Positions 1-64,000 of a stretch of 64,000 nt of DNA are shown one piece after another. Position numbers and translations under genes: made by a program. A model generated the notes under the pieces. The model was not told where the DNA came from. It made no database searches and worked only from the letters and a program-made list of their open reading frames with translations. The stretch comes from Pedobacter sp. MR2016-24. Its GTDB lineage: Bacteria; Bacteroidota; Bacteroidia; Sphingobacteriales; Sphingobacteriaceae. The stretch is from positions 1 through 64,000 of the forward strand of contig NZ_JAPIVO010000009.1 in assembly GCF_026239655.1 (NCBI RefSeq). The letters are read 5' to 3'. Each line of letters starts with the position of its first letter. The stretch's first letter is position 1.

Positions 1-250
1 TGGGGGATATTTCTTCAGTATCATAATTATAAATAATGCTGAACATGAACAGAATGAGCCCCGCCGCTATCTGCTTTGCATCTGTGCTGCCCGGAGATTT
101 GGAGGGGGAAAATATTGAAGATTGGTATACTATGGGACAGCAATTCGATTCAAACATTATTTAATTTGTTCTGAAGAATGACTTCGCCATACCGTTACTT
201 CACCGATAACTTTAAAGGTTCAATAAGTAAAAGGCGGCAATTAATTTGAT

Positions 251-946
251 CTAATCCGCCTCTTCCTCATCAGGATTAAATCTTTTATACATTTCCATAT
301 CGAAGAAAGAAGCGGAGTTAATTTTGTCGACTTTCAATACGAGATCAGTCTTCAGCTCATTTTGATTGGTAACAGATCCATCCGCAATGTAGGAGGCATA
401 AACTGTCAGGTATTGGGTAGTAAACACCAATTCCTTATTTTCATTCCTGTATCCGCTGAATGCTGGTGTAATTCTGATATAATTTGTAGTAAATGGTTTA
501 GGTAATTCTTTTACCCAGCCAATATATACCTTGCCATTATCCATAGTAAATTGAAGCAGGTGAGCATCGAAAAATGAAGTGCTTAATAGCAACTCCAATT
601 CATTGCCCACTTTTTCCAGTGATTTTTTAATCGCTTCTTTCCGGTCGAAAAACAGGTTAGCTATTTCTGTAAATGCTACTGCCGCCAGCAGCGTGAAGCT
701 AGTTGTGCCGAAATAAGGTAATCTCACGGGCATTTGTGCGCCGATGCTTTCGATAAATTCAGGAAAGATCATTTTGGCAATAGCTCTCAGTATAAAACAC
801 GCTACCAAAAGAATGATTCCGGCGAATGCAGAGTTAAGCAGGATGCGCTGGCTCTCTAACCGATATTGGATATACCGCAGGTATTCCAATCGGATGAGTA
901 TATAATAACCGCCCACAAGGGGGAAAATGAGCAGGTTAAATGGCAT
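251..946 (-). CDS. Unknown membrane protein, 231 aa
   Basis: I do not recognise this family. Three hydrophobic stretches lie at about residues 1-20, 36-58 and 82-100, followed by a soluble C-terminal half of about 130 residues that ends in a run of acidic residues. The C-terminal half contains NGKVYIGWVKELP and alternating hydrophobic residues, as in a small beta-rich domain, so an inner-membrane protein with a cytoplasmic sensor or binding domain is plausible. Its start lies 5 bp after the stop of a 55-codon reading frame on the same strand, so the two are probably one transcript. Nothing nearby suggests a function. Confidence 0.75.
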   Translation of the reverse strand: MPFNLLIFPLVGGYYILIRLEYLRYIQYRLESQRILLNSAFAGIILLVACFILRAIAKMIFPEFIESIGAQMPVRLPYFGTTSFTLLAAVAFTEIANLFFDRKEAIKKSLEKVGNELELLLSTSFFDAHLLQFTMDNGKVYIGWVKELPKPFTTNYIRITPAFSGYRNENKELVFTTQYLTVYASYIADGSVTNQNELKTDLVLKVDKINSASFFDMEMYKRFNPDEEEAD

Positions 947-951
947 AAATT

Positions 952-1119
952 TTATTTATTATGCTTTTCCCTGGTTATTTTTTTAAAGATATTTGACTCC
1001 ATCATCGAGCTTACCATCTGCTGAATTTTCGGTTGATTGAAAAAGTCAGGACTTTTGATGTATAGCTTTCCGCTACTGTCGGATTGAATGATGTGATCTA
1101 TTTCAGTTTTCTTAGCCAT
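952..1119 (-). CDS. Small unknown protein, 55 aa
   Basis: A short open frame starts at ATG (1119-1117) with MAKKTEIDHIIQSDSSGKLY and ends in TAA (954-952). It is charged and Lys-rich, with no membrane segment or signal peptide, and has a short methionine-rich stretch (QMVSSMMES) near residues 34-43. Its stop is 5 bp before the start of the 231-aa membrane protein on the same strand, a typical operon spacing. That spacing and its ordinary amino-acid composition are the reasons to accept it as a gene. Function unknown; the linkage suggests it is made together with the membrane protein. Confidence 0.5.
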   Translation of the reverse strand: MAKKTEIDHIIQSDSSGKLYIKSPDFFNQPKIQQMVSSMMESNIFKKITREKHNK

Positions 1120-1289
1120 AAGTCAAATATACTGATAATTTTTATTCATCATATAACAATAAGAGCCTAAAAGAGTTTGACTTTAATTTAATGATGCCCC
1201 TGAAAATTAACAGCAAGAACGGACATTAATGAGGTATTTATAACTTGCTGTCTGTGCGTATTTAGTTAATAAAACTTAAATTAGCCAAA

Positions 1290-2366
1290 ATGAAGAATAT
1301 TCAATTGCCTAAATGGACAATGGCCATTCCAGCAGCTGCAATCCTGGCCTATTTATTAACAGGTGTCAATGATAGTATTTATCTTAAGCTTATACTGGCA
1401 ACACTGCTGATTGGTAGTGTAATTGCTTCTGTGCATCACGCAGAAGTGATTGCGCATCGGGTAGGAGAACCTTATGGTACAATAATTCTTGCTATAGCAA
1501 TCACTACTATTGAAGTTGGCCTCATTGTTTCACTGATGCTTGCCGGAGGAGACGGGGTCAAGGAACTGGCCAGGGATACTGTTTTTGCGGCAGTGATGAT
1601 TATCATTACTGCAATTGTAGGCATTTGTCTTTTGTCTGGCGGGATAAAATTCAAGGAGCAATTATACAAGTTGCAGGGCGTAAATGCGGCTTTAATTACG
1701 TTAATGGCTATCGTGGTGTTAACGCTGATCCTGCCGAATTATACCACCACCAAACCTGTTGGTGAATATAGTACGAGCCAACTGATCTTTGTATCGCTGG
1801 TTTCTGTAGTGCTGTATGGAGGTTTTATTTTTATGCAAACCGTTCGGCACAGAGATTATTTCCTGCCCAAAGCGGCTGCTTCGGCCGAGGAACACGCTGA
1901 GGTACCGAATAATCCAACGGCAACTGCCAGTTTCATCTTTTTGCTGCTTAGTCTGGTTGTGGTTGTGCTTTTGGCTAAATTGCTTTCTAAAGATATAGAA
2001 TCAATTGTATTGGACCTTGGGGCACCACAATCTGTAGTAGGGGTAATTATTGCAGCTATCGTTTTATTACCTGAAGGATTAGCGGCCTACCGCGCGGTAA
2101 AAGCAGATCGTTTGCAAACGAGTCTTAACCTGGCGCTGGGTTCTGCACTGGCCAGTATTGGTTTAACCATACCGGCAGTAGCGATGGTGTCAATTTTTAC
2201 CAGCATGCCTATTGTACTTGGGATCGACACCAGTTCAACAGTACTTTTACTGCTTGCTATGGTCACCATTATGTTTTCGCTGGCTACGGGAAAAACCAAT
2301 GTTCAGCAAGGTATTGTACTGCTGGTTATATTTGCGTCTTACCTTTTTTATACAGTGGTGCCATAG
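1290..2366 (+). CDS. chaA: Calcium/sodium:proton antiporter, ChaA type
   Basis: A 358-aa integral membrane protein with about ten or eleven hydrophobic segments. The family signature [15 protein letters not shown] at about residues 49-63, followed by [12 protein letters not shown], is the first alpha repeat of ChaA-type members of the Ca2+:cation antiporter superfamily. The second repeat appears as [18 protein letters not shown] at about residues 252-269 with its acidic residue. The family exchanges cytoplasmic Ca2+ or Na+/K+ for protons across the inner membrane and helps with pH and salt stress. Its 3' end overlaps the arsenite transporter gene tail to tail by 41 bp. No convincing promoter was found; a TTG at about 1243 and TATTTAG at 1258 are weak candidates. 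Confidence 0.9.
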
Positions 2367-3426
2367 GTATTTGGTATTTCCTTTTAAACCATAAAGCCAG
2401 ATTAACCAGCCCTATCAGCGCGGGTACTTCTACCAATGGGCCAATCACACCTGCAAAAGCCTGACCTGAATTGATGCCAAATACTCCGATAGCTACTGCT
2501 ATGGCCAGTTCAAAGTTATTTCCTGTTGCTGTAAATGCGATAGATGTGCTCCTGGAATAATCGGCCCCAAAGTATTTGCCGGCAAAAAAACTGACGACGA
2601 ACATGATCGCAAAATAGATGATCATCGGGATAGCGATGCGCACCACATCCATAGGAATCTGGACAATCAACTTACCTTTTAAACTGAACATGACAATGAT
2701 GGTAAAAAGTAAGGCAATCAGTGTTATCGGAGAGATTGCCGGTATAAACCGATTTTGAAACCAATCTTCGCCTTTTAACCTGATCAGTCCATACCTGCTG
2801 ATGATTCCCATGGCAAAAGGAATTCCTAGATATATGCCTGTACTTTTAGCGATCTCGCCGATGGTAATATTTACATTGAGACTTTTCAAACCAAAGAAGG
2901 GAGGTAAAACGGTGATGAAAACATAAGCGAACACACTATAGAGCAGCACCTGAAAGATGCTGTTCAAGGCGATTAGACCAGTTGCATATTCCCTGTTGCC
3001 TTCTGCCAGTTCATTCCAGACTACAACCATCGCAATACACCTCGCCACGCCAATCAGGATTAAGCCGACCATATATTCGGGATAATCTCTCAAAAAAGTT
3101 ATGGCCAGAAAGAACATGAGCAAGGGACCTATAACCCAGTTTAAAAGGAGTGAAACGCTCAGGACTTTTGTATCTTTGAACACTTCGCCCATCTTCTCGT
3201 ACCTTACTTTAGCAAGCGGCGGATACATCATCAGGATCAAGCCTATGGCCAGGGGAATATTTGTAGTACCACTGGAAAAGGAGTTGATGAAATCTGAAGA
3301 GGAGGGAACAAAATACCCGATTCCAACTCCAAATCCCATAGCAACAAAGATCCATAAGGTAAGATACCGGTCCAGGAAGCTTAGTTTTTTTCTTTCGCTG
3401 GCCGATGCACAATGGTTTGCTGACAT
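2326..3426 (-). CDS. acr3: Arsenite efflux permease, ACR3 family
   Basis: A 366-aa membrane protein with about ten hydrophobic segments, the usual size and topology of the ACR3 branch of the bile/arsenite/riboflavin transporter superfamily. The motif [19 protein letters not shown] includes Cys130, the conserved cysteine needed for As(III) transport in characterised ACR3 proteins. A second conserved stretch, [16 protein letters not shown], lies near residue 300. It exports arsenite (and possibly antimonite) using the proton-motive force. It is the last gene of the arsR-DUF6428-arsC-acr3 operon, starting 3 bp after the arsC stop. Its last 41 bp overlap the end of the antiporter gene on the other strand. 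Confidence 0.95.
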
Positions 3427-3429
3427 GGT

Positions 3430-3858
3430 TTATGGATGGGTTTCAATTTTTTTTAGAAAGTCGAGCGCATATACTTTGATCAGCTCTCTGACCTTTCTGA
3501 ATTCATTTTTCACCTCTTCTTCAGTTCCCTTTGCCTTTGCCGGATCTGGGAAATTCTGGTGAAACTTTTGCGCTTTTGTGGGAAAGTAAGGGCAGCTTTC
3601 TTTAGCGTTGTCACAAACCGTAATCACAAAATCAAAATCAATGTCTGCGTATTCATCAAGATGATTGGAAGTGTGTCCGGATATATCAATTCCAATTTCT
3701 TCCATTGTTTGAACAGCCATGGGATTTAAACCATGTGTTTCTATACCAGCACTGTAAACCTGTATATCCTTCTTATTGCCGAAATGTCTTAAAAAACCTT
3801 CTGCCAGCTGACTCCTGCAGCTATTACCGGTACATAATACCAATATCTTTTTCATCAT
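3430..3858 (-). CDS. arsC: Arsenate reductase, thioredoxin-coupled
   Basis: Low-molecular-weight tyrosine phosphatase fold. From the MMKKILVLCTGNSC start the protein is 142 aa, with the P-loop Cys-X5-Arg at C9-R15 and the resolving pair C82 and C89 (CDNAKESC). This three-cysteine arrangement matches the thioredoxin-linked ArsC of Staphylococcus aureus type, which reduces As(V) to As(III). The frame stays open upstream to 3918, inside the preceding gene, but those 20 residues have no counterpart in the family. The ATG at 3858 (or 3855) lies 13 bp after the preceding stop, so I place the start there. Third gene of the arsenic operon; its product is the substrate of the ACR3 pump encoded next. 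Confidence 0.92.
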   Translation of the reverse strand: MMKKILVLCTGNSCRSQLAEGFLRHFGNKKDIQVYSAGIETHGLNPMAVQTMEEIGIDISGHTSNHLDEYADIDFDFVITVCDNAKESCPYFPTKAQKFHQNFPDPAKAKGTEEEVKNEFRKVRELIKVYALDFLKKIETHP

Positions 3859-3871
3859 ATCTATAATTAAA

Positions 3872-4441
3872 TTAGCAGCAGCCCGATCCGGGCGTACATA
3901 CTGTTGCGTCACCAGCAAGATTAATCAGCTGTATTTTCGGTTTTTCAACTTTCTCCGCTGGTGTGCAGCATTCTTCTCCTGATGCTGTTGTACCACAACT
4001 CCCACCGCGGTTGATGGCTTTACATTGCGTAAAATCTGGGGTTAAACTAACGATCAGTTCATCACCATTTACATTCATCTGTTGAGGATACATTTGCCTG
4101 GTATCATAATCAGCATTGCCGAATTCAATCTTGACGATGCCTAAGGGATTAAGGGCTAAAGATTTTTCAACGAGTTGAACAATAGACATAGCTTTGCTGA
4201 CTTCCATAGCGCGATCGCTCTCTTTAACAGCAGGCTCCCAGAGCTGAATAATAATTTCCGTCCAGGCATTCATGACCCCACCACAATCTACTGAAACAAT
4301 GGGTGCCTGTTTAATCTCTGTAATATGATAGGAAGCATTTACCAGTTTTCCTTCTCCATATTGAAACTGAAGGCTGAGCGATGGATGTTGTTCTAACCTG
4401 GCTTTGAATGTTTGCCAGTTCATTAATTCTGAAGTAGTCAT
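3872..4441 (-). CDS. Cys-rich DUF6428-type arsenic operon protein
   Basis: A 189-aa protein between arsR and arsC. I recognise it as the DUF6428-like protein often found in Bacteroidota ars operons; its biochemical role is not established to my knowledge. No signal peptide. It is notably cysteine-rich: C53, C140, C149, the pair C158-C159, C182 and a C-terminal pair C188-C189. Vicinal cysteines near a glycine-rich tail suggest As(III) binding, for example as a cytoplasmic chaperone that hands arsenite to ACR3; that is inference. The frame extends to an ATG at 4471, but a second copy of the probable ArsR operator ends 2 bp before the ATG at 4441, which favours the shorter form starting MTTSELMNW. 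Confidence 0.8.
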   Translation of the reverse strand: MTTSELMNWQTFKARLEQHPSLSLQFQYGEGKLVNASYHITEIKQAPIVSVDCGGVMNAWTEIIIQLWEPAVKESDRAMEVSKAMSIVQLVEKSLALNPLGIVKIEFGNADYDTRQMYPQQMNVNGDELIVSLTPDFTQCKAINRGGSCGTTASGEECCTPAEKVEKPKIQLINLAGDATVCTPGSGCC

Positions 4442-4443
4442 AT

Positions 4444-4459
4444 ATTGCAATTTTACGAT
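4444..4459 (-). promoter_or_regulatory. Second ArsR operator-like site
   Basis: On the plus strand the sequence ATTGCAATTTTACGAT matches the site in front of arsR (4816-4831) at 15 of 16 positions. It lies in the spacer between arsR and the DUF6428 gene, directly before the preferred ATG at 4441. It may be a second ArsR binding site that tunes expression of the downstream genes. Binding is inferred only from the repeat and its position. Confidence 0.45.
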
Positions 4460-4477
4460 TGATATAGTCAAAAAAAG

Positions 4478-4807
4478 CTAGCAGCAGCTAGCAGGACCTT
4501 TATAGGCACCTAAAAAAGTACCAATTTGTGTTTCCAGTAATTTCCAGGTAACGGGATTGATACAATAACATACACTCACGCCCTCTATGGTTCCTTGTAT
4601 AATCCCGGCATTTTTCAATTCTTTGAGATGCTGGGAGATGGTGGCTTGTGCCAGACCCAATTCTTCGACCAGGTCTCCGCAAATACAGGTATCGGAAATT
4701 AAAATCCTTTGCAGGATAGCAATACGGGCAGGATGCGCCATCGCTTTTAAAAGCTGTGACAACTGGTTTTGCTGATCGGTAAATATTTCAGATTTGGTAA
4801 GTCCCAT
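4478..4807 (-). CDS. arsR: ArsR-family arsenic-responsive repressor
   Basis: A 109-aa winged-helix protein of the ArsR/SmtB family. The core runs from LSQLLKAMAHPARIAILQ through the recognition helix LAQATISQHLKELKNAG (about residues 52-68). Candidate metal-binding cysteines are C41 and C43 in ISDTCICGDLVEEL, which is where the helix-3 cysteines of classical ArsR proteins lie, C80 and C82 in the wing, and an unusual C-terminal C108-C109. In this family As(III) binding releases the protein from its operator and derepresses the operon. It is the first gene of the arsenic operon, with a probable operator 9 bp upstream of its ATG. Which cysteines form the sensor site cannot be decided from sequence. 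Confidence 0.93.
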   Translation of the reverse strand: MGLTKSEIFTDQQNQLSQLLKAMAHPARIAILQRILISDTCICGDLVEELGLAQATISQHLKELKNAGIIQGTIEGVSVCYCINPVTWKLLETQIGTFLGAYKGPASCC

Positions 4808-4815
4808 AATTCTCT

Positions 4816-4831
4816 ATTGCAATATTACGAT
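4816..4831 (-). promoter_or_regulatory. Probable ArsR operator in front of arsR
   Basis: The 16-bp sequence ATTGCAATATTACGAT (plus-strand reading) lies 9 bp upstream of the arsR start, where a bound repressor would block the promoter. A copy with one mismatch lies before the next gene at 4444-4459. The central GCAATATTAC is partly palindromic. ArsR proteins typically bind such imperfect inverted repeats next to their own promoter. The assignment rests on the repeat and the position. Confidence 0.55.
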
Positions 4832-4987
4832 ATATAGATGATTATTCAAATTTTTAGGGCTATTAATTCATCTACAGATATTTGATGAAGATAAAGGAAC
4901 ATAACTGACATTTAAACACAATGTCCTGACTTCCGGATACTTTTATATTGATGGCTTAAAGCACCTTTATACCATAATTAAGCAAAC

Positions 4988-5791
4988 ATGAAAATAACAT
5001 TAATAACAGGCGCATCGGGTGGAATTGGTGAAGCTATAGTAAACAGGCTTGCCGAAAGAAAGCAGAATCTATTACTGGTAGCCCGCAATGCGGAAAAACT
5101 GGAGCAACAGGGCAAATTACTTGCTGAAAAGTTTGGTATACAGGTGCAATTTATTGCAGCTGATTTATCAGCACCTGCAACTGCGCAATTTATTCTTGAA
5201 GAAACGCAAAAACGCGGCCTTGAGGTAGACGTTTTGATTAACAATGCAGGGATAGGTTCTGGTGGAGAATTTTCCTCACTGTCGTTGAAATCAGAACTAG
5301 ACCTGATACAGTTGAATATTTCAACTTTAGTGGCACTTACGCATTTATTTTTGTCGCAAATGCAAATCAGAAACAGTGGTACCATCATCAATATTGCATC
5401 TATGGCTTCGTTTATGCCTATTCCATATATGGCTACTTATGCTGCTAGTAAGGCTTTTGTACGTTCTTTTACGGAAGCAGTAAGTCAGGAATGTAAACCG
5501 TATCAGGTTCACATGATGCTGTTTTGTCCGGGTTTAACAAAAACCAATTTCAATAGTGCTGCCGGTATTGACAATGAAAAAGGAGCGGGCTTGAGTTCTG
5601 ATTATAAAAGTGCACCTACACAAACGCCGGAACAAGTGGCGGACGAATTATTAGATGCATTAGATAAAAGAAAGCGCTTTGCGGTTTCGGGAAAGATGAA
5701 CAGGCTGGCGGCGAATATGCTTGCATTGATACCTAACCGGTTCATCACCGTAAACTTTGCGAGATTATATCGTAAAAGATTGGGAATGTAA
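4988..5791 (+). CDS. Short-chain dehydrogenase/reductase
   Basis: A 267-aa classical SDR enzyme. The cofactor motif TGASGGIG is at residues 7-14, NNAG at 85-88, and the catalytic Ser138, Tyr151 and Lys155 are all present (NIASMAS...YAASK). The residue after the first beta strands (VARNAEKL) fits an NADP-preferring enzyme, though this is weak evidence. These enzymes are cytoplasmic oxidoreductases acting on alcohols, ketones or acyl chains; the substrate cannot be read from the sequence. An AraC-type regulator follows 31 bp downstream on the same strand, and such pairs often form a regulator-target unit. Confidence 0.9.
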   Translation: MKITLITGASGGIGEAIVNRLAERKQNLLLVARNAEKLEQQGKLLAEKFGIQVQFIAADLSAPATAQFILEETQKRGLEVDVLINNAGIGSGGEFSSLSLKSELDLIQLNISTLVALTHLFLSQMQIRNSGTIINIASMASFMPIPYMATYAASKAFVRSFTEAVSQECKPYQVHMMLFCPGLTKTNFNSAAGIDNEKGAGLSSDYKSAPTQTPEQVADELLDALDKRKRFAVSGKMNRLAANMLALIPNRFITVNFARLYRKRLGM

Positions 5792-5822
5792 TGTGTAAAT
5801 TTGATATTGAAACCTGTCTGAA

Positions 5823-6734
5823 ATGAGTAACGAGAACCATACTATCCATTTTGAAACCATTTCTCAACTACATCAAGCTCTGGGTATAGCAAAACCTAAA
5901 CATCCGCTATTTAGTATTACCCGCTTTGAGGATTTTCCTCCGCTTGAGAATACACAACGGGTAAAACTGATTGCCGATTTTTATCAGATTACCTTGAAGA
6001 AGGAATGCCCCTGTAAAATGCAATATGGGCAAACTATGTTTGATTTTGATGAAGGTATAATTTCCTGTTTCGCACCAAAACAAATCTATATTATTGATAA
6101 GGAATTCACATTGGCCAAATCAGGATGGCAGTTGTCTATCCACCCGGATTTTTTAAGAACTTACGGGTTAAGTCTAAAAATGAAAGACTTTGGTTTTTTT
6201 GATTATGAAATCAGTGAAGCACTGATACTGTCAGATGATGAACAAAGATCAATTGAAAGTATTTTGGGACAGATCGAAAAAGAATACTTGTCTCCTATAG
6301 ATAACTTTAGCCAGGATGTAATCATTGCTCACCTGGATGTGGTACTTTCTTATTGTAACCGTTTTTATAACAGGCAATTCGTTACCCGAAAAACAAATAA
6401 CAGTGAAATGCTGAGTAAAGTGGAGAAAATCCTGAATGTGTATGCTGAACATAAGGGCAGTAAGGGTTTGCCTACAGCCAGCTATTTGGCAGCTGAACTT
6501 AACTTGTCGCCCAAATATTTAAGTGATTGTCTAAAACAGCTTACGGGCAACACTACGCAGCAATTGATTCAGGAAAAATTGATGGAACAGGCTAAGGAAC
6601 TACTGACCTCAACTGAGCTGTCGATTAGTGAGATTGCGTACCAATTAGGTTTTGGCTACTCACAGTCATTCAATAAATTGTTTAAAAACAAGACGAGTCA
6701 GACGCCGCTGGAATTCAGACAGTCGTTTAATTAA
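5823..6734 (+). CDS. AraC-family transcriptional regulator
   Basis: A 303-aa regulator. The N-terminal two thirds form a ligand-binding or dimerisation region of cupin-like character (FDEGIISCFAPKQIYII). The C-terminal HTH pair covers about residues 205-303: ASYLAAELNLSPKYLSDCLK is the first helix-turn-helix and ISEIAYQLGFGYSQSFNKLF the second, ending in the usual TPLEFRQ. It lies 31 bp after the SDR gene and probably controls it or forms an operon with it. The spacer holds TAAATTTG (5796-5803), which fits the Bacteroidota -7 consensus, so the gene may also have its own promoter. Effector unknown. Confidence 0.9.
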   Translation: MSNENHTIHFETISQLHQALGIAKPKHPLFSITRFEDFPPLENTQRVKLIADFYQITLKKECPCKMQYGQTMFDFDEGIISCFAPKQIYIIDKEFTLAKSGWQLSIHPDFLRTYGLSLKMKDFGFFDYEISEALILSDDEQRSIESILGQIEKEYLSPIDNFSQDVIIAHLDVVLSYCNRFYNRQFVTRKTNNSEMLSKVEKILNVYAEHKGSKGLPTASYLAAELNLSPKYLSDCLKQLTGNTTQQLIQEKLMEQAKELLTSTELSISEIAYQLGFGYSQSFNKLFKNKTSQTPLEFRQSFN

Positions 6735-6766
6735 AACATTGCTGCTATTTTATAATCAATTCCAGC

Positions 6767-7954
6767 TTAATCAAGATGCTGCACCATCGGTAAACTGAAC
6801 CAAATCGTAGTTCCCTCACCTAATTTACTTTCAATGCCGAACGTTCCTTCATGTTTAGAAACGATTTCTGAGGCTATATACAGACCAAGACCTAAGCCCT
6901 GAAAGTGATGACCTGCCTCACCAACCCGGTAAAATCTTTTGAAGATACTGCTTAGATTTTTCTTTGCTATTCCGATGCCATAATCCTGTACGGCAATTTT
7001 AACGTATCCTGCTGCTGAACTTAGCCTGACATCAATTTTATTTGAAGATGGGGAGTACTTCACTGCATTATTGATCAGGTTGATCAGCACCTGTTCGATT
7101 CTAAACTGATCGCCCATAATCGTAACAGGCAAAGTTCCTTTAAAATGGATTTCATGAGTAGGGTGGATGGTTTGTAAGCTGCCGATACAGGCTTTAATAA
7201 ATGCGTTCACATCAAAATTGATGATGTTCAGATCAACATTTCCGGCCTGTATTTTTGTCACATCTACTAAATCAAGAATCAGCTTTTCGAGTCTTAGAAT
7301 GTGATAATTGGATTTCTCTATGAAACCGTAATAGGTTTGATCTTTACTGACTGCCTTTTCGAGCAGCTGGTTAATTGCTTTTATAGTAGTAAGCGGAGTT
7401 CTCAGCTCATGGCTAACTATGCTGATGAATTCATCTTTCTTGGTATCAACCTCGGCCCTGATCCGATCCATGTTTTTACGTTCTGTGATATCTTCAAAAA
7501 TAGTATAGCCGAAGGTTGCACCACTATCCTCAAATATAATGGAGGTGACGCGACACCAAAGCGTAGCCTGATCTTTCATTAAAATACAGGTGTCTATACT
7601 AAAGCTGGCATTTTTATCTGCCCAGAGTTTTGCCTGGAGTTCTTTCCAGTCATTTACATATTCAGGATGGGCAATAGCTGTAATCAGTGTTCCTTGTAGT
7701 TCTTCTGCTGAATACCCTAAGAGTTGAGTCAGTGCGCGATTAACCTTTATAATCCGCAGGTCGGAGTCGATAATCTTATTGCCAAAGGTAGACTGCTCAA
7801 AAATGGTTCTGAATTTTGATTCACTGTTTTCCAAGGTTTTAATTACCCTTGTTTTTATTGCTTCAATAACTTTAGCGGCCTTGTCCGGTATAGGTGTGAG
7901 CGAAAAATCATCAGTTGTTTCTGTCTCATGTGCTTTTTGATGTGGCTTGGCCAT
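6767..7954 (-). CDS. Cytoplasmic PAS-domain sensor histidine kinase
   Basis: A 395-aa soluble kinase with no transmembrane segment. A PAS domain covers about residues 45-160 (FEQSTFGNKIIDSDLRIIKV...GYTIFEDITERK). The HisKA dimerisation helix carries the phospho-accepting His182 in FISIVSHELRTPLTT. The HATPase domain shows the N box INLINNAVKYSP, the G1 box DYGIGIAKK and the G2 box GLGLGLYIA. It would autophosphorylate in response to a cytoplasmic signal such as redox state, light or a small ligand. No response regulator is encoded next to it, so it is an orphan in this window. It converges with the AraC gene. Confidence 0.92.
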   Translation of the reverse strand: MAKPHQKAHETETTDDFSLTPIPDKAAKVIEAIKTRVIKTLENSESKFRTIFEQSTFGNKIIDSDLRIIKVNRALTQLLGYSAEELQGTLITAIAHPEYVNDWKELQAKLWADKNASFSIDTCILMKDQATLWCRVTSIIFEDSGATFGYTIFEDITERKNMDRIRAEVDTKKDEFISIVSHELRTPLTTIKAINQLLEKAVSKDQTYYGFIEKSNYHILRLEKLILDLVDVTKIQAGNVDLNIINFDVNAFIKACIGSLQTIHPTHEIHFKGTLPVTIMGDQFRIEQVLINLINNAVKYSPSSNKIDVRLSSAAGYVKIAVQDYGIGIAKKNLSSIFKRFYRVGEAGHHFQGLGLGLYIASEIVSKHEGTFGIESKLGEGTTIWFSLPMVQHLD

Positions 7955-8428
7955 TGTTGTTTATCTAAAGTGGAAATTAGGGTAATGATCTTTCTATCAA
8001 AGAATATCAAGAACGCAAAATCAACCGTAATACTAAAGTTTTGTTTTTAGAAGACAGCAATTAAATGCTATTTCAGGCAATAATTACAGCTCTGAGTGTA
8101 GTTATATCCTGCAATATTCCAGCTTATAGAAAGATTTTTTTTTGCGGGTAAATTTATTGCCAGCTCATCTGCAGATATAGATATTTATTGATGTCTATAT
8201 ATATTAAATCACGATAAATAACTTATCTGCAGAGCAGATAAAGTGCAAGGCTAATAATTGCGCCTGATTGTCCTCAGTATCAATTTAGACACAATTATCC
8301 TTATGTAATTCTTCTGTTTCAATTTTGGGTTAATATGCAACTAGATTTCATCAATTTGCAATTATTCTTTAGGGTTTTATTCTGCTAATTTAGTTTTTCA
8401 ATAAGAACAACTAAACCTCCCGAACCGA
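7955..8428. other. 474-bp divergent spacer with operator-like palindromes
   Basis: A gene-free AT-rich stretch between the histidine kinase (minus) and the DUF885 operon (plus). It contains the perfect palindrome ATCTGCAGAT at 8167-8176, the larger palindrome at 8223-8241, an imperfect ATATAGA...TCTATAT repeat at about 8175-8203, and one copy of the recurring GGTTAATAT element at 8328-8336. No small gene or RNA is recognised. The spacer probably carries the control region of the downstream peptidase/glycosidase operon. Confidence 0.5.
8223..8241. promoter_or_regulatory. 19-bp palindrome, possible operator
   Basis: TTATCTGC-AGA-GCAGATAA has two perfect 8-bp arms around a 3-bp centre. The core ATCTGCAGA is repeated 58 bp upstream at 8167-8175 inside a 10-bp palindrome. 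It lies about 190 bp before the first gene of the peptidase/glycosidase operon. The symmetry and repetition are typical of a dimeric regulator site; the regulator is unknown. Confidence 0.4.
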
Positions 8429-10222
8429 ATGAAACAAACCGCTATCCTTTTTACCGTATTTAGTTTACTTACAAGTCTTGCTGGCGAGAGCAGGGCACAG
8501 TCCGCCAATGAGCAGCAATTACTCACTCAAACGAGTGAAACAGCTGATATCATGATTAACTACAAGCAGGATATTGATGCCATTAAACGTTTTTATACGC
8601 CTTATGGAGCCGAAAGTGGGTATGGTTGGCGCAATGTAGTGACGCAGTCATCGCCAGAGCAAATGAAGCGATTAAAGGAGGTGAATGAACTGTACCTGGA
8701 AAAACTGGACAAGAAGGATTTCAACGGGATCAGTATCTATGGAAAAGTAGATGCTATTTTGTTGAAGCGTGATATCACAGCGGCACTGGGCAGTCTGGCT
8801 GCTGAAGAAAAGGAATACCAGCAGATTAGTCAGTATATCCCCTTTGCGGAAGAAATTTATCAACTGGAAAAGGGAAGGAGAAGAGGGCTGAGTGTAGATG
8901 GACAGCAGGTAGCAGCATTATATGCAAAACTATTAAAAGAAATAGATGCCGCAAATGTAAAGCTGGAGAAACAAGCTAACATAGATATGAAGCTGGCAGA
9001 ACGTTTAAAGAAAAGTATTGAAGGTCTTGGTTTGAGACTAAAGAGCGTGTATAACTTTTATTATGGTTATGACCCTTTGTTCACCTGGTGGATTGAACAA
9101 CCTCAAAAAGTATTGGCAGCGCGACTGGAGCAATATGCTTTAGCAGCAGTAAAAAAGGGAGAGGTAAAGACAACACAGAAGGCAGACAATAGTGGTATCG
9201 TAGGTGTGCCAATTGGACGTGAAGAATTTATACGTCAGCTCAAAACTGAGATGATCAGTTATACGCCGGAAGAATTGCTGGACATCGCGAATAAGGAATT
9301 TGAATGGTGCGACCGCGAAATGCTGAAAGCAAGTAAAGAAATGGGCTTCGGTACGGACTGGAAAAAAGCTCTGGAAAAGGTGAAAAACAGTTATGTGCCG
9401 GTGGGTAAACAACCTGAAATGATCTTGGGCTTGTACAACAGGTCGGTCGACTTTGTAAAATCAAAGGATATGATTACACTGCCCCCTTTGGCGGAAGAAA
9501 CCTGGGGAATGATTATGATGACGCCAGAGCGCCAGCTGGTCAATCCCTTTTTTACCGGCGGTCGTGAAATCAGTATTTCCTATCCTACAAATACAATGGC
9601 ACATCAGGACAAGCTGATGAGCATGAGGGGCAACAATCCTAATTTTAGCTTCCCGACAGTGCAACATGAATTGCTACCGGGACACAACCTGCAATATTTT
9701 ATGAATTCACGCAGCAAGGCTTATCGTGATGGATTTGAAACCCCTTTCTGGACAGAGGGCTGGTCGCTTTACTGGGAAATGTTATTGTATGATAAAGGCT
9801 TTGCGGTAACACCTGAAGAAAAGGTAGGGATGTTGTTCTGGCGTATGCACCGTTGCGCAAGGATCATTTTCTCGGCGAATTATCATTTGGGGAAATGGAC
9901 ACCGCAGGAGGCAATAGACTTCCTGGTGGACAGGGTTGGGCATGAACGTGCCAATGCAGAAGGCGAAGTAAGAAGGTCTTTTACAGGTGGATACGGCCCG
10001 CTTTACCAGATTGCTTACCTGATCGGCGGACTCCAGTTTTATGCTTTGGAGCGCGAAATGGTAGAAAGTGGCAAAATGACTTTGAAAGCTTACCATGATA
10101 AGGTAATGCAGGAAAACAATATCCCTGTAGAAATGGTACGTGCCATTCTAACAAACCAAAACCTCAATATTAACTATCAGACCAACTGGAAATTTTATAA
10201 TCAGACCCCGGCAAAAAAATAA
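8429..10222 (+). CDS. DUF885 family protein, probable exported metallopeptidase
   Basis: A 597-aa protein with a signal peptide at residues 1-23 (FSLLTSLAGESRAQS). The body matches the DUF885 family, which is related to thermolysin-clan metallopeptidases. The likely zinc site is HELLPGH at residues 413-419, followed by FWTEGWSLYWE about 30 residues later, which supplies the third ligand in related enzymes. The length is usual for the family. It probably acts in the periplasm on peptides; the specificity is unknown. It is the first gene of a plus-strand operon (spacers of 30, 8, 8 and 2 bp) with DUF5695, MGH1-like, GH43 and M61 genes, which suggests joint attack on a substrate with both sugar and peptide parts. 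Confidence 0.85.
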   Translation: MKQTAILFTVFSLLTSLAGESRAQSANEQQLLTQTSETADIMINYKQDIDAIKRFYTPYGAESGYGWRNVVTQSSPEQMKRLKEVNELYLEKLDKKDFNGISIYGKVDAILLKRDITAALGSLAAEEKEYQQISQYIPFAEEIYQLEKGRRRGLSVDGQQVAALYAKLLKEIDAANVKLEKQANIDMKLAERLKKSIEGLGLRLKSVYNFYYGYDPLFTWWIEQPQKVLAARLEQYALAAVKKGEVKTTQKADNSGIVGVPIGREEFIRQLKTEMISYTPEELLDIANKEFEWCDREMLKASKEMGFGTDWKKALEKVKNSYVPVGKQPEMILGLYNRSVDFVKSKDMITLPPLAEETWGMIMMTPERQLVNPFFTGGREISISYPTNTMAHQDKLMSMRGNNPNFSFPTVQHELLPGHNLQYFMNSRSKAYRDGFETPFWTEGWSLYWEMLLYDKGFAVTPEEKVGMLFWRMHRCARIIFSANYHLGKWTPQEAIDFLVDRVGHERANAEGEVRRSFTGGYGPLYQIAYLIGGLQFYALEREMVESGKMTLKAYHDKVMQENNIPVEMVRAILTNQNLNINYQTNWKFYNQTPAKK

Positions 10223-10252
10223 TACAGCCGCATCACAATTGAATCACAAGCT

Positions 10253-13003
10253 ATGCAATTTATAAAAAACAGCCTCTTCAGGTTATCTTTACTGATCACA
10301 GTTCTGCCTGTTTCAGCACAATTATATGCACAGGAGCGTCCCTCGCCCTGGAAAAGGATACTAGATAAGCCAGTTACGCTGGATACAAAAAAGGGGCTGA
10401 ATACTTACCATACGGCAGCATTTGATCTGAAACTGGTGAAATCATCGCAAACGGTAGCAGCGCTGAATCCGGTGACAGATAAGGGTTTTGATTTTACACC
10501 GGGTGAATTGCTCGAAAAGAGAAACCGCGACGGGCTTTACCATTTGGGAGATCTTAACCTGCGTTTCAGAACGGCGGGTTCGGAAGACTGGCAGAAAATA
10601 TCCACTGCGAAAAAAAGAGCAGCTATTAGCCCCCTTGCCGTAAAAGGCAAAGTATTAGCTGCAGCTGATCTGGCACCCACACTGCCTAAAGGAATTCCTT
10701 TACAGATCAGACGCTTCTGGGAACTGTCGGGGAAAGAACTGGTACTCCGCTTCACGATTAAAAACACAGGAAATAAAGTGTTGGAATTGGGCGCTGTAGG
10801 GATACCAATGATCTTTAATAATGTGCTGCTGGACAAAACGCTGGAACAGACGCATGCGCAAAACGTATTTTACGATCCTTATATTGGTCAGGATGCAGGT
10901 TATCTGCAAGTGACGCGTTTAAACGGCAAGGGACCGGTATTGCTGGTGGTGCCTTACGGGAAAACACCTTTAGAAGCCTATAGTCCGTTATTGGATGATC
11001 CTACGCCAAAGGGTATTACATTTGAAGGATTTTGTGAATGGATGCCATTGAGTAAAGCTTATGCGGAAAAGGAATGGAAAGGAGTTTCACAATGGAATAA
11101 TCCTACGTCGCTGACTTTGAAACCTGGAGAAACGCGTGAGTACGGCGTGAAATTTATTGTCGCCCCTGCAATAAGGGAGATAGAAAACAGGTTGATCGCG
11201 GAGAAGAGACCAGTTGCGGTCGGCATTCCCGGTTATGTCATTCCTGAGGATGTGAAGGCTAACCTTTTTCTGAATTATGCAAAAAAAGTAAAAGACATCA
11301 CGATTTATCCAAAAGAGGCGATGGCCTTATCGGCATTGCCGGATACTAAAGGCGGATGGCAGCATTATGCGGTGCAAGGTGCAAAATGGGGACGTGCGAG
11401 GGTTACGGTTACCTATGAAGACGGGACTGCGCAGACGATCAATTATAAGGTTATTAAACCGGAAACGGAGGTGATGAACAACTTTGGTCAGTTCTTAACG
11501 CAAAAGCAATGGTATACCAGTGAAAAAGATCCTTTTGGCAGGAATAATTCTGTGATCTCCTATGACAATGAAAAAAAGGAGCAGGTAACGCAGGATAGTC
11601 GCGCCTGGGTACCGGGACTGAGTGATGAGGGTGGAGCAGGTAGCTGGCTGGCTGCAATGATGAAACAGCTGGTTCAGCCTGATCAGAAAGAGATAGCAAA
11701 ATTGCAGCTCTTTGTGAACCACACATTGTGGGGCGGGCTACAGCACAGTGAAGGAAAAGAGAAATTTGGCGTGAAGAAAAGTATGTTCTACTACGAACCG
11801 GATTCTATGCCGGCAGGAACTTACAGCGACAAAATCAATTATAAAACATGGGCGGCATGGAACCATAAAGCGGCAAATGATATCGGTCGTTCTTATAACT
11901 ATCCGCATGTTGCTGCGGCACATTGGGTATTATACCGTTTAGGCAGATACCATACGGGATTGGTGCAGGAAAAGAAATGGGACTGGTACCTGGAAAATGC
12001 ATACCAGACCACTATGGCTATGGTTAACCTGGCGCCTTATTATGTACAATTTGGCCAGATGGAAGGCAGTGTGTTTTTATACATTTTACAAGATCTGAAA
12101 AGAGAAGGATGGGCTGCACAGGCAAATACGCTGGAAGCGGCAATGAAAAAAAGAGCAGATCATTGGCGCAGTCTTGATTTTCCTTTTGGCAGCGAAATGC
12201 CCTGGGATTCTACCGGACAGGAAGAGGTTTTTATGTGGTCTGACTATTTCGGTTATGCGGATAAAGCAAAGGTAACGCTGGATGCTATTCTTGGTTATAT
12301 GCCTACTGTGCCGCATTGGGGATACAATGGAAGTGCAAGAAGGTATTGGGATTTCTTGTACGGTGGTAAAATATCACGCATTGAGCGTCAGTTGCATCAT
12401 TATGGATCGAGTCTGAATGCGATTCCGGTGTTAAAAGCTTATCAGGACAATCCATCAGATTTTTACCTGCTGAGGGTAGGTTATGGTGGTTTGCTGGGTG
12501 GAATTGCAAATATTACGGAAGACGGATTCGGTCCTTCGGCCTTCCACTCTTATCCGTCTACGCTGGAGGTTGATGGATTGTCTGGTGACTATGGTTCAGG
12601 ATTTTATGGTTATGCTGTGAATACTGCTACTTATATCGCCTCGCATAAAGAATTTGGCTGGCTGGCCTTTGGTGGTAATCTGGAACAGAAGGGAGACTGG
12701 GTGGAAACACAAATTACAACGGCAAAGAAGTCTGCTGTATTTATAGCTCCATTAGGATTATGGTTGAGCCTGGATGCAGGAACCTTTAGTTCGGTAGCCT
12801 ACAACTTGAAAACTGCTGAGGTAAAAGTTAAGTTTGGGGCAAAGACTGCAAGTAATCCTAATGCTTATCTAACGATCAAAAATACCAATACAGGAGCTGG
12901 TGCCAAACAATATGTTGTAGGTGGAAATCCCGAACAGCTTGCGGGCGCCAATGTGATTCCGCTTGAAGATAAAGAGCTTACCGTTCAATTGAATTTAAAA
13001 TAA
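10253..13003 (+). CDS. DUF5695 family protein, probable exported glycosidase
   Basis: A 916-aa protein with a signal peptide ending near SAQLYAQ (residue 26). I recognise the DUF5695 family, found in Bacteroidota polysaccharide loci. The N-terminal 300 residues look like a beta-sandwich (repeated short strands, LRFTIKNTGNKVLELGAVGIP). The middle and C-terminal parts are rich in Trp and Tyr with helical repeats (AAAHWVLYRLGRYHTGLV, WGYNGSARRYWDFLYGGK), as in alpha/alpha toroid glycosidases. No catalytic residues can be named with confidence. It sits second in the operon, 30 bp after DUF885 and 8 bp before the MGH1-like gene. A periplasmic glycoside hydrolase or lyase is the best guess. Confidence 0.8.
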   Translation: MQFIKNSLFRLSLLITVLPVSAQLYAQERPSPWKRILDKPVTLDTKKGLNTYHTAAFDLKLVKSSQTVAALNPVTDKGFDFTPGELLEKRNRDGLYHLGDLNLRFRTAGSEDWQKISTAKKRAAISPLAVKGKVLAAADLAPTLPKGIPLQIRRFWELSGKELVLRFTIKNTGNKVLELGAVGIPMIFNNVLLDKTLEQTHAQNVFYDPYIGQDAGYLQVTRLNGKGPVLLVVPYGKTPLEAYSPLLDDPTPKGITFEGFCEWMPLSKAYAEKEWKGVSQWNNPTSLTLKPGETREYGVKFIVAPAIREIENRLIAEKRPVAVGIPGYVIPEDVKANLFLNYAKKVKDITIYPKEAMALSALPDTKGGWQHYAVQGAKWGRARVTVTYEDGTAQTINYKVIKPETEVMNNFGQFLTQKQWYTSEKDPFGRNNSVISYDNEKKEQVTQDSRAWVPGLSDEGGAGSWLAAMMKQLVQPDQKEIAKLQLFVNHTLWGGLQHSEGKEKFGVKKSMFYYEPDSMPAGTYSDKINYKTWAAWNHKAANDIGRSYNYPHVAAAHWVLYRLGRYHTGLVQEKKWDWYLENAYQTTMAMVNLAPYYVQFGQMEGSVFLYILQDLKREGWAAQANTLEAAMKKRADHWRSLDFPFGSEMPWDSTGQEEVFMWSDYFGYADKAKVTLDAILGYMPTVPHWGYNGSARRYWDFLYGGKISRIERQLHHYGSSLNAIPVLKAYQDNPSDFYLLRVGYGGLLGGIANITEDGFGPSAFHSYPSTLEVDGLSGDYGSGFYGYAVNTATYIASHKEFGWLAFGGNLEQKGDWVETQITTAKKSAVFIAPLGLWLSLDAGTFSSVAYNLKTAEVKVKFGAKTASNPNAYLTIKNTNTGAGAKQYVVGGNPEQLAGANVIPLEDKELTVQLNLK

Positions 13004-13011
13004 ACCCGCTG

Positions 13012-15519
13012 ATGCGTTTAAAATACTATTTCTCCTTTCTCGTTTTTTTATTGAGTATTCCCTTTTCGTATGGTCAGGTATTGAACAAACAAAAGATGCT
13101 GGACCGTTTTACTTTCTGGGAAAACAAGGACTGGAACTGGTACAAGGAGAATATTCCTTTTTTGGAGACGCCAGACAAGGATATTGACATGACTTATTAT
13201 TACCGTTGGGATATGATGACGATCCACCTTGTATATGGATCGCCCGCCTCGGGTTATACGGTAACCGAGTTTATAGATCGGCCCTGGTGGTCGGGCACCT
13301 ATGGTGCAATCAGCTGTTCGGTGAGTCAGCATCTCTATGATATGCGCTGGATGAGAGATCAGCATTATGTTAAGGATTATGCGAAATACTGGTTTTATAC
13401 GCCGGGTGCACAACCACGGACTTATTCTACCTGGTTAGCGGACGCGATCTGGCAGCTGTATAAGGTAAATTATGACCGGAAACTGGTTACAGGATTAAAA
13501 GACAGCCTGGTAACGAATTTCGCCGGATGGGAAAAGGAGCACTGGAATGAAAAAGAAGGGCTGTTTGCCTGGTCGGGCATGCATGACGGGATGGAGACCA
13601 ATATCAATAGTCGCCAGACCCCGCAATGGTTTGAAGGTGCATCTGGCTTCAGGCCAACGCTGAACAGTTATATGTGGGCGGATGCAAATGCGATCAGCAG
13701 TATTGCTGCTTTAACGGGCGACAACAGTACACAGCTCACTTTCTCCAAAAAAGCTGACCTGATCAAAACGAATTACCTGAAAAAGGGATGGAATACGGAG
13801 AAAAACTTCTTCATGCATAAGTTTGAGAAGGATGAGGAAGGGGGGATCAAAGCAAATACTTTTACTTATGAGACGGGAAAATATGCCGGTAATCCACATG
13901 GCAGGGAAGAGATAGGTTTTGTGCCCTGGTACTTTAACATGCCGGATAACAATGCTGGTTTTGAAACTGCCTGGAAATTTTTAATGGATCCCAGCTATTT
14001 TTATTCTCCTTACGGACCGACGACGGTAGAAAAAGGTGATCCATTGTATATGGTGGCTAAAAACTGCTGTGCCTGGAGTGGGAATGCATGGCCATTCGCT
14101 ACGGCGCAGACTTTAACGGCAATGGCGAATGTAGTACGTAATTACAAACAGGATTTTGTATCAAAAGCAGATTACAATAAACAATTGCAGATTTATGCAA
14201 GAACGCATCGTAAGGATGGTAAACCATATATTGCAGAGGCCAACGAACCGGAAACAGGATCATGGTCCGGGCACGACGTAATTGGCCATAGTGAACATTA
14301 TAACCATTCGTCTTACGTAGATCAGGTGGTGACGGGTTTGATGGGGCTGGAGCCGATGGATGCTGACTCGCTGACGGTTAACCCGCTGATTCCTGACGGA
14401 TGGGCATATGCTTGTTTGGATGATGTGATCTACCACGGCAATAAAATCAGCATCATCTGGGACAAAACCGGATTGAAATACAATAAGGGTAAGGGCCTGA
14501 GTGTGTATATCAACGGAGAACTGAAAGCCTCTTCGGGCATTATAAAAAAACTGGTATTCCCGGTACAAGCTAAAACTGTTGCAGAACCGGAGAAACTGGT
14601 AAACTATGCAGTCAACAATGAAAAGGGAGAATTTTATCCAAGAGCAAGTGCGTCATTTCCGGGATCTGGTGGTGATGTGGAAGCAAAGCTGAATGACGGG
14701 CAATACTGGTATGTGAAGCCTACAACCAACCGCTGGTCATCTGTATATGCAAAGGGCTTAAAGAGCTGGACAGAGATAGACTTTGGTGGCGGGAGGCCAG
14801 TTAAAGAGGTTAAAATTTATTTTGTGGATGATAGTGCTGCGCGTATTAAAGCCCCTGTATCTTATACGCTGGAATACTGGAACGGAAAATCATGGGCTGT
14901 TATTCCCGGACAGGAACGCGTTTTCAATAATGCACAAACGCGGAAGGCCAATGCCATCCGTTTTCCTTTGCTGACTGTTTCGAAAATCAGGGTGCAGCTC
15001 ACATCAGCTGCTGCTGCGGCGGTAAGCATCTCTGAGATTGAGGCTTGGGGACCACTACAGTCTGGTTTAACTACCACTGCAGCGCCTGAAAATACCAATA
15101 TGGCTTTCAGAGATGTGGCAACGTTTAGTGCCTCTTATTATTCGAAATTTGATGAGCCAGGTGCGATCAATGATGGTTTTAAAGATCCAAACGCAAGGTG
15201 GACAGCGTATTTATCGCCCAACCCGACCGACTGGGTAGCTTTTAAACTAAATAAACAGAAGATGGTGAAAGAGGTGCGTATGTACGTTTTCGATGATCAT
15301 GGTGGTACACAGCCACCGTTGAATTATACGGTAGAGTACTGGAATGGAAAGACCTGGCAGCCAACCCGGCAGACTGTGAAAATGCCGCTTAAACCAGTCG
15401 CCCATTTGAACCTTTGCCAGTTTACACCTGTAAAAACAGACCAGATCAGGATTGTTGTTACCCACCCGAATCCTGCTAAAAAGGTATTCAGTGGATTTTA
15501 TGAAATTGAACTTTACTAA
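13012..15519 (+). CDS. MGH1-like glycoside hydrolase with C-terminal discoidin-type domains
   Basis: An 835-aa protein with a signal peptide at 1-21 (LLSIPFSYGQ). Residues about 30-510 resemble the six-hairpin, mannosylglycerate-hydrolase-like glycosidase fold (WMRDQHYVKDYAKYW, FSYMWADANAISS-type helices, NCCAWSGNAWPFATAQTL near 350). After a linker come two beta-sandwich modules of F5/8 type C character at about 540-690 and 700-835, each with the pattern W-x-EYWNGKxW and a KxRVQLT-like or QIRIVVTHP strand. These probably bind carbohydrate. Family-level substrate is not predictable. It lies 8 bp from both neighbours in the operon with DUF5695 and GH43, so all three probably act on the same glycan in the periplasm or at the cell surface. 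Confidence 0.8.
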   Translation: MRLKYYFSFLVFLLSIPFSYGQVLNKQKMLDRFTFWENKDWNWYKENIPFLETPDKDIDMTYYYRWDMMTIHLVYGSPASGYTVTEFIDRPWWSGTYGAISCSVSQHLYDMRWMRDQHYVKDYAKYWFYTPGAQPRTYSTWLADAIWQLYKVNYDRKLVTGLKDSLVTNFAGWEKEHWNEKEGLFAWSGMHDGMETNINSRQTPQWFEGASGFRPTLNSYMWADANAISSIAALTGDNSTQLTFSKKADLIKTNYLKKGWNTEKNFFMHKFEKDEEGGIKANTFTYETGKYAGNPHGREEIGFVPWYFNMPDNNAGFETAWKFLMDPSYFYSPYGPTTVEKGDPLYMVAKNCCAWSGNAWPFATAQTLTAMANVVRNYKQDFVSKADYNKQLQIYARTHRKDGKPYIAEANEPETGSWSGHDVIGHSEHYNHSSYVDQVVTGLMGLEPMDADSLTVNPLIPDGWAYACLDDVIYHGNKISIIWDKTGLKYNKGKGLSVYINGELKASSGIIKKLVFPVQAKTVAEPEKLVNYAVNNEKGEFYPRASASFPGSGGDVEAKLNDGQYWYVKPTTNRWSSVYAKGLKSWTEIDFGGGRPVKEVKIYFVDDSAARIKAPVSYTLEYWNGKSWAVIPGQERVFNNAQTRKANAIRFPLLTVSKIRVQLTSAAAAAVSISEIEAWGPLQSGLTTTAAPENTNMAFRDVATFSASYYSKFDEPGAINDGFKDPNARWTAYLSPNPTDWVAFKLNKQKMVKEVRMYVFDDHGGTQPPLNYTVEYWNGKTWQPTRQTVKMPLKPVAHLNLCQFTPVKTDQIRIVVTHPNPAKKVFSGFYEIELY

Positions 15520-15527
15520 TCTATTTT

Positions 15528-18500
15528 ATGCGTTATATCAACCGGTTTTTAATCCTGATTTGTGTTGTGCTGCTTGGTCAGTCGCTCTCTGCACAGCAAA
15601 AGCATTTTGATGCGCCAAATGCTGGTAACCCTATCCTTCCCGGGTACTTTGCCGACCCTACAGTTAAGAAATTCGGAGATACGTTTTATATCTATGCAAC
15701 GACAGATGGCAATGGCGGGGGCTTCGGCCCTGCGCAGGTCTGGATGTCGAAAGACTTCGTTAACTGGAGTCTGCAGGACATGAACTGGCCAACCACTCAT
15801 TATTACTGGGCACCTGATGTAACGAAGGCGCCGGATGGCAGGTATTATATGTATTACTGTCAGCCTGTAGAGATATTCGGCGCCTGGGCTTCCTCACCAG
15901 TTGGTCCATGGACACCACTATTGCCTCCCGGTGAGCCGGTAGTTAAAAATTTCCTGGTACCTAATGTGATTACGCTCGATGGACAGACCTTCAGAGATGA
16001 CGATGGAAAGATGTATATGTTCTGGGGTACCTGGGGCATTTATCCGGATCATGGTTGCGGGGTTGGTCTGTTAAATCCTGATATGAAATCTTTCGCCAAA
16101 CTGGCACAGATTCCAAATACAGTAGCTAAAGATTTCTTTGAGGCGCCATTTATGTTTAAACGGAACGGTTTGTATTACCTCACTTACTCTTCCGGGCGTT
16201 GTGAGGATGATACTTACAGGGTACAATATGCCGTGAGTAAAACTGGTCCGATGGGTCCTTTTGTATATGGAAAAAACAATCCTGTATTAACCACAAATGG
16301 TGATGGTACGGTTCATGGACCTGGTCATCAATCGGTATTACAGGAAGGGAATGATTTTTACCTGATCTATCACCGTCATAACAATCCACACTCTGGTGGA
16401 GGTTATCACCGTCAGGTAGCCGCAGATAAGCTTGTTTTTGATGCTGAAGGTAATATCGAAAAATTGGTGCCTACACATGCAGGTGTAGGTTTCCTGGCAA
16501 CTAATGTTAATCCGTCGGTCGACCTTCTGGAAGGGAAAACTGTCACTGCATCTTCGGCTTACAGTGCAGCATTTAAACCTGAATTTGCGCTGGATCATAA
16601 TAACGGTACGCTTTGGAAGCCGAAGAACAATACCAGTGAATCCTGGTTAAGTATAGATCTGGGGGCTGTGAAGAGAATTAAAAGTGTGCAGACTCAGTTT
16701 GAATATGCCACCTGGTATTACCAATACCTGATTGAATATTCTTTGGACGGAAAACAATGGCTTGTGTTTGCAGATCAGACTAAAAATACCGTGCATGGAA
16801 GTCCGATGACTGATGTAGGTGATGTAAAGGCCAGATTCCTGAGATTAACCATAACCAATACAGAATATCCCGGATTAAATAAAGCTGTGTGGAATATCCG
16901 TGCTTTTGCAGATGATCATTATCATCCGAAAATGGCGGTGAAAGCTAAAGATCCGGCGACCGTTCCATCTATCAAACCACAAGGTTTGCTGGTGGATCTG
17001 GACGCGCGCAAATTTGAGCGGGGAGCAGCAGTTAGTTCATGGACCAATGAAGGTATTTTAGGTGGTGCATTCATTCCTGAATCTGCTGCTATTCCCGCTG
17101 CCGAGATTATAGGCGGTAAAAAAGCAGTTGTATTTGCAGGGAATTCTTCGTTCAGATCCAGCTTTACAGCTCCTTTATCATTGAGCGGGAACAGCAGTTT
17201 TACCGTGGCCATGTGGGTGAATAATCCTGTCATTGAAGATGAAGAACCTGTAGTATCCTGGACAGCCAGAGGCGGAGTGGATATGACCAATGCTACAATT
17301 GGTTATGGCAGCAATAAACGATGGGGCGCCGCCGCACATTGGGGTTGGGCAGATATGCCTTATAAAACACTGCCTGAAGCAGGAAAATGGCATCACATTG
17401 CGCTGGTATTTGATGGAACAAATGAAAGGTTATATATAGACGGAGTACTGGACAGGATAGAACTGAAGATGCTTTTTCTGGCCAATCTTAAAAACTTTGT
17501 ATTAGGTACTACGGCTGATAAAAATGCTTTTTTTACAGGTGCACTTGCATCACTGAAAGTCTATGATACGGCATTGGAGGAGAGTGAAATTGTTAAAATG
17601 GCTGCGGAGCCGATGAACGCTGATGTGGCGGTTTACCTGGATGCAGCGAAACTGCCATATGGCGCTATAAAGAGCTGGAAAAATGAAGGATTTAGCGAGG
17701 GTAGTTTTACCGCTGATGGTACTATTCCGAAAGTGGCAGACCAGGCAGGTAAAATTGCGGTGGTATTTGAAGGAAGGGCTCAACTCAATTTCAGCAATCC
17801 AGTACCTGATTTTATGAGGAATGATCGTCCTTATGCAGTATCTATGGAAGTCATCGCCAAAACATTCGGTAAGGGCTGGCATCATTTGGTGAAGGTGTAT
17901 AGTGGAAGAACGCAACAAACTTATGTTGATGGTATATTAAAAGATATTCCGGACCTGAATCTACTGACTACAGAAGGCAATGTATTGTCTATCGGTTCTG
18001 ATCAGGTGAAGGCACTTGCTTCGGTAATGGTTTATGATCATGTTTTTGATGCAGCAGCTGTTGCCGGACTTTACCAGGCATGGAAAAAGAATATGCCAGC
18101 TGTGGTAAATAAAAGCGGATTCAAAGACGAGCCTAAAGCGCTTAGCACGGACATGGTTAGCATGACTGCTGCTGTCGTAAACTTACCAGGCCGTATTTAT
18201 CAGTATAATTTTATGGAGACAAGTGGTCAATCGGGCAATACAGAAAGCGGATGGATAGATGAACCAGCGTATATCAATTATGGATTGAGTGCGGGAAAAG
18301 AATATGCTTATATGGTTAAGGTAAGGGACAATTATGGAAATGTAACTGCAGCTGCACAGCCGGTAAAAGTGAAAACAAATCCGGTATTATTTAATATTGC
18401 TGCAACTGCGTTTGAAGATGCCACAGATTTCACGAATGGAAAGACAAGGAACTTGTGGACAGGGTTTGTAGGGAAAGCTGACACTGCTGCAAGTGCGGGA

Positions 18501-19010
18501 GGTACCTTAAAACTGGCTTCTACAGATACGAAATGGGACGGGGGAGAACCGAAAGGGCCATTTCTTTATAAACAGGTGAAGGGCGACTTCCTGGTGCAGG
18601 TGGAAGTTATAGATGTAAGTGGCCTCAAAACCAAAAAAGCAAACGGCGCTAATGACGCAGGTTTAATGGTGCGTTCAGAATCATCCGATAACCTGTTGCA
18701 GAACAGTATCTTTCCCGGTTGGGGAGTAGGGAATATGGTAACCAGTCTGGACAGGCGCGGTCGCGCGCAAACCAATAATATGTCTGCCTGGGATTTTTAC
18801 AGGCACCTGCAGATCCAGCGCAGTGGAAATCTGTTCTACCTGAGAGGCAGTAGTGACGGATTGCATTGGAAAGAACTGCCGGGCAGTCCACTTCAAAGGC
18901 CGGATATGAGTGATACACTACAAGTAGGGCTGTTCCATGCCACTTATGGTACGCAAAGCGGATACGGCGTTTTTGATAATTTTAAATTGATTCAGGAGAA
19001 GAAAAAATAA
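15528..19010 (+). CDS. Multidomain family 43 glycoside hydrolase
   Basis: An 1160-aa exported protein (signal peptide 1-22, LGQSLSAQQ). The five-bladed GH43 domain covers about residues 30-325. Likely catalytic residues are Asp43 as base (GYFADPTV), an Asp at 157-159 as pKa modulator (FRDDDGKMYMFWG) and Glu205 as acid (FFEAPFMF). It is followed by an F5/8 type C module (about 330-465), one LamG-like sandwich (about 485-690) and a second, poorer one (about 695-860), an Fn3-like stretch, and a DUF1349-like C-terminal module (about 975-1155). GH43 members are mostly alpha-L-arabinofuranosidases, arabinanases or beta-xylosidases. Context in this window favours an arabinofuranosidase role, but that is inference. 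Confidence 0.85.
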   Translation: MRYINRFLILICVVLLGQSLSAQQKHFDAPNAGNPILPGYFADPTVKKFGDTFYIYATTDGNGGGFGPAQVWMSKDFVNWSLQDMNWPTTHYYWAPDVTKAPDGRYYMYYCQPVEIFGAWASSPVGPWTPLLPPGEPVVKNFLVPNVITLDGQTFRDDDGKMYMFWGTWGIYPDHGCGVGLLNPDMKSFAKLAQIPNTVAKDFFEAPFMFKRNGLYYLTYSSGRCEDDTYRVQYAVSKTGPMGPFVYGKNNPVLTTNGDGTVHGPGHQSVLQEGNDFYLIYHRHNNPHSGGGYHRQVAADKLVFDAEGNIEKLVPTHAGVGFLATNVNPSVDLLEGKTVTASSAYSAAFKPEFALDHNNGTLWKPKNNTSESWLSIDLGAVKRIKSVQTQFEYATWYYQYLIEYSLDGKQWLVFADQTKNTVHGSPMTDVGDVKARFLRLTITNTEYPGLNKAVWNIRAFADDHYHPKMAVKAKDPATVPSIKPQGLLVDLDARKFERGAAVSSWTNEGILGGAFIPESAAIPAAEIIGGKKAVVFAGNSSFRSSFTAPLSLSGNSSFTVAMWVNNPVIEDEEPVVSWTARGGVDMTNATIGYGSNKRWGAAAHWGWADMPYKTLPEAGKWHHIALVFDGTNERLYIDGVLDRIELKMLFLANLKNFVLGTTADKNAFFTGALASLKVYDTALEESEIVKMAAEPMNADVAVYLDAAKLPYGAIKSWKNEGFSEGSFTADGTIPKVADQAGKIAVVFEGRAQLNFSNPVPDFMRNDRPYAVSMEVIAKTFGKGWHHLVKVYSGRTQQTYVDGILKDIPDLNLLTTEGNVLSIGSDQVKALASVMVYDHVFDAAAVAGLYQAWKKNMPAVVNKSGFKDEPKALSTDMVSMTAAVVNLPGRIYQYNFMETSGQSGNTESGWIDEPAYINYGLSAGKEYAYMVKVRDNYGNVTAAAQPVKVKTNPVLFNIAATAFEDATDFTNGKTRNLWTGFVGKADTAASAGGTLKLASTDTKWDGGEPKGPFLYKQVKGDFLVQVEVIDVSGLKTKKANGANDAGLMVRSESSDNLLQNSIFPGWGVGNMVTSLDRRGRAQTNNMSAWDFYRHLQIQRSGNLFYLRGSSDGLHWKELPGSPLQRPDMSDTLQVGLFHATYGTQSGYGVFDNFKLIQEKKK

Positions 19011-19012
19011 CT

Positions 19013-20581
19013 ATGTTCAGATTTCAGGTTTTTGTTGTATCATTCGTTGTCACCTTGTTGATTTCTTTTTCAGCAATGAGTGCTGCACCGCGACTTAGGT
19101 TTAAGGTGAGTATGCAGGATCCGGCTAGCCATTATTACCATGTAGAATTGCGTTGTGAAGGTTTCAAAAAAGACAAACTCAACTTTAAATTACCTGCTTG
19201 GACACCAGGATATTACTGGATCATGGATTTCGCGAAAAACGTGGTCAGGTTTAAGGCAGAGACCGCCGATGGTAAGATTTTAGCCTGGGATAAGGTAGAT
19301 AAAAATAACTGGGAAGTAAATGCTGCTGCAGCGGATGTTGTGGTAATCAGTTATGATGTTTTTGCCAATACACATTCTGTTGCTGACCCATTTTTAGATG
19401 AAAGTCATGCCTATATTTCCACTGCGGGTGTATTTATGCATCTTGCAGGAGAACTGAACCAGCCTGCAGAGATTGTACTGCAGCCTTATAAAAAATGGAC
19501 TACGGTTTCTACCGGTTTGGAGCCCGTTGCTGGCAAAGTCTATACTTACACGGCTGTTAATTTCGATGAACTCTATGATTGCCCTGTATACATCGGTAAC
19601 CAGAAAACAATGTCATTTGAAGTAAAGGGCATCAAACATACCATTGCTATGGTTGATCCTGCGGCATTTGATACCCTGCGCTTCGCGGCAGATCTGAAAA
19701 AGATCGTGGTAGCAGGCACCGATCTGATGGGCGATATTCCTTATCAACATTATACATTTATCATTATGGGCCCCGGACAGGGCGGCCTGGAACACCGGAA
19801 TTCTACGGCTGTATTTTCTTCTCCCGGTTACATGATGGCGAATAAAGCTTCTTACAATGGCTGGCTATCCTTTCTTGCGCATGAGTATTTCCATTTGTAT
19901 AATATTAAGGCGATCCGGCCCGTGGCCCTAGGTCCGTTTAATTACGATAAGGAAAACCTTACGCACATGTTATGGGTATCTGAAGGTTTTACCGTGTATT
20001 ATGAATATATCCTGCAGAACAAAGCAGGTCTCATCAACAAGGAAGAGTTTCTGGACTTTCTAACCTCGTCGATTACGAACTATGAGAATATCCCAGGGCA
20101 CCAGCTGCAGTCGGCCACGGCCTCCAGCTATGACACCTGGATTCAGTTTTTTAACAAGAATGAGAATGCAGCAAATACAACCATATCTTATTATGATAAA
20201 GGCTGTGCTATGGGATTATTACTGGATCTGAAAATCAGACATGAGACTGGAAACAAACGTTCTCTGGATGATGTAATGCGCACGCTCTATAAAGAATATT
20301 ACCAGCAGAAAAAGCGTGGGTTTACAGATGCGGAATTCAGAGCAGTTTGTGAGCGTATTGCCGGGGCAAATCTGGAAGAAATTTTTACTTATGCCTCTAC
20401 GGTGAAGGATATAGATTACCAGAAATACCTGGATTACGCGGGTTTGAAGGTTGATTTAAGTCCCTTGCTTTCAGATAAAGCCAGCAGAGAGGGCGATTTT
20501 GTTAAACGCAGTTTCAAACTGAGTATCCAGGAAAAGCTATCGGGCTTGCAAAGGAATATCCTGAAGGGGATGATGAAGTAA
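19013..20581 (+). CDS. M61 family metallopeptidase lacking the C-terminal PDZ domain
   Basis: A 522-aa protein with an N-terminal signal sequence (about residues 1-24). The N-terminal beta domain (FKLPAWTPGYYWIMDFAKNV) is typical of the M61 glycyl aminopeptidase family. The zinc motif HEYFH is at residues 290-294, with the third ligand probably the Glu of WVSEGFTVYYEY about 34 residues later. Typical M61 proteins run to about 600 residues with a PDZ domain after the catalytic domain; this one stops at residue 522 and I see no PDZ sequence, so substrate selection may differ. Last gene of the operon, 2 bp after GH43 and 16 bp before a strong terminator. Confidence 0.87.
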   Translation: MFRFQVFVVSFVVTLLISFSAMSAAPRLRFKVSMQDPASHYYHVELRCEGFKKDKLNFKLPAWTPGYYWIMDFAKNVVRFKAETADGKILAWDKVDKNNWEVNAAAADVVVISYDVFANTHSVADPFLDESHAYISTAGVFMHLAGELNQPAEIVLQPYKKWTTVSTGLEPVAGKVYTYTAVNFDELYDCPVYIGNQKTMSFEVKGIKHTIAMVDPAAFDTLRFAADLKKIVVAGTDLMGDIPYQHYTFIIMGPGQGGLEHRNSTAVFSSPGYMMANKASYNGWLSFLAHEYFHLYNIKAIRPVALGPFNYDKENLTHMLWVSEGFTVYYEYILQNKAGLINKEEFLDFLTSSITNYENIPGHQLQSATASSYDTWIQFFNKNENAANTTISYYDKGCAMGLLLDLKIRHETGNKRSLDDVMRTLYKEYYQQKKRGFTDAEFRAVCERIAGANLEEIFTYASTVKDIDYQKYLDYAGLKVDLSPLLSDKASREGDFVKRSFKLSIQEKLSGLQRNILKGMMK

Positions 20582-20597
20582 AGCGGGGTAATTTCAA

Positions 20598-20638
20598 CAG
20601 AAATGCCGCCGGATATAATAACTCCGGCGGCATTTCTG
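20598..20638. terminator. Strong hairpin terminator between convergent operons
   Basis: A 16-bp perfect stem (arms 20598-20613 and 20623-20638, core AAATGCCGCCGGA) with a 9-nt loop, followed on the plus strand by the T-rich TTGTTGTTTTTC. It ends the DUF885-to-M61 operon. The minus-strand side has few T residues, so it is probably less efficient for the susCD operon arriving from the right. Confidence 0.85.
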
Positions 20639-20712
20639 CTTGTTGTTTTTCATGAAATGTTGGCTATTGATCTTCATCTAATAAATATCCAACAGGTTTT
20701 TACTGACCAGCT

Positions 20713-21657
20713 TTACTTTTTGGTTATCGTTGGCAATTTCAAAGTCAACGTATAACTGCCGGGCGCATATACTTTGAAGTCATCAAATGTGAAATTTACA
20801 TTTCTGTTTTCAGTTACGAAAGCTCCCGGTATTCTGTAATAGGCCAGTTTGTTATTATTACCATTTTTAATGGGAAATCCGTTTGGCAATACAGGGAAAC
20901 CCCATTCCATACCTATAGCAGATTTGACCATTGGATAATAAGGATTCATCTGTGCAAAATTCCCTCTGTCTCCCCTTGTAATTACTTCGCCATTAGCCGG
21001 ACTAAAGGCTACACCGTTTTTATCCACTACTTTGATCGTGATTTTATTAGGCCCTCCGGCATCGCGTTCCACCGAAATTTCCGGGTTGGGCAGATTGATA
21101 AAGTCGGCCTCAAGACCGATAGGTGAGGTAGAAGAGAAAGCACTGAGAATCGTATAGGCAACCGGGCCCGTGATATGAATATCACAAGCATTTAAAATGG
21201 TTATTGATCCTCTGCTATTGGTGACTTTCACATCAATAACATACATCCCGGTATCCACGTTATTGGTGGCAGAAGTGAACTCCAGTCGCCCGCCAGTCTG
21301 ATTCAAATGAAAAGGCGGTCTTGTGCTCTTCACAATTTTTGCATTGAGCAAAGCGAGTGTAGAATCTGCATCGGTAATTCCTGCACTGAAAGTAGACACC
21401 TCAAATTCTTTCAGCATATTCTCTGCCGCTTGTCCTGTTGCCTTGTTTCTGATGGACAGCAATTCTACCTGCAGCGGCAGTGATGACTGATCTGCATTGA
21501 TGGCACTGGAGTAAAAAACTTTCCCTTGCGGTACTTCGAGCAATTTAGGATTGTAGAATAAGTTGGGGCTCAGGTAACCGGTTTCCGTTTTCTTGCAGCT
21601 GAGGACCGTCACTAAGTAAACAGCCAGGGTAGCTAAATATATATATGGGCGTTTCAT
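20713..21657 (-). CDS. SusCD-linked lipoprotein (DUF5007-like)
   Basis: A 314-aa lipoprotein. The signal peptide ends at VTVLSCKK, so Cys21 is the lipidation site. The rest is beta-rich, with a stretch (GMYVIDVKVTNSRGSITILNACDIHITG) that looks like an Ig or cadherin-like strand pair and a C-terminal FDDFKVYAPGSYTLTLKLP. I believe it belongs to the DUF5007-type accessory lipoproteins of SusCD operons, but I am less sure of the family than of the context. It is the last of four genes susC-susD-FAS1-lipoprotein and lies 10 bp after the FAS1 gene. A surface ligand-binding role is likely. Confidence 0.7.
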   Translation of the reverse strand: MKRPYIYLATLAVYLVTVLSCKKTETGYLSPNLFYNPKLLEVPQGKVFYSSAINADQSSLPLQVELLSIRNKATGQAAENMLKEFEVSTFSAGITDADSTLALLNAKIVKSTRPPFHLNQTGGRLEFTSATNNVDTGMYVIDVKVTNSRGSITILNACDIHITGPVAYTILSAFSSTSPIGLEADFINLPNPEISVERDAGGPNKITIKVVDKNGVAFSPANGEVITRGDRGNFAQMNPYYPMVKSAIGMEWGFPVLPNGFPIKNGNNNKLAYYRIPGAFVTENRNVNFTFDDFKVYAPGSYTLTLKLPTITKK

Positions 21658-21667
21658 GTTTTCTAAT

Positions 21668-22351
21668 TTAGAAGGTGACGAAAGTATGTGTATTGGCCAG
21701 GACGTGCAGGATTCCTCCGGAAGAGGTCTCTATACCGGTAGTTTGGCAGACTACAGCAATATCCAGCGGGTTATCCGGTGTTACTGTTTCTCCGGGAACA
21801 TCTTGTCTGCCACGGATTTTTACATAGTATAACAAGTACACAGGCTGGCCTGACCATTGGTTATGCGCGCCGTCGGTCGATTGTAAACGCTGGATACCTG
21901 AGGTTGTACTGCCCAGATTGGCAGTTGGATGTACGACGAAGTCAGTGAAGTCTGATGTTCTGATCTGATTAGCGAACAGATATTGTTTGATAGAATCTAC
22001 TGTAAGCCTGGCGTAAAGACTGTCCATCGTAAAGCTAGCCTGCTCATCTTTCATTTTTACCCGCGCATTCTGAAACTTCATGTAGCGGTTAATGGAGAAG
22101 TCGCTCGGTGCAAAAAACGTCTTCGCATTGTTCACTTCATCCTTCAGGTTATAATGCAGAATGATGGTCGTCAGCGTATCAAACATATGATATTTATGCT
22201 GCTGCAGGTAATCAAAGGTTGTTAAGGGTGTTTTTGCATCGTGAATGCCACCGTCGTCCAGATAATCCTTCTTGCAGGCACTGCATAATAAAAGTGCCGT
22301 TAAAGCGATCATCAATGCCGGGTATAAGGTCACGTTATATAATTTCTTCAT
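21668..22351 (-). CDS. Fasciclin (FAS1) domain lipoprotein
   Basis: A 227-aa protein with a lipoprotein signal ending at LLCSACKK. One FAS1 domain covers most of the mature part: TTFDYLQQHKYHMFDTL and FFAPSDFSINRYM match the first FAS1 helix and the H1 box (FFAPSD). The C-terminal ILHVLANTHTFVTF is the region where the H2 box (hxLhVhdxVL) normally lies. FAS1 domains mediate adhesion or binding of glycans and proteins. It is third in the susC-susD operon, 20 bp after susD, so it probably sits on the cell surface as an accessory binding protein for the same nutrient. Confidence 0.8.
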   Translation of the reverse strand: MKKLYNVTLYPALMIALTALLLCSACKKDYLDDGGIHDAKTPLTTFDYLQQHKYHMFDTLTTIILHYNLKDEVNNAKTFFAPSDFSINRYMKFQNARVKMKDEQASFTMDSLYARLTVDSIKQYLFANQIRTSDFTDFVVHPTANLGSTTSGIQRLQSTDGAHNQWSGQPVYLLYYVKIRGRQDVPGETVTPDNPLDIAVVCQTTGIETSSGGILHVLANTHTFVTF

Positions 22352-22371
22352 CTTTTTTGATTTTAAATGTT

Positions 22372-23847
22372 TTACATGCTGGATGCCCAGAAAGGCGTTT
22401 GCGTGATCAGGCTGTTTAAAGCGATAAGCGTAGGGTCTACCGGCCAGTAATACTTGCCGCGCAGGAATTGGGATTCTGACATCCTTGTGCCGCCAAATGC
22501 ATAGATCTGCTTCACTTTAGCCAGTCTTACCAGGTCATAGTACCGATGGCCTTCCAGAAATAATTCGCGACCCCGCTCATCAATAATAGCCTTGAAAAGG
22601 TTGTCATCAGTTCCATCATAAGCCAGGAGTCCGGCTGCATTTCTGATCTCATTTAATGGTGCTTTTGCTTCAGCAAACCGGTTCAGCGCTGCAAGGGCTT
22701 CGGCCTGCAATAATTTGATATCTGCCAGTCTGAAAACGATAATGTTATTGTAAGCAATAGGGATAACAATGTTATTCTGCGTGCTGTACTGAAAATTTGC
22801 GTATTTAATACAGATCGGATCAGTTGTACCCAGAAATGCGAATGAGTTTTTCCTGCGCAGGTCGGTCGTATCACTATACAGTTCAGTCAGTGTTGTTGTA
22901 TTCAGCGTATAGAGGGCATTACCATTATTGGTGGTATTGTAAGGTGCCTTGGTAGTATATCTCGCTATTCCATTGATTGCACCTTCATTTTGGGCGTTCA
23001 TGGAGATTTCAAAAATACCTTCGGTTGACTGTCCCTTGTATATGCTTAAATAGTTGCTTGCTCTGTTGACCAGGCTGTACTGACCACGTGTAATCACTGA
23101 ATCTGTTGCCGCAAGACATTCAGTGTAATTTTGCTGCCAGGCATAAATATGTGCCAGCAATGCCCATGCGGCACCTCTGTTGGCACGGATAGCCCTGTTG
23201 GTGGTGCTAGAATAACCGTATTGCAACAATGGAATAGCCGCTTTAAGGTCACTGATGCATTGTGCCATTACGGCTTCTTTTGAAGCACGGGGTAAATTCA
23301 CCGCATTTTCTGCTGCCACTTCAGTGGTCACCAACGGTACATCACCCCATACGCGTGAAATATAAAAGTAGCTGAAAGCACGAACGAAATACGCTTCACC
23401 AATCAGGCTGTTTTTTGTTGCGCCATTCTGGCCTGTAGTAAAATCAATTTTTGGAATGTTCCTGATACTGCTGCTTGCCTGGTCAATCGCTCTGTAGAAA
23501 TTATCCCATCTGCGCAAACCATACATAGGGCGGTAATCAGCACTTGCTGGTACACCGATAGACAAATTAAGATTACTGATATCCTGTCCGTCTTCGCTTC
23601 CTACGGCAGAAAATTGATCAGTAGGCAGATCACCATAGGCATAATAGGCAATGGTCTTATTATTAAGGGCGGTTCTTAGTAAGGCATAACATCCCGCGAC
23701 ACCACTCTCTGCGTCACTGGCTGTTTTCCAATAGTTAACTTCTGCAGGATTACTAATCGGTTCCTGATCCAGAAACTTCTTACAGGAAGCAAAAAGCAGG
23801 CTTCCTATGCAGATTGTTGCTATGATAAATATTTTTGATGATTTCAT
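22372..23847 (-). CDS. SusD/RagB-type nutrient-binding lipoprotein
   Basis: A 491-aa outer-membrane lipoprotein with the signal MKSSKIFIIATICIGSLLFASC and the lipidated Cys followed by KKFLDQEP, the typical SusD N-terminus. TPR-like helices (GEAYFVRAFSYFYISRVWGDVPL) and the conserved C-terminal part (NEIRNAAGL, IDERGRELFLEGHRYYDLVRL) are both present and complete. SusD proteins cap the SusC channel and capture the ligand at the surface. It directly follows susC (32 bp). The ligand is unknown; no glycosidase is in this four-gene operon, so a peptide or glycopeptide is possible. Confidence 0.93.
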   Translation of the reverse strand: MKSSKIFIIATICIGSLLFASCKKFLDQEPISNPAEVNYWKTASDAESGVAGCYALLRTALNNKTIAYYAYGDLPTDQFSAVGSEDGQDISNLNLSIGVPASADYRPMYGLRRWDNFYRAIDQASSSIRNIPKIDFTTGQNGATKNSLIGEAYFVRAFSYFYISRVWGDVPLVTTEVAAENAVNLPRASKEAVMAQCISDLKAAIPLLQYGYSSTTNRAIRANRGAAWALLAHIYAWQQNYTECLAATDSVITRGQYSLVNRASNYLSIYKGQSTEGIFEISMNAQNEGAINGIARYTTKAPYNTTNNGNALYTLNTTTLTELYSDTTDLRRKNSFAFLGTTDPICIKYANFQYSTQNNIVIPIAYNNIIVFRLADIKLLQAEALAALNRFAEAKAPLNEIRNAAGLLAYDGTDDNLFKAIIDERGRELFLEGHRYYDLVRLAKVKQIYAFGGTRMSESQFLRGKYYWPVDPTLIALNSLITQTPFWASSM

Positions 23848-23879
23848 TTTAATAGATTTAATTGGAGATAATACAAAAC

Positions 23880-26800
23880 TTAGAAAGTAGCTTCCAGACC
23901 GAATGTTATTTTCTTTGGCAGGGAATAAGTATTTCCGTTATAATAACCTGTTGCTTCAATCAGCTCAGGATCAGGTACATCGGCATATTTTTTCAGGTAC
24001 AGGTTATCGGCAACACTATAAATCCGGAATCCCTGCATTTTGAATTTTTTAACGATAGACTGAGGTAAGGAATAACTTAACTGAATACTTTTAACCCGGA
24101 TAAAGCTGGCATTCTGTACAAAAGCAGAAGAACCGATGTTCCATTTATCCACTGTGTTTCTAACCAGTCCTGCCACTTCTGCATTGGTATTGGTTGGCGA
24201 CCAGAATGTTTTGCCTTCGGTGAGATGTGTAGCCGGGCCAGAGCTTACTCCCCATCTGTAATATGGATCGTCAGTACCTGCATCCTGCAGAAGATCAGAT
24301 AAATAACCATTTCTTAACTGGCGACCAGCCACAAATGTGGTTAATACACTCAGAGAGAAGTTTTTGTAGCTGAATGTATTCGTCATACCACCGGTATATT
24401 TCGGATTCGGACTACCTGAGTTAATCTTATCGCTATCATTAATGATATAATCTCCGTTCATATCTTTCAGTGCCGGGTCACCCGCACCATAGAACTGATT
24501 AGTTGCACCATTTTTAAGTCTGTCACCCGTCAATGGATCTACCGGTACATCTGCAAGGGTTGCATATACACCCGTTTGTTCCCATGCTTTGTAATAGAAA
24601 AGCGGTAATCCCAGACTTAAACTTTGCTGTAACCAGGGTGGTCCGTAAGTGATCTCACGCCCGTTGTTTGGCAGTTTGATCACATAGTTTTTATTATAAG
24701 CAATATTGAAGTTAGTTGACCATTGCAATTTGGACGCCGGGCCAAGATTCCTGGTATTCAAAGTTAACTCGACACCTGTATTTCTTGTACTTACAATGTT
24801 AGCCAGTAAAGTGGTATAACCAGTGGTTACAGGAACGGGAATTGCCAGTACCTGATCGTAGGTATCCCTTACATAATAATCTCCTGTCAGCATAATCCGG
24901 TCTTTAAAAAAGCTGATATCTGCACCAATATTAAACTGCTTATTCGTTTCCCATTTGATTGTTGAGGATGCGGCAGGGCCATAGTAAAATGGATAAGCTA
25001 CCTGGGTTCCGTTGTAGGTAGTAATGTTCTGCAGACCTCTGTCGCCTGCAATTCCATTTGCCAGTCCTGATCCATCGTAATCTGCTGCGGAAGTCAGTGT
25101 AGTGTACTGTGCATAAAAATCACCCGGATCCTGTCCGGTTAAGCCATAACTGCCCCTGATTTTAAAGAAAGAAACTACATCCTTCATCGGTTTTAGGAAC
25201 TCCTCTTCCGAAAGTACCCAACCTAATGATACTGAAGGGAAACTTGCCCATCTGTTATCTACGCTGTATCGCGAAGATGCATCCCGGCGGTAACTTGCCT
25301 GTAACAGGTATTTCGATTTATAATCATAACTCAATCGTGCGAAATAAGATAGCTTTGAGCGTTGTCCGGTATAAGAGTTACCAGAAAGATCTGCCCCTGG
25401 TGCCAGTCCCTGTACAGTTTTTACACCTGCGATCGTAATATTCCTACCCTGAACAAAGCTGTTATTCCTTGTCGCGCGCTCGGCACCCTGACCTATCAAT
25501 GCACTGAAACTATGGTCTTCTTTTACCTTAAAATTATAGGTCAGGTAATTGGTTGTTTCCCATGTCCTGGATTGCAGAATTTCTGTAAAAGCTCTGCTGA
25601 TTCCATCGCCCAGCACACCTGGCATAAAATAGTTCCTTGTATTGTTCTGTGTGTTATAACTATAGTTACTCGTAAACAACAGGTTTTTGGCCAGCGTGGC
25701 ATTTAACTGCACATTCGCTACTAACGAGGTATTGCGATCATCATCACGTAACTCATCGTAGGTACCGCTATACAATTGCTCTTCCAGTTCCCTTACCTTG
25801 AAAAAGGAAGATGGGAAACCCCATGTGATAAAGGGGGAAACAGCTCCGGTACCCATCCCATGTTTGGCTTTACTGTTACCATAGATAATGTTGGTATTTA
25901 CACTGATGGCTTTACTCGGTTTGACCATAAGGAACAGACTAGGCGTAAGCCTGTCAAAATCATAACCTTTGTAAACACCCTCTTCGTAGTACTTATTTAC
26001 GGCAAATTTGTAGGAATATTTGTCCTCAGCAGCACTGACACTTGCATCAATATTATAGATACCAGCGTTCTGCGTAAATAATCCCTGCCAGTCTGTATTG
26101 TTATTGAAGGCCACGTTTAAACTGTCCGTCAGAATCTGACTTAGTCCGGCCTGAAGCCTGTCATACGTACCTTGTCCATACAGATAATCCATTTTTAACC
26201 TCCGTTCTGAGGCACCGGTAATGACTGATCTGAGCGATGGTTTGCCCGACATTCCATAGTAACTGGAAAGCCTGATTTGCGGTATACCCAGCTTAGGCCG
26301 TTTCGTGGTCACAATAATTACACCGTTTGCTGCTCTTGAGCCGTAAATTGCAGAGGCAGAGGCATCTTTTAATACGTCAATCGTTTCAATATCGTTGGGA
26401 TTGATTACTGCCAGAGGATTCGATCCTGCACTGGACTGCATATCATTCACATCGTAAACCACATTATCAATGACGTATAGCGGAGAGGAGGTTCCACCAA
26501 GGTTCACACTGCTGCTCCCCCTAATATTTACGATGTTGTTCGCACCCGGTTCGCCAGTTGTACTCATTACGGCTAAACCCGCTACTCTTCCTTGTAACAT
26601 CGCATCCACAGAGGCGTAAGGCGTATTCTGAAAGTCCTTTCCTTTAATAGATGAAATGGCAGAGGATGATTTCTTTCTTTCTATGGTTTGATAACCGATG
26701 AGTACTACCTCACTGAGTGATTGATTATCATCTTCCAGCTTTATATTTAATACACTTTTTCCGGCAGCCGGGAGTTCTTTTGCCAGGTAACCGACCATAC

Positions 26801-27038
26801 GGAAAGTGATGGTAGCACTAGTTTGAGTAAGTGTAAGACTGAATTTTCCGTCGCCATTACTTGTGGTTCCGTTTTTTGTGCCTTTTTCAAACACAGATAC
26901 GCCAGGCAGCGGATTATTTTTATTGTCCACAACGGTTCCACTTACCTTGTTTTGCGCAAAGGCACTCCAGGGTATAAGGAGATAGAAGATTACTCCGAGA
27001 ACCATTTTAAGAATGGGTTTAGTAAAGTTTTGTTTCAT
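23880..27038 (-). CDS. SusC/RagA-type TonB-dependent transporter
   Basis: A 1052-aa outer-membrane transporter. Signal peptide 1-28, then a carboxypeptidase-regulatory-like domain (about 30-105, KVSGTVVDNKNNPLPGVSV), a TonB-box-like LSEVVLIGYQT near 108-118, the plug (about 120-245, with VNIRGSSSVNLGG and AIYGSRAANGVIIVTTK) and a 22-strand type barrel ending in phenylalanine (ITFGLEATF). It imports oligomers captured by the SusD partner into the periplasm. First gene of the minus-strand operon. No anti-sigma-interacting N-terminal extension is visible, and no ECF sigma/anti-sigma pair lies nearby. Confidence 0.94.
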   Translation of the reverse strand: MKQNFTKPILKMVLGVIFYLLIPWSAFAQNKVSGTVVDNKNNPLPGVSVFEKGTKNGTTSNGDGKFSLTLTQTSATITFRMVGYLAKELPAAGKSVLNIKLEDDNQSLSEVVLIGYQTIERKKSSSAISSIKGKDFQNTPYASVDAMLQGRVAGLAVMSTTGEPGANNIVNIRGSSSVNLGGTSSPLYVIDNVVYDVNDMQSSAGSNPLAVINPNDIETIDVLKDASASAIYGSRAANGVIIVTTKRPKLGIPQIRLSSYYGMSGKPSLRSVITGASERRLKMDYLYGQGTYDRLQAGLSQILTDSLNVAFNNNTDWQGLFTQNAGIYNIDASVSAAEDKYSYKFAVNKYYEEGVYKGYDFDRLTPSLFLMVKPSKAISVNTNIIYGNSKAKHGMGTGAVSPFITWGFPSSFFKVRELEEQLYSGTYDELRDDDRNTSLVANVQLNATLAKNLLFTSNYSYNTQNNTRNYFMPGVLGDGISRAFTEILQSRTWETTNYLTYNFKVKEDHSFSALIGQGAERATRNNSFVQGRNITIAGVKTVQGLAPGADLSGNSYTGQRSKLSYFARLSYDYKSKYLLQASYRRDASSRYSVDNRWASFPSVSLGWVLSEEEFLKPMKDVVSFFKIRGSYGLTGQDPGDFYAQYTTLTSAADYDGSGLANGIAGDRGLQNITTYNGTQVAYPFYYGPAASSTIKWETNKQFNIGADISFFKDRIMLTGDYYVRDTYDQVLAIPVPVTTGYTTLLANIVSTRNTGVELTLNTRNLGPASKLQWSTNFNIAYNKNYVIKLPNNGREITYGPPWLQQSLSLGLPLFYYKAWEQTGVYATLADVPVDPLTGDRLKNGATNQFYGAGDPALKDMNGDYIINDSDKINSGSPNPKYTGGMTNTFSYKNFSLSVLTTFVAGRQLRNGYLSDLLQDAGTDDPYYRWGVSSGPATHLTEGKTFWSPTNTNAEVAGLVRNTVDKWNIGSSAFVQNASFIRVKSIQLSYSLPQSIVKKFKMQGFRIYSVADNLYLKKYADVPDPELIEATGYYNGNTYSLPKKITFGLEATF

Positions 27039-27577
27039 AAAAGAATTGGTTAGTGGTGGTTGATTTTATTTTAAATATATATTGACCACACAACCTTAAT
27101 CCTGCATATTTTAACATCTATTAACAGTTTTTTAATGATTTGCTTACAGCAAACCTTTAATTGTTGAAATAAAAGGGAGGTTTTAACATCCATAGCCAGA
27201 CTAAAATTTGGTTCATGCGAAGTACTGAGTATTATAATTGTGTCAGTTATTTTATTTTAAGGATGATATCGGTTAATATCATACCTGTTTAAATCAATTT
27301 ATGTCAAATCATTTGTCGTAACTCTCTGTCTGACAATCTCCAATATTTGGTTTGGAAGCACTCAGTACAGTTTATGTTACCACCTGAACGACTTAAGCTC
27401 TTGTTTATGACCAATGGCTAAATTTCGTTCTGCGTCTTTTTTCTGGATAATTTTCAATTTTATTATTTGACTTCGTCAATTTTGTGGCAGTTGAAAAGGT
27501 ATGATTTGGTTAATATCTAACTGCTTTAAATTAAAAACCGGTCATCATTTCTTGGATTTAAAGAGCAGATTTACTTC
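27039..27577. other. 539-bp divergent spacer with a repeated element
   Basis: A gene-free AT-rich region between susC (minus) and the POT transporter (plus). It holds an imperfect direct repeat of about 32 bp at 27263-27294 and 27501-27531; both copies share ATGAT, GGTTAATATC and CTG followed by TTTAAAT, with small indels. It also holds the distant inverted pair AGTACTGAGT (about 27220) and ACTCAGTAC (about 27359). No RNA gene or small protein is recognised. It probably carries both divergent promoters and binding sites for a shared regulator. Confidence 0.45.
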
Positions 27578-28975
27578 ATGGCCTATCCTAAGAGTTTACC
27601 TTATATTATTGCCAACGAGGCTGCTGAACGTTTCAGCTTTTATGGCATGCGTTCCATCCTGACCACCTTCCTGGTATTGCAGTTTTTTAACCCTTTACTT
27701 AATCCTGCGCTGCAATCAGTCGCGGAAGCAAAAGCAAATGAAGCCACTCATTTTTTCGTATCGCTGGCCTATACTGTACCCTTTGTTGGTGCCATTGCAG
27801 CGGATTGGTTTTTTGGGAAGTATAAGGTTATTCTGTGGATTTCCTTATTGTATTGCGTAGGGCATTTGTTGTTATCACTATTTGATACCGATCTGGATAT
27901 GTTCAGGTTCGGCCTTGTGCTGATTGCGATAGGTGCGGGAGGGATAAAATCATGTGTATCGGCTAATGTGGGCGACCAGTTTAATAAGGATAACCAGCAT
28001 CTGCTTTCTAAGGTGTATGCCTGGTTTTATTTTAGTATCAACGCAGGCTCAGCGCTTTCTACCTTGCTGATTCCAATTGTTTATGCTGCATATGGTCCTA
28101 AATGGGCATTTGGGATTCCCGGAATATTAATGGCCATCGCTACAATCATCTTTTATTTTGGCCGTAACACATATGTGCGCGTGCCGCCCACAGGTATCAG
28201 AAAAGATAACTTTGTTTTTATCAGTTTATATGCATTGTTAAATTTTCGTAAAAAACAAAAAGGTCAGTCCTTGTTAGATGTAGCCAAATTGAAATTTAAT
28301 CCTGAAAAGGTGGAGGACATCAAGGCCGCATACCGTGTGATTGCTGTATTCAGTTTTATCCCTCTTTTCTGGGCAATGTGGGATCAGAATCTTTCAGAAT
28401 GGGTATTGCAGGCCGCTAAACTGGATCGTCATATTTTTGGCTATGAGTTATTGCCGCAGCAGATTCAGACCGTTGATCCTTTTTTTCTGTTACTGCTGAT
28501 TCCGGTATATAATTACCTGATATATCCTTTTATGGAGCGTATGGGGGTTAGCATGACGCCACTCCGCAGGATAGGTGGAGGATTAGCAATGATTGTGATT
28601 TCATTTGTAATTATTGCACTGGTGCAAACAGGAGTGGATCAGGGAACACATCCTTCAGTATGGTGGCAGGTATTTGCTTATTTTTTCCTCGCTGCTGCGG
28701 AAGTAATGGTTTCCGTTACCTGTCTTGAATACGCTTATACACAAGCTCCTGCTTCAATGAAAAGCACAATGGGTGCGATATGGCTGCTGACTATTGCCAT
28801 TGGTAATATATTTACCGCGCTGGTTAACCGGAGCATTTCGAACCACGGCTTTTTCGCTTCGCTGGAAGGAGCAACCTATTACTGGTTTTTTATCGGGTTG
28901 ATGGTCTTAGTGCTGGTTATCTATATGATTGTTTCACCTAAGATCAAAGAGCGGGTGATATTGCCAGCATCATAA
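27578..28975 (+). CDS. POT-family proton-coupled di/tripeptide transporter
   Basis: A 465-aa inner-membrane protein with about twelve hydrophobic segments and the peptide transporter (PTR2) signature: NEAAERFSFYGMRSILT at the N-terminus provides the ExxERFxYYG motif, and GAGGIKSCVSANVGDQF is the second signature. These transporters take up di- and tripeptides with protons. The gene stands alone on the plus strand between two SusCD operons. In this setting it could import the short peptides released in the periplasm by the S9, M24, M61 and DUF885 peptidases. Its start at 27578 is the only good ATG before the first membrane segment. Confidence 0.93.
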   Translation: MAYPKSLPYIIANEAAERFSFYGMRSILTTFLVLQFFNPLLNPALQSVAEAKANEATHFFVSLAYTVPFVGAIAADWFFGKYKVILWISLLYCVGHLLLSLFDTDLDMFRFGLVLIAIGAGGIKSCVSANVGDQFNKDNQHLLSKVYAWFYFSINAGSALSTLLIPIVYAAYGPKWAFGIPGILMAIATIIFYFGRNTYVRVPPTGIRKDNFVFISLYALLNFRKKQKGQSLLDVAKLKFNPEKVEDIKAAYRVIAVFSFIPLFWAMWDQNLSEWVLQAAKLDRHIFGYELLPQQIQTVDPFFLLLLIPVYNYLIYPFMERMGVSMTPLRRIGGGLAMIVISFVIIALVQTGVDQGTHPSVWWQVFAYFFLAAAEVMVSVTCLEYAYTQAPASMKSTMGAIWLLTIAIGNIFTALVNRSISNHGFFASLEGATYYWFFIGLMVLVLVIYMIVSPKIKERVILPAS

Positions 28976-29146
28976 TTCCTCACTCAACCATCATCCTTTT
29001 CCAACCCGGGGGTACAGATCACCTGAACAATGGGTGAACGACGGGTGAAGAAACTGTGAGGAAATTATAATCCAGGGAGACTCTGACTAATACAATTACA
29101 TGCCAAAATGCCCCCTCCTCAATCAAGACAATATCCTGTTGTTATT

Positions 29147-29190
29147 GGTTAATATGCTACTTATAGCAGTTCCTTAATCTTATAAATTTG
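29147..29190 (+). promoter_or_regulatory. Probable control region of the GH127 operon
   Basis: TAAATTTG at 29183-29190 fits the Bacteroidota -7 consensus TAnnTTTG, 31 bp before the GH127 start. No TTG lies at the expected spacing, so activation may be needed. Just upstream are a short inverted repeat TGCTA-CTTA-TAGCA (29155-29168) and a GGTTAATAT element (29147-29155), placed where an activator would bind. Confidence 0.35.
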
Positions 29191-29221
29191 AGTTCTCCTA
29201 AACCTGAATATTGAACCGAAT

Positions 29222-31609
29222 ATGAGAATTAATAAACTGATAATCCTATTGTCGCTGTTTTCTGAGACAATATATGCACAGCAAAAAGACTATCCAATTC
29301 AGCCTGTTGCGTTTACGCATGTACATGTAAACGACCAGTTCTGGGCACCTAAAATGGCCGTAAATGCTAATATAACCATTCCTTATACCTTGCAGCAATG
29401 CAGGATGGACGGCCGGATAGACAACTTCCTTAGGGCGGCTAAAACTATTCCGGGTGATAAGCTCAGCGCTTTTCCATTCGATGATACAGATATTTATAAG
29501 GTAATAGAAGGCGCTTCCTATGCGATGCAGATGAAGGCAGATCCTGCGATGGACAAATACATTGATTCGCTGATCACAATTATAGCTGCGGCACAGGAGA
29601 AGGACGGTTACCTGTTTACTTTCCGCACGGTAAATGCTGCTAAGCCCCATGACTGGATTGGGAGTAAGAGATGGGAAAAGGAAGAGGAACTGAGTCATGA
29701 GTTGTACAACTCGGGACACCTGTTTGAATCTGCCGTAGCCCATTATCAGGCTACAGGAAAGAAAACCTTACTGAATATTGCGATTAAAAATGCAGACCTG
29801 CTGGTGAAGGATTTCGGTTATGGGAAAGTAGAGAAATATCCTGGCCACCAGGTCGTAGAGATAGGTCTCGTAAAATTATATCGTATTACAGGGAATGAAA
29901 AATACCTGGATCTGGCCAAGTTTTTTCTGGATGAACGCGGACCAAAAGGGGATGCCTACAATCAGGCACAAGCAAAGGTAGTTGATCAGCATGAGGCAGT
30001 TGGTCATGCGGTAAGAGCTACTTATATGTATACCGGTATGGCAGATGTTGCTGCGATTACCGGCGATAAAAAGTATCTGAAAGCAATTGATGATATCTGG
30101 GAAGATGTAGTCAATAAGAAATTATATATCACCGGTGGTATTGGTGCTACAGGCGCTGGCGAAGCCTTTGGGGAAGCTTATCAGCTCCCTAATATGTCGG
30201 CCTACGCAGAGACCTGTGCTGCGATTGCCAATATTTACTGGAACAGCAGGATGTTCCAGCTGCATGGAGATGCCAAATACATTGACGTACTGGAACGCAC
30301 TTTATATAACGGATTATTGTCTGGCGTTTCCCTGAGCGGTGACCGTTTCTTTTATCCTAATCCGCTGGCTTCTATGCATCAGCACCAGCGTAGCGCATGG
30401 TTCAGCTGTGCTTGCTGTATTTCGAACATGACCCGTTTTTTACCTTCGGTGCCAGGTTATGTATATGCACAGGATGCGGATAACTTATATGTGAACCTCT
30501 TTATGAGCAACAGCAGTGAGATTAAACTACCTGCGGCGAATGTGAAAATTGCCCAGACCACCAACTATCCATGGGATGGGAAAGTCGAAATCAAAGTTGA
30601 TCCTGATAAAAGTGCGGCATTTGCGCTGCATGTCCGGATTCCGGGATGGACAGGTACACAGCCTGTTCCGGGAACGCTGTACAGCTTTATGGAAAGTCCG
30701 GCTGCACCGGTAACGCTATTAGTGAATGGAAAACCGCTAAAATATACCGTGGTTAAAGGTTATGCCGTGATTCAGCGCAGCTGGAAAAAAGGTGATCAGC
30801 TGACACTCTCACTGCCAATGGAAACCAGAAAGGTAGTTGCAAATGAGAAAGTAAAGGATGATAAAGGGCGTTTTGCTTTTCAGCGCGGACCGGTAGTCTA
30901 CTGCCTGGAAGGTCCTGATAACCGTGACAGCCTTGTGCAGAATATTATGGTCGATAAAAATGCGGTGCCTGCAATGGCATTTAACACAGAATTGCTGAAT
31001 GGTATTGAAGTGTTAACGGTAAAAGGCTTAAGCGCTAACAGACAGGTAAACAGCAGCGAAATCATTAAGACAGCACAGGACGTAACAGCGATTCCTTATT
31101 ATGCATGGGCAAATCGTGGTCCGAGTGAGATGGCCGTCTGGATTCCTTATGAAGAATCTGCATCGCGACCAAAACCTGCGGCAACTATAGCTTCAAAAAG
31201 TAAGGTTTCCGGCTCTTTGAGTAATAAACAATTGCTGGTTTCGGTGAAGGACCAGTATGATCCGGTAGATTCTAAAGACACGAACTATCCTTACCTGCAC
31301 TGGTGGCCTAAAAAGGATTCGAAGGAATACCTGCAATACGATTTTGACCAGGAATATGAGGTCACCCAATCTAAAGTTTACTGGTTCGATGATGCGCCGT
31401 GGGGCGGATGCCGTATACCGGCCAGCTATCAGGTTTTATACCTGAAAGATGGAAAATGGTTGCCTGTGGAAAATACGAACAGCTACGCTGTGGAGAAAGA
31501 TAAATTCAATACGTTAAGCTTTAAGCCGGTTAAAACAAGTGCATTACGACTGGAATTACAGCTGCCTAAAGAGAATGCGTCGGGCATTCACGAATGGATC
31601 ATTAACTAG
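29222..31609 (+). CDS. GH127 beta-L-arabinofuranosidase
   Basis: A 795-aa exported enzyme (signal peptide 1-19). The catalytic alpha/alpha domain (DUF1680) covers about residues 30-420 and is followed by beta-sandwich modules; the last, about 690-795, resembles a discoidin-type binding module. The zinc/nucleophile set of GH127 is complete: E330 and C332 (AETC) and C398-C399 (FSCACCISN). In Bifidobacterium longum HypBA1 the equivalent residues are Glu338, Cys340, Cys417 (nucleophile) and Cys418, and that enzyme removes beta-L-arabinofuranose from hydroxyproline-linked chains of extensin. It leads an operon that ends with hydroxyproline catabolism, which makes the same substrate likely here. 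Related GH146-type enzymes act on pectic arabinans instead. Confidence 0.88.
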   Translation: MRINKLIILLSLFSETIYAQQKDYPIQPVAFTHVHVNDQFWAPKMAVNANITIPYTLQQCRMDGRIDNFLRAAKTIPGDKLSAFPFDDTDIYKVIEGASYAMQMKADPAMDKYIDSLITIIAAAQEKDGYLFTFRTVNAAKPHDWIGSKRWEKEEELSHELYNSGHLFESAVAHYQATGKKTLLNIAIKNADLLVKDFGYGKVEKYPGHQVVEIGLVKLYRITGNEKYLDLAKFFLDERGPKGDAYNQAQAKVVDQHEAVGHAVRATYMYTGMADVAAITGDKKYLKAIDDIWEDVVNKKLYITGGIGATGAGEAFGEAYQLPNMSAYAETCAAIANIYWNSRMFQLHGDAKYIDVLERTLYNGLLSGVSLSGDRFFYPNPLASMHQHQRSAWFSCACCISNMTRFLPSVPGYVYAQDADNLYVNLFMSNSSEIKLPAANVKIAQTTNYPWDGKVEIKVDPDKSAAFALHVRIPGWTGTQPVPGTLYSFMESPAAPVTLLVNGKPLKYTVVKGYAVIQRSWKKGDQLTLSLPMETRKVVANEKVKDDKGRFAFQRGPVVYCLEGPDNRDSLVQNIMVDKNAVPAMAFNTELLNGIEVLTVKGLSANRQVNSSEIIKTAQDVTAIPYYAWANRGPSEMAVWIPYEESASRPKPAATIASKSKVSGSLSNKQLLVSVKDQYDPVDSKDTNYPYLHWWPKKDSKEYLQYDFDQEYEVTQSKVYWFDDAPWGGCRIPASYQVLYLKDGKWLPVENTNSYAVEKDKFNTLSFKPVKTSALRLELQLPKENASGIHEWIIN

Positions 31610-31645
31610 ATCATTTTAAATCAACAAACCAAAACACACCACATT

Positions 31646-34645
31646 ATGAGATTGAAATTTTTACTATTTGTCATAGGGATGCTCTTCCTGGGCAGCACCT
31701 ATGCACAAACCAGCCTGATCAAAGGGAAGGTTAAAGATCATACCGGGGGCGCTATACCGGGCGTAACCGTAAAGGTAAAAGGAACAACTTCCGGCGTTGC
31801 TACTGCGGGTGACGGCTCTTTTCAGATCAGCGCTGCACGCGGGGCAACACTGGTTTTCAGTGCAATAGGCTTCGGTGTAAAAGAAGTTGTCGTAACTGCG
31901 GAGCAGGAACTTAGTATTATCCTTACTGCAGATAACAAACAACTGAACGAAGTAGTGGTAACGGCATTGGGCGTAAAACGTGAAAGGCGCTCGCTGACTT
32001 ATAGCACACAGCAACTGACCGGTGAAGAATTAACGAATACAAAAGAAAACAATATCGTGAATGCGATGGCCGGTAAGGTTGCTGGTGTGCAGGTGACGAG
32101 TTCATCAGGTTCACCTGGTGCATCTTCAAGGATCGTAATCAGAGGTACATTTTCACCTACAGGAGAAAACCAGGCGCTGTTTGTGGTGGATGGTGTACCG
32201 ATCGACAATACAGAAACGGGAAATGTTCCGGGTGGCGCGGCTGGTGCCGGCGTAAACAGGGCAGCTGATATTGATCCTGCCACGATAGAATCTATGAGTA
32301 TATTGAAAGGTGCAGCAGCAACTGCATTGTATGGTTCACTGGGAGCCCGGGGTGTGGTGCTGATCACGACCAAAAACGGTGGATACAACAAAAGGGCTAA
32401 AATCTCTGTGTCATCTGATTTCTCAATCGACAAAGCCATCTTACCTGAGATGCAGCAAAAATATACCCAGGGTACTAACGGCACTTTTTATGATGGTGAA
32501 ACACAGAAAATCGGACAATCATGGGGCCCTGCTTTAGATGGTCTGCTGGTAAATGGCACACAAATACCAAAGTATAATCCTTACGATTTTTATCAGACAG
32601 GACATACCACCAATAACACGGTAAGTGTTGAGGGTGGAGGAGCTGCGTCTGATTATTTTATGTCTTATTCCTTTTTAGATCAGACAGGTGTTGTGCCGAA
32701 ATCTGAATTTGAAAGACATACATTTTTTGCCAAGCACAATACTAAAATCAGCGATAAGCTGACAACTACTTTTCAGATGACTTATACCAATTCTGAACAG
32801 AACAGATTACCGGAAGGCGCCAGTAACGGACCGCAGTTTGTCGTGTTTTTACAACCAATCTCCTGGAATCCTTATCCTGTTACAAATCCTGATGGCTCTC
32901 AGCGTTTATACCGCCTGTCCAGAAATGCACCCTTATGGACGCTTGATCACATCAATAACCGGTCAGTGGTGAATCGCTTTCTGCCAGTAGCTACGGTAAA
33001 CTTTAAACCCCTGCCATGGTTGACGATCACTGAAAGATTAGGTGCTGATATCTATACTGAACAAACGAAGTACACGGAAGATCCCAGCCCGGAAATAGGT
33101 CTTAAGGGACAAATCATAGAGCAGAATTCACTATACAGACAATATAACAATGACCTGATTGTGAATGGAGAGAAACAGTTCGGTAAGTTAAATGTGAACC
33201 TGCTGGCAGGAACAAACTTCAGGTCTGACTATTCGCAGGTAAATTTCCAGAAAGGTGCGGGACTGGTAGTAGATGGATTAACTAACGTATCTGCCGGTTC
33301 CGTGATCTCATCGAGTGAGAATCATTACCTGCAGCGTAAGCTTGGATTTTACGGACAGGCAAATATTGATTACAATAAATTCCTGATCCTGTCGCTAACT
33401 CAACGTTATGATGGCAGTTCTGTATTGTCTAGTGATAAACAATTTTACAGTTACGGATCAGCTGCCCTGGGTTTAATCACTTCGGATTTGTTGCCGGCTG
33501 CGGTTAACAGGGTAATGAACTTTTCAAAGATCAGACTTTCTTATGCGCGGGTAGGTAATGAGATAGTTGGCGCTTATAGTTTACTTACGCCTTATAACCT
33601 GGCCAGCAGAAATACGGCGACCGGTTCTTTCTTATATCCTTATAATGGTCAGCCAGGCTTTTTGATCAGCGACCTGTATGGTAACTATATGCTGAAAAAT
33701 GAAAACCTTGACGAGTTTGAGGCCGGACTGGAAATGAAATTCCTGAACAGCAGGATTGGTTTTGAGGGTTCTTATTTTGCAAGAAAATCTACAGACGGAA
33801 TTATCCCTGTAAATATCTCACAAGCGACCGGTTATGCCTCAACTTATGTGAACACGGCAAGTGTAAGAAACAGAGGTGTCGAGTTACTTCTAACAGGTGC
33901 ACCTATACGTAATCAGGATTTCAGCTGGGATATTACGCTGAACTTTAGTAAGATCAAGAATAAGCTGCTGGCACTGGCACCGGGAACAACACAGCTGGGC
34001 AGGAACATCGTAGGTGAATCTATAAATGTTTTTTATGGTACCCGTTACGAACGTACGGCAGATGGTCAATTGCTGATCAATGATGCAGGTTTACCAGTGG
34101 TTTCGGCTACACCTGGTATTGTAGGTGATGCCAATCCGGATTGGCTGGCAGGGATCAATAACAGCATCCGTTACAAAAACTTTACTTTTAATTTCTTCTT
34201 CGACATGAAGAAAGGTGGCGATGTACAGAATGATGTAGAGTCGGCCGCATTTTTTAATGGTACCGCAAAAGTGACAGAAAACAGGGAAGACCGTGTGGTT
34301 GCCGGAATCAGCCAGACAACGGGATTACCGAATACGGTTTCTGTGAAGGCTCAGCAATATTATCAGAGTCTGATCTATGAATCAACCATTCAGGATGGAA
34401 CGTATGTAAAACTGAGACAGGTGGGATTATCTTATGCACTTTCTGGTAAACTGCTGAAGAAAACACCTTTCAAAGCCGCTTCATTCTCCGTAACAGGAAG
34501 AAATCTTTGGATTTACAGTCCGCATTTTACCGGCGCAGATCCTGAGGTAAGTTCTTATGGAACAGGATTGGGGGTACAGGGAATCTATTCCTTCTCCACG
34601 CCAACCTCACGTTCAGTGGATTTTGCACTGAGACTGAGTTTTTAA
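31646..34645 (+). CDS. SusC/RagA-type TonB-dependent transporter
   Basis: A 999-aa outer-membrane transporter. Signal peptide 1-20, carboxypeptidase-regulatory-like domain about 21-100 (IKGKVKDHTGGAIPGVTV), TonB-box-like LNEVVVTALGVKRERRS, plug about 115-245 (RIVIRGTFSPTGENQALFVV, AATALYGSLGARGVVLITTK), and a barrel ending in a terminal Phe (DFALRLSF). It lies 36 bp after GH127 and 31 bp before susD. Operon partners imply uptake of a ligand containing beta-L-arabinofuranose and/or prolyl peptides. It is not a close copy of the first SusC in the window; only the generic family motifs are shared. Confidence 0.94.
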   Translation: MRLKFLLFVIGMLFLGSTYAQTSLIKGKVKDHTGGAIPGVTVKVKGTTSGVATAGDGSFQISAARGATLVFSAIGFGVKEVVVTAEQELSIILTADNKQLNEVVVTALGVKRERRSLTYSTQQLTGEELTNTKENNIVNAMAGKVAGVQVTSSSGSPGASSRIVIRGTFSPTGENQALFVVDGVPIDNTETGNVPGGAAGAGVNRAADIDPATIESMSILKGAAATALYGSLGARGVVLITTKNGGYNKRAKISVSSDFSIDKAILPEMQQKYTQGTNGTFYDGETQKIGQSWGPALDGLLVNGTQIPKYNPYDFYQTGHTTNNTVSVEGGGAASDYFMSYSFLDQTGVVPKSEFERHTFFAKHNTKISDKLTTTFQMTYTNSEQNRLPEGASNGPQFVVFLQPISWNPYPVTNPDGSQRLYRLSRNAPLWTLDHINNRSVVNRFLPVATVNFKPLPWLTITERLGADIYTEQTKYTEDPSPEIGLKGQIIEQNSLYRQYNNDLIVNGEKQFGKLNVNLLAGTNFRSDYSQVNFQKGAGLVVDGLTNVSAGSVISSSENHYLQRKLGFYGQANIDYNKFLILSLTQRYDGSSVLSSDKQFYSYGSAALGLITSDLLPAAVNRVMNFSKIRLSYARVGNEIVGAYSLLTPYNLASRNTATGSFLYPYNGQPGFLISDLYGNYMLKNENLDEFEAGLEMKFLNSRIGFEGSYFARKSTDGIIPVNISQATGYASTYVNTASVRNRGVELLLTGAPIRNQDFSWDITLNFSKIKNKLLALAPGTTQLGRNIVGESINVFYGTRYERTADGQLLINDAGLPVVSATPGIVGDANPDWLAGINNSIRYKNFTFNFFFDMKKGGDVQNDVESAAFFNGTAKVTENREDRVVAGISQTTGLPNTVSVKAQQYYQSLIYESTIQDGTYVKLRQVGLSYALSGKLLKKTPFKAASFSVTGRNLWIYSPHFTGADPEVSSYGTGLGVQGIYSFSTPTSRSVDFALRLSF

Positions 34646-34676
34646 GCAGAGCTGTTAACTTATTAAAATTAAAGAA

Positions 34677-36059
34677 ATGAAGAAATTCGCTATCATATTC
34701 CTCCTTGCTACTGTAAGTCTGGGTGGATGTAAAAAAATTCTTGACGTAAACGACGATCCAAACCGTCCGATAGAGGTACAGGAAGCATTAATACTGGCAC
34801 CGGTAGAGGTTGCTGTATCGGATTACCTGTATGCTGGCAACGCCAATATTATTATTCAGGACTGGCTGCAGGCGACTGCGCCAAACCAACCCAGTCCTGG
34901 TTTATGGAACTACCAGGCCTTTAACAATAACTGGGACAGTGACTGGTATAATACCTATGTGGTGTGTATGAATAACCTTCAGCAACTGAATAAAAAAGCA
35001 GTGGCGACGGGCAATACAAATTACCAGGCAATCGCTAAAATACTTACGGCTTATTCCCTGGGTTTTGCAACAGACATCTGGGGTGATATACCCTATTCGC
35101 AGGCTTTTACAGGTACAACTACACTAAATCCGGTTTATGATTCCCAGGAAAGTATTTATAGTGCCATGCAGTCCCTGCTGGACAATGCAATCGCTGATAT
35201 CGATAAAAACTACGTGATCAAACCAGGTACAGATGATTTCTATTATAAAGGGGATATGGCAAAATGGAAAGCAATGGCCTACACTTTAAAGGCGCGTTAT
35301 TATATGCACCTGACCAAAGCTCCGGGACACACGGCTACAGCACAGGCAGATCTTGCACTGGCGGCACTGGCAAATGGCATCACTACTGATGCTCAGGATT
35401 TGAAAATGACTTACAACGGTGGGGCCGGCAGTGAGAATCCATGGAACCTGACTTTCGGACCGGTATCTACTAAAGTGTTAAACCAGACTTTTGTAGAGGG
35501 TTTAAAGTCTACAGGTGACCCAAGGCTGGAGAAAATGGTGGCTCCGGCAATACTTACTGGTTTGTATACAGGCAGGAGAGTAGGCAGTGCGCTGGAAAAC
35601 CTGGAATCTTATTCTCTGGGAGGTGCCTATTATGCCGGGGAGAATGCCAGTAATTACCTGATGACCAATACTGAAGCCCAGTTTATTAAAGCAGAGGCCA
35701 CACTCATCAAATCTGGTGCAGCGACCGCTCAGCCGATATTTACTGCTGCAGTAACGAATCATATGAACAGATTGGGTATTGCAGGCGGAGATATAACTAC
35801 TTATCTTGCTGCCAGAGGTACACTGACTACGGCTAATGCACTCCAGAGAATTATTGAGGAGAAAAGCATAGCCAACTTCTTAAGCACAGAGAACTATAAC
35901 GACTGGAGAAGGACAGGTTTTCCTGTACTGACAAAGGTTGACGGAGCGCTAAGTGAAATACCGAGAAGGGCAATGTATCCAGAAACAGAATTAACAACCA
36001 ATCCTCAGCCACAGCAATCCGCAAAGATTACTAACCGGGTGTGGTGGGATTCAAACTAG
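34677..36059 (+). CDS. SusD/RagB-type lipoprotein (SusD-like 2)
   Basis: A 460-aa lipoprotein with signal MKKFAIIFLLATVSLGGC and the mature start CKKILDVNDDPNRP, typical of the SusD-like family 2 (often listed as SusD/RagB family lipoprotein). Helical repeats follow (YQAIAKILTAYSLGFATDIWGDIPYSQAF), and the C-terminal part has RIIEEKSIANF and NDWRRTGFPVL. It forms the surface lid and ligand-binding partner of the SusC encoded 31 bp upstream. The Xaa-Pro aminopeptidase gene begins 4 bp after its stop, so the peptidase is firmly tied to this uptake pair. Confidence 0.92.
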   Translation: MKKFAIIFLLATVSLGGCKKILDVNDDPNRPIEVQEALILAPVEVAVSDYLYAGNANIIIQDWLQATAPNQPSPGLWNYQAFNNNWDSDWYNTYVVCMNNLQQLNKKAVATGNTNYQAIAKILTAYSLGFATDIWGDIPYSQAFTGTTTLNPVYDSQESIYSAMQSLLDNAIADIDKNYVIKPGTDDFYYKGDMAKWKAMAYTLKARYYMHLTKAPGHTATAQADLALAALANGITTDAQDLKMTYNGGAGSENPWNLTFGPVSTKVLNQTFVEGLKSTGDPRLEKMVAPAILTGLYTGRRVGSALENLESYSLGGAYYAGENASNYLMTNTEAQFIKAEATLIKSGAATAQPIFTAAVTNHMNRLGIAGGDITTYLAARGTLTTANALQRIIEEKSIANFLSTENYNDWRRTGFPVLTKVDGALSEIPRRAMYPETELTTNPQPQQSAKITNRVWWDSN

Positions 36060-36063
36060 TATT

Positions 36064-37422
36064 ATGTTTTCAAAAGAAGTATATCAGCAAAGAAGAGACG
36101 CACTTAAAACTGCTATAGGTGAAGGAATTATCCTCTTACCCGGGAATGAAGAAAGCGGAATGAATTACAGGGATAACTTATACCCTTTTCGTCAGGATAG
36201 CTGCTTCCTGTACTTTACAGGGATAGACAGACCCGATCTTTGTTTTATGATTGATATCGATAGTAACCAGGAGATTCTTTTTGGTGATGATGCTACGGTA
36301 GAGGATATTGTATGGACAGGGCCGCAGGAAGCTTTAGCGCTGCAGGCAGAAAAATCCGGCATTGCGTATGTTCGTCTGAAATCTGAAATACCAAATGCTT
36401 TAAGAGGTGGCAGAAATATTCATTTCCTGCCACCTTACAGGGCAGAAACTACTATAAAGTTATCAGAATGGGGCGTTACTGGTCAGCCATCAGTTCCGCT
36501 GATCAAAGCCATCGTTGCCCAGCGCTCTATAAAAAGCGCAGAAGAAGTAGCGGAGATTGAAAAGGCTGTAGCTACCAGTGTATTGATGCATCAGGCTGCC
36601 ATGGAGCTGGGCATAGCGGGGATGACAGAAAGCGCCGTTGCTGGTCACCTTCAAGCTGTCGCTATAACAGGTGGAGGTAATCTTGCCTTTCCTGTAATAC
36701 TAACCGTGAACGGTCAGTTCCTGCATAACCATGCAGGTTCCAATGTATTGAAAAGCGGGCAGATGGTTTTATGTGATGCTGGTGCAGAAAACAACATGCA
36801 TTATGCTGGTGATTTAACCCGTACTTTCCCGGTCGACCAATCCTTTACATCGCTGCAGCAGGAGGTATACAATATTGTGCTGAACGCACATCAATCCGCC
36901 GCCGCGGCATTAAAACCAGGCGTATTATTCAAAGATGTACACCTGCTGGCCTGCGAACGTTTGGCTGAAGGGCTCAGTGATCTGGGACTAATGAAGGGTG
37001 ATCCCAAAGAGGCTGTGGCAGCCGGAGCCCATGCGCTGTTTTTCCAGTGCGGACTGGGACATATGATGGGACTTGATGTACATGATATGGAAAACCTGGG
37101 CGAGGAATATGTAGGCTATACAGAAGATTTGAAAAAAAGTACACAGTTCGGCCTGAAGTCGCTCAGACTTGGCAGAAGCCTCGAAGCAGGTTTTGTGCTG
37201 ACCGTAGAACCCGGACTCTATTTTGTGCCCGACCTGATCGATGCCTGGTCGGCCGAAAGTAAACACGCCTCTTTTATCAATTATGCGGAAGTAGAAAAGT
37301 TCCGCAATTTCGGTGGCATCCGGATCGAGGAAGATTTTCTGGTTACACCAGGGGGCAGTCGCTTATTGGGGCCGCCACTGGCTAAAACTATTGCCGAATT
37401 GGATCTCGTTTTCAATACATAG
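36064..37422 (+). CDS. Xaa-Pro aminopeptidase (aminopeptidase P, M24B)
   Basis: A 452-aa cytoplasmic enzyme with no signal peptide. The N-terminal AMP_N domain (about 1-130, with QDSCFLYFTG) is followed by the pita-bread M24 domain. The metal ligands are visible: two Asp in LCDAGAENNMHYAGDLTRTF, His in GLGHMMGLDVHD, Glu in LTVEPGLYF and Glu in GGIRIEEDFLV. The enzyme removes an N-terminal residue that precedes proline and, in some family members, hydroxyproline. It lies 4 bp after susD and before the hydroxyproline catabolic genes, so it probably releases amino acids from imported Hyp/Pro-rich peptides. A second aminopeptidase P is encoded at 44763-46520. Confidence 0.92.
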   Translation: MFSKEVYQQRRDALKTAIGEGIILLPGNEESGMNYRDNLYPFRQDSCFLYFTGIDRPDLCFMIDIDSNQEILFGDDATVEDIVWTGPQEALALQAEKSGIAYVRLKSEIPNALRGGRNIHFLPPYRAETTIKLSEWGVTGQPSVPLIKAIVAQRSIKSAEEVAEIEKAVATSVLMHQAAMELGIAGMTESAVAGHLQAVAITGGGNLAFPVILTVNGQFLHNHAGSNVLKSGQMVLCDAGAENNMHYAGDLTRTFPVDQSFTSLQQEVYNIVLNAHQSAAAALKPGVLFKDVHLLACERLAEGLSDLGLMKGDPKEAVAAGAHALFFQCGLGHMMGLDVHDMENLGEEYVGYTEDLKKSTQFGLKSLRLGRSLEAGFVLTVEPGLYFVPDLIDAWSAESKHASFINYAEVEKFRNFGGIRIEEDFLVTPGGSRLLGPPLAKTIAELDLVFNT

Positions 37423-37485
37423 GTATATGTTAAGATCGAACTGATTTCCGGTAATTTCCAGTTAAAAAGCCACTTCATCATGCTT

Positions 37486-37493
37486 TATTTTTG
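37486..37493 (+). promoter_or_regulatory. Possible internal promoter (-7 element)
   Basis: TATTTTTG matches the Bacteroidota -7 consensus TAnnTTTG in the 88-bp spacer before the deaminase gene, the longest gap in this operon, 17 bp before its ATG. No TTG lies 17-23 bp upstream. The four hydroxyproline genes may therefore be transcribed on their own as well as with the upstream uptake genes. Confidence 0.3.
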
Positions 37494-37510
37494 AAAGAAA
37501 AACATAATTT

Positions 37511-38428
37511 ATGAATAAAGATTTTTGGGCAGGTGTATTTCCTGCAATCACTACTAAATTTACATCAGACGAAGAACTTGATCTGGCAGCATGTAACAAA
37601 GGGATAGAAGCACAGCTTGAAGCAGGCGTTAACGGTATCGTTATCGGAGGTTCATTGGGTGAGGCAAGCACATTAACAGAAGAAGAGAAGTTTATACTTC
37701 TTGAAGAGACATTGAAAACTGTTGCAGGCAGGGTTCCCGTGATTTTTAGTATTGCAGAGCAGGCGACCAATATCGCGGTAAGCCATGCTAAAAAAGCGGA
37801 ATCACTGGGCGCATCTGGTGTGATGATCCTTCCGCCGCTGCGTTATTATGCATCAGCTGATGAAACGGTAGCTTATTTTGCTGCAGTAGCTAAAAGTACC
37901 AGCCTTCCTATTATGATTTACAATAATCCGGTTGACTATAAAATCCATGTTACGCTGGATATGTTTGCAGAACTGGAGCAATATGCTAACATCAGCGCGG
38001 TAAAAGAATCTACACGTGATATCAGTAACATCACCAGGATGCTAAACCGTTTTGGCGATCGTTTCAAGATTTTTACAGGAGTTGATCCCCTGGCTTTGGA
38101 AAGTATTGTTGCAGGTGCACACGGCTGGGTTGCTGGTCTGGTAGACGCTTTCCCTAAAGAAACAGTCGCGATTTTCCGTTTGGTAAAAGAAGGCAGGATT
38201 AATGAAGCAGTGGCGATTAACCGTTGGTTTATGCCATTACTCGATCTTGATATTCACCCTAAACTGGTACAATATATTAAACTTGCGGAAGTGGCTACTG
38301 GAACGGGTACAGAATATGTGCGTGCACCTCGTTTGGTGTTGAGCGGTACCGAACGTGAGCAAATCACTAAAGTGATCAATGATGCACTGGCGGTAAGACC
38401 GGTATTGCCTGAAGGCAGCTGGGGATAA
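37511..38428 (+). CDS. DapA-family lyase, probable pyrroline-4-hydroxy-2-carboxylate deaminase
   Basis: A 305-aa TIM-barrel enzyme of the DHDPS/NAL superfamily. The Schiff-base lysine is K165 (ISAVKESTRD), the conserved tyrosine is Y137 (MIYNNP), and the carboxylate-binding loop is GGSLGEAS (47-54). The family contains synthases, aldolases and dehydratases/deaminases. Its three downstream neighbours are the other steps of the 4-hydroxyproline pathway, which identifies this as the step that converts delta1-pyrroline-4-hydroxy-2-carboxylate to 2-oxoglutarate semialdehyde plus ammonia. Lysine synthesis is unlikely, since GSLGE differs from the usual GTTGE of DapA and no lysine genes are near. 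Confidence 0.85.
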   Translation: MNKDFWAGVFPAITTKFTSDEELDLAACNKGIEAQLEAGVNGIVIGGSLGEASTLTEEEKFILLEETLKTVAGRVPVIFSIAEQATNIAVSHAKKAESLGASGVMILPPLRYYASADETVAYFAAVAKSTSLPIMIYNNPVDYKIHVTLDMFAELEQYANISAVKESTRDISNITRMLNRFGDRFKIFTGVDPLALESIVAGAHGWVAGLVDAFPKETVAIFRLVKEGRINEAVAINRWFMPLLDLDIHPKLVQYIKLAEVATGTGTEYVRAPRLVLSGTEREQITKVINDALAVRPVLPEGSWG

Positions 38429-38464
38429 TCCCCCTGAATGATCAATAATATTTAACACAAAAGA

Positions 38465-40042
38465 ATGAACGGACAGAATTTAATAGGAAATGAGTATGCT
38501 GAAGCAGCAACTTCAGCATTTAAGGCGATTAATCCCGCAACAGGGGCAACTCTGGAAGGCGATTTTTTTCCTGCTCAGCAAAAAGATGTTGATGAAGCTT
38601 TAAATCGTGCTGTAAGTGCTTTTACAGTGTATAAAAATATTGATAAAGACCGTAGAGCAGATTTTTTACGGGCTATAGCAAATGAAATACTGGCTGTGGG
38701 CGATGAGCTGATTGAGCGCGCCTGTGCAGAAAGTGCTCTGCCTTTAGGCAGGATCCAGGGAGAGCGGGGAAGAACGGTAGGCCAGCTGAATATGTTTGCT
38801 GACCTGCTGGCGGAAGGCTCCTGGGTAGAAGCAATTATAGACAATGAACTGCCGGACAGGCAGCCTGCACCAAGACCAGATATCAGAAGAATGTTAGTTG
38901 CCATGGGACCAGTAGTGGTATTCGGGGCAAGTAACTTTCCTCTGGCTTTTTCTGTTGCAGGCGGAGACACGGCTTCGGCCCTGGCTTCGGGCTGCCCGGT
39001 GATTGTAAAAGCACATGCTGCCCATCCGGGTACAAGTGCACTGGTGGCTGCTGCGATACAAAAAGCAGTGATTTCAACAGGAATGCCTGAAGGGGTATTC
39101 TCTATGCTGTTTGACGATGGTTATGAAATTGGTGCATTACTGGTAAAACATCCAAAAACCAAAGCGGTAACTTTTACGGGTTCGTTTAAAGGAGGGATGG
39201 CACTGAACAAACTGGCTTCGGAAAGAGAAGAGCCTATTCCTGTATTTGCGGAGATGGGCAGTATCAATCCTGTTTTGTTATTGCCGGAAGCACTGGAAAC
39301 ACGTGCGGAACAGATAGCAGAACAGTATGCCGCTTCGATTACTATGGGAGCCGGACAATTCTGTACTAATCCCGGTTTGTTGCTGGGTGTGGCTTCGGCT
39401 GGTTTAACTCGTTTTAAAGATACGCTCGCAGAAAAAGTTGCAGCGATTTCTTCGGCAACAATGCTGACTGAAGGGATTTGTAAAAACTTCAGCACACTTT
39501 CTGCAGGGATGCTGGAAGAACAGGAGATTACACTGGTAGCGAAATCGTCACTGGAAGTGGATGGCGCAAGCAATCAGGCATTGGCCACTATTGCTGAAGT
39601 GTCTGCAAAAGCATTTCTGGCTAACCCAAAATTAAAGGAAGAAGTTTTTGGACCATGGTCATTATTGGTAGTTGCTGATAATGTACAAGAGCTGGAACAG
39701 GTACTGGCCTACGCAGGCGGACAATTAACATTGTCTGTAATGGCAGCTGAAAACGAATTGAATACGTATCAAACATTACTCGATAAAGCGGAGGAAATTA
39801 CGGGACGTATTTTGCTGAATGGCGTGCCTACCGGAGTGGAAGTATGTGCAGCGATGCAGCATGGCGGACCTTTCCCGGCGACAAATGATAGTCGTTTCAC
39901 CTCTGTAGGTACAACGGCAATCCGTCGGTTTGTGCGACCATTAAGCTGGCAGAACTGGGACAAGAAATTATTGCCTCCGGCATTACAGGACGGTAATCCG
40001 TTAAATATCTGGAGACTGGTAGATAATAAAATGACCAAATAA
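38465..40042 (+). CDS. 2-oxoglutarate semialdehyde dehydrogenase
   Basis: A 525-aa aldehyde dehydrogenase. The catalytic Cys300 (GAGQFCTNPG) and general-base Glu263 (FAEMGSINP) are both present. The protein groups by sequence feel with the NADP-type 2-oxoglutarate semialdehyde dehydrogenases of hydroxyproline operons (long form with EMGSINP and QFCTNPGL), rather than the arabinose-pathway type. It oxidises the semialdehyde to 2-oxoglutarate, the last step feeding the TCA cycle. It sits 36 bp after the deaminase gene and 3 bp before the epimerase gene. Confidence 0.88.
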   Translation: MNGQNLIGNEYAEAATSAFKAINPATGATLEGDFFPAQQKDVDEALNRAVSAFTVYKNIDKDRRADFLRAIANEILAVGDELIERACAESALPLGRIQGERGRTVGQLNMFADLLAEGSWVEAIIDNELPDRQPAPRPDIRRMLVAMGPVVVFGASNFPLAFSVAGGDTASALASGCPVIVKAHAAHPGTSALVAAAIQKAVISTGMPEGVFSMLFDDGYEIGALLVKHPKTKAVTFTGSFKGGMALNKLASEREEPIPVFAEMGSINPVLLLPEALETRAEQIAEQYAASITMGAGQFCTNPGLLLGVASAGLTRFKDTLAEKVAAISSATMLTEGICKNFSTLSAGMLEEQEITLVAKSSLEVDGASNQALATIAEVSAKAFLANPKLKEEVFGPWSLLVVADNVQELEQVLAYAGGQLTLSVMAAENELNTYQTLLDKAEEITGRILLNGVPTGVEVCAAMQHGGPFPATNDSRFTSVGTTAIRRFVRPLSWQNWDKKLLPPALQDGNPLNIWRLVDNKMTK

Positions 40043-40045
40043 TAT

Positions 40046-41047
40046 ATGTCAAGCAAAACATTTTTCTGTATAGATGCGCATACCTGCGGTAATCCGGTGC
40101 GACTGGTAGCTGGTGGCGGACCCAATCTTGTTGGGGAGACGATGAGTGAAAAGAGACAACATTTTCTAAAAGAATATGACTGGATCAGACAGGGGCTCAT
40201 GTTTGAACCAAGAGGTCACGATATGATGTCAGGCAGTATTTTATACCCGCCTCATGATCCTCAAAATGATGTTGCGGTGCTGTTTATTGAAACCAGCGGC
40301 TGTCTGCCTATGTGCGGTCATGGTACTATAGGTACAATTACGATTGCGATAGAAGAGGGATTGATTATGCCAAAAGTTCCCGGCATAGTTAAAATGGAGG
40401 CACCTGCGGGTTTGGTGAACATTGAATACAAACAGGAAAACAATAAGGTATCTTCGGTAAAGCTCACAAATGTGGCTTCTTACCTTGATTCGGAAGGTTT
40501 AACCGTGGAATGCCCGGATTTGGGAACGCTGACTTTTGACGTGGCCTATGGAGGTAACTTCTACGCCATAGTTGATCCGCAACCTAACTTTAAAGGGATT
40601 GATCACTATGCAGCCGATCAGCTGATTTCCTGGAGCAGGGTAATTCGTAAACGAATCAATGAGCTGTATAGCTTTGTGCATCCGGAAAACCCTACGATTA
40701 AAGACTGTACACATATTCTTTGGGCAGGAGATACCAAATCCCCCGATGCTACAGCACGAAATGCAGTTTTTTATGGCGATAAAGCGATAGACCGCTCGCC
40801 CTGCGGTACAGGGACTTCTGCACGCATGGCGCAGTGGTTTGCTAAAGGCAAACTAAAAAAGGGTGATTCATTTGTCCATGAAAGCATCATTGGAAGTACG
40901 TTTATTGGTAAGGTAGAAGATGTGGTGGACTTACAGGGACGTAAAGCTATCATTCCAAGTATTGAAGGATGGGCAAAAGTATTTGGCTATAACACCATCA
41001 AAATTGATGATGATGATCCTTATGCAAAGGGTTTCCAGGTGATTTAA
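40046..41047 (+). CDS. 4-hydroxyproline 2-epimerase (proline racemase family)
   Basis: A 333-aa member of the proline racemase superfamily. Both catalytic cysteines are present: C90 in MCGHGTIG and C253 in SPCGTGTSARMA. Two cysteines mark racemases/epimerases; a Thr at the first position would instead mark trans-3-hydroxyproline dehydratase. Genomic context with a D-amino-acid oxidase, deaminase and semialdehyde dehydrogenase identifies it as the enzyme converting trans-4-hydroxy-L-proline to cis-4-hydroxy-D-proline, the first step of the pathway. Proline racemase activity cannot be excluded from sequence alone. Spacing to neighbours is 3 and 37 bp. Confidence 0.9.
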   Translation: MSSKTFFCIDAHTCGNPVRLVAGGGPNLVGETMSEKRQHFLKEYDWIRQGLMFEPRGHDMMSGSILYPPHDPQNDVAVLFIETSGCLPMCGHGTIGTITIAIEEGLIMPKVPGIVKMEAPAGLVNIEYKQENNKVSSVKLTNVASYLDSEGLTVECPDLGTLTFDVAYGGNFYAIVDPQPNFKGIDHYAADQLISWSRVIRKRINELYSFVHPENPTIKDCTHILWAGDTKSPDATARNAVFYGDKAIDRSPCGTGTSARMAQWFAKGKLKKGDSFVHESIIGSTFIGKVEDVVDLQGRKAIIPSIEGWAKVFGYNTIKIDDDDPYAKGFQVI

Positions 41048-41084
41048 CGCGCTGGAATTTTTAAAAATATTAGAAGATCTATAA

Positions 41085-42329
41085 ATGGGAAAAGCAATTA
41101 TAATAGGTGCCGGAATTGTTGGGCTGAGCTCCGCTTATTACCTGCAGCAGTCTGGCTGGGAGGTAACGATACTGGAGAAAGGGGATTTATCTGATAATTG
41201 CTCTTTCGGTAATGCAGGGATGATTGTTCCAAGTCATTTTGTGCCCCTTGCTGCCCCGGGAATGATAGAGAAGGGAATTAAATGGATGTTTGACAGCAAG
41301 AGTCCTTTTTATGTGAGGCCTTCGCTGAACTTTGATCTGGCAGGCTGGGGACTGAAATTCATGAAAAGTGCAAACAGGGAGAAAGCTGAACGTGCGGCTG
41401 TGCCATTGCGTGACATTTCTTTATTGAGCAAGGACTTGTATGCGGGACTGACAAAGGATATCGGCGATTTTGGGCTGACCAATAACGGGATCCTGATGTT
41501 GTACAAAACGGATAAAGTGGGTGAGGAGGAACTGCATATTGCAGAGCAGGCAAGAAATCTGGGACTGGATGTAGCCTCGTTATCTGCTGCTGAAGTCCAA
41601 ACGCTGCAACCGGATCTTAAGCTGGACGTGTTAGGGGGAATCCATTACAGATGCGATGCCCACCTGAACCCAAATCAGCTGATGGCCTTAATGCAAAAAT
41701 ACCTGTTGGCTAAAGGCGTTAAAATTATTAAAAACACAGAAGTCACAAAAATTATACATGAGAAAGGAAAGATCACCAGCCTGCTGGCCGGCGGGAAACA
41801 ATACAGCGCAAATCACTATGTGCTGGCAGGTGGATCATGGTCGCCCGAAATAGCCAAACGTGCCGGTTTTAAAATTCCTTTAATGCCGGGTAAGGGTTAT
41901 TCCTTCTTAGTAGATGATACGGCGAAAAACATGCACATCGCTGCTTTATTGTGCGAAGCTAAAGTTTCTGTTACGCCAATGGGAGGTAAGATCCGCTTTG
42001 GCGGCACGATGGAAATCGATGCTGTAAATGACCGCATTAACATTAACCGGGTAAAAGGAATTGTGGAATCTATTCCTAAATACTTTCCCGGTATGCATCC
42101 TGCACTGCCTGAAACGAAAGATATATGGTATGGTTTCAGACCTTGTTCTCCTGACGGGCTGCCTTATCTTGGAAACAGTAAATCTTTACAAAACCTGACT
42201 GTAGCTACAGGGCATGGTATGATGGGAATCAGTCTTGGGCCGGCTACCGGTAAATTAGTGAGCGAACTCATTAATGGTCAGTCGCCCTCAATGGACATCA
42301 ATCCATTTTCGGCCAATAGGTATGCTTAA
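41085..42329 (+). CDS. FAD-dependent D-amino acid (cis-4-hydroxy-D-proline) oxidoreductase
   Basis: A 414-aa DAO/DadA-family flavoenzyme. The FAD-binding Rossmann motif GAGIVGLSSAYYL begins at residue 8, followed by the acidic ribose-binding residue in TILEKG. The C-terminal GHGMMGISLGPATGKL closes the FAD site. In hydroxyproline operons this type oxidises cis-4-hydroxy-D-proline to pyrroline-4-hydroxy-2-carboxylate, the substrate of the deaminase encoded three genes upstream. It is a single-subunit form with no adjacent small iron-sulfur subunits. It is the last gene of the operon; a strong hairpin begins 21 bp after the stop. Confidence 0.9.
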   Translation: MGKAIIIGAGIVGLSSAYYLQQSGWEVTILEKGDLSDNCSFGNAGMIVPSHFVPLAAPGMIEKGIKWMFDSKSPFYVRPSLNFDLAGWGLKFMKSANREKAERAAVPLRDISLLSKDLYAGLTKDIGDFGLTNNGILMLYKTDKVGEEELHIAEQARNLGLDVASLSAAEVQTLQPDLKLDVLGGIHYRCDAHLNPNQLMALMQKYLLAKGVKIIKNTEVTKIIHEKGKITSLLAGGKQYSANHYVLAGGSWSPEIAKRAGFKIPLMPGKGYSFLVDDTAKNMHIAALLCEAKVSVTPMGGKIRFGGTMEIDAVNDRININRVKGIVESIPKYFPGMHPALPETKDIWYGFRPCSPDGLPYLGNSKSLQNLTVATGHGMMGISLGPATGKLVSELINGQSPSMDINPFSANRYA

Positions 42330-42350
42330 AAGCGATATTTACTGCTAAAT

Positions 42351-42387
42351 AATAAGCGTCAAATTGATAATTAATTTGACGCTTATT
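42351..42387 (+). terminator. Hairpin terminator of the hydroxyproline operon
   Basis: A perfect 15-bp inverted repeat AATAAGCGTCAAATT / AATTTGACGCTTATT (42351-42365 and 42373-42387) with a 7-nt loop, followed by TATCTTTTT. It separates the operon from the AraC gene that starts 22 bp later on the same strand. Because of its AT-rich symmetry it could also serve as a regulator site, but a terminator is more likely. Confidence 0.8.
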
Positions 42388-42409
42388 TATCTTTTTGTAT
42401 ATTTCGTAA

Positions 42410-43273
42410 ATGAAAGTACTGCCTTTTACTATACCGGTTTCCCATGACAGGACAATCATTGTTCAAACAGAGGATATGCCTTATTTCTACACGTATTTAC
42501 ATCGTCATAAGGAAATTCAGCTGACATGGATTCAGGAAGGTGAAGGGACTTTAGTTGCGGGTATGAATATGCATTTGTTCCGTGCAGGTGAGATTTATCT
42601 TTTTGGCGCCAACATGCCCCATGTCTTTAAAAGTGATCCCGAGTATTTTGAGGTGGACAGTAAAAAGAAGATCCGGACCATTACAGTTTTCTTTAATCCC
42701 ACAGATAAGCTATCCGCTCTGTTTGACCTCCCTGAAATGAAAAATGTACAGGCCTTCCTGGAGGAGAATAACTGTGGCTTTAAAGTACCGCACCAGTTAT
42801 TTTCTGATATCTCCGGCAGGTTGCTCGGCTTGCTGAATTCGGATGGTATAGACCAGCTGATGCAGTTTCTGCAGTTACTGAAAACATTGAGCAGTATGAA
42901 AAACCTGGAGCCGCTTACCGTAAATTCACTGCCACGGAGCATTAATGACAATGAAGGAATGCGTGTTGCTTCGATTTATAACTATATCATCCAGAATTAC
43001 AGCAAGGCCCTTACGCTGGAAGAGGTGGCTGAACAGGCTTACATGACCCCGCATGCTTTCTGCCGTTATTTCAAAAAACATACCCGTTATACGCTGGTGG
43101 GCTTCCTGAATAAGGTGCGGATCAATGAGGCCTGTAAATTGCTGATGAGCGGCTCCCATAATGGGATAGCGGCCATCGCTTACAGCTGTGGTTTTAACAG
43201 CATCACTAATTTCAACAGAGTATTCAAATCCATTACCGGTAAAAGTCCCCGGAACTATAAAGAGCAATTCTAA
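42410..43273 (+). CDS. AraC-family regulator with N-terminal cupin
   Basis: A 287-aa regulator. The N-terminal cupin domain shows TYLHRHKEIQLTWIQEGEG and AGEIYLFGANMPHVF, the sugar- or small-molecule-binding half. The C-terminal AraC HTH pair covers about residues 185-287: TLEEVAEQAYMTPHAFCRYFK and IAAIAYSCGFNSITNFNRVF, ending KSPRNYKEQF. It lies directly after the hydroxyproline operon and before the amino-acid permease, so it is the natural candidate regulator for both. The effector could be hydroxyproline or L-arabinose; the sequence does not tell. TATATTTC at 42398-42405 is one base off the -7 consensus but very close to the ATG. Confidence 0.92.
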   Translation: MKVLPFTIPVSHDRTIIVQTEDMPYFYTYLHRHKEIQLTWIQEGEGTLVAGMNMHLFRAGEIYLFGANMPHVFKSDPEYFEVDSKKKIRTITVFFNPTDKLSALFDLPEMKNVQAFLEENNCGFKVPHQLFSDISGRLLGLLNSDGIDQLMQFLQLLKTLSSMKNLEPLTVNSLPRSINDNEGMRVASIYNYIIQNYSKALTLEEVAEQAYMTPHAFCRYFKKHTRYTLVGFLNKVRINEACKLLMSGSHNGIAAIAYSCGFNSITNFNRVFKSITGKSPRNYKEQF

Positions 43274-43336
43274 GAAGAAGGTTAATATCTGTCAATGATT
43301 GATTAATAATTGAATATTTTTCAGTTTGTATTCTTC

Positions 43337-43344
43337 TATTTTTG
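43337..43344 (+). promoter_or_regulatory. Probable promoter of the permease gene
   Basis: TATTTTTG matches the TAnnTTTG -7 consensus, 29 bp before the ATG at 43374. A TTG at 43310-43312 lies 24 bp upstream, one base outside the usual 17-23 bp range. A GGTTAATAT element is at 43280-43288. The position also argues against a longer reading frame starting at 43326. Confidence 0.45.
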
Positions 43345-43373
43345 AAATACAACAAACCAAAACCTCTTTTTTT

Positions 43374-44801
43374 ATGAATGAACCAAAAACGTCGTTCAGA
43401 CCCACCCTGGGTCTGATGGATGCAACAATGCTTGTGGCAGGAAGTATGATCGGCTCGGGTATTTTTATCGTTAGTGCCGATATTGTAAGAAACGTTGGCG
43501 GTTCTGGCTGGCTGATATTTGTATGGGTAATTACCGGTTTTATGACTCTTGCTGCGGCTTTGAGTTATGGAGAGCTGAGTTCGATGTTTCCCAAAGCAGG
43601 CGGACAATATGTTTATCTGAAGGAGGCATATAATCCACTGGTCAGTTTTCTCTATGGCTGGAGCTTTTTTGCCGTGATACAAACGGCTACAATTGCCGCA
43701 GTAGGTGTAGCTTTCGCCAAGTTCACCGCCTATATCTTTCCGCAGATCAGTGAGGATCTGGTGCTGATGGACTTTGGTTTTATGACGATTTCCCCGGCAC
43801 AGCTTTTATCCGTCTGTGTGATCATTTTCCTTACTTATTTAAATACCAGGGGAGTGAAGAGTGGAAAAATGATACAGACCACGTTTACGATTGTGAAGAT
43901 ATTGAGTTTAGGCGGACTGATCCTTTTTGGTTTCTGGGCATTTAAAGTAGAAATATGGAATGCAAACTGGAGCAATGCCTGGGATATGCATAAACTGCTG
44001 CCATCTGGCAACAAAGAACACTATACTTTTATTCCTGCGCTGGGTGCTGTTGCCGCAGCGATGGTGGGGTCTATTTTTAGCAGTGATTCCTGGCATAATG
44101 TAACCTTCATCGCAGGAGAAGTGAAAAACCCCAAACGCAATATTGGCCTTAGCCTTTTTCTGGGTACGCTGACCGTAACGATCATCTATGTAGCGGCTAA
44201 CGTGATGTATACGGGGGTATTAACCTTACCGGAAATTGCTTCGGCGGAAAAAGACAGGGTAGCTGTTACGGCTTCGCATGTTATTTTTGGGAATGGTGGT
44301 ACGATCATTATTGCAGTGATGATCATGATCTCTACTTTTGGCTGCAATAATGGATTGATCATGGCCGGAGCCAGGGTTTATTATTCGATGGCTAAAGATG
44401 GTTTGTTCTTCAAGAAAGCGGGCGACCTGAATACCAATGCTGTACCGGGTTTTGCTTTATGGGTTCAATGTATCTTCGCTTGTTTATGGTGTTTTAGTGG
44501 TAAGTACGGAGACCTGCTGGATATGATCTCTTTTGTAGTAGTGGGCTTTTATATACTGACGATCTTTGGGATTTTTATCCTTAGAAAAAAGAGACCCGAT
44601 GCAGAGCGGCCGTACAAGGCGATAGGTTACCCTGTACTGCCGATCATTTATATCCTGATGGGGCTGGCCTTCTGTATACTGCTGATTGTGTATAAGCCCA
44701 AGTTCACCTGGCCGGGACTGATTATTACCTTAATCGGAATCCCGATATATTATTTCATCAGGTCACAGACTGCGCAGAAAAGTATTTCTGATCAGCCATG
44801 A
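43374..44801 (+). CDS. APC-family amino acid permease
   Basis: A 475-aa inner-membrane transporter with about twelve hydrophobic segments. The first helix contains the substrate-binding GSMIGSGIFIV, the hallmark of the amino acid-polyamine-organocation superfamily. The start at MNEPKTSFRPTLG (43374) is preferred over the in-frame ATG at 43326, which lies upstream of the probable -7 element. It follows the AraC gene by 100 bp and may import hydroxyproline, proline or another amino acid released by the neighbouring peptidases; the specificity is inference. Its 3' end overlaps the aminopeptidase gene on the opposite strand by 39 bp. Confidence 0.9.
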   Translation: MNEPKTSFRPTLGLMDATMLVAGSMIGSGIFIVSADIVRNVGGSGWLIFVWVITGFMTLAAALSYGELSSMFPKAGGQYVYLKEAYNPLVSFLYGWSFFAVIQTATIAAVGVAFAKFTAYIFPQISEDLVLMDFGFMTISPAQLLSVCVIIFLTYLNTRGVKSGKMIQTTFTIVKILSLGGLILFGFWAFKVEIWNANWSNAWDMHKLLPSGNKEHYTFIPALGAVAAAMVGSIFSSDSWHNVTFIAGEVKNPKRNIGLSLFLGTLTVTIIYVAANVMYTGVLTLPEIASAEKDRVAVTASHVIFGNGGTIIIAVMIMISTFGCNNGLIMAGARVYYSMAKDGLFFKKAGDLNTNAVPGFALWVQCIFACLWCFSGKYGDLLDMISFVVVGFYILTIFGIFILRKKRPDAERPYKAIGYPVLPIIYILMGLAFCILLIVYKPKFTWPGLIITLIGIPIYYFIRSQTAQKSISDQP

Positions 44802-46520
44802 CAATTCTTCCGTGGTCAGGTGAGGTTTAAGCTCCCTGATCACAAATTCATGATAGTTATTCAGCCAGTTGATATGACGCTGCTCCAATAATGTGATGTC
44901 AATCGCTTCAGTATCTATCATTGCAATCGTAATGGTTTCCGAGCTCAGGAAGCTGCCAAAGTCCGACTGTGCGGCTGCTACGGTCAGCACCAGGTTTTCT
45001 ATTCTGACACCATGTTTGCCTGGTCGGTAAATACCCGGCTCTATGGAAGTGACCATACCAGGCAGAAAAGGGATAGGCAGGTTATCCGGACTGATGGACT
45101 GTGGACCTTCATGTACGTTCAGGAAATAACCCACACCGTGCCCTGTACCGTGACCATAATTCCTTGCGTGATCCCATAAGGGTTTACGGATAATTCCATC
45201 CAGCTGGTATCCACAGGTGCCTGTCGGGAACTGTGCGGACGATCCTTCAATCAATCCTTTCAACACCAGGGTATAATCTGTTTTTTCTTCTGCGGTAACC
45301 GGCCCCAGGATCACCATCCGCGTAATGTCAGTTGTGCCCAGATAATATTGTCCGCCAGAATCTATCAGGAACATGCCTTCCGCCTTTAACTGCACATCGG
45401 TAACTGTTGTCGGCATATAATGCGGCAGGGCCGCATGCGCCTTATAACCCGCAATGGAGTCGAAACTTACACCTGCGAAGCTGTCCTGTTCTGCCCGGAA
45501 TCCTTTTAGTTTCTCTGAGGCCGATAATTCAGTAATTATTTCCTGTTCAACGTTTTCCTTTAACCATTTCACAAAACGCGTCATGGCTACGCCATCCCTG
45601 ATCATAGCTTGTTTGAAGTTGCTGATTTCGGTGGTGTTCTTTACTGACTTTAAATGTGTGCTTGGGTTGATGCCCAGCTGCACCTGCACTTCTTCAGGAA
45701 CCAGATTGTACAAGTAAGTGCAGGTACGTTTAGGATCTATGAGCAATGTTTCTCGAAGGTTCAGCCTGGCAAGATGTGCCTCTACAGTGCCATAAGCGGA
45801 TAATGTAACTCCTGCATTGCTGAACTCAAGGATATCAGCAGCAGTGAATTTGCCCTTATCTATAAAAAGTAATACCTGATCCTGCAGGATCAGACAAAAA
45901 CTGAGTACCACAGGATTACATTTTACATCCGTTCCACGGATATTGAACAGCCAGGCAATATCATCAAGAGAAGAAATGAGGTGCGCAGTAGCTCCGGTTT
46001 TGCTGAGCACTTCACGTACTTCTTCCAGTTTTTTTACCAATGGTTTACCACTATATTTTTCTGCTAATAAAAATGCAGGTGCTGATGGTAGTTCGGGTCT
46101 GTTCTCCCAGATCGGATCCAAAAAATCTGCATGGCTTACCTGCATGTGGTTTGCTTTGAACAGCGCTGAGAGGGTAACAGAAAGGAGCTTGAAATTACAG
46201 GCAATCTGCGCGTATTTTGGCAGCCATTGTATATATTCCGGTGTATGTGGAATTTTAAGTTTTACCAGTTCATATCCTGTATCTTTTAATTGCTCTTCCG
46301 CCTGGTTAAAATAGCGGGAATCTGTCCAGAGTCCAGCAAAATCCTGCGTAATCACGAGCACCCCTGCACTGCCTGTAAAACCGCAGGCAAATTCCAGGCA
46401 TTTATAATGTGCCGGCAGGTATTCACTCATGTGCGGATCTGCAGAATGGATCAGGTAGGCATCTACTGCCGAACTCCGCATTTGCGAACGTATCGCAGCT
46501 AACTTTTCCAGGTATGTCAT
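44763..46520 (-). CDS. Three-domain Xaa-Pro aminopeptidase (M24B)
   Basis: A 585-aa cytoplasmic aminopeptidase P of the long eukaryote-like type: two creatinase-like N-terminal domains (about 1-300), the M24 domain (about 305-525) and an M24_C tail (about 525-585). Metal ligands are visible in LIDSGGQYYLGTTDITR (two Asp), GHGTGHGVGYFLNVHEG (His), TSIEPGIYRP (Glu) and GVRIENLVL (Glu). It removes the residue before proline from peptides. Third gene of the minus-strand operon S9 peptidase, GH97, aminopeptidase P, with a 6-bp gap to GH97. Its length differs from the 452-aa aminopeptidase P at 36064, so the two are different subtypes, not a recent duplication. Confidence 0.92.
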   Translation of the reverse strand: MTYLEKLAAIRSQMRSSAVDAYLIHSADPHMSEYLPAHYKCLEFACGFTGSAGVLVITQDFAGLWTDSRYFNQAEEQLKDTGYELVKLKIPHTPEYIQWLPKYAQIACNFKLLSVTLSALFKANHMQVSHADFLDPIWENRPELPSAPAFLLAEKYSGKPLVKKLEEVREVLSKTGATAHLISSLDDIAWLFNIRGTDVKCNPVVLSFCLILQDQVLLFIDKGKFTAADILEFSNAGVTLSAYGTVEAHLARLNLRETLLIDPKRTCTYLYNLVPEEVQVQLGINPSTHLKSVKNTTEISNFKQAMIRDGVAMTRFVKWLKENVEQEIITELSASEKLKGFRAEQDSFAGVSFDSIAGYKAHAALPHYMPTTVTDVQLKAEGMFLIDSGGQYYLGTTDITRMVILGPVTAEEKTDYTLVLKGLIEGSSAQFPTGTCGYQLDGIIRKPLWDHARNYGHGTGHGVGYFLNVHEGPQSISPDNLPIPFLPGMVTSIEPGIYRPGKHGVRIENLVLTVAAAQSDFGSFLSSETITIAMIDTEAIDITLLEQRHINWLNNYHEFVIRELKPHLTTEELSWLIRNTFLRSL

Positions 46521-46526
46521 CTATAA

Positions 46527-48500
46527 TTAGTTTACAGGGGTTAGAATAGCAGTATATCCGCCACCGGCAGCCATATCAATTTGCAATTTATCCCCTTTAT
46601 TTATTTCTTCTGTAAGCAACTGGTAATCTGCTGCATGTTTGCCTGCATTAATTCCGTCTTTTAATATTTCTATTTTATATTTTTTTCCTTCCAGAAAGGT
46701 CAGCGGAATAGTAAAACTTCTTGCATCCCAGTTGGTCATCCCTCCAATATACCATTTATCTCCGTTTTTTCTGGCTACCACTACATACTCTTCAATTTTT
46801 CCTTCGAGCGCAACTGTTTTATCCCATGTAGTTGGGAAACGTGCTATAAAGTGAGTATAGACAGGTTCTCTCTTGTAGTTGGATGGATTGTCACATAACA
46901 TCTGCAGCGGACTGTCATAGATGACGTACATGGAGGTTTGATGTGCCCTGGTGCCCATACTCATGGGTGAGGTATTATTGATATGAAATTCACCTTTATT
47001 GGTATTCAGCATTGCACCGGGAGTGAAATCCATTGGTCCGGCTACCATCCGGGTAAACGGCAATGTAGCATTATGGGCAGGGGTGATCGTTTCTTCCCAT
47101 TTATTATTTTCCATTCCCCTTACACCTTCGTAATTCAGTAAATTGGGATATTCCCGGTTCAGTCCCACAGGTTTATAGGCACCATGCATATCCAGCAGCA
47201 ACTTACGCTGTGCGGTAGCTTTTGAGGTACGTTCATAAAAATTAACCATGTACTGATCTGCCCGTGCCATGTAATCTACTTTAACACCCTTAACCCCCCA
47301 TTTCACATATTGATCTAGTATAGCATCCATATTTTGGTCGAGCGGTTTCCACAAAGCCCATAAAATCAATCCTACATTTTTGCTATTGCCATATCGTACC
47401 AGTTCTTCAATATCTATCTGTGACGCAGAGGCTAACAGATCCGTTGTGGTGCGCGACCAGCCTTCATCGAGAATCACGTACTCCAAACCATATTCTGAGG
47501 CGAAGTCAATGAAATATTTGTAGGTGGCAGTATTGATGCCTGATTTAAAATTGACACCGTAAATATTGTTGTCGTTCCACCAGTCCCAGGCCACTTTACC
47601 GGGTTTAATCCAATCAGTATCTTTCAGCACATTCGGACGGGCCAGTTTATAAACCAGTTCATTTTCCAACAGGTCTTTGTCAGATCCGCTGATGATCACT
47701 GTCCGCCAGGGATATGTTCTGGTTCCCGTAGTTTTTGCATTGTATACTGCCTTTTTTACAATCAGCTCCGTTCTGTCTGATTTCCCTTTGGGTGTGGTTT
47801 CGAGGATGACTTTTGGGAATTTTCCTGTCAGACTTTTTCCGCCTGTACCGTAAAGGAACAGGTTAGGATAGTCATGCAGATCTGCCTCTGTGACTACCAT
47901 TTTAGTGCCTGAACCGGAAGAGATATAAAGGGGGAGGTAGCCATACTGGCCAGTATTAACATCAGTGAGTTTCATAGACTTGAAATCTCCTTCATAATGG
48001 GATTGTAATTCCGGATTATCTTCTTTAGGCAGATAGATCTGACAGTTATCATTGAAATTGAATGCTACCTGCTCGTCATTTACCTCTACTGGCTGATCAC
48101 CGAAAGCAGTTACAAAACGATAGGCAACCCCATCATTATAAGCACGGAATTCTATTGCATAATTATTTTTAAAACTTAGTTTGAGATCATTGTATAGCTC
48201 CGGGATATATTTATTACGCACGGGAATAACCGCGGTGATCATTTTATTTACGCTGCTTTTTCCAGCTTTAACAACTGTAGGATGAAGTCCGGGGTTGCGC
48301 CCGCCTGCGAAGGTCATGGCCATCGGACTAGGGGTAATCAGCAGCTCTTCATTTCTTGAGACCGACCAGGAAATGGTTTTAGTTACGCTGACAATAATCT
48401 TAATTTTTTTATCTGGTGATACCAGCGTATAATCTTTTGCGGAAACTGTAGCAGTTGTCATTAAGGCAATGCAGAGAATCCTGATAAATTTACAATTCAT
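46527..48500 (-). CDS. GH97 glycoside hydrolase, retaining (alpha-galactosidase-type)
   Basis: From MNCKFIRILCIALM the protein is 657 aa with a signal peptide ending at TVSAKD. The N-terminal beta-sandwich (about 22-270), central TIM barrel (about 270-555) and C-terminal sandwich are the GH97 layout. The nucleophile position is an Asp (D409 in VKGVKVDYMARADQ). In my recollection of the family, Asp here marks the retaining branch such as BT1871 (alpha-galactosidase, D415/E470), while inverting SusB has Gly; E464 in EGVRGME sits at the same offset as E470. The frame also has an ATG at 48521 overlapping the S9 gene, but the shorter start gives a better signal peptide. It is cotranscribed with two prolyl peptidases. 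Confidence 0.85.
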   Translation of the reverse strand: MNCKFIRILCIALMTTATVSAKDYTLVSPDKKIKIIVSVTKTISWSVSRNEELLITPSPMAMTFAGGRNPGLHPTVVKAGKSSVNKMITAVIPVRNKYIPELYNDLKLSFKNNYAIEFRAYNDGVAYRFVTAFGDQPVEVNDEQVAFNFNDNCQIYLPKEDNPELQSHYEGDFKSMKLTDVNTGQYGYLPLYISSGSGTKMVVTEADLHDYPNLFLYGTGGKSLTGKFPKVILETTPKGKSDRTELIVKKAVYNAKTTGTRTYPWRTVIISGSDKDLLENELVYKLARPNVLKDTDWIKPGKVAWDWWNDNNIYGVNFKSGINTATYKYFIDFASEYGLEYVILDEGWSRTTTDLLASASQIDIEELVRYGNSKNVGLILWALWKPLDQNMDAILDQYVKWGVKGVKVDYMARADQYMVNFYERTSKATAQRKLLLDMHGAYKPVGLNREYPNLLNYEGVRGMENNKWEETITPAHNATLPFTRMVAGPMDFTPGAMLNTNKGEFHINNTSPMSMGTRAHQTSMYVIYDSPLQMLCDNPSNYKREPVYTHFIARFPTTWDKTVALEGKIEEYVVVARKNGDKWYIGGMTNWDARSFTIPLTFLEGKKYKIEILKDGINAGKHAADYQLLTEEINKGDKLQIDMAAGGGYTAILTPVN

Positions 48501-48507
48501 GGTTTTG

Positions 48508-50790
48508 TTATTTGCTGACATTTAATTCGTTAGTATTCCTGTCTGGTGCATCTACACCGAGCAGTGTTTTTACAAAAAAGTCTCTTTTTTTCTTTTTACC
48601 AAATACGCCACCGTCACTATGCCCCATTCCGGGAACTGTTACGAGATCAAAGTTTTTGCCCGCTTTAATCAGTGCATCTGCAAAACGGTAAGTAGATTCT
48701 GGTGGTACATTCGTGTCTGCCTCGCCAACAACGAGCATGAGGTTGCCTTTTAAGCGGCTGGCATTGGTAATGTTGGACTGTGCTTCATAATGCGGACCTA
48801 AGGGATAACCCATCCATTGTTCGTTCCACCATTGTTTGTCAATTCTGTTATCATGGCAACCACAGGCAGCAACGGCCGATTTATAAAATTCCGGATGAAA
48901 CAGCACTGAACCACCAGCATTTTGTCCCCCTGCGGAAGTGCCGTATACGCCAATTCGTGTGGTATCTGCGTAGGAGTGCTTTTTACCAAGGGCTTTCATC
49001 CAGAGGATCCTGTCTTCAAAACCCGCATCTGCGAGATTTTTCCAGCATACATCATGGAAAGCTTTCGATCTGTTTGCGGTACCCATACCATCCATTTGTA
49101 CAACAATGAAACCCAATTCTGCCAGACTTTGCATTTCGCTGTAAGGCATGAAATTTTTCGGTACAAAGGAGTCCTGCGGACCTGCGTATATATTTTCTAT
49201 GATCGGATAGGTTTTGTTGCTGTCCAGATTGGAAGGTTTACAAACAATCCCCCAGATAGCAGTTTTTCCATCACGACCTTTCGCCGTGAATACTTCAGGA
49301 AATTTAATTCCGGTAGTGATGAAATCTGCTACATCTGCTGTTTCGATATCCATCATTTTTCGGCCTGTCGCTGTAGCGTTTAAGGTGGTTAGGGGAGGGA
49401 CATTTACCTGCGACCAGGTATCTGTGAATACGGAGCGATCTGGCGAGAATGCCAGGCTATGATTTCCAATTGCAGGGGTTAAGGAGATTAAATTTTTACC
49501 ATCAAAGCCAATCCGGTAATAATGGATATTGTAGGGGTCTTCATTTGGATTCATTCCGCTGGCCCTGAACCAGATTTGCCTTTTTTTGCTGTCTACGCTG
49601 TCAATTTCCCGCACTACCCAGTTGCCGGTGGTAATCTTTTTTTTCTGTTTGCCGGTAAGTTCATCCATCAGGTAAAGACTACGCCAGCCATCCTTTTCTG
49701 TTGCCCAGATAATTTCATGTGTATCTGGCAGGTAATGGGTGTAAATACGTTGTTCGTAAATAAAGGTTTTTGTCTGCTCGTCTATGACATGGCGTGTTTT
49801 TGCCGTTTGTGTATTGACCTCGATGATTCGGAATCGCTGATGACCACGGTCTACCCGTTCAAAAGTAAAGAAAGCAGGATTATCCTTTCGCCAGTGTAAT
49901 AGAGGATTGCCGAAGAAATCGATTTTATCTGTTAATACTTTGCGTACACTTTTTGAAGGAAGATTGAAAATGTGCATTTCGTAAGTTGTAAAATCATCTC
50001 CTGGCTGCATATAGTCCTGAGAACGGAGCTGACCGCGACTCGTTCCGGGTTCGGAACTGAGCACATAGTATACCTTTTTTTCCTCTTTCGGGTCGATATG
50101 ATAACCGACTATGTTTTTGCTGTCGGGCGACCATGACAATGCTCCATAGGGCATTTCCTTGCTTCCGTTTTTGGTAAACTGTATTTCTTCCTTAGTGGAG
50201 ACGGATCTGGCGAATACATTTCCGCCTTTAGTGAAGGCGATCCATTTTTTATCTGGGGAAACTGAATCTTGCAGAGGATGTTCCCAGCGGCTTAACCTGC
50301 GTTGCAATGGTCGATCATCAATTTCCCAGGTCTTTGCCGGCTTGCTTGCAGCTTTACAAATATTAGTTGTAGTATTCCAGGTAAACCATTGTTTATCAAT
50401 ATTTATAAACCACTCCTGATTGCCTGATCCGGGGATAAAATCGGTAACCGGCAAGTCTGTTGCGGATACTGTTTTTCCTGTAACACTGCTCAGCGCCTTT
50501 GCCAGCTGTTCATGGTCAAACGCGCTGCTCTTTCTTTTTCCGGTTATATTTACCAGCACATATTCATGTGTATTATTAGCGAGATTATTACGGTACCAGA
50601 AGCTTTCGCCGGCTGGATTCCATTTCGCTTTTACATTGGCTTTGTATATTTTTTTTGCGGCTGTACTGTCCAATTTTGCTGCATTGCGATAGGATTGGAG
50701 CAATTCCTCATGATTTGGATGATATGGACGGAGCTGTGCAAAACAGCTGATCGTGCCCAGCGTAAAAATCAGGGTGGTTAAATATTTCAT
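48508..50790 (-). CDS. S9 prolyl oligopeptidase / DPP IV-type peptidase
   Basis: A 760-aa exported serine peptidase (signal peptide 1-18, TLGTISCFAQ). The N-terminal beta-propeller (about 60-510) resembles the DPP IV N-terminal domain (FAFTKGGNVFAR-like blades, EIIWATEKDGWRSLYLMD). The C-terminal alpha/beta hydrolase has the triad S619 (YGTSAGG), D692 (GEADTNVPPES) and H724 (GMGHSDGG). The nucleophile elbow GTSAGG differs from the usual GWSYGG of DPP IV. Such enzymes cut after proline, often releasing X-Pro dipeptides. First gene of the operon with GH97 and aminopeptidase P, which suggests breakdown of a glycosylated proline-rich protein. Confidence 0.9.
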   Translation of the reverse strand: MKYLTTLIFTLGTISCFAQLRPYHPNHEELLQSYRNAAKLDSTAAKKIYKANVKAKWNPAGESFWYRNNLANNTHEYVLVNITGKRKSSAFDHEQLAKALSSVTGKTVSATDLPVTDFIPGSGNQEWFINIDKQWFTWNTTTNICKAASKPAKTWEIDDRPLQRRLSRWEHPLQDSVSPDKKWIAFTKGGNVFARSVSTKEEIQFTKNGSKEMPYGALSWSPDSKNIVGYHIDPKEEKKVYYVLSSEPGTSRGQLRSQDYMQPGDDFTTYEMHIFNLPSKSVRKVLTDKIDFFGNPLLHWRKDNPAFFTFERVDRGHQRFRIIEVNTQTAKTRHVIDEQTKTFIYEQRIYTHYLPDTHEIIWATEKDGWRSLYLMDELTGKQKKKITTGNWVVREIDSVDSKKRQIWFRASGMNPNEDPYNIHYYRIGFDGKNLISLTPAIGNHSLAFSPDRSVFTDTWSQVNVPPLTTLNATATGRKMMDIETADVADFITTGIKFPEVFTAKGRDGKTAIWGIVCKPSNLDSNKTYPIIENIYAGPQDSFVPKNFMPYSEMQSLAELGFIVVQMDGMGTANRSKAFHDVCWKNLADAGFEDRILWMKALGKKHSYADTTRIGVYGTSAGGQNAGGSVLFHPEFYKSAVAACGCHDNRIDKQWWNEQWMGYPLGPHYEAQSNITNASRLKGNLMLVVGEADTNVPPESTYRFADALIKAGKNFDLVTVPGMGHSDGGVFGKKKKRDFFVKTLLGVDAPDRNTNELNVSK

Positions 50791-50877
50791 CTTGGCTCAG
50801 GATTTTAGTTCTAAAAGTACAAGATATTGTCACCGGCCGTTATTCCTAAATTAACTGATTATAGTACGGTATTAACC

Positions 50878-50910
50878 TTTGTGGAATAGCAGCCTAATGG
50901 TTTATATTTG
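50878..50910 (+). promoter_or_regulatory. Promoter of the esterase gene
   Basis: TTTG at 50878-50881 and TATATTTG at 50903-50910 are separated by 21 bp. This matches the Bacteroidota sigma-ABfr pattern TTG-N17-23-TAnnTTTG described for Flavobacterium. The ATG follows 20 bp after the -7 element. This is the best full promoter match in the window. Confidence 0.6.
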
Positions 50911-50930
50911 CAGCCCAATAAAAAAGATAA

Positions 50931-51782
50931 ATGAAACCACTATCGATTATTCTCCTGTTCTGCTCGTTTTCCTTGTCCATCAGGGCACAAAATACTTCAT
51001 CAGCTAAAACCAGTAAAGATTTTGTTCTGGGTAAAGTGGAAACCTTACACTCTGCGATTCTGGGGGAGGACAGGATTTTGAATGTCTATCTGCCGGATGA
51101 TTATGACAGTACAGCAGACTATGCAGTGATTTATCTGCTGGATGGATCTGCAGATGAAGACTTTATACATATTGCCGGATTGGTGCAGTTCAATACATTT
51201 GCATGGATCAACAGAATTCCGAAGTCAATCGTTATTGGTATCGCAAATACCAACCGCAAGTATAATTTTACTTCAGCAAGCAAAAGAGAAAGTGATCATC
51301 AGTTAGTTCCTGAAAATGGTGGTTCGGCTGATTTTATTGCATTTCTTGAAAAGGAATTACAACCTTATGTAGACAAAAGGTATAAGACCAATAGTTCCAG
51401 AACGCTTATAGGACAATCATTAGGCGGTCTTCTGGCGACAGAAATTCTATTTACAAAAGCTCATTTATTCAATAAATATATCATTATCAGTCCGAGTCTC
51501 TGGTGGAAAGATGGTTACCTGTTAAGGGAAAATCCTGCAGTTTTGAGTAGTACCTACGAGAATCCGACGGCTGTATATATTGGCGTTGGGAAAGAGGGGT
51601 CTATAGATGGATCTAAAAATCATGTGATGGAAGACGATGCAAAATTGCTGGCCGCAAAAATCAGGCAGGCTAAGTCTAAAAATGTACAGGTGTTTTTTGA
51701 TTATTTACCAGAAGAGGACCACGCTACGGTTACCCATCAGGCCGTCTTTAATGCGTTAAGAATGCTGTATCCAAAGAAATAA
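50931..51782 (+). CDS. Exported alpha/beta-hydrolase esterase (esterase D-like)
   Basis: A 283-aa protein with a signal peptide at 1-20 (SFSLSIRAQN). The putative-esterase (PF00756-type) fold is shown by YAVIYLLDGSADEDF, the nucleophile elbow GQSLGG with Ser163, and a C-terminal His in EEDHATVTHQAV. Relatives include carbohydrate esterases (acetyl, feruloyl), siderophore esterases and S-formylglutathione hydrolases; the signal peptide excludes the last. It stands alone with a good promoter and its own hairpin downstream. Feruloyl or acetyl ester removal from plant wall material would fit the locus, but this is a guess. Confidence 0.83.
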   Translation: MKPLSIILLFCSFSLSIRAQNTSSAKTSKDFVLGKVETLHSAILGEDRILNVYLPDDYDSTADYAVIYLLDGSADEDFIHIAGLVQFNTFAWINRIPKSIVIGIANTNRKYNFTSASKRESDHQLVPENGGSADFIAFLEKELQPYVDKRYKTNSSRTLIGQSLGGLLATEILFTKAHLFNKYIIISPSLWWKDGYLLRENPAVLSSTYENPTAVYIGVGKEGSIDGSKNHVMEDDAKLLAAKIRQAKSKNVQVFFDYLPEEDHATVTHQAVFNALRMLYPKK

Positions 51783-51800
51783 TCATGCGATAAAAAGGTT

Positions 51801-51819
51801 TATCAGGCTCCGCCTGGTA
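51801..51819 (+). terminator. Hairpin terminator after the esterase gene
   Basis: An 8-bp stem TATCAGGC / GCCTGGTA (one T-G pair) with a 3-nt TCC loop, followed by TTTCTTAATAA, 19 bp after the esterase stop codon. The T run is short, so termination may be incomplete. Confidence 0.5.
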
Positions 51820-51849
51820 TTTCTTAATAATGGCTTAACCTGAAAGCGC

Positions 51850-51857
51850 TATTTTTG
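51850..51857 (+). promoter_or_regulatory. Possible promoter of the EEP gene (-7 element)
   Basis: TATTTTTG fits TAnnTTTG and lies 19 bp before the ATG at 51877, downstream of the esterase hairpin. No clear TTG is present 17-23 bp upstream. Confidence 0.35.
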
Positions 51858-51876
51858 CGGGAGATTTAGAAGCATC

Positions 51877-52725
51877 ATGAAATATAAAAACATATTGCTG
51901 TTAATAGTCGTTTTTACGATCACTATAGCAGATCTGCGTGCACAGGATTTAAACATCGCCAGTTATAATATCAGGTATAACAATCCTGGTGATTCACTGG
52001 ATGCCTGGCCTCATCGGAAAGATCTTTTACGTAATATGGTCCGTTTTTATGATTTTGACGTTTTTGGTGTGCAGGAAGCTTTAGCCGGACAAATCAAAGA
52101 TCTTTCGGAAATGGATAACTACAGCTACGTGGGTGTAGGCAGAGATGATGGCAAAACAAAAGGCGAATACGCTGCCATTTTTTATAAAAAGGACAGGTTG
52201 AATCTGATCAGCAGCGGTACCTTCTGGTTGTCGGCGACAGATACTGAGCATCCAAATAAAGGCTGGGATGCAGTTTTACCCAGAATTTGCACCTGGGCGA
52301 GCTTTCAAGATAAAAAAACTGGTCTTCAGTTTTATCATTTTAATACACATTTTGACCACGTTGGGGTAGAAGCAAGAAGAGAAAGTTCAAAACTGATTAT
52401 GCGAAAGATGAAGGAAATTGCGGGTACATCGGCTGTGATGCTTACCGGAGATTTTAACGTGTCGCAGGAGAATGAGAGTTACCATTTGTTTAACAATTCC
52501 GGCTTTCTTAAAGATGCGTTTGATACGGCGTCAATTAAGTTGAGCAATAGCGGGACATTTAACGGATTTAAATTGACACCAACCACGGATAGGATTGACC
52601 ATGTATTTTTAAGTAATGCATTTACTGCCCGCCGTTACGGTGTGCTGACCAATTCTTTTATGGGACATTTCCCCTCAGACCATTTTCCGGTAATGGTTGT
52701 CATTAGTCAGGCTGCTAAGAATTAG
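51877..52725 (+). CDS. Exported endonuclease/exonuclease/phosphatase family protein
   Basis: A 282-aa protein with a signal peptide at 1-22 (TIADLRAQDL). The EEP fold motifs are complete: SYNIRYNN at the start, FGVQEA with the metal-binding Glu, FNTHFDHVG, TGDFNVSQ, and SDHFPVMV at the C-terminus. Secreted members of this branch in Bacteroidota are phosphodiesterases or nucleases, and the DNase I-like fold also includes sphingomyelinases. The substrate cannot be inferred. It has no clear tie to the glycoprotein genes other than its position. Confidence 0.88.
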   Translation: MKYKNILLLIVVFTITIADLRAQDLNIASYNIRYNNPGDSLDAWPHRKDLLRNMVRFYDFDVFGVQEALAGQIKDLSEMDNYSYVGVGRDDGKTKGEYAAIFYKKDRLNLISSGTFWLSATDTEHPNKGWDAVLPRICTWASFQDKKTGLQFYHFNTHFDHVGVEARRESSKLIMRKMKEIAGTSAVMLTGDFNVSQENESYHLFNNSGFLKDAFDTASIKLSNSGTFNGFKLTPTTDRIDHVFLSNAFTARRYGVLTNSFMGHFPSDHFPVMVVISQAAKN

Positions 52726-52796
52726 CCCGAAGCAATAGGGTTTTGACAATGCCCGGGTGGAGTAAAACCTGGACATTTTTTTTTATGTTTGTTCTA

Positions 52797-53534
52797 ATGG
52801 AGAAATTGATTAAAGATAGTAAAGCAGCGTCGGAATACCTTTCTCATATTTCTCTGGATTGTGCGGTGTTTTGCTTTCAGGGCGGGCAGCTGAAAGTGTT
52901 GCTGCTGAAGAGCAGAAAGCGGCAGCAGTGGATGCTGCCGGGCGGATTTGTAAGGCAGGATGAGGATGTGAAGGATGCTGCACACCGTGCATTAAAAGAA
53001 CGTTCCGGTGCACAAAAAGTCTTTCTCCAGGAGTTTGCCGTATTTGGTTCGCCAGCAAGAACAAAGGGTAACAAAGACCTCTTTGATGCGCATGCCTGGC
53101 TAGGTCAGCGTTTTATCTCTATCGGTTTTTATGCGCTGGTAAATTACCTGTCGGTAACACTTGTCGCCGATCATCTTTCGGAGGCCTGTGAATGGTGCTC
53201 GGTAGACCATCTTCCTGAGATGGCTTTGGATCATAAAGATATCCTGAATCAGGCACTGGAATCCTTACGTCAGCATCTCAATTTTAAACCTATCGGATAC
53301 AATCTGTTGCAGGAAGAATTTACGATGCCGGAATTGCAGCGCCTCTATGAAACTATTCTTGGGAAAAAACTCCACCGGGGCAATTTTGCAAGAAAGATAC
53401 TTTCCTTCAATATTTTAGAGAAACTGGAGGAGCCCCGTAAAGGTGGAGCACATAAGTCTCCGAATCTTTATCGCTTCAACCATGAAAACTATAAAGCAGC
53501 GCTGGAAAACGGATTCCAGCAGATGTTCAATTAA
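52797..53534 (+). CDS. Nudix-related transcriptional regulator (NrtR/AraR type)
   Basis: A 245-aa protein from the ATG at 52797 (MEKLIKDSK). In-frame alternatives are ATG 52785 and TTG 52743. Residues about 18-150 form a Nudix domain, and about 160-245 a winged helix (GYNLLQEEFTMPELQRLYET... and LYRFNHENY). The Nudix box GX5EX7REUXEEXGU is degraded: after GGFVRQDED the core reads RALKERSG, losing the first and third catalytic acids. This points to a ligand-sensing repressor, not a hydrolase. In Bacteroides thetaiotaomicron the same architecture is AraR, which responds to L-arabinose. TATGTTTG at 52784-52791 resembles a -7 element and would give a nearly leaderless message. Confidence 0.82.
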   Translation: MEKLIKDSKAASEYLSHISLDCAVFCFQGGQLKVLLLKSRKRQQWMLPGGFVRQDEDVKDAAHRALKERSGAQKVFLQEFAVFGSPARTKGNKDLFDAHAWLGQRFISIGFYALVNYLSVTLVADHLSEACEWCSVDHLPEMALDHKDILNQALESLRQHLNFKPIGYNLLQEEFTMPELQRLYETILGKKLHRGNFARKILSFNILEKLEEPRKGGAHKSPNLYRFNHENYKAALENGFQQMFN

Positions 53535-53651
53535 CATTGCTTATTTGCGGGCAATTGCTTTAAAGCTGGTTTAACTTCCCCAAGCTTTCCTGCCTGTGAA
53601 ATGAACAACTTGAACAGCGAAGATATCCATCTTAAACAGATCTTTATATTA

Positions 53652-53672
53652 CCCGCAATGCTTTTTTGCGGG
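53652..53672. other. Small hairpin upstream of porV
   Basis: CCCGCAA / TTGCGGG (53652-53658 and 53666-53672) with a 7-nt loop. There is no T run on either side, so it is a weak terminator candidate for the Nudix regulator gene or a structured leader of porV. TTGCGGG also occurs at 53551-53557 in the same spacer. Confidence 0.3.
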
Positions 53673-53705
53673 AATAACAAGTAGAGGGATACATTCCCGG
53701 ACTTG

Positions 53706-54926
53706 ATGATCATGACGCTGCTAAAAGGAGAAAAAAGAAATAGAAGTGAGACCATATCGGACTTTTTAAAGTCGAAGGCCACCTTCTGTATCCTGTTTTT
53801 TAGCTCATTTTACTTACCCTTGTCAGCACAAACCGTACAGCCGGGGACGCAAACTAACGGTAGCGGCACAAGTAATTTAACTACTGCAGTTCCGTTTTTA
53901 CTCATCACCCCAGATGCAAGAGCGGGAGGAATGGGCGATGCGGGAGTTGCAGTGCAACCTGATGGTAACGCGATGAGTATCAATCCCTCTAAACTGGCAT
54001 TTCTCGAAGCAGATCGTGGTATTTCAGTTTCTTACAGTCCCTGGTTAAGGAGTCTGCTGCCTGATGTGAACCTGGGTTATTTCAGTGGATATTACAAGCC
54101 AGACGACAGGAATGCTCTCGGTCTGTCGATAAGGTATTTCAGCCTGGGGGATATAGAATTGAATGATGCCAATTTTCAGCAGATGGGCATTTATAGCCCA
54201 AGTGAAGTGGCGGTTGATTTTACCTATGCCAGAAAGTTTGGCAATTCGTTTTCTTTAGGAACAGCATTTAGGTATATCTACTCGAATTTACTATCGGGGG
54301 CTTTTGTTTCCGGGCAATCTACTGCTCCGGGAAAATCATTCTCTGCCGATGTATCTGCATTTTATCAGCATCCGACCACTTTGTTTAATAAGGAAGCTAT
54401 AGTTTCAGGAGGGCTATATATAGCCAATATAGGCGCCAAAATGAGATATGGTAGTGAGAATATAAGTTATTTTTTGCCCGCCAATTTAAAGATTGGGGGC
54501 GCAGCGACTTTAATGGTTGATGATGACAATCAATTTACCCTTGCAGTAGACCTGAATAAATTACTGGTGCCAACGCAACCAATCTACGACAAGGATGGTA
54601 ACATTGTTGCGGGTAGCAGTCCTGTACGCTCTGTACCCTCGGCCATTTTCAGCTCTTTTAATGACGCACCGGGTGGAGGGAAAGAAGAATTACGGGAAAT
54701 TAGCATCGGCACCGGATTAGAATACCTCTACAAACAGCAATTTGCGTTAAGAACAGGTTATTTCTATGAAAATCCTGACAAAGGGAACAGACGTTATCTC
54801 ACTCTTGGTGTTGGTGTGAAATATGAGTCTTTTCATCTTGATTTTGCTTATGTAGCGGGCAATATCCAGAGAAATCCATTGGCCAATACACTCCGCTTCT
54901 CTCTCTTGTACAACTTCGGACAATAA
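53706..54926 (+). CDS. porV: Type IX secretion outer-membrane shuttle protein PorV
   Basis: About 406 aa; the start is taken at ATG 53706 (ATG 53712 is equally possible; a TTG at 53703 is unlikely). The signal sequence is rather long, with an n-region of about 24 residues, ending at YLPLSAQT. The mature part has the PorV/LptO signature: VPFLLITPDARAGGMGDAGVA, then SINPSKLAF and the FadL-like barrel ending NTLRFSLLYNFGQ. PorV carries type IX substrates from the translocon to the attachment complex at the surface. No other secretion-system gene is in the window, but a type IX-sorted giant protein lies on the opposite strand 3.6 kb away. The stop is 3 bp from the end of the usher-like gene. Confidence 0.9.
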   Translation: MIMTLLKGEKRNRSETISDFLKSKATFCILFFSSFYLPLSAQTVQPGTQTNGSGTSNLTTAVPFLLITPDARAGGMGDAGVAVQPDGNAMSINPSKLAFLEADRGISVSYSPWLRSLLPDVNLGYFSGYYKPDDRNALGLSIRYFSLGDIELNDANFQQMGIYSPSEVAVDFTYARKFGNSFSLGTAFRYIYSNLLSGAFVSGQSTAPGKSFSADVSAFYQHPTTLFNKEAIVSGGLYIANIGAKMRYGSENISYFLPANLKIGGAATLMVDDDNQFTLAVDLNKLLVPTQPIYDKDGNIVAGSSPVRSVPSAIFSSFNDAPGGGKEELREISIGTGLEYLYKQQFALRTGYFYENPDKGNRRYLTLGVGVKYESFHLDFAYVAGNIQRNPLANTLRFSLLYNFGQ

Positions 54927-54929
54927 TAA

Positions 54930-57900
54930 CTATTTAACCGGAACGATGAAAGCATCAGGGAAACCCCGGTATTTTATCGCTTTGATCAGTGCTTTTGCTT
55001 CAGCTTTATCTTTCAGTCCTGTCACGTAAACGTTGAAATAGGATCTTTTTCCCGTACTCCGGATAAAGGCATCATATCCAATTTTGTTAATCAGGAATTC
55101 TTTGGAAGACAGGGCATTGATGATTCTGAAATGGGCAATCTGCACGGTGATGCCATACATGGCGTGGTTTAAGTCGGCCTCAATAATAGCGAGCGTCTTC
55201 TCGTCAGCTTTACCACTTGGATTATTTTCTGTAACAGGTACGTAAATATCTTTTTTAGGCGTACGTTTAGGCGTAACAGGGTTTTTAGGATTGGGCACCG
55301 GGATTGTTTTTACAGGTAATTTGTTGCCTGCTAACCGGGCTGCTGCCGAAACGTCAATTTGAGGTTCATCTTTTTGAACTTCCGGCAGTTTATCCTCAGT
55401 AACTACAAATGCCAAGCCATCTGTAACGCTTCCTTCTGTGCTCATTTTGATGGAGAAGGGCATCATTGCCGGTGTTGACTTTAAGTTTAGCTTGCTGAGC
55501 TGTGTGGTATCCAGCGAGGCGGTATAATCTCCAGGCGGCAGACCTAAAAAGCTGAAATAACCATCAGACTCTGTAAGTATCCGTGCAACCATTTTGTTTT
55601 TCCGGTAGATCATCACGATGAGTCGTCCCAGTCCTTTCTGACCATCCGCATTTTTAATATTTACATTTCCTGCGGCTTCACCCATCACATTGACAGGTAT
55701 CTCAATCATCCTGATGATATTCGGATCTACAGCGATGCTGTAATTCTTTTTGGTGAGTTGCCAGGCTACGTTCTCAAATCCCCCTGCATCAAGCTCCAGA
55801 ATATAATTTTCATAAGGTTCCAGTTGTAAAATCTGTAAGGTGGTATCCTTCGCATTAAGGGTGTAAATTCCCGCTCTGCTGCTTTTGAGTTTTAGTCCGG
55901 CAGCTTTAGGTTCGCCCCTGTCTTTTTTGCCGTTGAAATTCAGATCCAGGAATGGTACGACCATGATACCTCCTTTTCCTACACTGCTGCGGTTAGTAAA
56001 ACTGGTATAGTTTGCCGGGCCGTCAGCAATCAGGCTGCCGCTGGCGAACTGAATCAGGTTTTCTGTATGATTTCCCGTGCGGAAGGATGCTCCTGTTTGC
56101 GCAAAACGGAAGTCGTACCGCAGCCCTATTTCAAAATTACTGATATTGCTGAGTGTGTTTCGCTCGTAACTCAGTCGCAGGTAACCATTGGTCAGCACCC
56201 TGCTTTCCAGTTCTTCCTTAAAGCCTGTGATCTGACTGTTCTGATAGGCATAAAGAAGATGCTGGGTAAAAAGATAGTTTTTAAAGATGCGTTTAGACAC
56301 TGAAAAATTACTGAGGAGATAAGCCGGATTCTGGTCTGTAAAAAGGGCAAAGGTGTTCACATTAGCGTTAATGTTCCACGCTACCGCAGAAACCAGCCAT
56401 TCCGCAGTAGTATATTCCGTAACTGGCAGGATATTCTGATTGATAGTTAACCTCGTATATGCAGAAAAGCTTTTTCCCCGGAAGGGGAGTGACAAAATAG
56501 CTTTCCTTTCCTCTTTAAAGGTGTTATTGATGGCTGTTTGCCCGGTTTCATACCAGGAGTTGTTCAATTCTACCTGTAAACCAAATTTGAATTTGTAAGT
56601 CAGTAAGGCCCTGGTGCGCACACCATAAGCGTGTTCGGCGGATAAGAGCAGGTTCGGGAGAATCCTTGCCGATGAATTCACAAAGGGTATCGTACTGCCG
56701 GAGGTTACTGAGGACAGATATTCTGTTCCGCCACCGACAGTTAAAAAACTGGTCAGCCCGTAGTTGGTACTCAGTCTGGAGAACCTGGAGCCATTTCCAT
56801 CTTCTACAAAGCCTGCGCTTGCGCTATATTCAAATTCTTTGGCCGGCAGGAAGTTAAAAGGGATACTGATGTTCTGTTCTGTAAATGTTTCTTCCCCGGC
56901 AGGCCCGTAAAAACGGAGTTTTACCATTGAGTTTCCATAAATCAGCGGCACTTCGAAACTGTAAAAACCTGAGGCATCTGCCTTCACATAACTCACCAGC
57001 ACGTTGTTTACATATAACTCTACCGTCCAGTTCGGCTGTGTGGTATTGCTGATAGTATAAGTACCAAACGAACGCCGGAATGTTGTGGGTGTATTGGTGA
57101 TCTGGATACCTACCACAGGGGCGAAAATTGTGGATATGGTTGGGGTATAAATCTTTCCTGCTGTAATTTGCCGTACCACTGTGTTCTCATTATTCGCGAG
57201 TCGCCATCTGTAATACTGATTCCGCTCAATCAGTGGTTCTGTGCTGTGGTAGTTTAGGGACACATCCGTTTCTCCTCCGGCAAGAATACCACCAACACGC
57301 AAGTTTACGCGCGTATCTGATCCCAGTTGTTTATCCTGTGTATTGATGACCGACCAGTCTGCCGTGCCAAAGTGAAAAGCCGGATAGCTTCTTTTAATGG
57401 TTGTGTCTACTTTCACTTCACCCCTGAGCTGGTTGATGTTGCTGCGCATCTCCGCCAGCCGCATATCCCTCAGTACCGGCAATTCCAGGTCTGTACTCAT
57501 TGTTACAGAAAGATTCCTGTAGCTGAATACGGATTGGAGTCCGAATATCTCGCCAAAATAACTTGCTTTAAGGTATAAATTTGAAGGTGTTTTGATCAGA
57601 TCATCCGTTTTTAAGCTGTAAGTCTTGTCTTTATAAATGATGCGTTTTTTTGCATTGTCGATCAGATAGGTTGCCGTCTGGCTGATAAAAAAGCCGCTGA
57701 TAGAATCACGGTTGCCGGATGATTTATTGGCAATTTTCAGGTAATCGAAAATTTCGGCGACTGGCAGGTAAGCTGTGTCATTACGGATAAGTGAAGATAT
57801 TTCGATATTTCCTATCCGCTGCATGTTAAAATAAACAGAGACTTCTTCATAATCAGCCGGATCCTGGGCCTGCGACAAAACAGGGAACAGCAAATAGAGC

Positions 57901-57968
57901 ATCGTCATCGCAGACAGTTTTTTAAATACTGAAAAGAGGGTAGGCGGTCTGTATATGTTTTCTGTCAT
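54930..57968 (-). CDS. Usher-like outer-membrane protein with C-terminal SPOR domain
   Basis: A 1012-aa exported protein (signal peptide about 1-34, ending LSQAQD). The N-terminal part (about 35-190) resembles usher periplasmic domains. It then shows a plug-like stretch (VELYVNNVLVSYVKADASG, about 310-355), a long beta-barrel region to about residue 665, and the usher-typical FLDLNFNGKKDRGEP followed by two beta-sandwich domains (about 680-860). A Pro/Lys-rich linker with PKNPVTPKRTPKKD leads to an 81-residue SPOR-like domain (932-1012, GITVQIAHFRIINALSSKEF). SPOR domains bind denuded peptidoglycan. Usher plus SPOR is unusual. It lies 27 bp after the DUF4402 gene and probably exports or anchors that subunit; no chaperone gene is visible. 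Confidence 0.7.
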   Translation of the reverse strand: MTENIYRPPTLFSVFKKLSAMTMLYLLFPVLSQAQDPADYEEVSVYFNMQRIGNIEISSLIRNDTAYLPVAEIFDYLKIANKSSGNRDSISGFFISQTATYLIDNAKKRIIYKDKTYSLKTDDLIKTPSNLYLKASYFGEIFGLQSVFSYRNLSVTMSTDLELPVLRDMRLAEMRSNINQLRGEVKVDTTIKRSYPAFHFGTADWSVINTQDKQLGSDTRVNLRVGGILAGGETDVSLNYHSTEPLIERNQYYRWRLANNENTVVRQITAGKIYTPTISTIFAPVVGIQITNTPTTFRRSFGTYTISNTTQPNWTVELYVNNVLVSYVKADASGFYSFEVPLIYGNSMVKLRFYGPAGEETFTEQNISIPFNFLPAKEFEYSASAGFVEDGNGSRFSRLSTNYGLTSFLTVGGGTEYLSSVTSGSTIPFVNSSARILPNLLLSAEHAYGVRTRALLTYKFKFGLQVELNNSWYETGQTAINNTFKEERKAILSLPFRGKSFSAYTRLTINQNILPVTEYTTAEWLVSAVAWNINANVNTFALFTDQNPAYLLSNFSVSKRIFKNYLFTQHLLYAYQNSQITGFKEELESRVLTNGYLRLSYERNTLSNISNFEIGLRYDFRFAQTGASFRTGNHTENLIQFASGSLIADGPANYTSFTNRSSVGKGGIMVVPFLDLNFNGKKDRGEPKAAGLKLKSSRAGIYTLNAKDTTLQILQLEPYENYILELDAGGFENVAWQLTKKNYSIAVDPNIIRMIEIPVNVMGEAAGNVNIKNADGQKGLGRLIVMIYRKNKMVARILTESDGYFSFLGLPPGDYTASLDTTQLSKLNLKSTPAMMPFSIKMSTEGSVTDGLAFVVTEDKLPEVQKDEPQIDVSAAARLAGNKLPVKTIPVPNPKNPVTPKRTPKKDIYVPVTENNPSGKADEKTLAIIEADLNHAMYGITVQIAHFRIINALSSKEFLINKIGYDAFIRSTGKRSYFNVYVTGLKDKAEAKALIKAIKYRGFPDAFIVPVK

Positions 57969-57995
57969 GTGCCTGATCTGAGAGCTGTCTTAATG

Positions 57996-58517
57996 CTATT
58001 GCTGTATGAAAGTCACCGAAAAAGTTCCGTTGTAATTTCCTGGCGGATTGGCTAATGAATTGCCTACGGTTAATGTTCCGCCTATTCTCAACTGTGTTCT
58101 TGCAGGTGATACTGCAGTGGCGATAAATGGCGAACCAAGGCTTGATTCGCCTATGTGCAGGATCATGGAGCCACCATTACTTCCATTTAGCGTTACATCG
58201 GGCCCGTTGCTGATCGTGACCAATACCCCGGGCTCTGCATCTACTTCAAAAATAGCCGGAGAAAATGAATACCCAAGATTTGCGGAAATTACACTTCCCG
58301 TAACCTGTCTCGAGCCATTGGCATATACGATTACAGATCCTCCCGAATTGCCATGTACAAATGCACCGAAGCTAAGCCCTTGCGCCGGATTGACGAAAAT
58401 GCTGATAGGGCGTGGCGGATTTTCCTGAGCACATAAATTTACACTGCCACAAATCAGCAGTAAAAAGAGCCCTTTTACATACCATCCTATTTTTGTTGTT
58501 TCATTTTTTCTACTCAT
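57996..58517 (-). CDS. DUF4402 pilin-like protein
   Basis: A 173-aa protein with a signal peptide (about 1-30, LLICGSVNLCAQE). The mature part is beta-rich and matches DUF4402: FGAFVHGNSGGSVIVYANG near the start and the C-terminal strand NPPGNYNGTFSVTFIQQ. DUF4402 proteins resemble fimbrial subunits and often lie next to chaperone-usher genes. The ATG overlaps the stop of the giant surface-protein gene (ATGAGTAG, 8 bp), implying coupled translation, and the usher-like gene follows 27 bp later. Likely role: a surface subunit assembled by that usher. Confidence 0.8.
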   Translation of the reverse strand: MSRKNETTKIGWYVKGLFLLLICGSVNLCAQENPPRPISIFVNPAQGLSFGAFVHGNSGGSVIVYANGSRQVTGSVISANLGYSFSPAIFEVDAEPGVLVTISNGPDVTLNGSNGGSMILHIGESSLGSPFIATAVSPARTQLRIGGTLTVGNSLANPPGNYNGTFSVTFIQQ

Positions 58518-61500
58518 TGTGATGGAATACTTTTTTAGAACGTACCTTATTGGTGGTAATGAAACTGATCACATAAATGCCGGTAGGAGGGGTGGCGGGA
58601 ATCTGGTAAATGCCGTTACCGTTGACTGCTTTGCGTGCCAGCGTTTGTCCCGCCATGTTGGTAAGCACGAGATCTCCTTTTTCGTCGTTTACCAGTTTTA
58701 GGTTAATATGGAAACTACCGCCACCACTGTAAACCACTAAATTGTCTTTATCTGCATCCGGATCATTGATTGTTCTGGTTGTGCTGAAGCGGATGCTGAA
58801 CCTGTTTTCGTAATTTCCGGCATTTAAAGAAATGCTCAGTGGAGTGCCTTTTGCCAAAAGGTAATTTTTACCCGTTTTTGCGTCAAATAAGTAGGTATAT
58901 AAATTGTCTGGCATATTTTCCAGGTCACGCAGCACAAAGTTGATGGTTCCGTTTTTATCCGCTTGCAATGTGAGGGGAATCACCGTTGTGGAGTCAATAT
59001 CGGGCAAAGCATTGATGGCCAGTTTGGAGTTTCCTTCGCTAAGGCTGTAAAAATTAGGCACATGTTCATTCGTGTTCATGAGTTTTATCGCGTCCAGCTG
59101 ATTATCAAATTTCGTTGTTGCATCGTCTGCCACATAAATCACGATAGGATCGGCAGCATGTGCTTCAGTGGCAAAACCAGCACTTAGTCTTAATAAAATT
59201 CTTGGTCTGGCGCGTTCCCGGAGGCTCATAGTGGCTTTATGAAATACGGGCGACAGGTCATTTACTCTCGCCGCATTGTTTAAGCCCAGTGTTCCAGTAA
59301 CGGGATAGGCGCCATTGCTGACATGGACAAAAAAGCCTTGCATGGAGGCAATTACCGGACTTGCTATTCCATCACTGGATACGCCATTGATATAACTGCA
59401 ATAGGTTCCTGTGTACTGACTCGTTGAGCCGGAATCAAAAAAGTAAATGGCATTATCAATATTTGTTTTTGTCCAGCCCGCTCCTAAATCCCAGTTTACA
59501 GGTGAGGGATAAGGATTGCCGACAAGGTTAAAGCCTAAAGTATAAGGTTGATTATGGTTTTGTAATGCAGCGGAAATGGCGCCATTACTTACTACACCGG
59601 TGATGCTGACCATTAGAGGCTGCGTGGTTGATCCAAAGTCTGCCGCATAACCTTGTAGCGGTATCAATGGTGCGCTTGTACTTGTATAAGCCGTCCAGCC
59701 GGAAATAGCTACATTTTCGATGTAGCGGTAAAAATTAGGGAAAGCCGCATTCAGGTCTACAAAACCCGAAAATGAGTTTACCGTTGCGGCCGTTACCGGT
59801 GAACTGAAGTATTTATAGCCGAAACCGGCAGCAAGATAACGTTGCATGGTTACATTACCGGTTACATTGCCCGTTCCGCTACCATCAATCAGTGCCGTCT
59901 GTGTAGCCGAAGAGACCAGCGTAAGGTTACCCGCAGAATTTAAATTACCTGTTGCAGCGATAAGTATCCCTTTAATATTCAATGCCCCACCTAAAGTTAC
60001 TCCGGCGGAATTACTGATACGCAGATTGTTTACTGTATTTGTTGTAAAAGTAGCAACAGGAATTGTTTGTGCTGTGGTACCATTGAACTCCACAGTACCA
60101 TTACTCGCGGTAATCGTACCGCTATTTGTTACTGTGCCCGCTAATTTAAGTGTCCCTGCATTTACAATTAATGTACCAGCAGTTAAGTTTAAGTTTCCCC
60201 CGATGCTGAGTGATTTTCCAGGATCAACTGTCAGCATCAGGCCTGCATTATTTATACTCATATTATTCGCAACGGCAACCACGTCTGCGTTAATGGTAAA
60301 GGCACCCGTAAGATTAATGTTGTCTGTGAGCACAGGAACTCCATCAGGCAGCCAGTTTACAGCATCACCCCAGCTAGAAGTCCCGGCACCACCATCCCAT
60401 GTTTTAAAAGCAACAATCGTTACGGAAGTAGTTGTACTAAAAGCAGTGCAGCCACCCGCTGCGGCTACGGTATAAGTAACGGTATAAGTGCCCGGGCTAC
60501 TTGAAATCAGCGTAATATCGCCCGTTGCCGCATTCAGCGTTAACCCGGCAGTAGAAGAGAAAACGCCACCTGTAGTTCCTGAAAAGTCGATGCTGGCTGT
60601 TCCTCCGCCCGTATAATAAGGGGAGCCGGAATAACTCATGGATGCTTCAGGAGCTTTGGTGACCGTGATGGTCGTAGAGGTAGAGTATATTACACAATTG
60701 CCTGCAGCAGCAACGGTATATACAACGTTATATGTTCCGGCAGCACTGTTTGCCAATGTAACCAGCCCTGTTGATGCGTCTATTGACAGCCCTGGAGTTG
60801 AAGTGAAAACACCGCCCGTGGTACCCGCCATGGTGACTGTTGCATTACCAGAATTTGTACAGTAAGGAGAACCCGCATAAGAGATGACAGTTCCTGCATT
60901 GCACACTTCCCCAATAGCCAGATCGCCTAATACAGTGATATTTGTTGCGGTAATATTTGTAGCGTTTTTAACGGTAACTGTTGGCAGGATCCATGATGAA
61001 CCCGTATAGACACCTACTCCAAAAGCAGCAGTAGAGGCACCTGCATCAACGTCGCCCGCAACGAAGTTCAGTGTAGCCGAATACTTGTCGAATATGATTC
61101 CGCTGCTGGTCAGTTTCCAGTAACGATTTACACTCTTTGCCTGATTGATATTAGAGCTGGCCAGATTCGGGTGGTCTGCCGCGTTAGTGGTGATCAATAA
61201 GTCTCCTGCCGATGTTACGCTGTTAAAAGCAAGATTTAGCGGGGTATAATTATTCAGGTCACCTATCTCAAAAGCTTTTGTAGTGGCACCGGTTATAATA
61301 TTTTTTTTAAGGTTACCATTTACCCAGCCAGTATTCTGAGCGGCACCAGTTACTGAAGCGGTAGCGGATAAGTTTAAGGAATTGGTGCCCGTAGTGATTT
61401 TTCCTGCAGTAAAAGTAAGCAGTCCGGCTATGGTACTATTAGTCAACAGCGTGGTTGTGCCACCAGTTTTGTTGATGGTCAGGTTGTTGAAAGCACCATT

Positions 61501-64000
61501 AGTGATGGTTTGATCTTTCGCCTGGTTGAGGATAAATGTTGAAGTTGCCGGCAGCATTGTGCCACTGTTCAATATATTTCCAGCAATAGTATTGGTAAAG
61601 GAGCCACCTTTGAATGTGGCGCCGGCGCCAACCGTGAAATTGTTTGATAGGATCCAGTTTGAAGATGGCGTAATGCCGGCAGCATTTGTGTTGGAAATAT
61701 TGACATCTTTAAGCGCAGCAGGAGTGCCGGAAAGGGTAGCAGCACCTGTACCACCAAAAGCCACAGTTCCGGTGCTCGAAAAGGCTGTACCCATATTGAG
61801 TGATACAGCAGCGGTTGGTGTAAAATTAAACACACCACTGCTTGTAATTGTTCCGTTATTGGTCAGTGACCCGATCAGCGTATGTGAAGAAGTTCCCAGA
61901 CCGAAAGAGGCACCGCTGGCCACACTTAAATCATTATTGATCGTCCAGCCCACGCTTGGATTTACTCCACCAGTATTATTGATATTCAGGAAGCCGAACT
62001 GCGGGGCAGACGTGGAGTTGAGCACAGGAGAAACTGTTCCGTTGAAATTTACTGTCAGCGCGAAAGTAATTGCGTTGATAAGGCTCAGCGTTTGCAACTG
62101 TGTTCCGGAAAATATGGTAGTGCCGCTCGTATTGAGGGTTCCCCTGTTCGTAAAATCACCATTTACAATAGTGGTGATGCCAGTCGCTCCGGCAATTATA
62201 CCAGTGCTGGTGATATTGAGCAGGTCATTGTAGGTTACTTGCGTACCTGTTTGCGTATATGATCCTGATATAGTGACCTTATTAAAAGTAGTGATTCCGG
62301 CAATATTTTTAGTGGTTCCTGTTAACTGTACTGTACTGGTGCCGGGAGTATAGGTGCCGTTATTTGTCCAGTTGCCCGCCAGATTGATGGTCTGTGTTCC
62401 GCCAGCGAAGGTAGAACCATTTTCAATAGTCAGGTCTCCGGCCACCGTTACTGGTGTTGTCAGTGTTTTAACACCTGCATTTCTGAAGATCACATTGCCA
62501 AGGGTCACTCCGCTTTCGGCGATGGTCTGTGCAGCGGTGCCATTGAAGATTACCGTGCTGGCAGGAGTGAAGGTGAACCAGGAGAAATTGGTAGGCATAT
62601 TATTGGCGCCAATGATCAGTGTACCCGCATTTGCTACACTGGCCATACCTCCGTTCACTGATCTGTTCGAATTGAATGCACCTGCATCATAGGTACCCGA
62701 GGTGACAGTAAGATTTCCCTGAAGGCTTACATTTCCTGTTAGGTTCGCGGCGGAAGCCACAGGTTTATTGATAGTGAGGTTATTAAACGTAGTGGCCGAA
62801 ATAGTCTGTGTGCCCGCTCCTTCGAAAGATACTGTGCCGCCAGCATCTGTGTAAGTACCGTTATTGAGCCAGTTTCCTCCAACACGTAAGGTATTCGAGT
62901 TTTTAAATGTGCTGGCCGCATTTGTTGTCACGTTTCCGGCTATGGTTAGCGCAGCACTATTGTCAAGCGTTCCTGCTGTAACCAATAGATTTCCGCCGAT
63001 AGTTAGTGCGTTGGTATTTGTTGCTATACTGGATGATCCCTTGTTAATGGTCAGGTTGTTATAGGCGACGTTCCCTACAGTTTGATTGGCTGCCCCATTG
63101 TAGGTTACCGTTCCTGTACCGGGAGTAAAAATGCCATTGGTATAATTGAAGTTATCCCGGATATTGAGGTTTCCTGCACCGCTGAAGATTGTACTGGCGT
63201 TACCTGACTGGTTAAAAGATCCTGCAACAGCGAGTGTACCTGAACCGACATTAACGTTGATTGCACGCCCCGTGGTGCCGTCACTCAAACTCAGGTCGCC
63301 GTTAATGGTAACATTCTGGTTGTTGACGTTAAAGGTATGCGTTGCGTTGGCCGACCAGGTTCCGCGGATATCACCTGAAGTGAGTGAGCCACCTGCCATA
63401 GTGAGTGTAACAGGTTGTACACTTCCAAAATTGATATTTCTAACGGATACTACACTGTTGATGGTTGGCTGATTAGTAAAAGCGATCGTCCCCAGGTTAA
63501 CAATATCCGTCGCAGTTGGTGGTCTGGATGCAGAACCTTGTGCAACAGTCCAGTTCCCCGCTGTATTCCAGTCATTACTCACACTTCCATTCCAGTTAAC
63601 TACATTGGAATTATCAGAGATGGTCCAGCGACCGGTTAAATTGGATCCTAAAGTACTTTGTTGAACATAATTAATAGTAGCATCCCGTGTTGTAGTTAGT
63701 ATGCTCCCCGTTGTAGACCATCCTGAACCTGTATTCCCCCATAAGTTTAAATTAGCACCTTCCGTATTTCCATTTAACTCAGCATTTTCATAATGAAGCC
63801 TTAAAATTGCTGTAAGGTATCCTCCATTTGCAGTAATGGTATATAATCTGCTGATCGACCCTCCAAAGGGGAAATCGCTTACCGGCCCCTGGACGACTTT
63901 TACAGTAACCAGGTTCACATTAACGGGTAAGGCAAAGTTGATGGTATTATTTGGTCCTTCGAAAGCATAATCAACCGCATTATCGAATGTGTGACTACGG
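58510..64000 (-). CDS. Giant repeat adhesin with type IX sorting domain, 5' end missing
   Basis: The reading frame is open to the right edge, so at least 1829 residues are present and the true start lies outside. From about residue 120 to 900 it consists of repeats of roughly 70-85 residues, each with phrases such as FNNLTINK, AGNWTNNGTYTPGTSTV and GTxxQTI, typical of surface beta-helix or stacked-sandwich adhesins. Two tandem Ig-like repeats follow (GSPYCTNSGNATVTMAGTTG and GSPYYTGGGTASIDFSGTTG, each about 80 residues), then another repeat block, a globular region, and a C-terminal type A sorting domain (LVLTNMAGQTL...GIYVISFITTNKVRSKKVF). It is exported by the type IX system and anchored at the surface; it is translationally coupled to the DUF4402 gene. 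Confidence 0.85.
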   Translation of the reverse strand, partial: RSHTFDNAVDYAFEGPNNTINFALPVNVNLVTVKVVQGPVSDFPFGGSISRLYTITANGGYLTAILRLHYENAELNGNTEGANLNLWGNTGSGWSTTGSILTTTRDATINYVQQSTLGSNLTGRWTISDNSNVVNWNGSVSNDWNTAGNWTVAQGSASRPPTATDIVNLGTIAFTNQPTINSVVSVRNINFGSVQPVTLTMAGGSLTSGDIRGTWSANATHTFNVNNQNVTINGDLSLSDGTTGRAINVNVGSGTLAVAGSFNQSGNASTIFSGAGNLNIRDNFNYTNGIFTPGTGTVTYNGAANQTVGNVAYNNLTINKGSSSIATNTNALTIGGNLLVTAGTLDNSAALTIAGNVTTNAASTFKNSNTLRVGGNWLNNGTYTDAGGTVSFEGAGTQTISATTFNNLTINKPVASAANLTGNVSLQGNLTVTSGTYDAGAFNSNRSVNGGMASVANAGTLIIGANNMPTNFSWFTFTPASTVIFNGTAAQTIAESGVTLGNVIFRNAGVKTLTTPVTVAGDLTIENGSTFAGGTQTINLAGNWTNNGTYTPGTSTVQLTGTTKNIAGITTFNKVTISGSYTQTGTQVTYNDLLNITSTGIIAGATGITTIVNGDFTNRGTLNTSGTTIFSGTQLQTLSLINAITFALTVNFNGTVSPVLNSTSAPQFGFLNINNTGGVNPSVGWTINNDLSVASGASFGLGTSSHTLIGSLTNNGTITSSGVFNFTPTAAVSLNMGTAFSSTGTVAFGGTGAATLSGTPAALKDVNISNTNAAGITPSSNWILSNNFTVGAGATFKGGSFTNTIAGNILNSGTMLPATSTFILNQAKDQTITNGAFNNLTINKTGGTTTLLTNSTIAGLLTFTAGKITTGTNSLNLSATASVTGAAQNTGWVNGNLKKNIITGATTKAFEIGDLNNYTPLNLAFNSVTSAGDLLITTNAADHPNLASSNINQAKSVNRYWKLTSSGIIFDKYSATLNFVAGDVDAGASTAAFGVGVYTGSSWILPTVTVKNATNITATNITVLGDLAIGEVCNAGTVISYAGSPYCTNSGNATVTMAGTTGGVFTSTPGLSIDASTGLVTLANSAAGTYNVVYTVAAAGNCVIYSTSTTITVTKAPEASMSYSGSPYYTGGGTASIDFSGTTGGVFSSTAGLTLNAATGDITLISSSPGTYTVTYTVAAAGGCTAFSTTTSVTIVAFKTWDGGAGTSSWGDAVNWLPDGVPVLTDNINLTGAFTINADVVAVANNMSINNAGLMLTVDPGKSLSIGGNLNLTAGTLIVNAGTLKLAGTVTNSGTITASNGTVEFNGTTAQTIPVATFTTNTVNNLRISNSAGVTLGGALNIKGILIAATGNLNSAGNLTLVSSATQTALIDGSGTGNVTGNVTMQRYLAAGFGYKYFSSPVTAATVNSFSGFVDLNAAFPNFYRYIENVAISGWTAYTSTSAPLIPLQGYAADFGSTTQPLMVSITGVVSNGAISAALQNHNQPYTLGFNLVGNPYPSPVNWDLGAGWTKTNIDNAIYFFDSGSTSQYTGTYCSYINGVSSDGIASPVIASMQGFFVHVSNGAYPVTGTLGLNNAARVNDLSPVFHKATMSLRERARPRILLRLSAGFATEAHAADPIVIYVADDATTKFDNQLDAIKLMNTNEHVPNFYSLSEGNSKLAINALPDIDSTTVIPLTLQADKNGTINFVLRDLENMPDNLYTYLFDAKTGKNYLLAKGTPLSISLNAGNYENRFSIRFSTTRTINDPDADKDNLVVYSGGGSFHINLKLVNDEKGDLVLTNMAGQTLARKAVNGNGIYQIPATPPTGIYVISFITTNKVRSKKVFHHNE

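Follow-up and report, generated by a model that had tools for sequence, protein, structure and literature searches.

Recurrent linkage of a GH127-type arabinofuranosidase with hydroxyproline catabolism points to a probable system for using hydroxyproline-rich plant glycoproteins in Pedobacter

Introduction

Among the major glycoproteins of plant cell walls are extensins and arabinogalactan proteins, whose sugars have known bacterial enzymes. A locus of the soil bacterium Pedobacter sp. MR2016-24 bears on two questions: who uses the hydroxyproline (Hyp)-rich backbone, and whether use of the sugar and of the backbone are coupled. The window analysed here is positions 1-64,000 of contig NZ_JAPIVO010000009.1 (64 kb). 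The link between its GH127 gene and Hyp catabolism exceeds chance, and we consider it likely that the locus serves the use of plant glycoproteins rich in hydroxyproline. This reading rests on gene families, key residues, a linkage that recurs and a shared upstream motif.

Gene content of the locus

Eight open reading frames on the plus strand (29222-42329) and a hairpin form the central row:

29222..31609, plus strand, GH127-type beta-L-arabinofuranosidase (PF07944, PF20736, PF20737)
31646..34645, plus strand, SusC/RagA TonB-dependent transporter (TIGR04056, 645 bits; TonB plug by Pfam)
34677..36059, plus strand, SusD-like_2 lipoprotein (PF12771)
36064..37422, plus strand, M24 aminopeptidase P, Xaa-Pro type (PF00557, PF05195)
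37511..38428, plus strand, DapA-type protein, predicted pyrroline-4-hydroxy-2-carboxylate deaminase (PF00701, lysine K165; role from context)
38465..40042, plus strand, aldehyde dehydrogenase (ALDH), predicted 2-oxoglutarate semialdehyde dehydrogenase (PF00171; C300 and E263 present)
40046..41047, plus strand, 4-hydroxyproline 2-epimerase (Pro_racemase; NF010578, 598 bits against a cut-off of 376)
41085..42329, plus strand, predicted FAD-dependent D-amino-acid (D-Hyp) oxidase/dehydrogenase (PF01266 DAO, 234 bits)
42351..42387, plus strand, intrinsic terminator-like hairpin (hairpin scan, 17 pairs)

When recomputed, the gaps of 36, 31, 4, 88, 36, 3 and 37 bp given in the initial annotation all match, and both epimerase cysteines that it named, C90 and C253, are in the sequence; the hairpin is also where it was placed, with 17 pairs counted by the scan instead of a 15-bp stem. 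The DapA-type protein matches the DHDPS family, but its score against the dapA equivalog (172 bits) is under the cut-off of 206. In the aldehyde dehydrogenase C300 and E263 are, judging from the motif, presumably the catalytic residues; the top NCBIfam model is alpha-ketoglutaric semialdehyde dehydrogenase (103 bits against a cut-off of 770), and no equivalog cut-off is reached among the 25 NCBIfam models listed. The nearest PDB chain of the SusD-like lipoprotein is 4q69, and it also matches BT_2263 (5fq6), which we take to be the partner of an oligopeptide SusCD. The window combines an adjacent SusC/SusD pair with glycosidase genes, as a polysaccharide utilization locus (PUL) does.

The GH127 protein has catalytic, middle and C-terminal domains and also an F5/8 C domain (Pfam). 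Its residues E314, E330, C332, C398 and C399, unchanged in 14 orthologues, align with E322, E338, C340, C417 and C418 of HypBA1 and presumably form the Zn/Cys site. The nearest PDB chain is 6ex6 (739 bits, as against 316 bits for HypBA1), which we take to be BT3674 from the arabinogalactan locus of B. thetaiotaomicron. Two other identities were rejected. An aceric acid hydrolase is disfavoured by a score of 480 bits for NF049879, below the cut-off of 950, and the classical HypBA1/HypBA2 system was dropped because no relative of GH121/HypBA2 in this genome passes the cut-off (best 52 bits against 3200). In relatives, the setting of several GH127 orthologues is an arabinan locus (GH51/GH43) or a galactan locus (GH30/GH35).

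The genes and predicted sites around the row are as follows:

8328..8336, plus strand, GGTTAATAT, predicted operator core, 101 bp before the DUF885 operon (PWM 13.9 bits)
8429..10222, plus strand, DUF885 protein (PF05960), repeatedly a neighbour of Hyp operons
10253..13003, plus strand, DUF5695 protein (PF18951, 1338 bits)
13012..15519, plus strand, MGH1-like/GH65-C glycosidase (nearest PDB chains 5mqr and 6m5a, both titled beta-L-arabinobiosidase)
15528..19010, plus strand, GH43 with F5/8 C and LamG domains (Pfam)
19013..20581, plus strand, M61 aminopeptidase (Pfam)
22372..27038, minus strand, second SusD/SusC pair, adjoining GH127 orthologues in relatives (loci L107, L108, L116, L120, L122, L124, L125)
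27072..27087, minus strand, predicted operator facing the second SusC (PWM 11.7)
27508..27516, plus strand, GGTTAATAT, 70 bp before the POT transporter (PWM 13.1)
27578..28975, plus strand, POT-family peptide/H+ symporter (PF00854)
29147..29155, plus strand, GGTTAATAT, 75 bp before GH127 (full 16-bp PWM score below 9, 9-bp core kept)
42410..43273, plus strand, AraC-type regulator (PF12833)
43280..43288, plus strand, GGTTAATAT, before the APC permease (PWM 16.3)
43371..44801, plus strand, APC amino-acid permease, candidate Hyp importer (PF13520), recurring at epimerase loci
44763-46520, minus strand, second M24 peptidase (Pfam), relatives of which recur at epimerase loci
46527-48521, minus strand, GH97 (Pfam), best matches alpha-galactosidases
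48508-50790, minus strand, DPP-IV (Pfam), relatives of which recur at epimerase loci

We take DUF885 to be a predicted peptidase and the MGH1-like/GH65-C protein to be GH142-like. Many of these genes apparently belong to the system and had not been mentioned in the initial annotation: the POT symporter, the AraC-type regulator, the permease and the second M24 peptidase, as well as GH97, DPP-IV, the divergent SusCD pair and the upstream DUF885-DUF5695-GH142-like-GH43-M61 operon. A regulator of this type stands beside Hyp genes in 31 of 39 epimerase loci.

Linkage across genomes

Hyp genes, for which either the epimerase or two or more of the four pathway genes had to be there, lie within 10 kb of a GH127 orthologue at 17 of 80 named loci, in eight named genera and in many orders; at the paralogue loci used as a control the count is 0/20. 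The arrangements are diverse. One locus (L213) reads APC-DapA-HypRE-DAO-GH127-GH146-DUF885 on a single strand, another (L178) DapA-ALDH-HypRE-APC-GH127, and in a third (L218) GH146 sits between the epimerase and the oxidase. Sediminibacterium soli (L190) carries araA, an araD-like aldolase, an FGGY kinase, GH127, GH51, DPP-IV, AraC and DapA-ALDH-HypRE in one stretch, and L192 resembles it. In the neighbourhood search that had been proposed for GH127 plus epimerase genes, the pairing recurs across genera with the orders shuffled. Conservation of the exact operon had to be given up: among the 22 other GH127 neighbourhoods of the genus that were viewed (L107-L126, L041, L043), GH127-SusC-SusD-PepP-DapA-ALDH in a row is found in genome G113 (L107) only, an outcome near to the refuting result named earlier, a gene order confined to this genome.

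Among 20 hand-picked Pedobacter genomes, chosen for few contigs or a GH127 orthologue after some links had already been seen, nine carry the epimerase and a PF07944 gene at most 14 kb apart, as against 0.35 expected. The same count gives 4/10 (0.18 expected) in the ten single-contig genomes among them, and 5/16 (0.26 expected) after removal of the four genomes whose GH127 link was known beforehand. It used 72 of 84 hits; of those dropped, six were to the second piece of a split gene and six scored no more than about 26 bits. Of 60 Pedobacter genomes, 14 have a GH127 orthologue, and the epimerase is found in all 14 of these (in G011 as fragments) versus 24 of the 46 others (Fisher p 9e-4, phylogeny ignored); such p-values are optimistic because related genomes are not independent. 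Within the genus the GH127 orthologue is at most 14 kb from the epimerase in 5 of 24 genomes and 23-31 kb away in four more; in the others it is far away or on a separate contig, and G154 is without the epimerase.

The DUF5695 gene shows an association of its own with the 4-Hyp epimerase, which spans three genera: the epimerase is present in 53/53 DUF5695-positive genomes checked, at a distance of at most 14 kb in 42 of them, and 30 DUF5695-positive genomes were hand-selected before their epimerase was looked for. We regard DUF5695 as a lead toward a putative enzyme of the system. No PDB relative was found up to E = 1, and the single-sequence AlphaFold model is unusable (mean pLDDT 32.8). Homology to GH127 or to the GH142-like protein was considered and is unsupported (hhalign probability about 2%). 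The sole paper naming DUF5695 among the literature matches listed concerns fungal regulators.

A shared upstream motif

A motif trained solely on the upstreams of the DapA-type Hyp gene occurs upstream of GH146 (16/28), GH127 (22/59), SusC (6/13), DPP4 (4/7) and APC (4/12) genes, as against 17/553 for other genes of these loci and 20/1440 shuffled sequences. It also precedes 19 of 50 GH127 genes that have no Hyp genes nearby, and an unseeded word search recovers its words. It is scarce before the second M24 peptidase (1/13) and the M1 peptidase (1/15), and it was found upstream of none of the POT (0/2), GH51 (0/4) or DUF5695 (0/18) genes. The score threshold of 10 was chosen after seeing 9 to 12, with the same outcome at all four; the shuffles were mononucleotide and made from plus-strand GH127/GH146 upstreams only; exact duplicates were removed from the upstream set and near-duplicates kept. 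Genes with weak labels were excluded from the first tally and, when counted later, had a site in 13 of 122 cases. The paralogue control is 0/1, a single upstream being testable.

In the window the matrix alone is not specific, as 8 of its 12 places scoring at least 9 are within genes. The 9-mer GGTTAATAT has an extra copy at 27271, and the counterpart of the GH127-upstream site in G113 (L107) is GGTTAAAAT. The 11-mer TTGGTTAATAT was uninformative genome-wide, with 10 matches versus 15 for the reversed pattern.

The frame of one operon is too narrow, and the evidence fits a regulon with several transcription units. The whole system probably covers about 8.3-44.8 kb of the window, because motif sites also stand before further transcription units there; membership of the M24-GH97-DPP-IV block (44763..50790) is less certain.

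Discussion

Taken together, the recurrent linkage and the motif shared with unlinked GH127 genes support the earlier proposal in so far as it joins the arabinosidase to Hyp catabolism. Recurrence of the pairing in several other genera of the phylum suggests dedicated use of plant cell-wall proteins, and the sites suggest that arabinose-stripping and Hyp-burning genes may be co-induced.

A mechanism can be proposed in which the substrate, the enzyme activities, their locations and the binding of the motif by the AraC-type regulator are predicted from sequence. SusC/SusD would import glycopeptides across the outer membrane; GH127 together with GH43, the GH142-like protein, GH97 and possibly DUF5695 would remove arabinose-containing glycans; and DPP-IV, DUF885, M61 and M24 peptidases would cleave the Pro/Hyp-rich backbone. 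Peptides and amino acids would move inward via the POT and APC carriers, and the last four genes of the row would convert trans-4-hydroxy-L-proline to 2-oxoglutarate. The AraC-type regulator, whose signal is probably Hyp or one of its derivatives, would activate the units through a GGTTAA[A/T]ATCCG operator.

As the substrate, Hyp-O-arabinosides of the extensin type are our first choice and arabinogalactan proteins a close second. Extensin is a putative substrate; GH127 is nearer to 6ex6 than to HypBA1, and GH121 has no match above cut-off in this genome. It is quite possible, if not what we would expect, that the target is arabinogalactan protein instead, with GH127 trimming type II arabinogalactan at its beta-L-arabinofuranose tips while the Hyp genes use the protein backbone; this is a variant of the preferred explanation and compatible with it. 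Apart from the nearest chain, 6ex6, it draws on GH127 orthologues that stand with GH30, GH35 and AraC-DUF885-APC (L112-L114, L118, L121), and on the alpha-galactosidase matches of the window GH97. The accessible parts of the literature give arabinogalactan as the primary substrate of PUL BT3674-87 (PMC3243724) and describe BT3674 as working with exo-galactanases on larch arabinogalactan (PMC10850190). Yet the 17 Hyp-linked GH127 loci include GH35 in two (L151, L153), GH30 in none, GH146 in ten and GH51 in three, the labels being by similarity to references and not exhaustive.

Another explanation is that scavenging of Hyp peptides from collagen, gelatin or general protein is the real role, and that GH127 comes from an adjoining pectic-arabinan system and shares a transcript by accident. 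Most epimerase loci lack a GH127/GH146 gene within the stretch retrieved (30 of 39 further loci, and 29 of 36 class-wide ones after exclusion of four of 40, L254-L257, with epimerase identity below 40%), so Hyp catabolism often works without GH127; moreover, the SusD resembles BT_2263, and some GH127 orthologues are in arabinan loci (L109-L111). Accident is, however, hard to reconcile with linkage that recurs in other genera and orders and with the motif before unlinked GH127 genes (19/50), and we find this explanation unlikely. Hitch-hiking of inherited linkage among relatives, with the motif as a general promoter element, would suit the relatedness of most Pedobacter and Mucilaginibacter loci, counts that ignore phylogeny and a matrix that also scores within genes (8/12), but eight named genera with different orders, no link at paralogue loci and a motif rare before other genes of the same loci (17/553) make it very improbable.

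It is useful to compare the plant glycoprotein system proposed here with known ones. HypBA1-HypBA2-HypAA of Bifidobacterium longum and its Xanthomonas homologues, as far as the available text goes, likewise employ a PF07944 beta-L-arabinofuranosidase, acting on Hyp-linked arabinose, and in X. euvesicatoria a prolyl oligopeptidase pseudogene adjoins xehypAA (PMC6085000). That system is described for sugar removal, and 'catabol' is absent from the accessible text of PMC6085000, whereas the Pedobacter locus links Hyp catabolism with SusCD and many peptidases, in a genome without a GH121 relative above cut-off. BT3674-87, an arabinogalactan locus, is of the Sus type like the Pedobacter locus, and we take its GH127 to be the nearest solved relative (6ex6). 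It is described for the glycan, with Hyp catabolism unmentioned in the accessible parts of PMC3243724 and PMC10850190. All four families of the bacterial trans-4-hydroxyproline pathway (epimerase, D-Hyp oxidase, deaminase, semialdehyde dehydrogenase) are adjacent here on one strand; the main text of the neighbourhood-network study of this family (PMC4113996) contains none of the terms extensin, collagen, plant or TonB. As in classical Bacteroidota PULs, SusC/SusD adjoin a glycosidase; unlike in these, what the linked pathway breaks down is an imino acid, and the regulator encoded nearby is of the AraC type. No description of such a system was found among the matches listed in the open literature.

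One may speculate further about a regulon present in many Bacteroidota, in which Hyp would be the signal and the AraC regulator would turn on glycosidases, SusCD and prolyl peptidases jointly for the use of plant proteins with Hyp-O-arabinosylation, with DUF5695 as an undescribed enzyme taking the part of HypBA2. This remains tentative and rather doubtful, and the lack of the motif in all 18 DUF5695 upstreams makes it less probable. For the use of the Hyp-rich backbone and its possible coupling to the sugar, the linkage and the shared motif offer starting points: genera by name, candidates for the regulator and the operator, and a set of enzymes that includes DUF5695.

Gene content of the block

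The eight-gene operon lies at the positions and with the intergenic gaps of the initial annotation, and its families are GH127, SusC, SusD-like_2, aminopeptidase P, DHDPS, aldehyde dehydrogenase, the proline-racemase family and DAO. The proline-racemase-family protein passes the curated cut-off for 4-hydroxyproline (Hyp) epimerase. A terminator-like hairpin is indeed present 3' of the operon, although we count 17 pairs and not 15. The operon is the middle of a block of genes that degrade glycans and proline peptides, arranged as follows.

Upstream operon, plus strand: DUF885, DUF5695 (10253-13003), glycosidase, GH43 and M61 aminopeptidase, in that order
Between the two operons: divergent (second) SusCD pair, then POT peptide transporter
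29222-42329, plus strand: GH127, SusC, SusD, aminopeptidase P, DapA-type deaminase, aldehyde dehydrogenase (ALDH), epimerase, DAO
Downstream: AraC regulator, APC permease
Further downstream, minus strand: M24 peptidase, GH97, DPP-IV
Also in the window, 52743-53534: NUDIX-winged-helix regulator that matches AraR_C
Also in the window, 53703-54926: PorV-like type IX secretion protein, adjoining large minus-strand genes at 54930-63918

The closest PDB chains of the upstream glycosidase are 5mqr and 6m5a, both named beta-L-arabinobiosidase.

The GH127 protein

The GH127 protein contains PF07944 with the middle and C domains. Its residues E314, E330, C332, C398 and C399 are invariant across 14 orthologues and align with E322, E338, C340, C417 and C418 of HypBA1, which we take to be functional residues of that enzyme. 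HypBA1 is not the closest structure, however: 6ex6 (739 bits) ranks before 4qjy (465), 5mqo (327) and the HypBA1 chain 3wkw (316). We take 6ex6 to be BT3674; a literature search on 6EX6 gave no help in tying the two together. The initial annotation had passed from the family, which is confirmed, to extensin. This step is not secured by sequence, because 6ex6 is the closest chain and because arabinogalactan is given as the primary substrate of the BT3674-87 locus (PMC3243724) and BT3674 reportedly works together with exo-galactanases on larch arabinogalactan (PMC10850190).

Linkage of GH127 to Hyp genes

An orthologue of GH127 (at least 65% identity) occurs in 24 of 119 Pedobacter genomes, in one of them (G011) as fragments. 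The epimerase is no more than 14 kb away in five of the 24 (G000, which holds the window, its relative G113, G106, G036 and G037) and 23-31 kb away in four (G035, G010, G025 and G149); in the remaining ones it is distant or on another contig, and G154 lacks it. A second family member of about 787 residues, nearest to PDB chain 5opj, which is presumably GH146, adjoins some Hyp operons in place of GH127. Among the 39 further epimerase loci of the genus search, 9 carry genes labelled as GH127 or GH146 type; so do 7 of 36 class-wide loci, and of these seven, four are from Pedobacter.

In 20 hand-picked epimerase-positive Pedobacter genomes, 72 PF07944 hits gave 11 pairs separated by at most 14 kb, spread over 9 genomes, as opposed to 0.35 genomes expected by random placement if genomes are treated as independent, which does not strictly hold. 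As some links were known when these genomes were picked, subsets were recounted: single-contig genomes gave 4 of 10 (0.18 expected), and omission of the four genomes with a known GH127 link gave 5 of 16 (0.26 expected).

Outside Pedobacter, the best 80 of at least 565 GH127 relatives from named genomes, annotated by the window's proteins, include 17 loci that we call Hyp-linked, as either the epimerase or two or more of the four pathway genes lie no further than 10 kb away. Mucilaginibacter accounts for seven of these and Flavihumibacter for three; one each comes from Flectobacillus, Ilyomonas, Flavipsychrobacter, Sediminibacterium, Spirosoma, Chryseolinea and an unnamed Sphingobacteriia bacterium. 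The gene order varies, as in these four neighbourhoods:

L213: APC-DapA-epimerase-DAO-GH127-GH146-DUF885, on one strand
L178: DapA-ALDH-epimerase-APC-GH127
L151: GH146-GH127 pair, divergent from SusC-SusD-DapA-epimerase-DAO
L218: GH146 between epimerase and oxidase

The same gene content in shifting order is the pattern that functional linkage would give. Around a Pedobacter GH127 paralogue (37-39% identical; L258-L277), Hyp genes were found in none of 20 loci, and L-arabinose isomerase (araA) is nearby in 12. In L190 (Sediminibacterium soli) the Hyp-linked GH127 is accompanied by L-arabinose isomerase, class II aldolase (araD-like), FGGY kinase (araB-like), aldose epimerase, GH51 and DPP-IV, and thus one DNA stretch could, judging by its genes, consume both arabinose and Hyp. 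A protein of the same families as the window's NUDIX-winged-helix regulator adjoins the araA/araD/kinase genes of L190.

Two further observations concern GH127 neighbourhoods. A GH127 63% identical to ours is in a record titled Beijerinckiaceae bacterium (L194); most other matches are from Bacteroidota, and the contig is possibly mis-binned. A DUF6055 protein (L122:18114-19535 and relatives), with a weak Svx/AvrXca-like NCBIfam match far under the cut-off, recurs next to GH127 with the second SusCD pair.

Among the matches listed from the open-access literature, by title and start of abstract, we found no paper joining GH127 or GH146 with Hyp catabolism; the pairing may still be described in a subscription paper or preprint.

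A shared DNA motif

The 9-mer GGTTAATAT has six copies in the window versus 0.84 expected, a number reached by none of 100 shuffles. One copy is within a coding region; the five intergenic ones are upstream of the DUF885 operon, GH127, APC and, with two copies, POT, each oriented like the gene that follows. A 16-bp matrix (consensus GGTTAAAATcCgATAA) was trained, with this seed, solely on the upstream regions of DapA-type genes. The table gives its sites of at least 10 bits before genes whose free upstream DNA spans 100 bp or more.

Table. Genes with a motif site upstream.
GH146: 16/28
GH127: 22/59 (without Hyp genes nearby, 19/50)
SusC: 6/13
DPP4: 4/7
APC: 4/12
AraC: 14/57
Epimerase and oxidase (usually inside operons): 0/12 and 0/18
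DUF5695, POT and GH51: 0/18, 0/2 and 0/4
Second M24 and M1 peptidases: 1/13 and 1/15
Other genes: 17/553
Shuffles: 20/1440

The last two gene rows before the background, from DUF5695 to the M1 peptidase, count against a shared motif. Seedless word enrichment also found GTTAAAAT, GTTAATAT, TAAAATCC and AATATCCG upstream of GH127/GH146 genes. The window has 12 matrix sites of at least 9 bits, eight within genes and four upstream of the DUF885 operon, the second SusC, POT and APC. The GH127 site keeps the 9-bp core at a full-matrix score below 9, and the window's DapA gene has no upstream site of at least 9 bits, as would be expected if the GH127 promoter drives its transcription. We propose that the adjoining AraC protein binds the motif.

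DUF5695

DUF5695 (PF18951) was found in 23 of 60 Pedobacter genomes searched and, across a sample of 300 genomes of the order, in 120. The epimerase is present in all 23, at 14 kb or less in 18; for 30 DUF5695-positive genomes from two other genera of the taxonomic family, the values are 30 of 30 and 24 of 30, which gives 53/53 and 42/53 for the three genera. Without regard to DUF5695, two genomes in one of the two other genera and one genome in a third genus lack the epimerase. Since structure searches and models gave no usable fold and its upstream regions have no motif, it is position alone that suggests a place in the regulon. A distant second relative (157 bits) is on the contig of the window (G000:C21:266001-268361), and another DUF5695 gene (G533:C11:284745-287158) has several in-frame stops and is apparently decayed.

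Proposed pathway and substrate

From gene families, residues, linkage and motif we infer a route whose substrate, activities and cell locations are predicted. SusCD would provide uptake across the outer membrane, followed by deglycosylation; peptides would be cut at Pro/Hyp residues and transported by POT and APC, and Hyp would be converted to 2-oxoglutarate via epimerase, oxidase, deaminase and dehydrogenase. As regards the substrate, the 17 Hyp-linked loci (best 80 of at least 565 relatives; labels not exhaustive) have GH146 labelled in ten, GH51 in three and GH35 in two, whereas no GH30 was labelled. Arabinose-directed families are thus common beside Hyp genes, and extensin-type Hyp-arabinosides fit; the nearest relative of the GH127 and the GH30/GH35 loci agree with arabinogalactan protein. 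Glycosidases are missing from many Hyp operons, and the Hyp module is therefore broader than its coupling to them.
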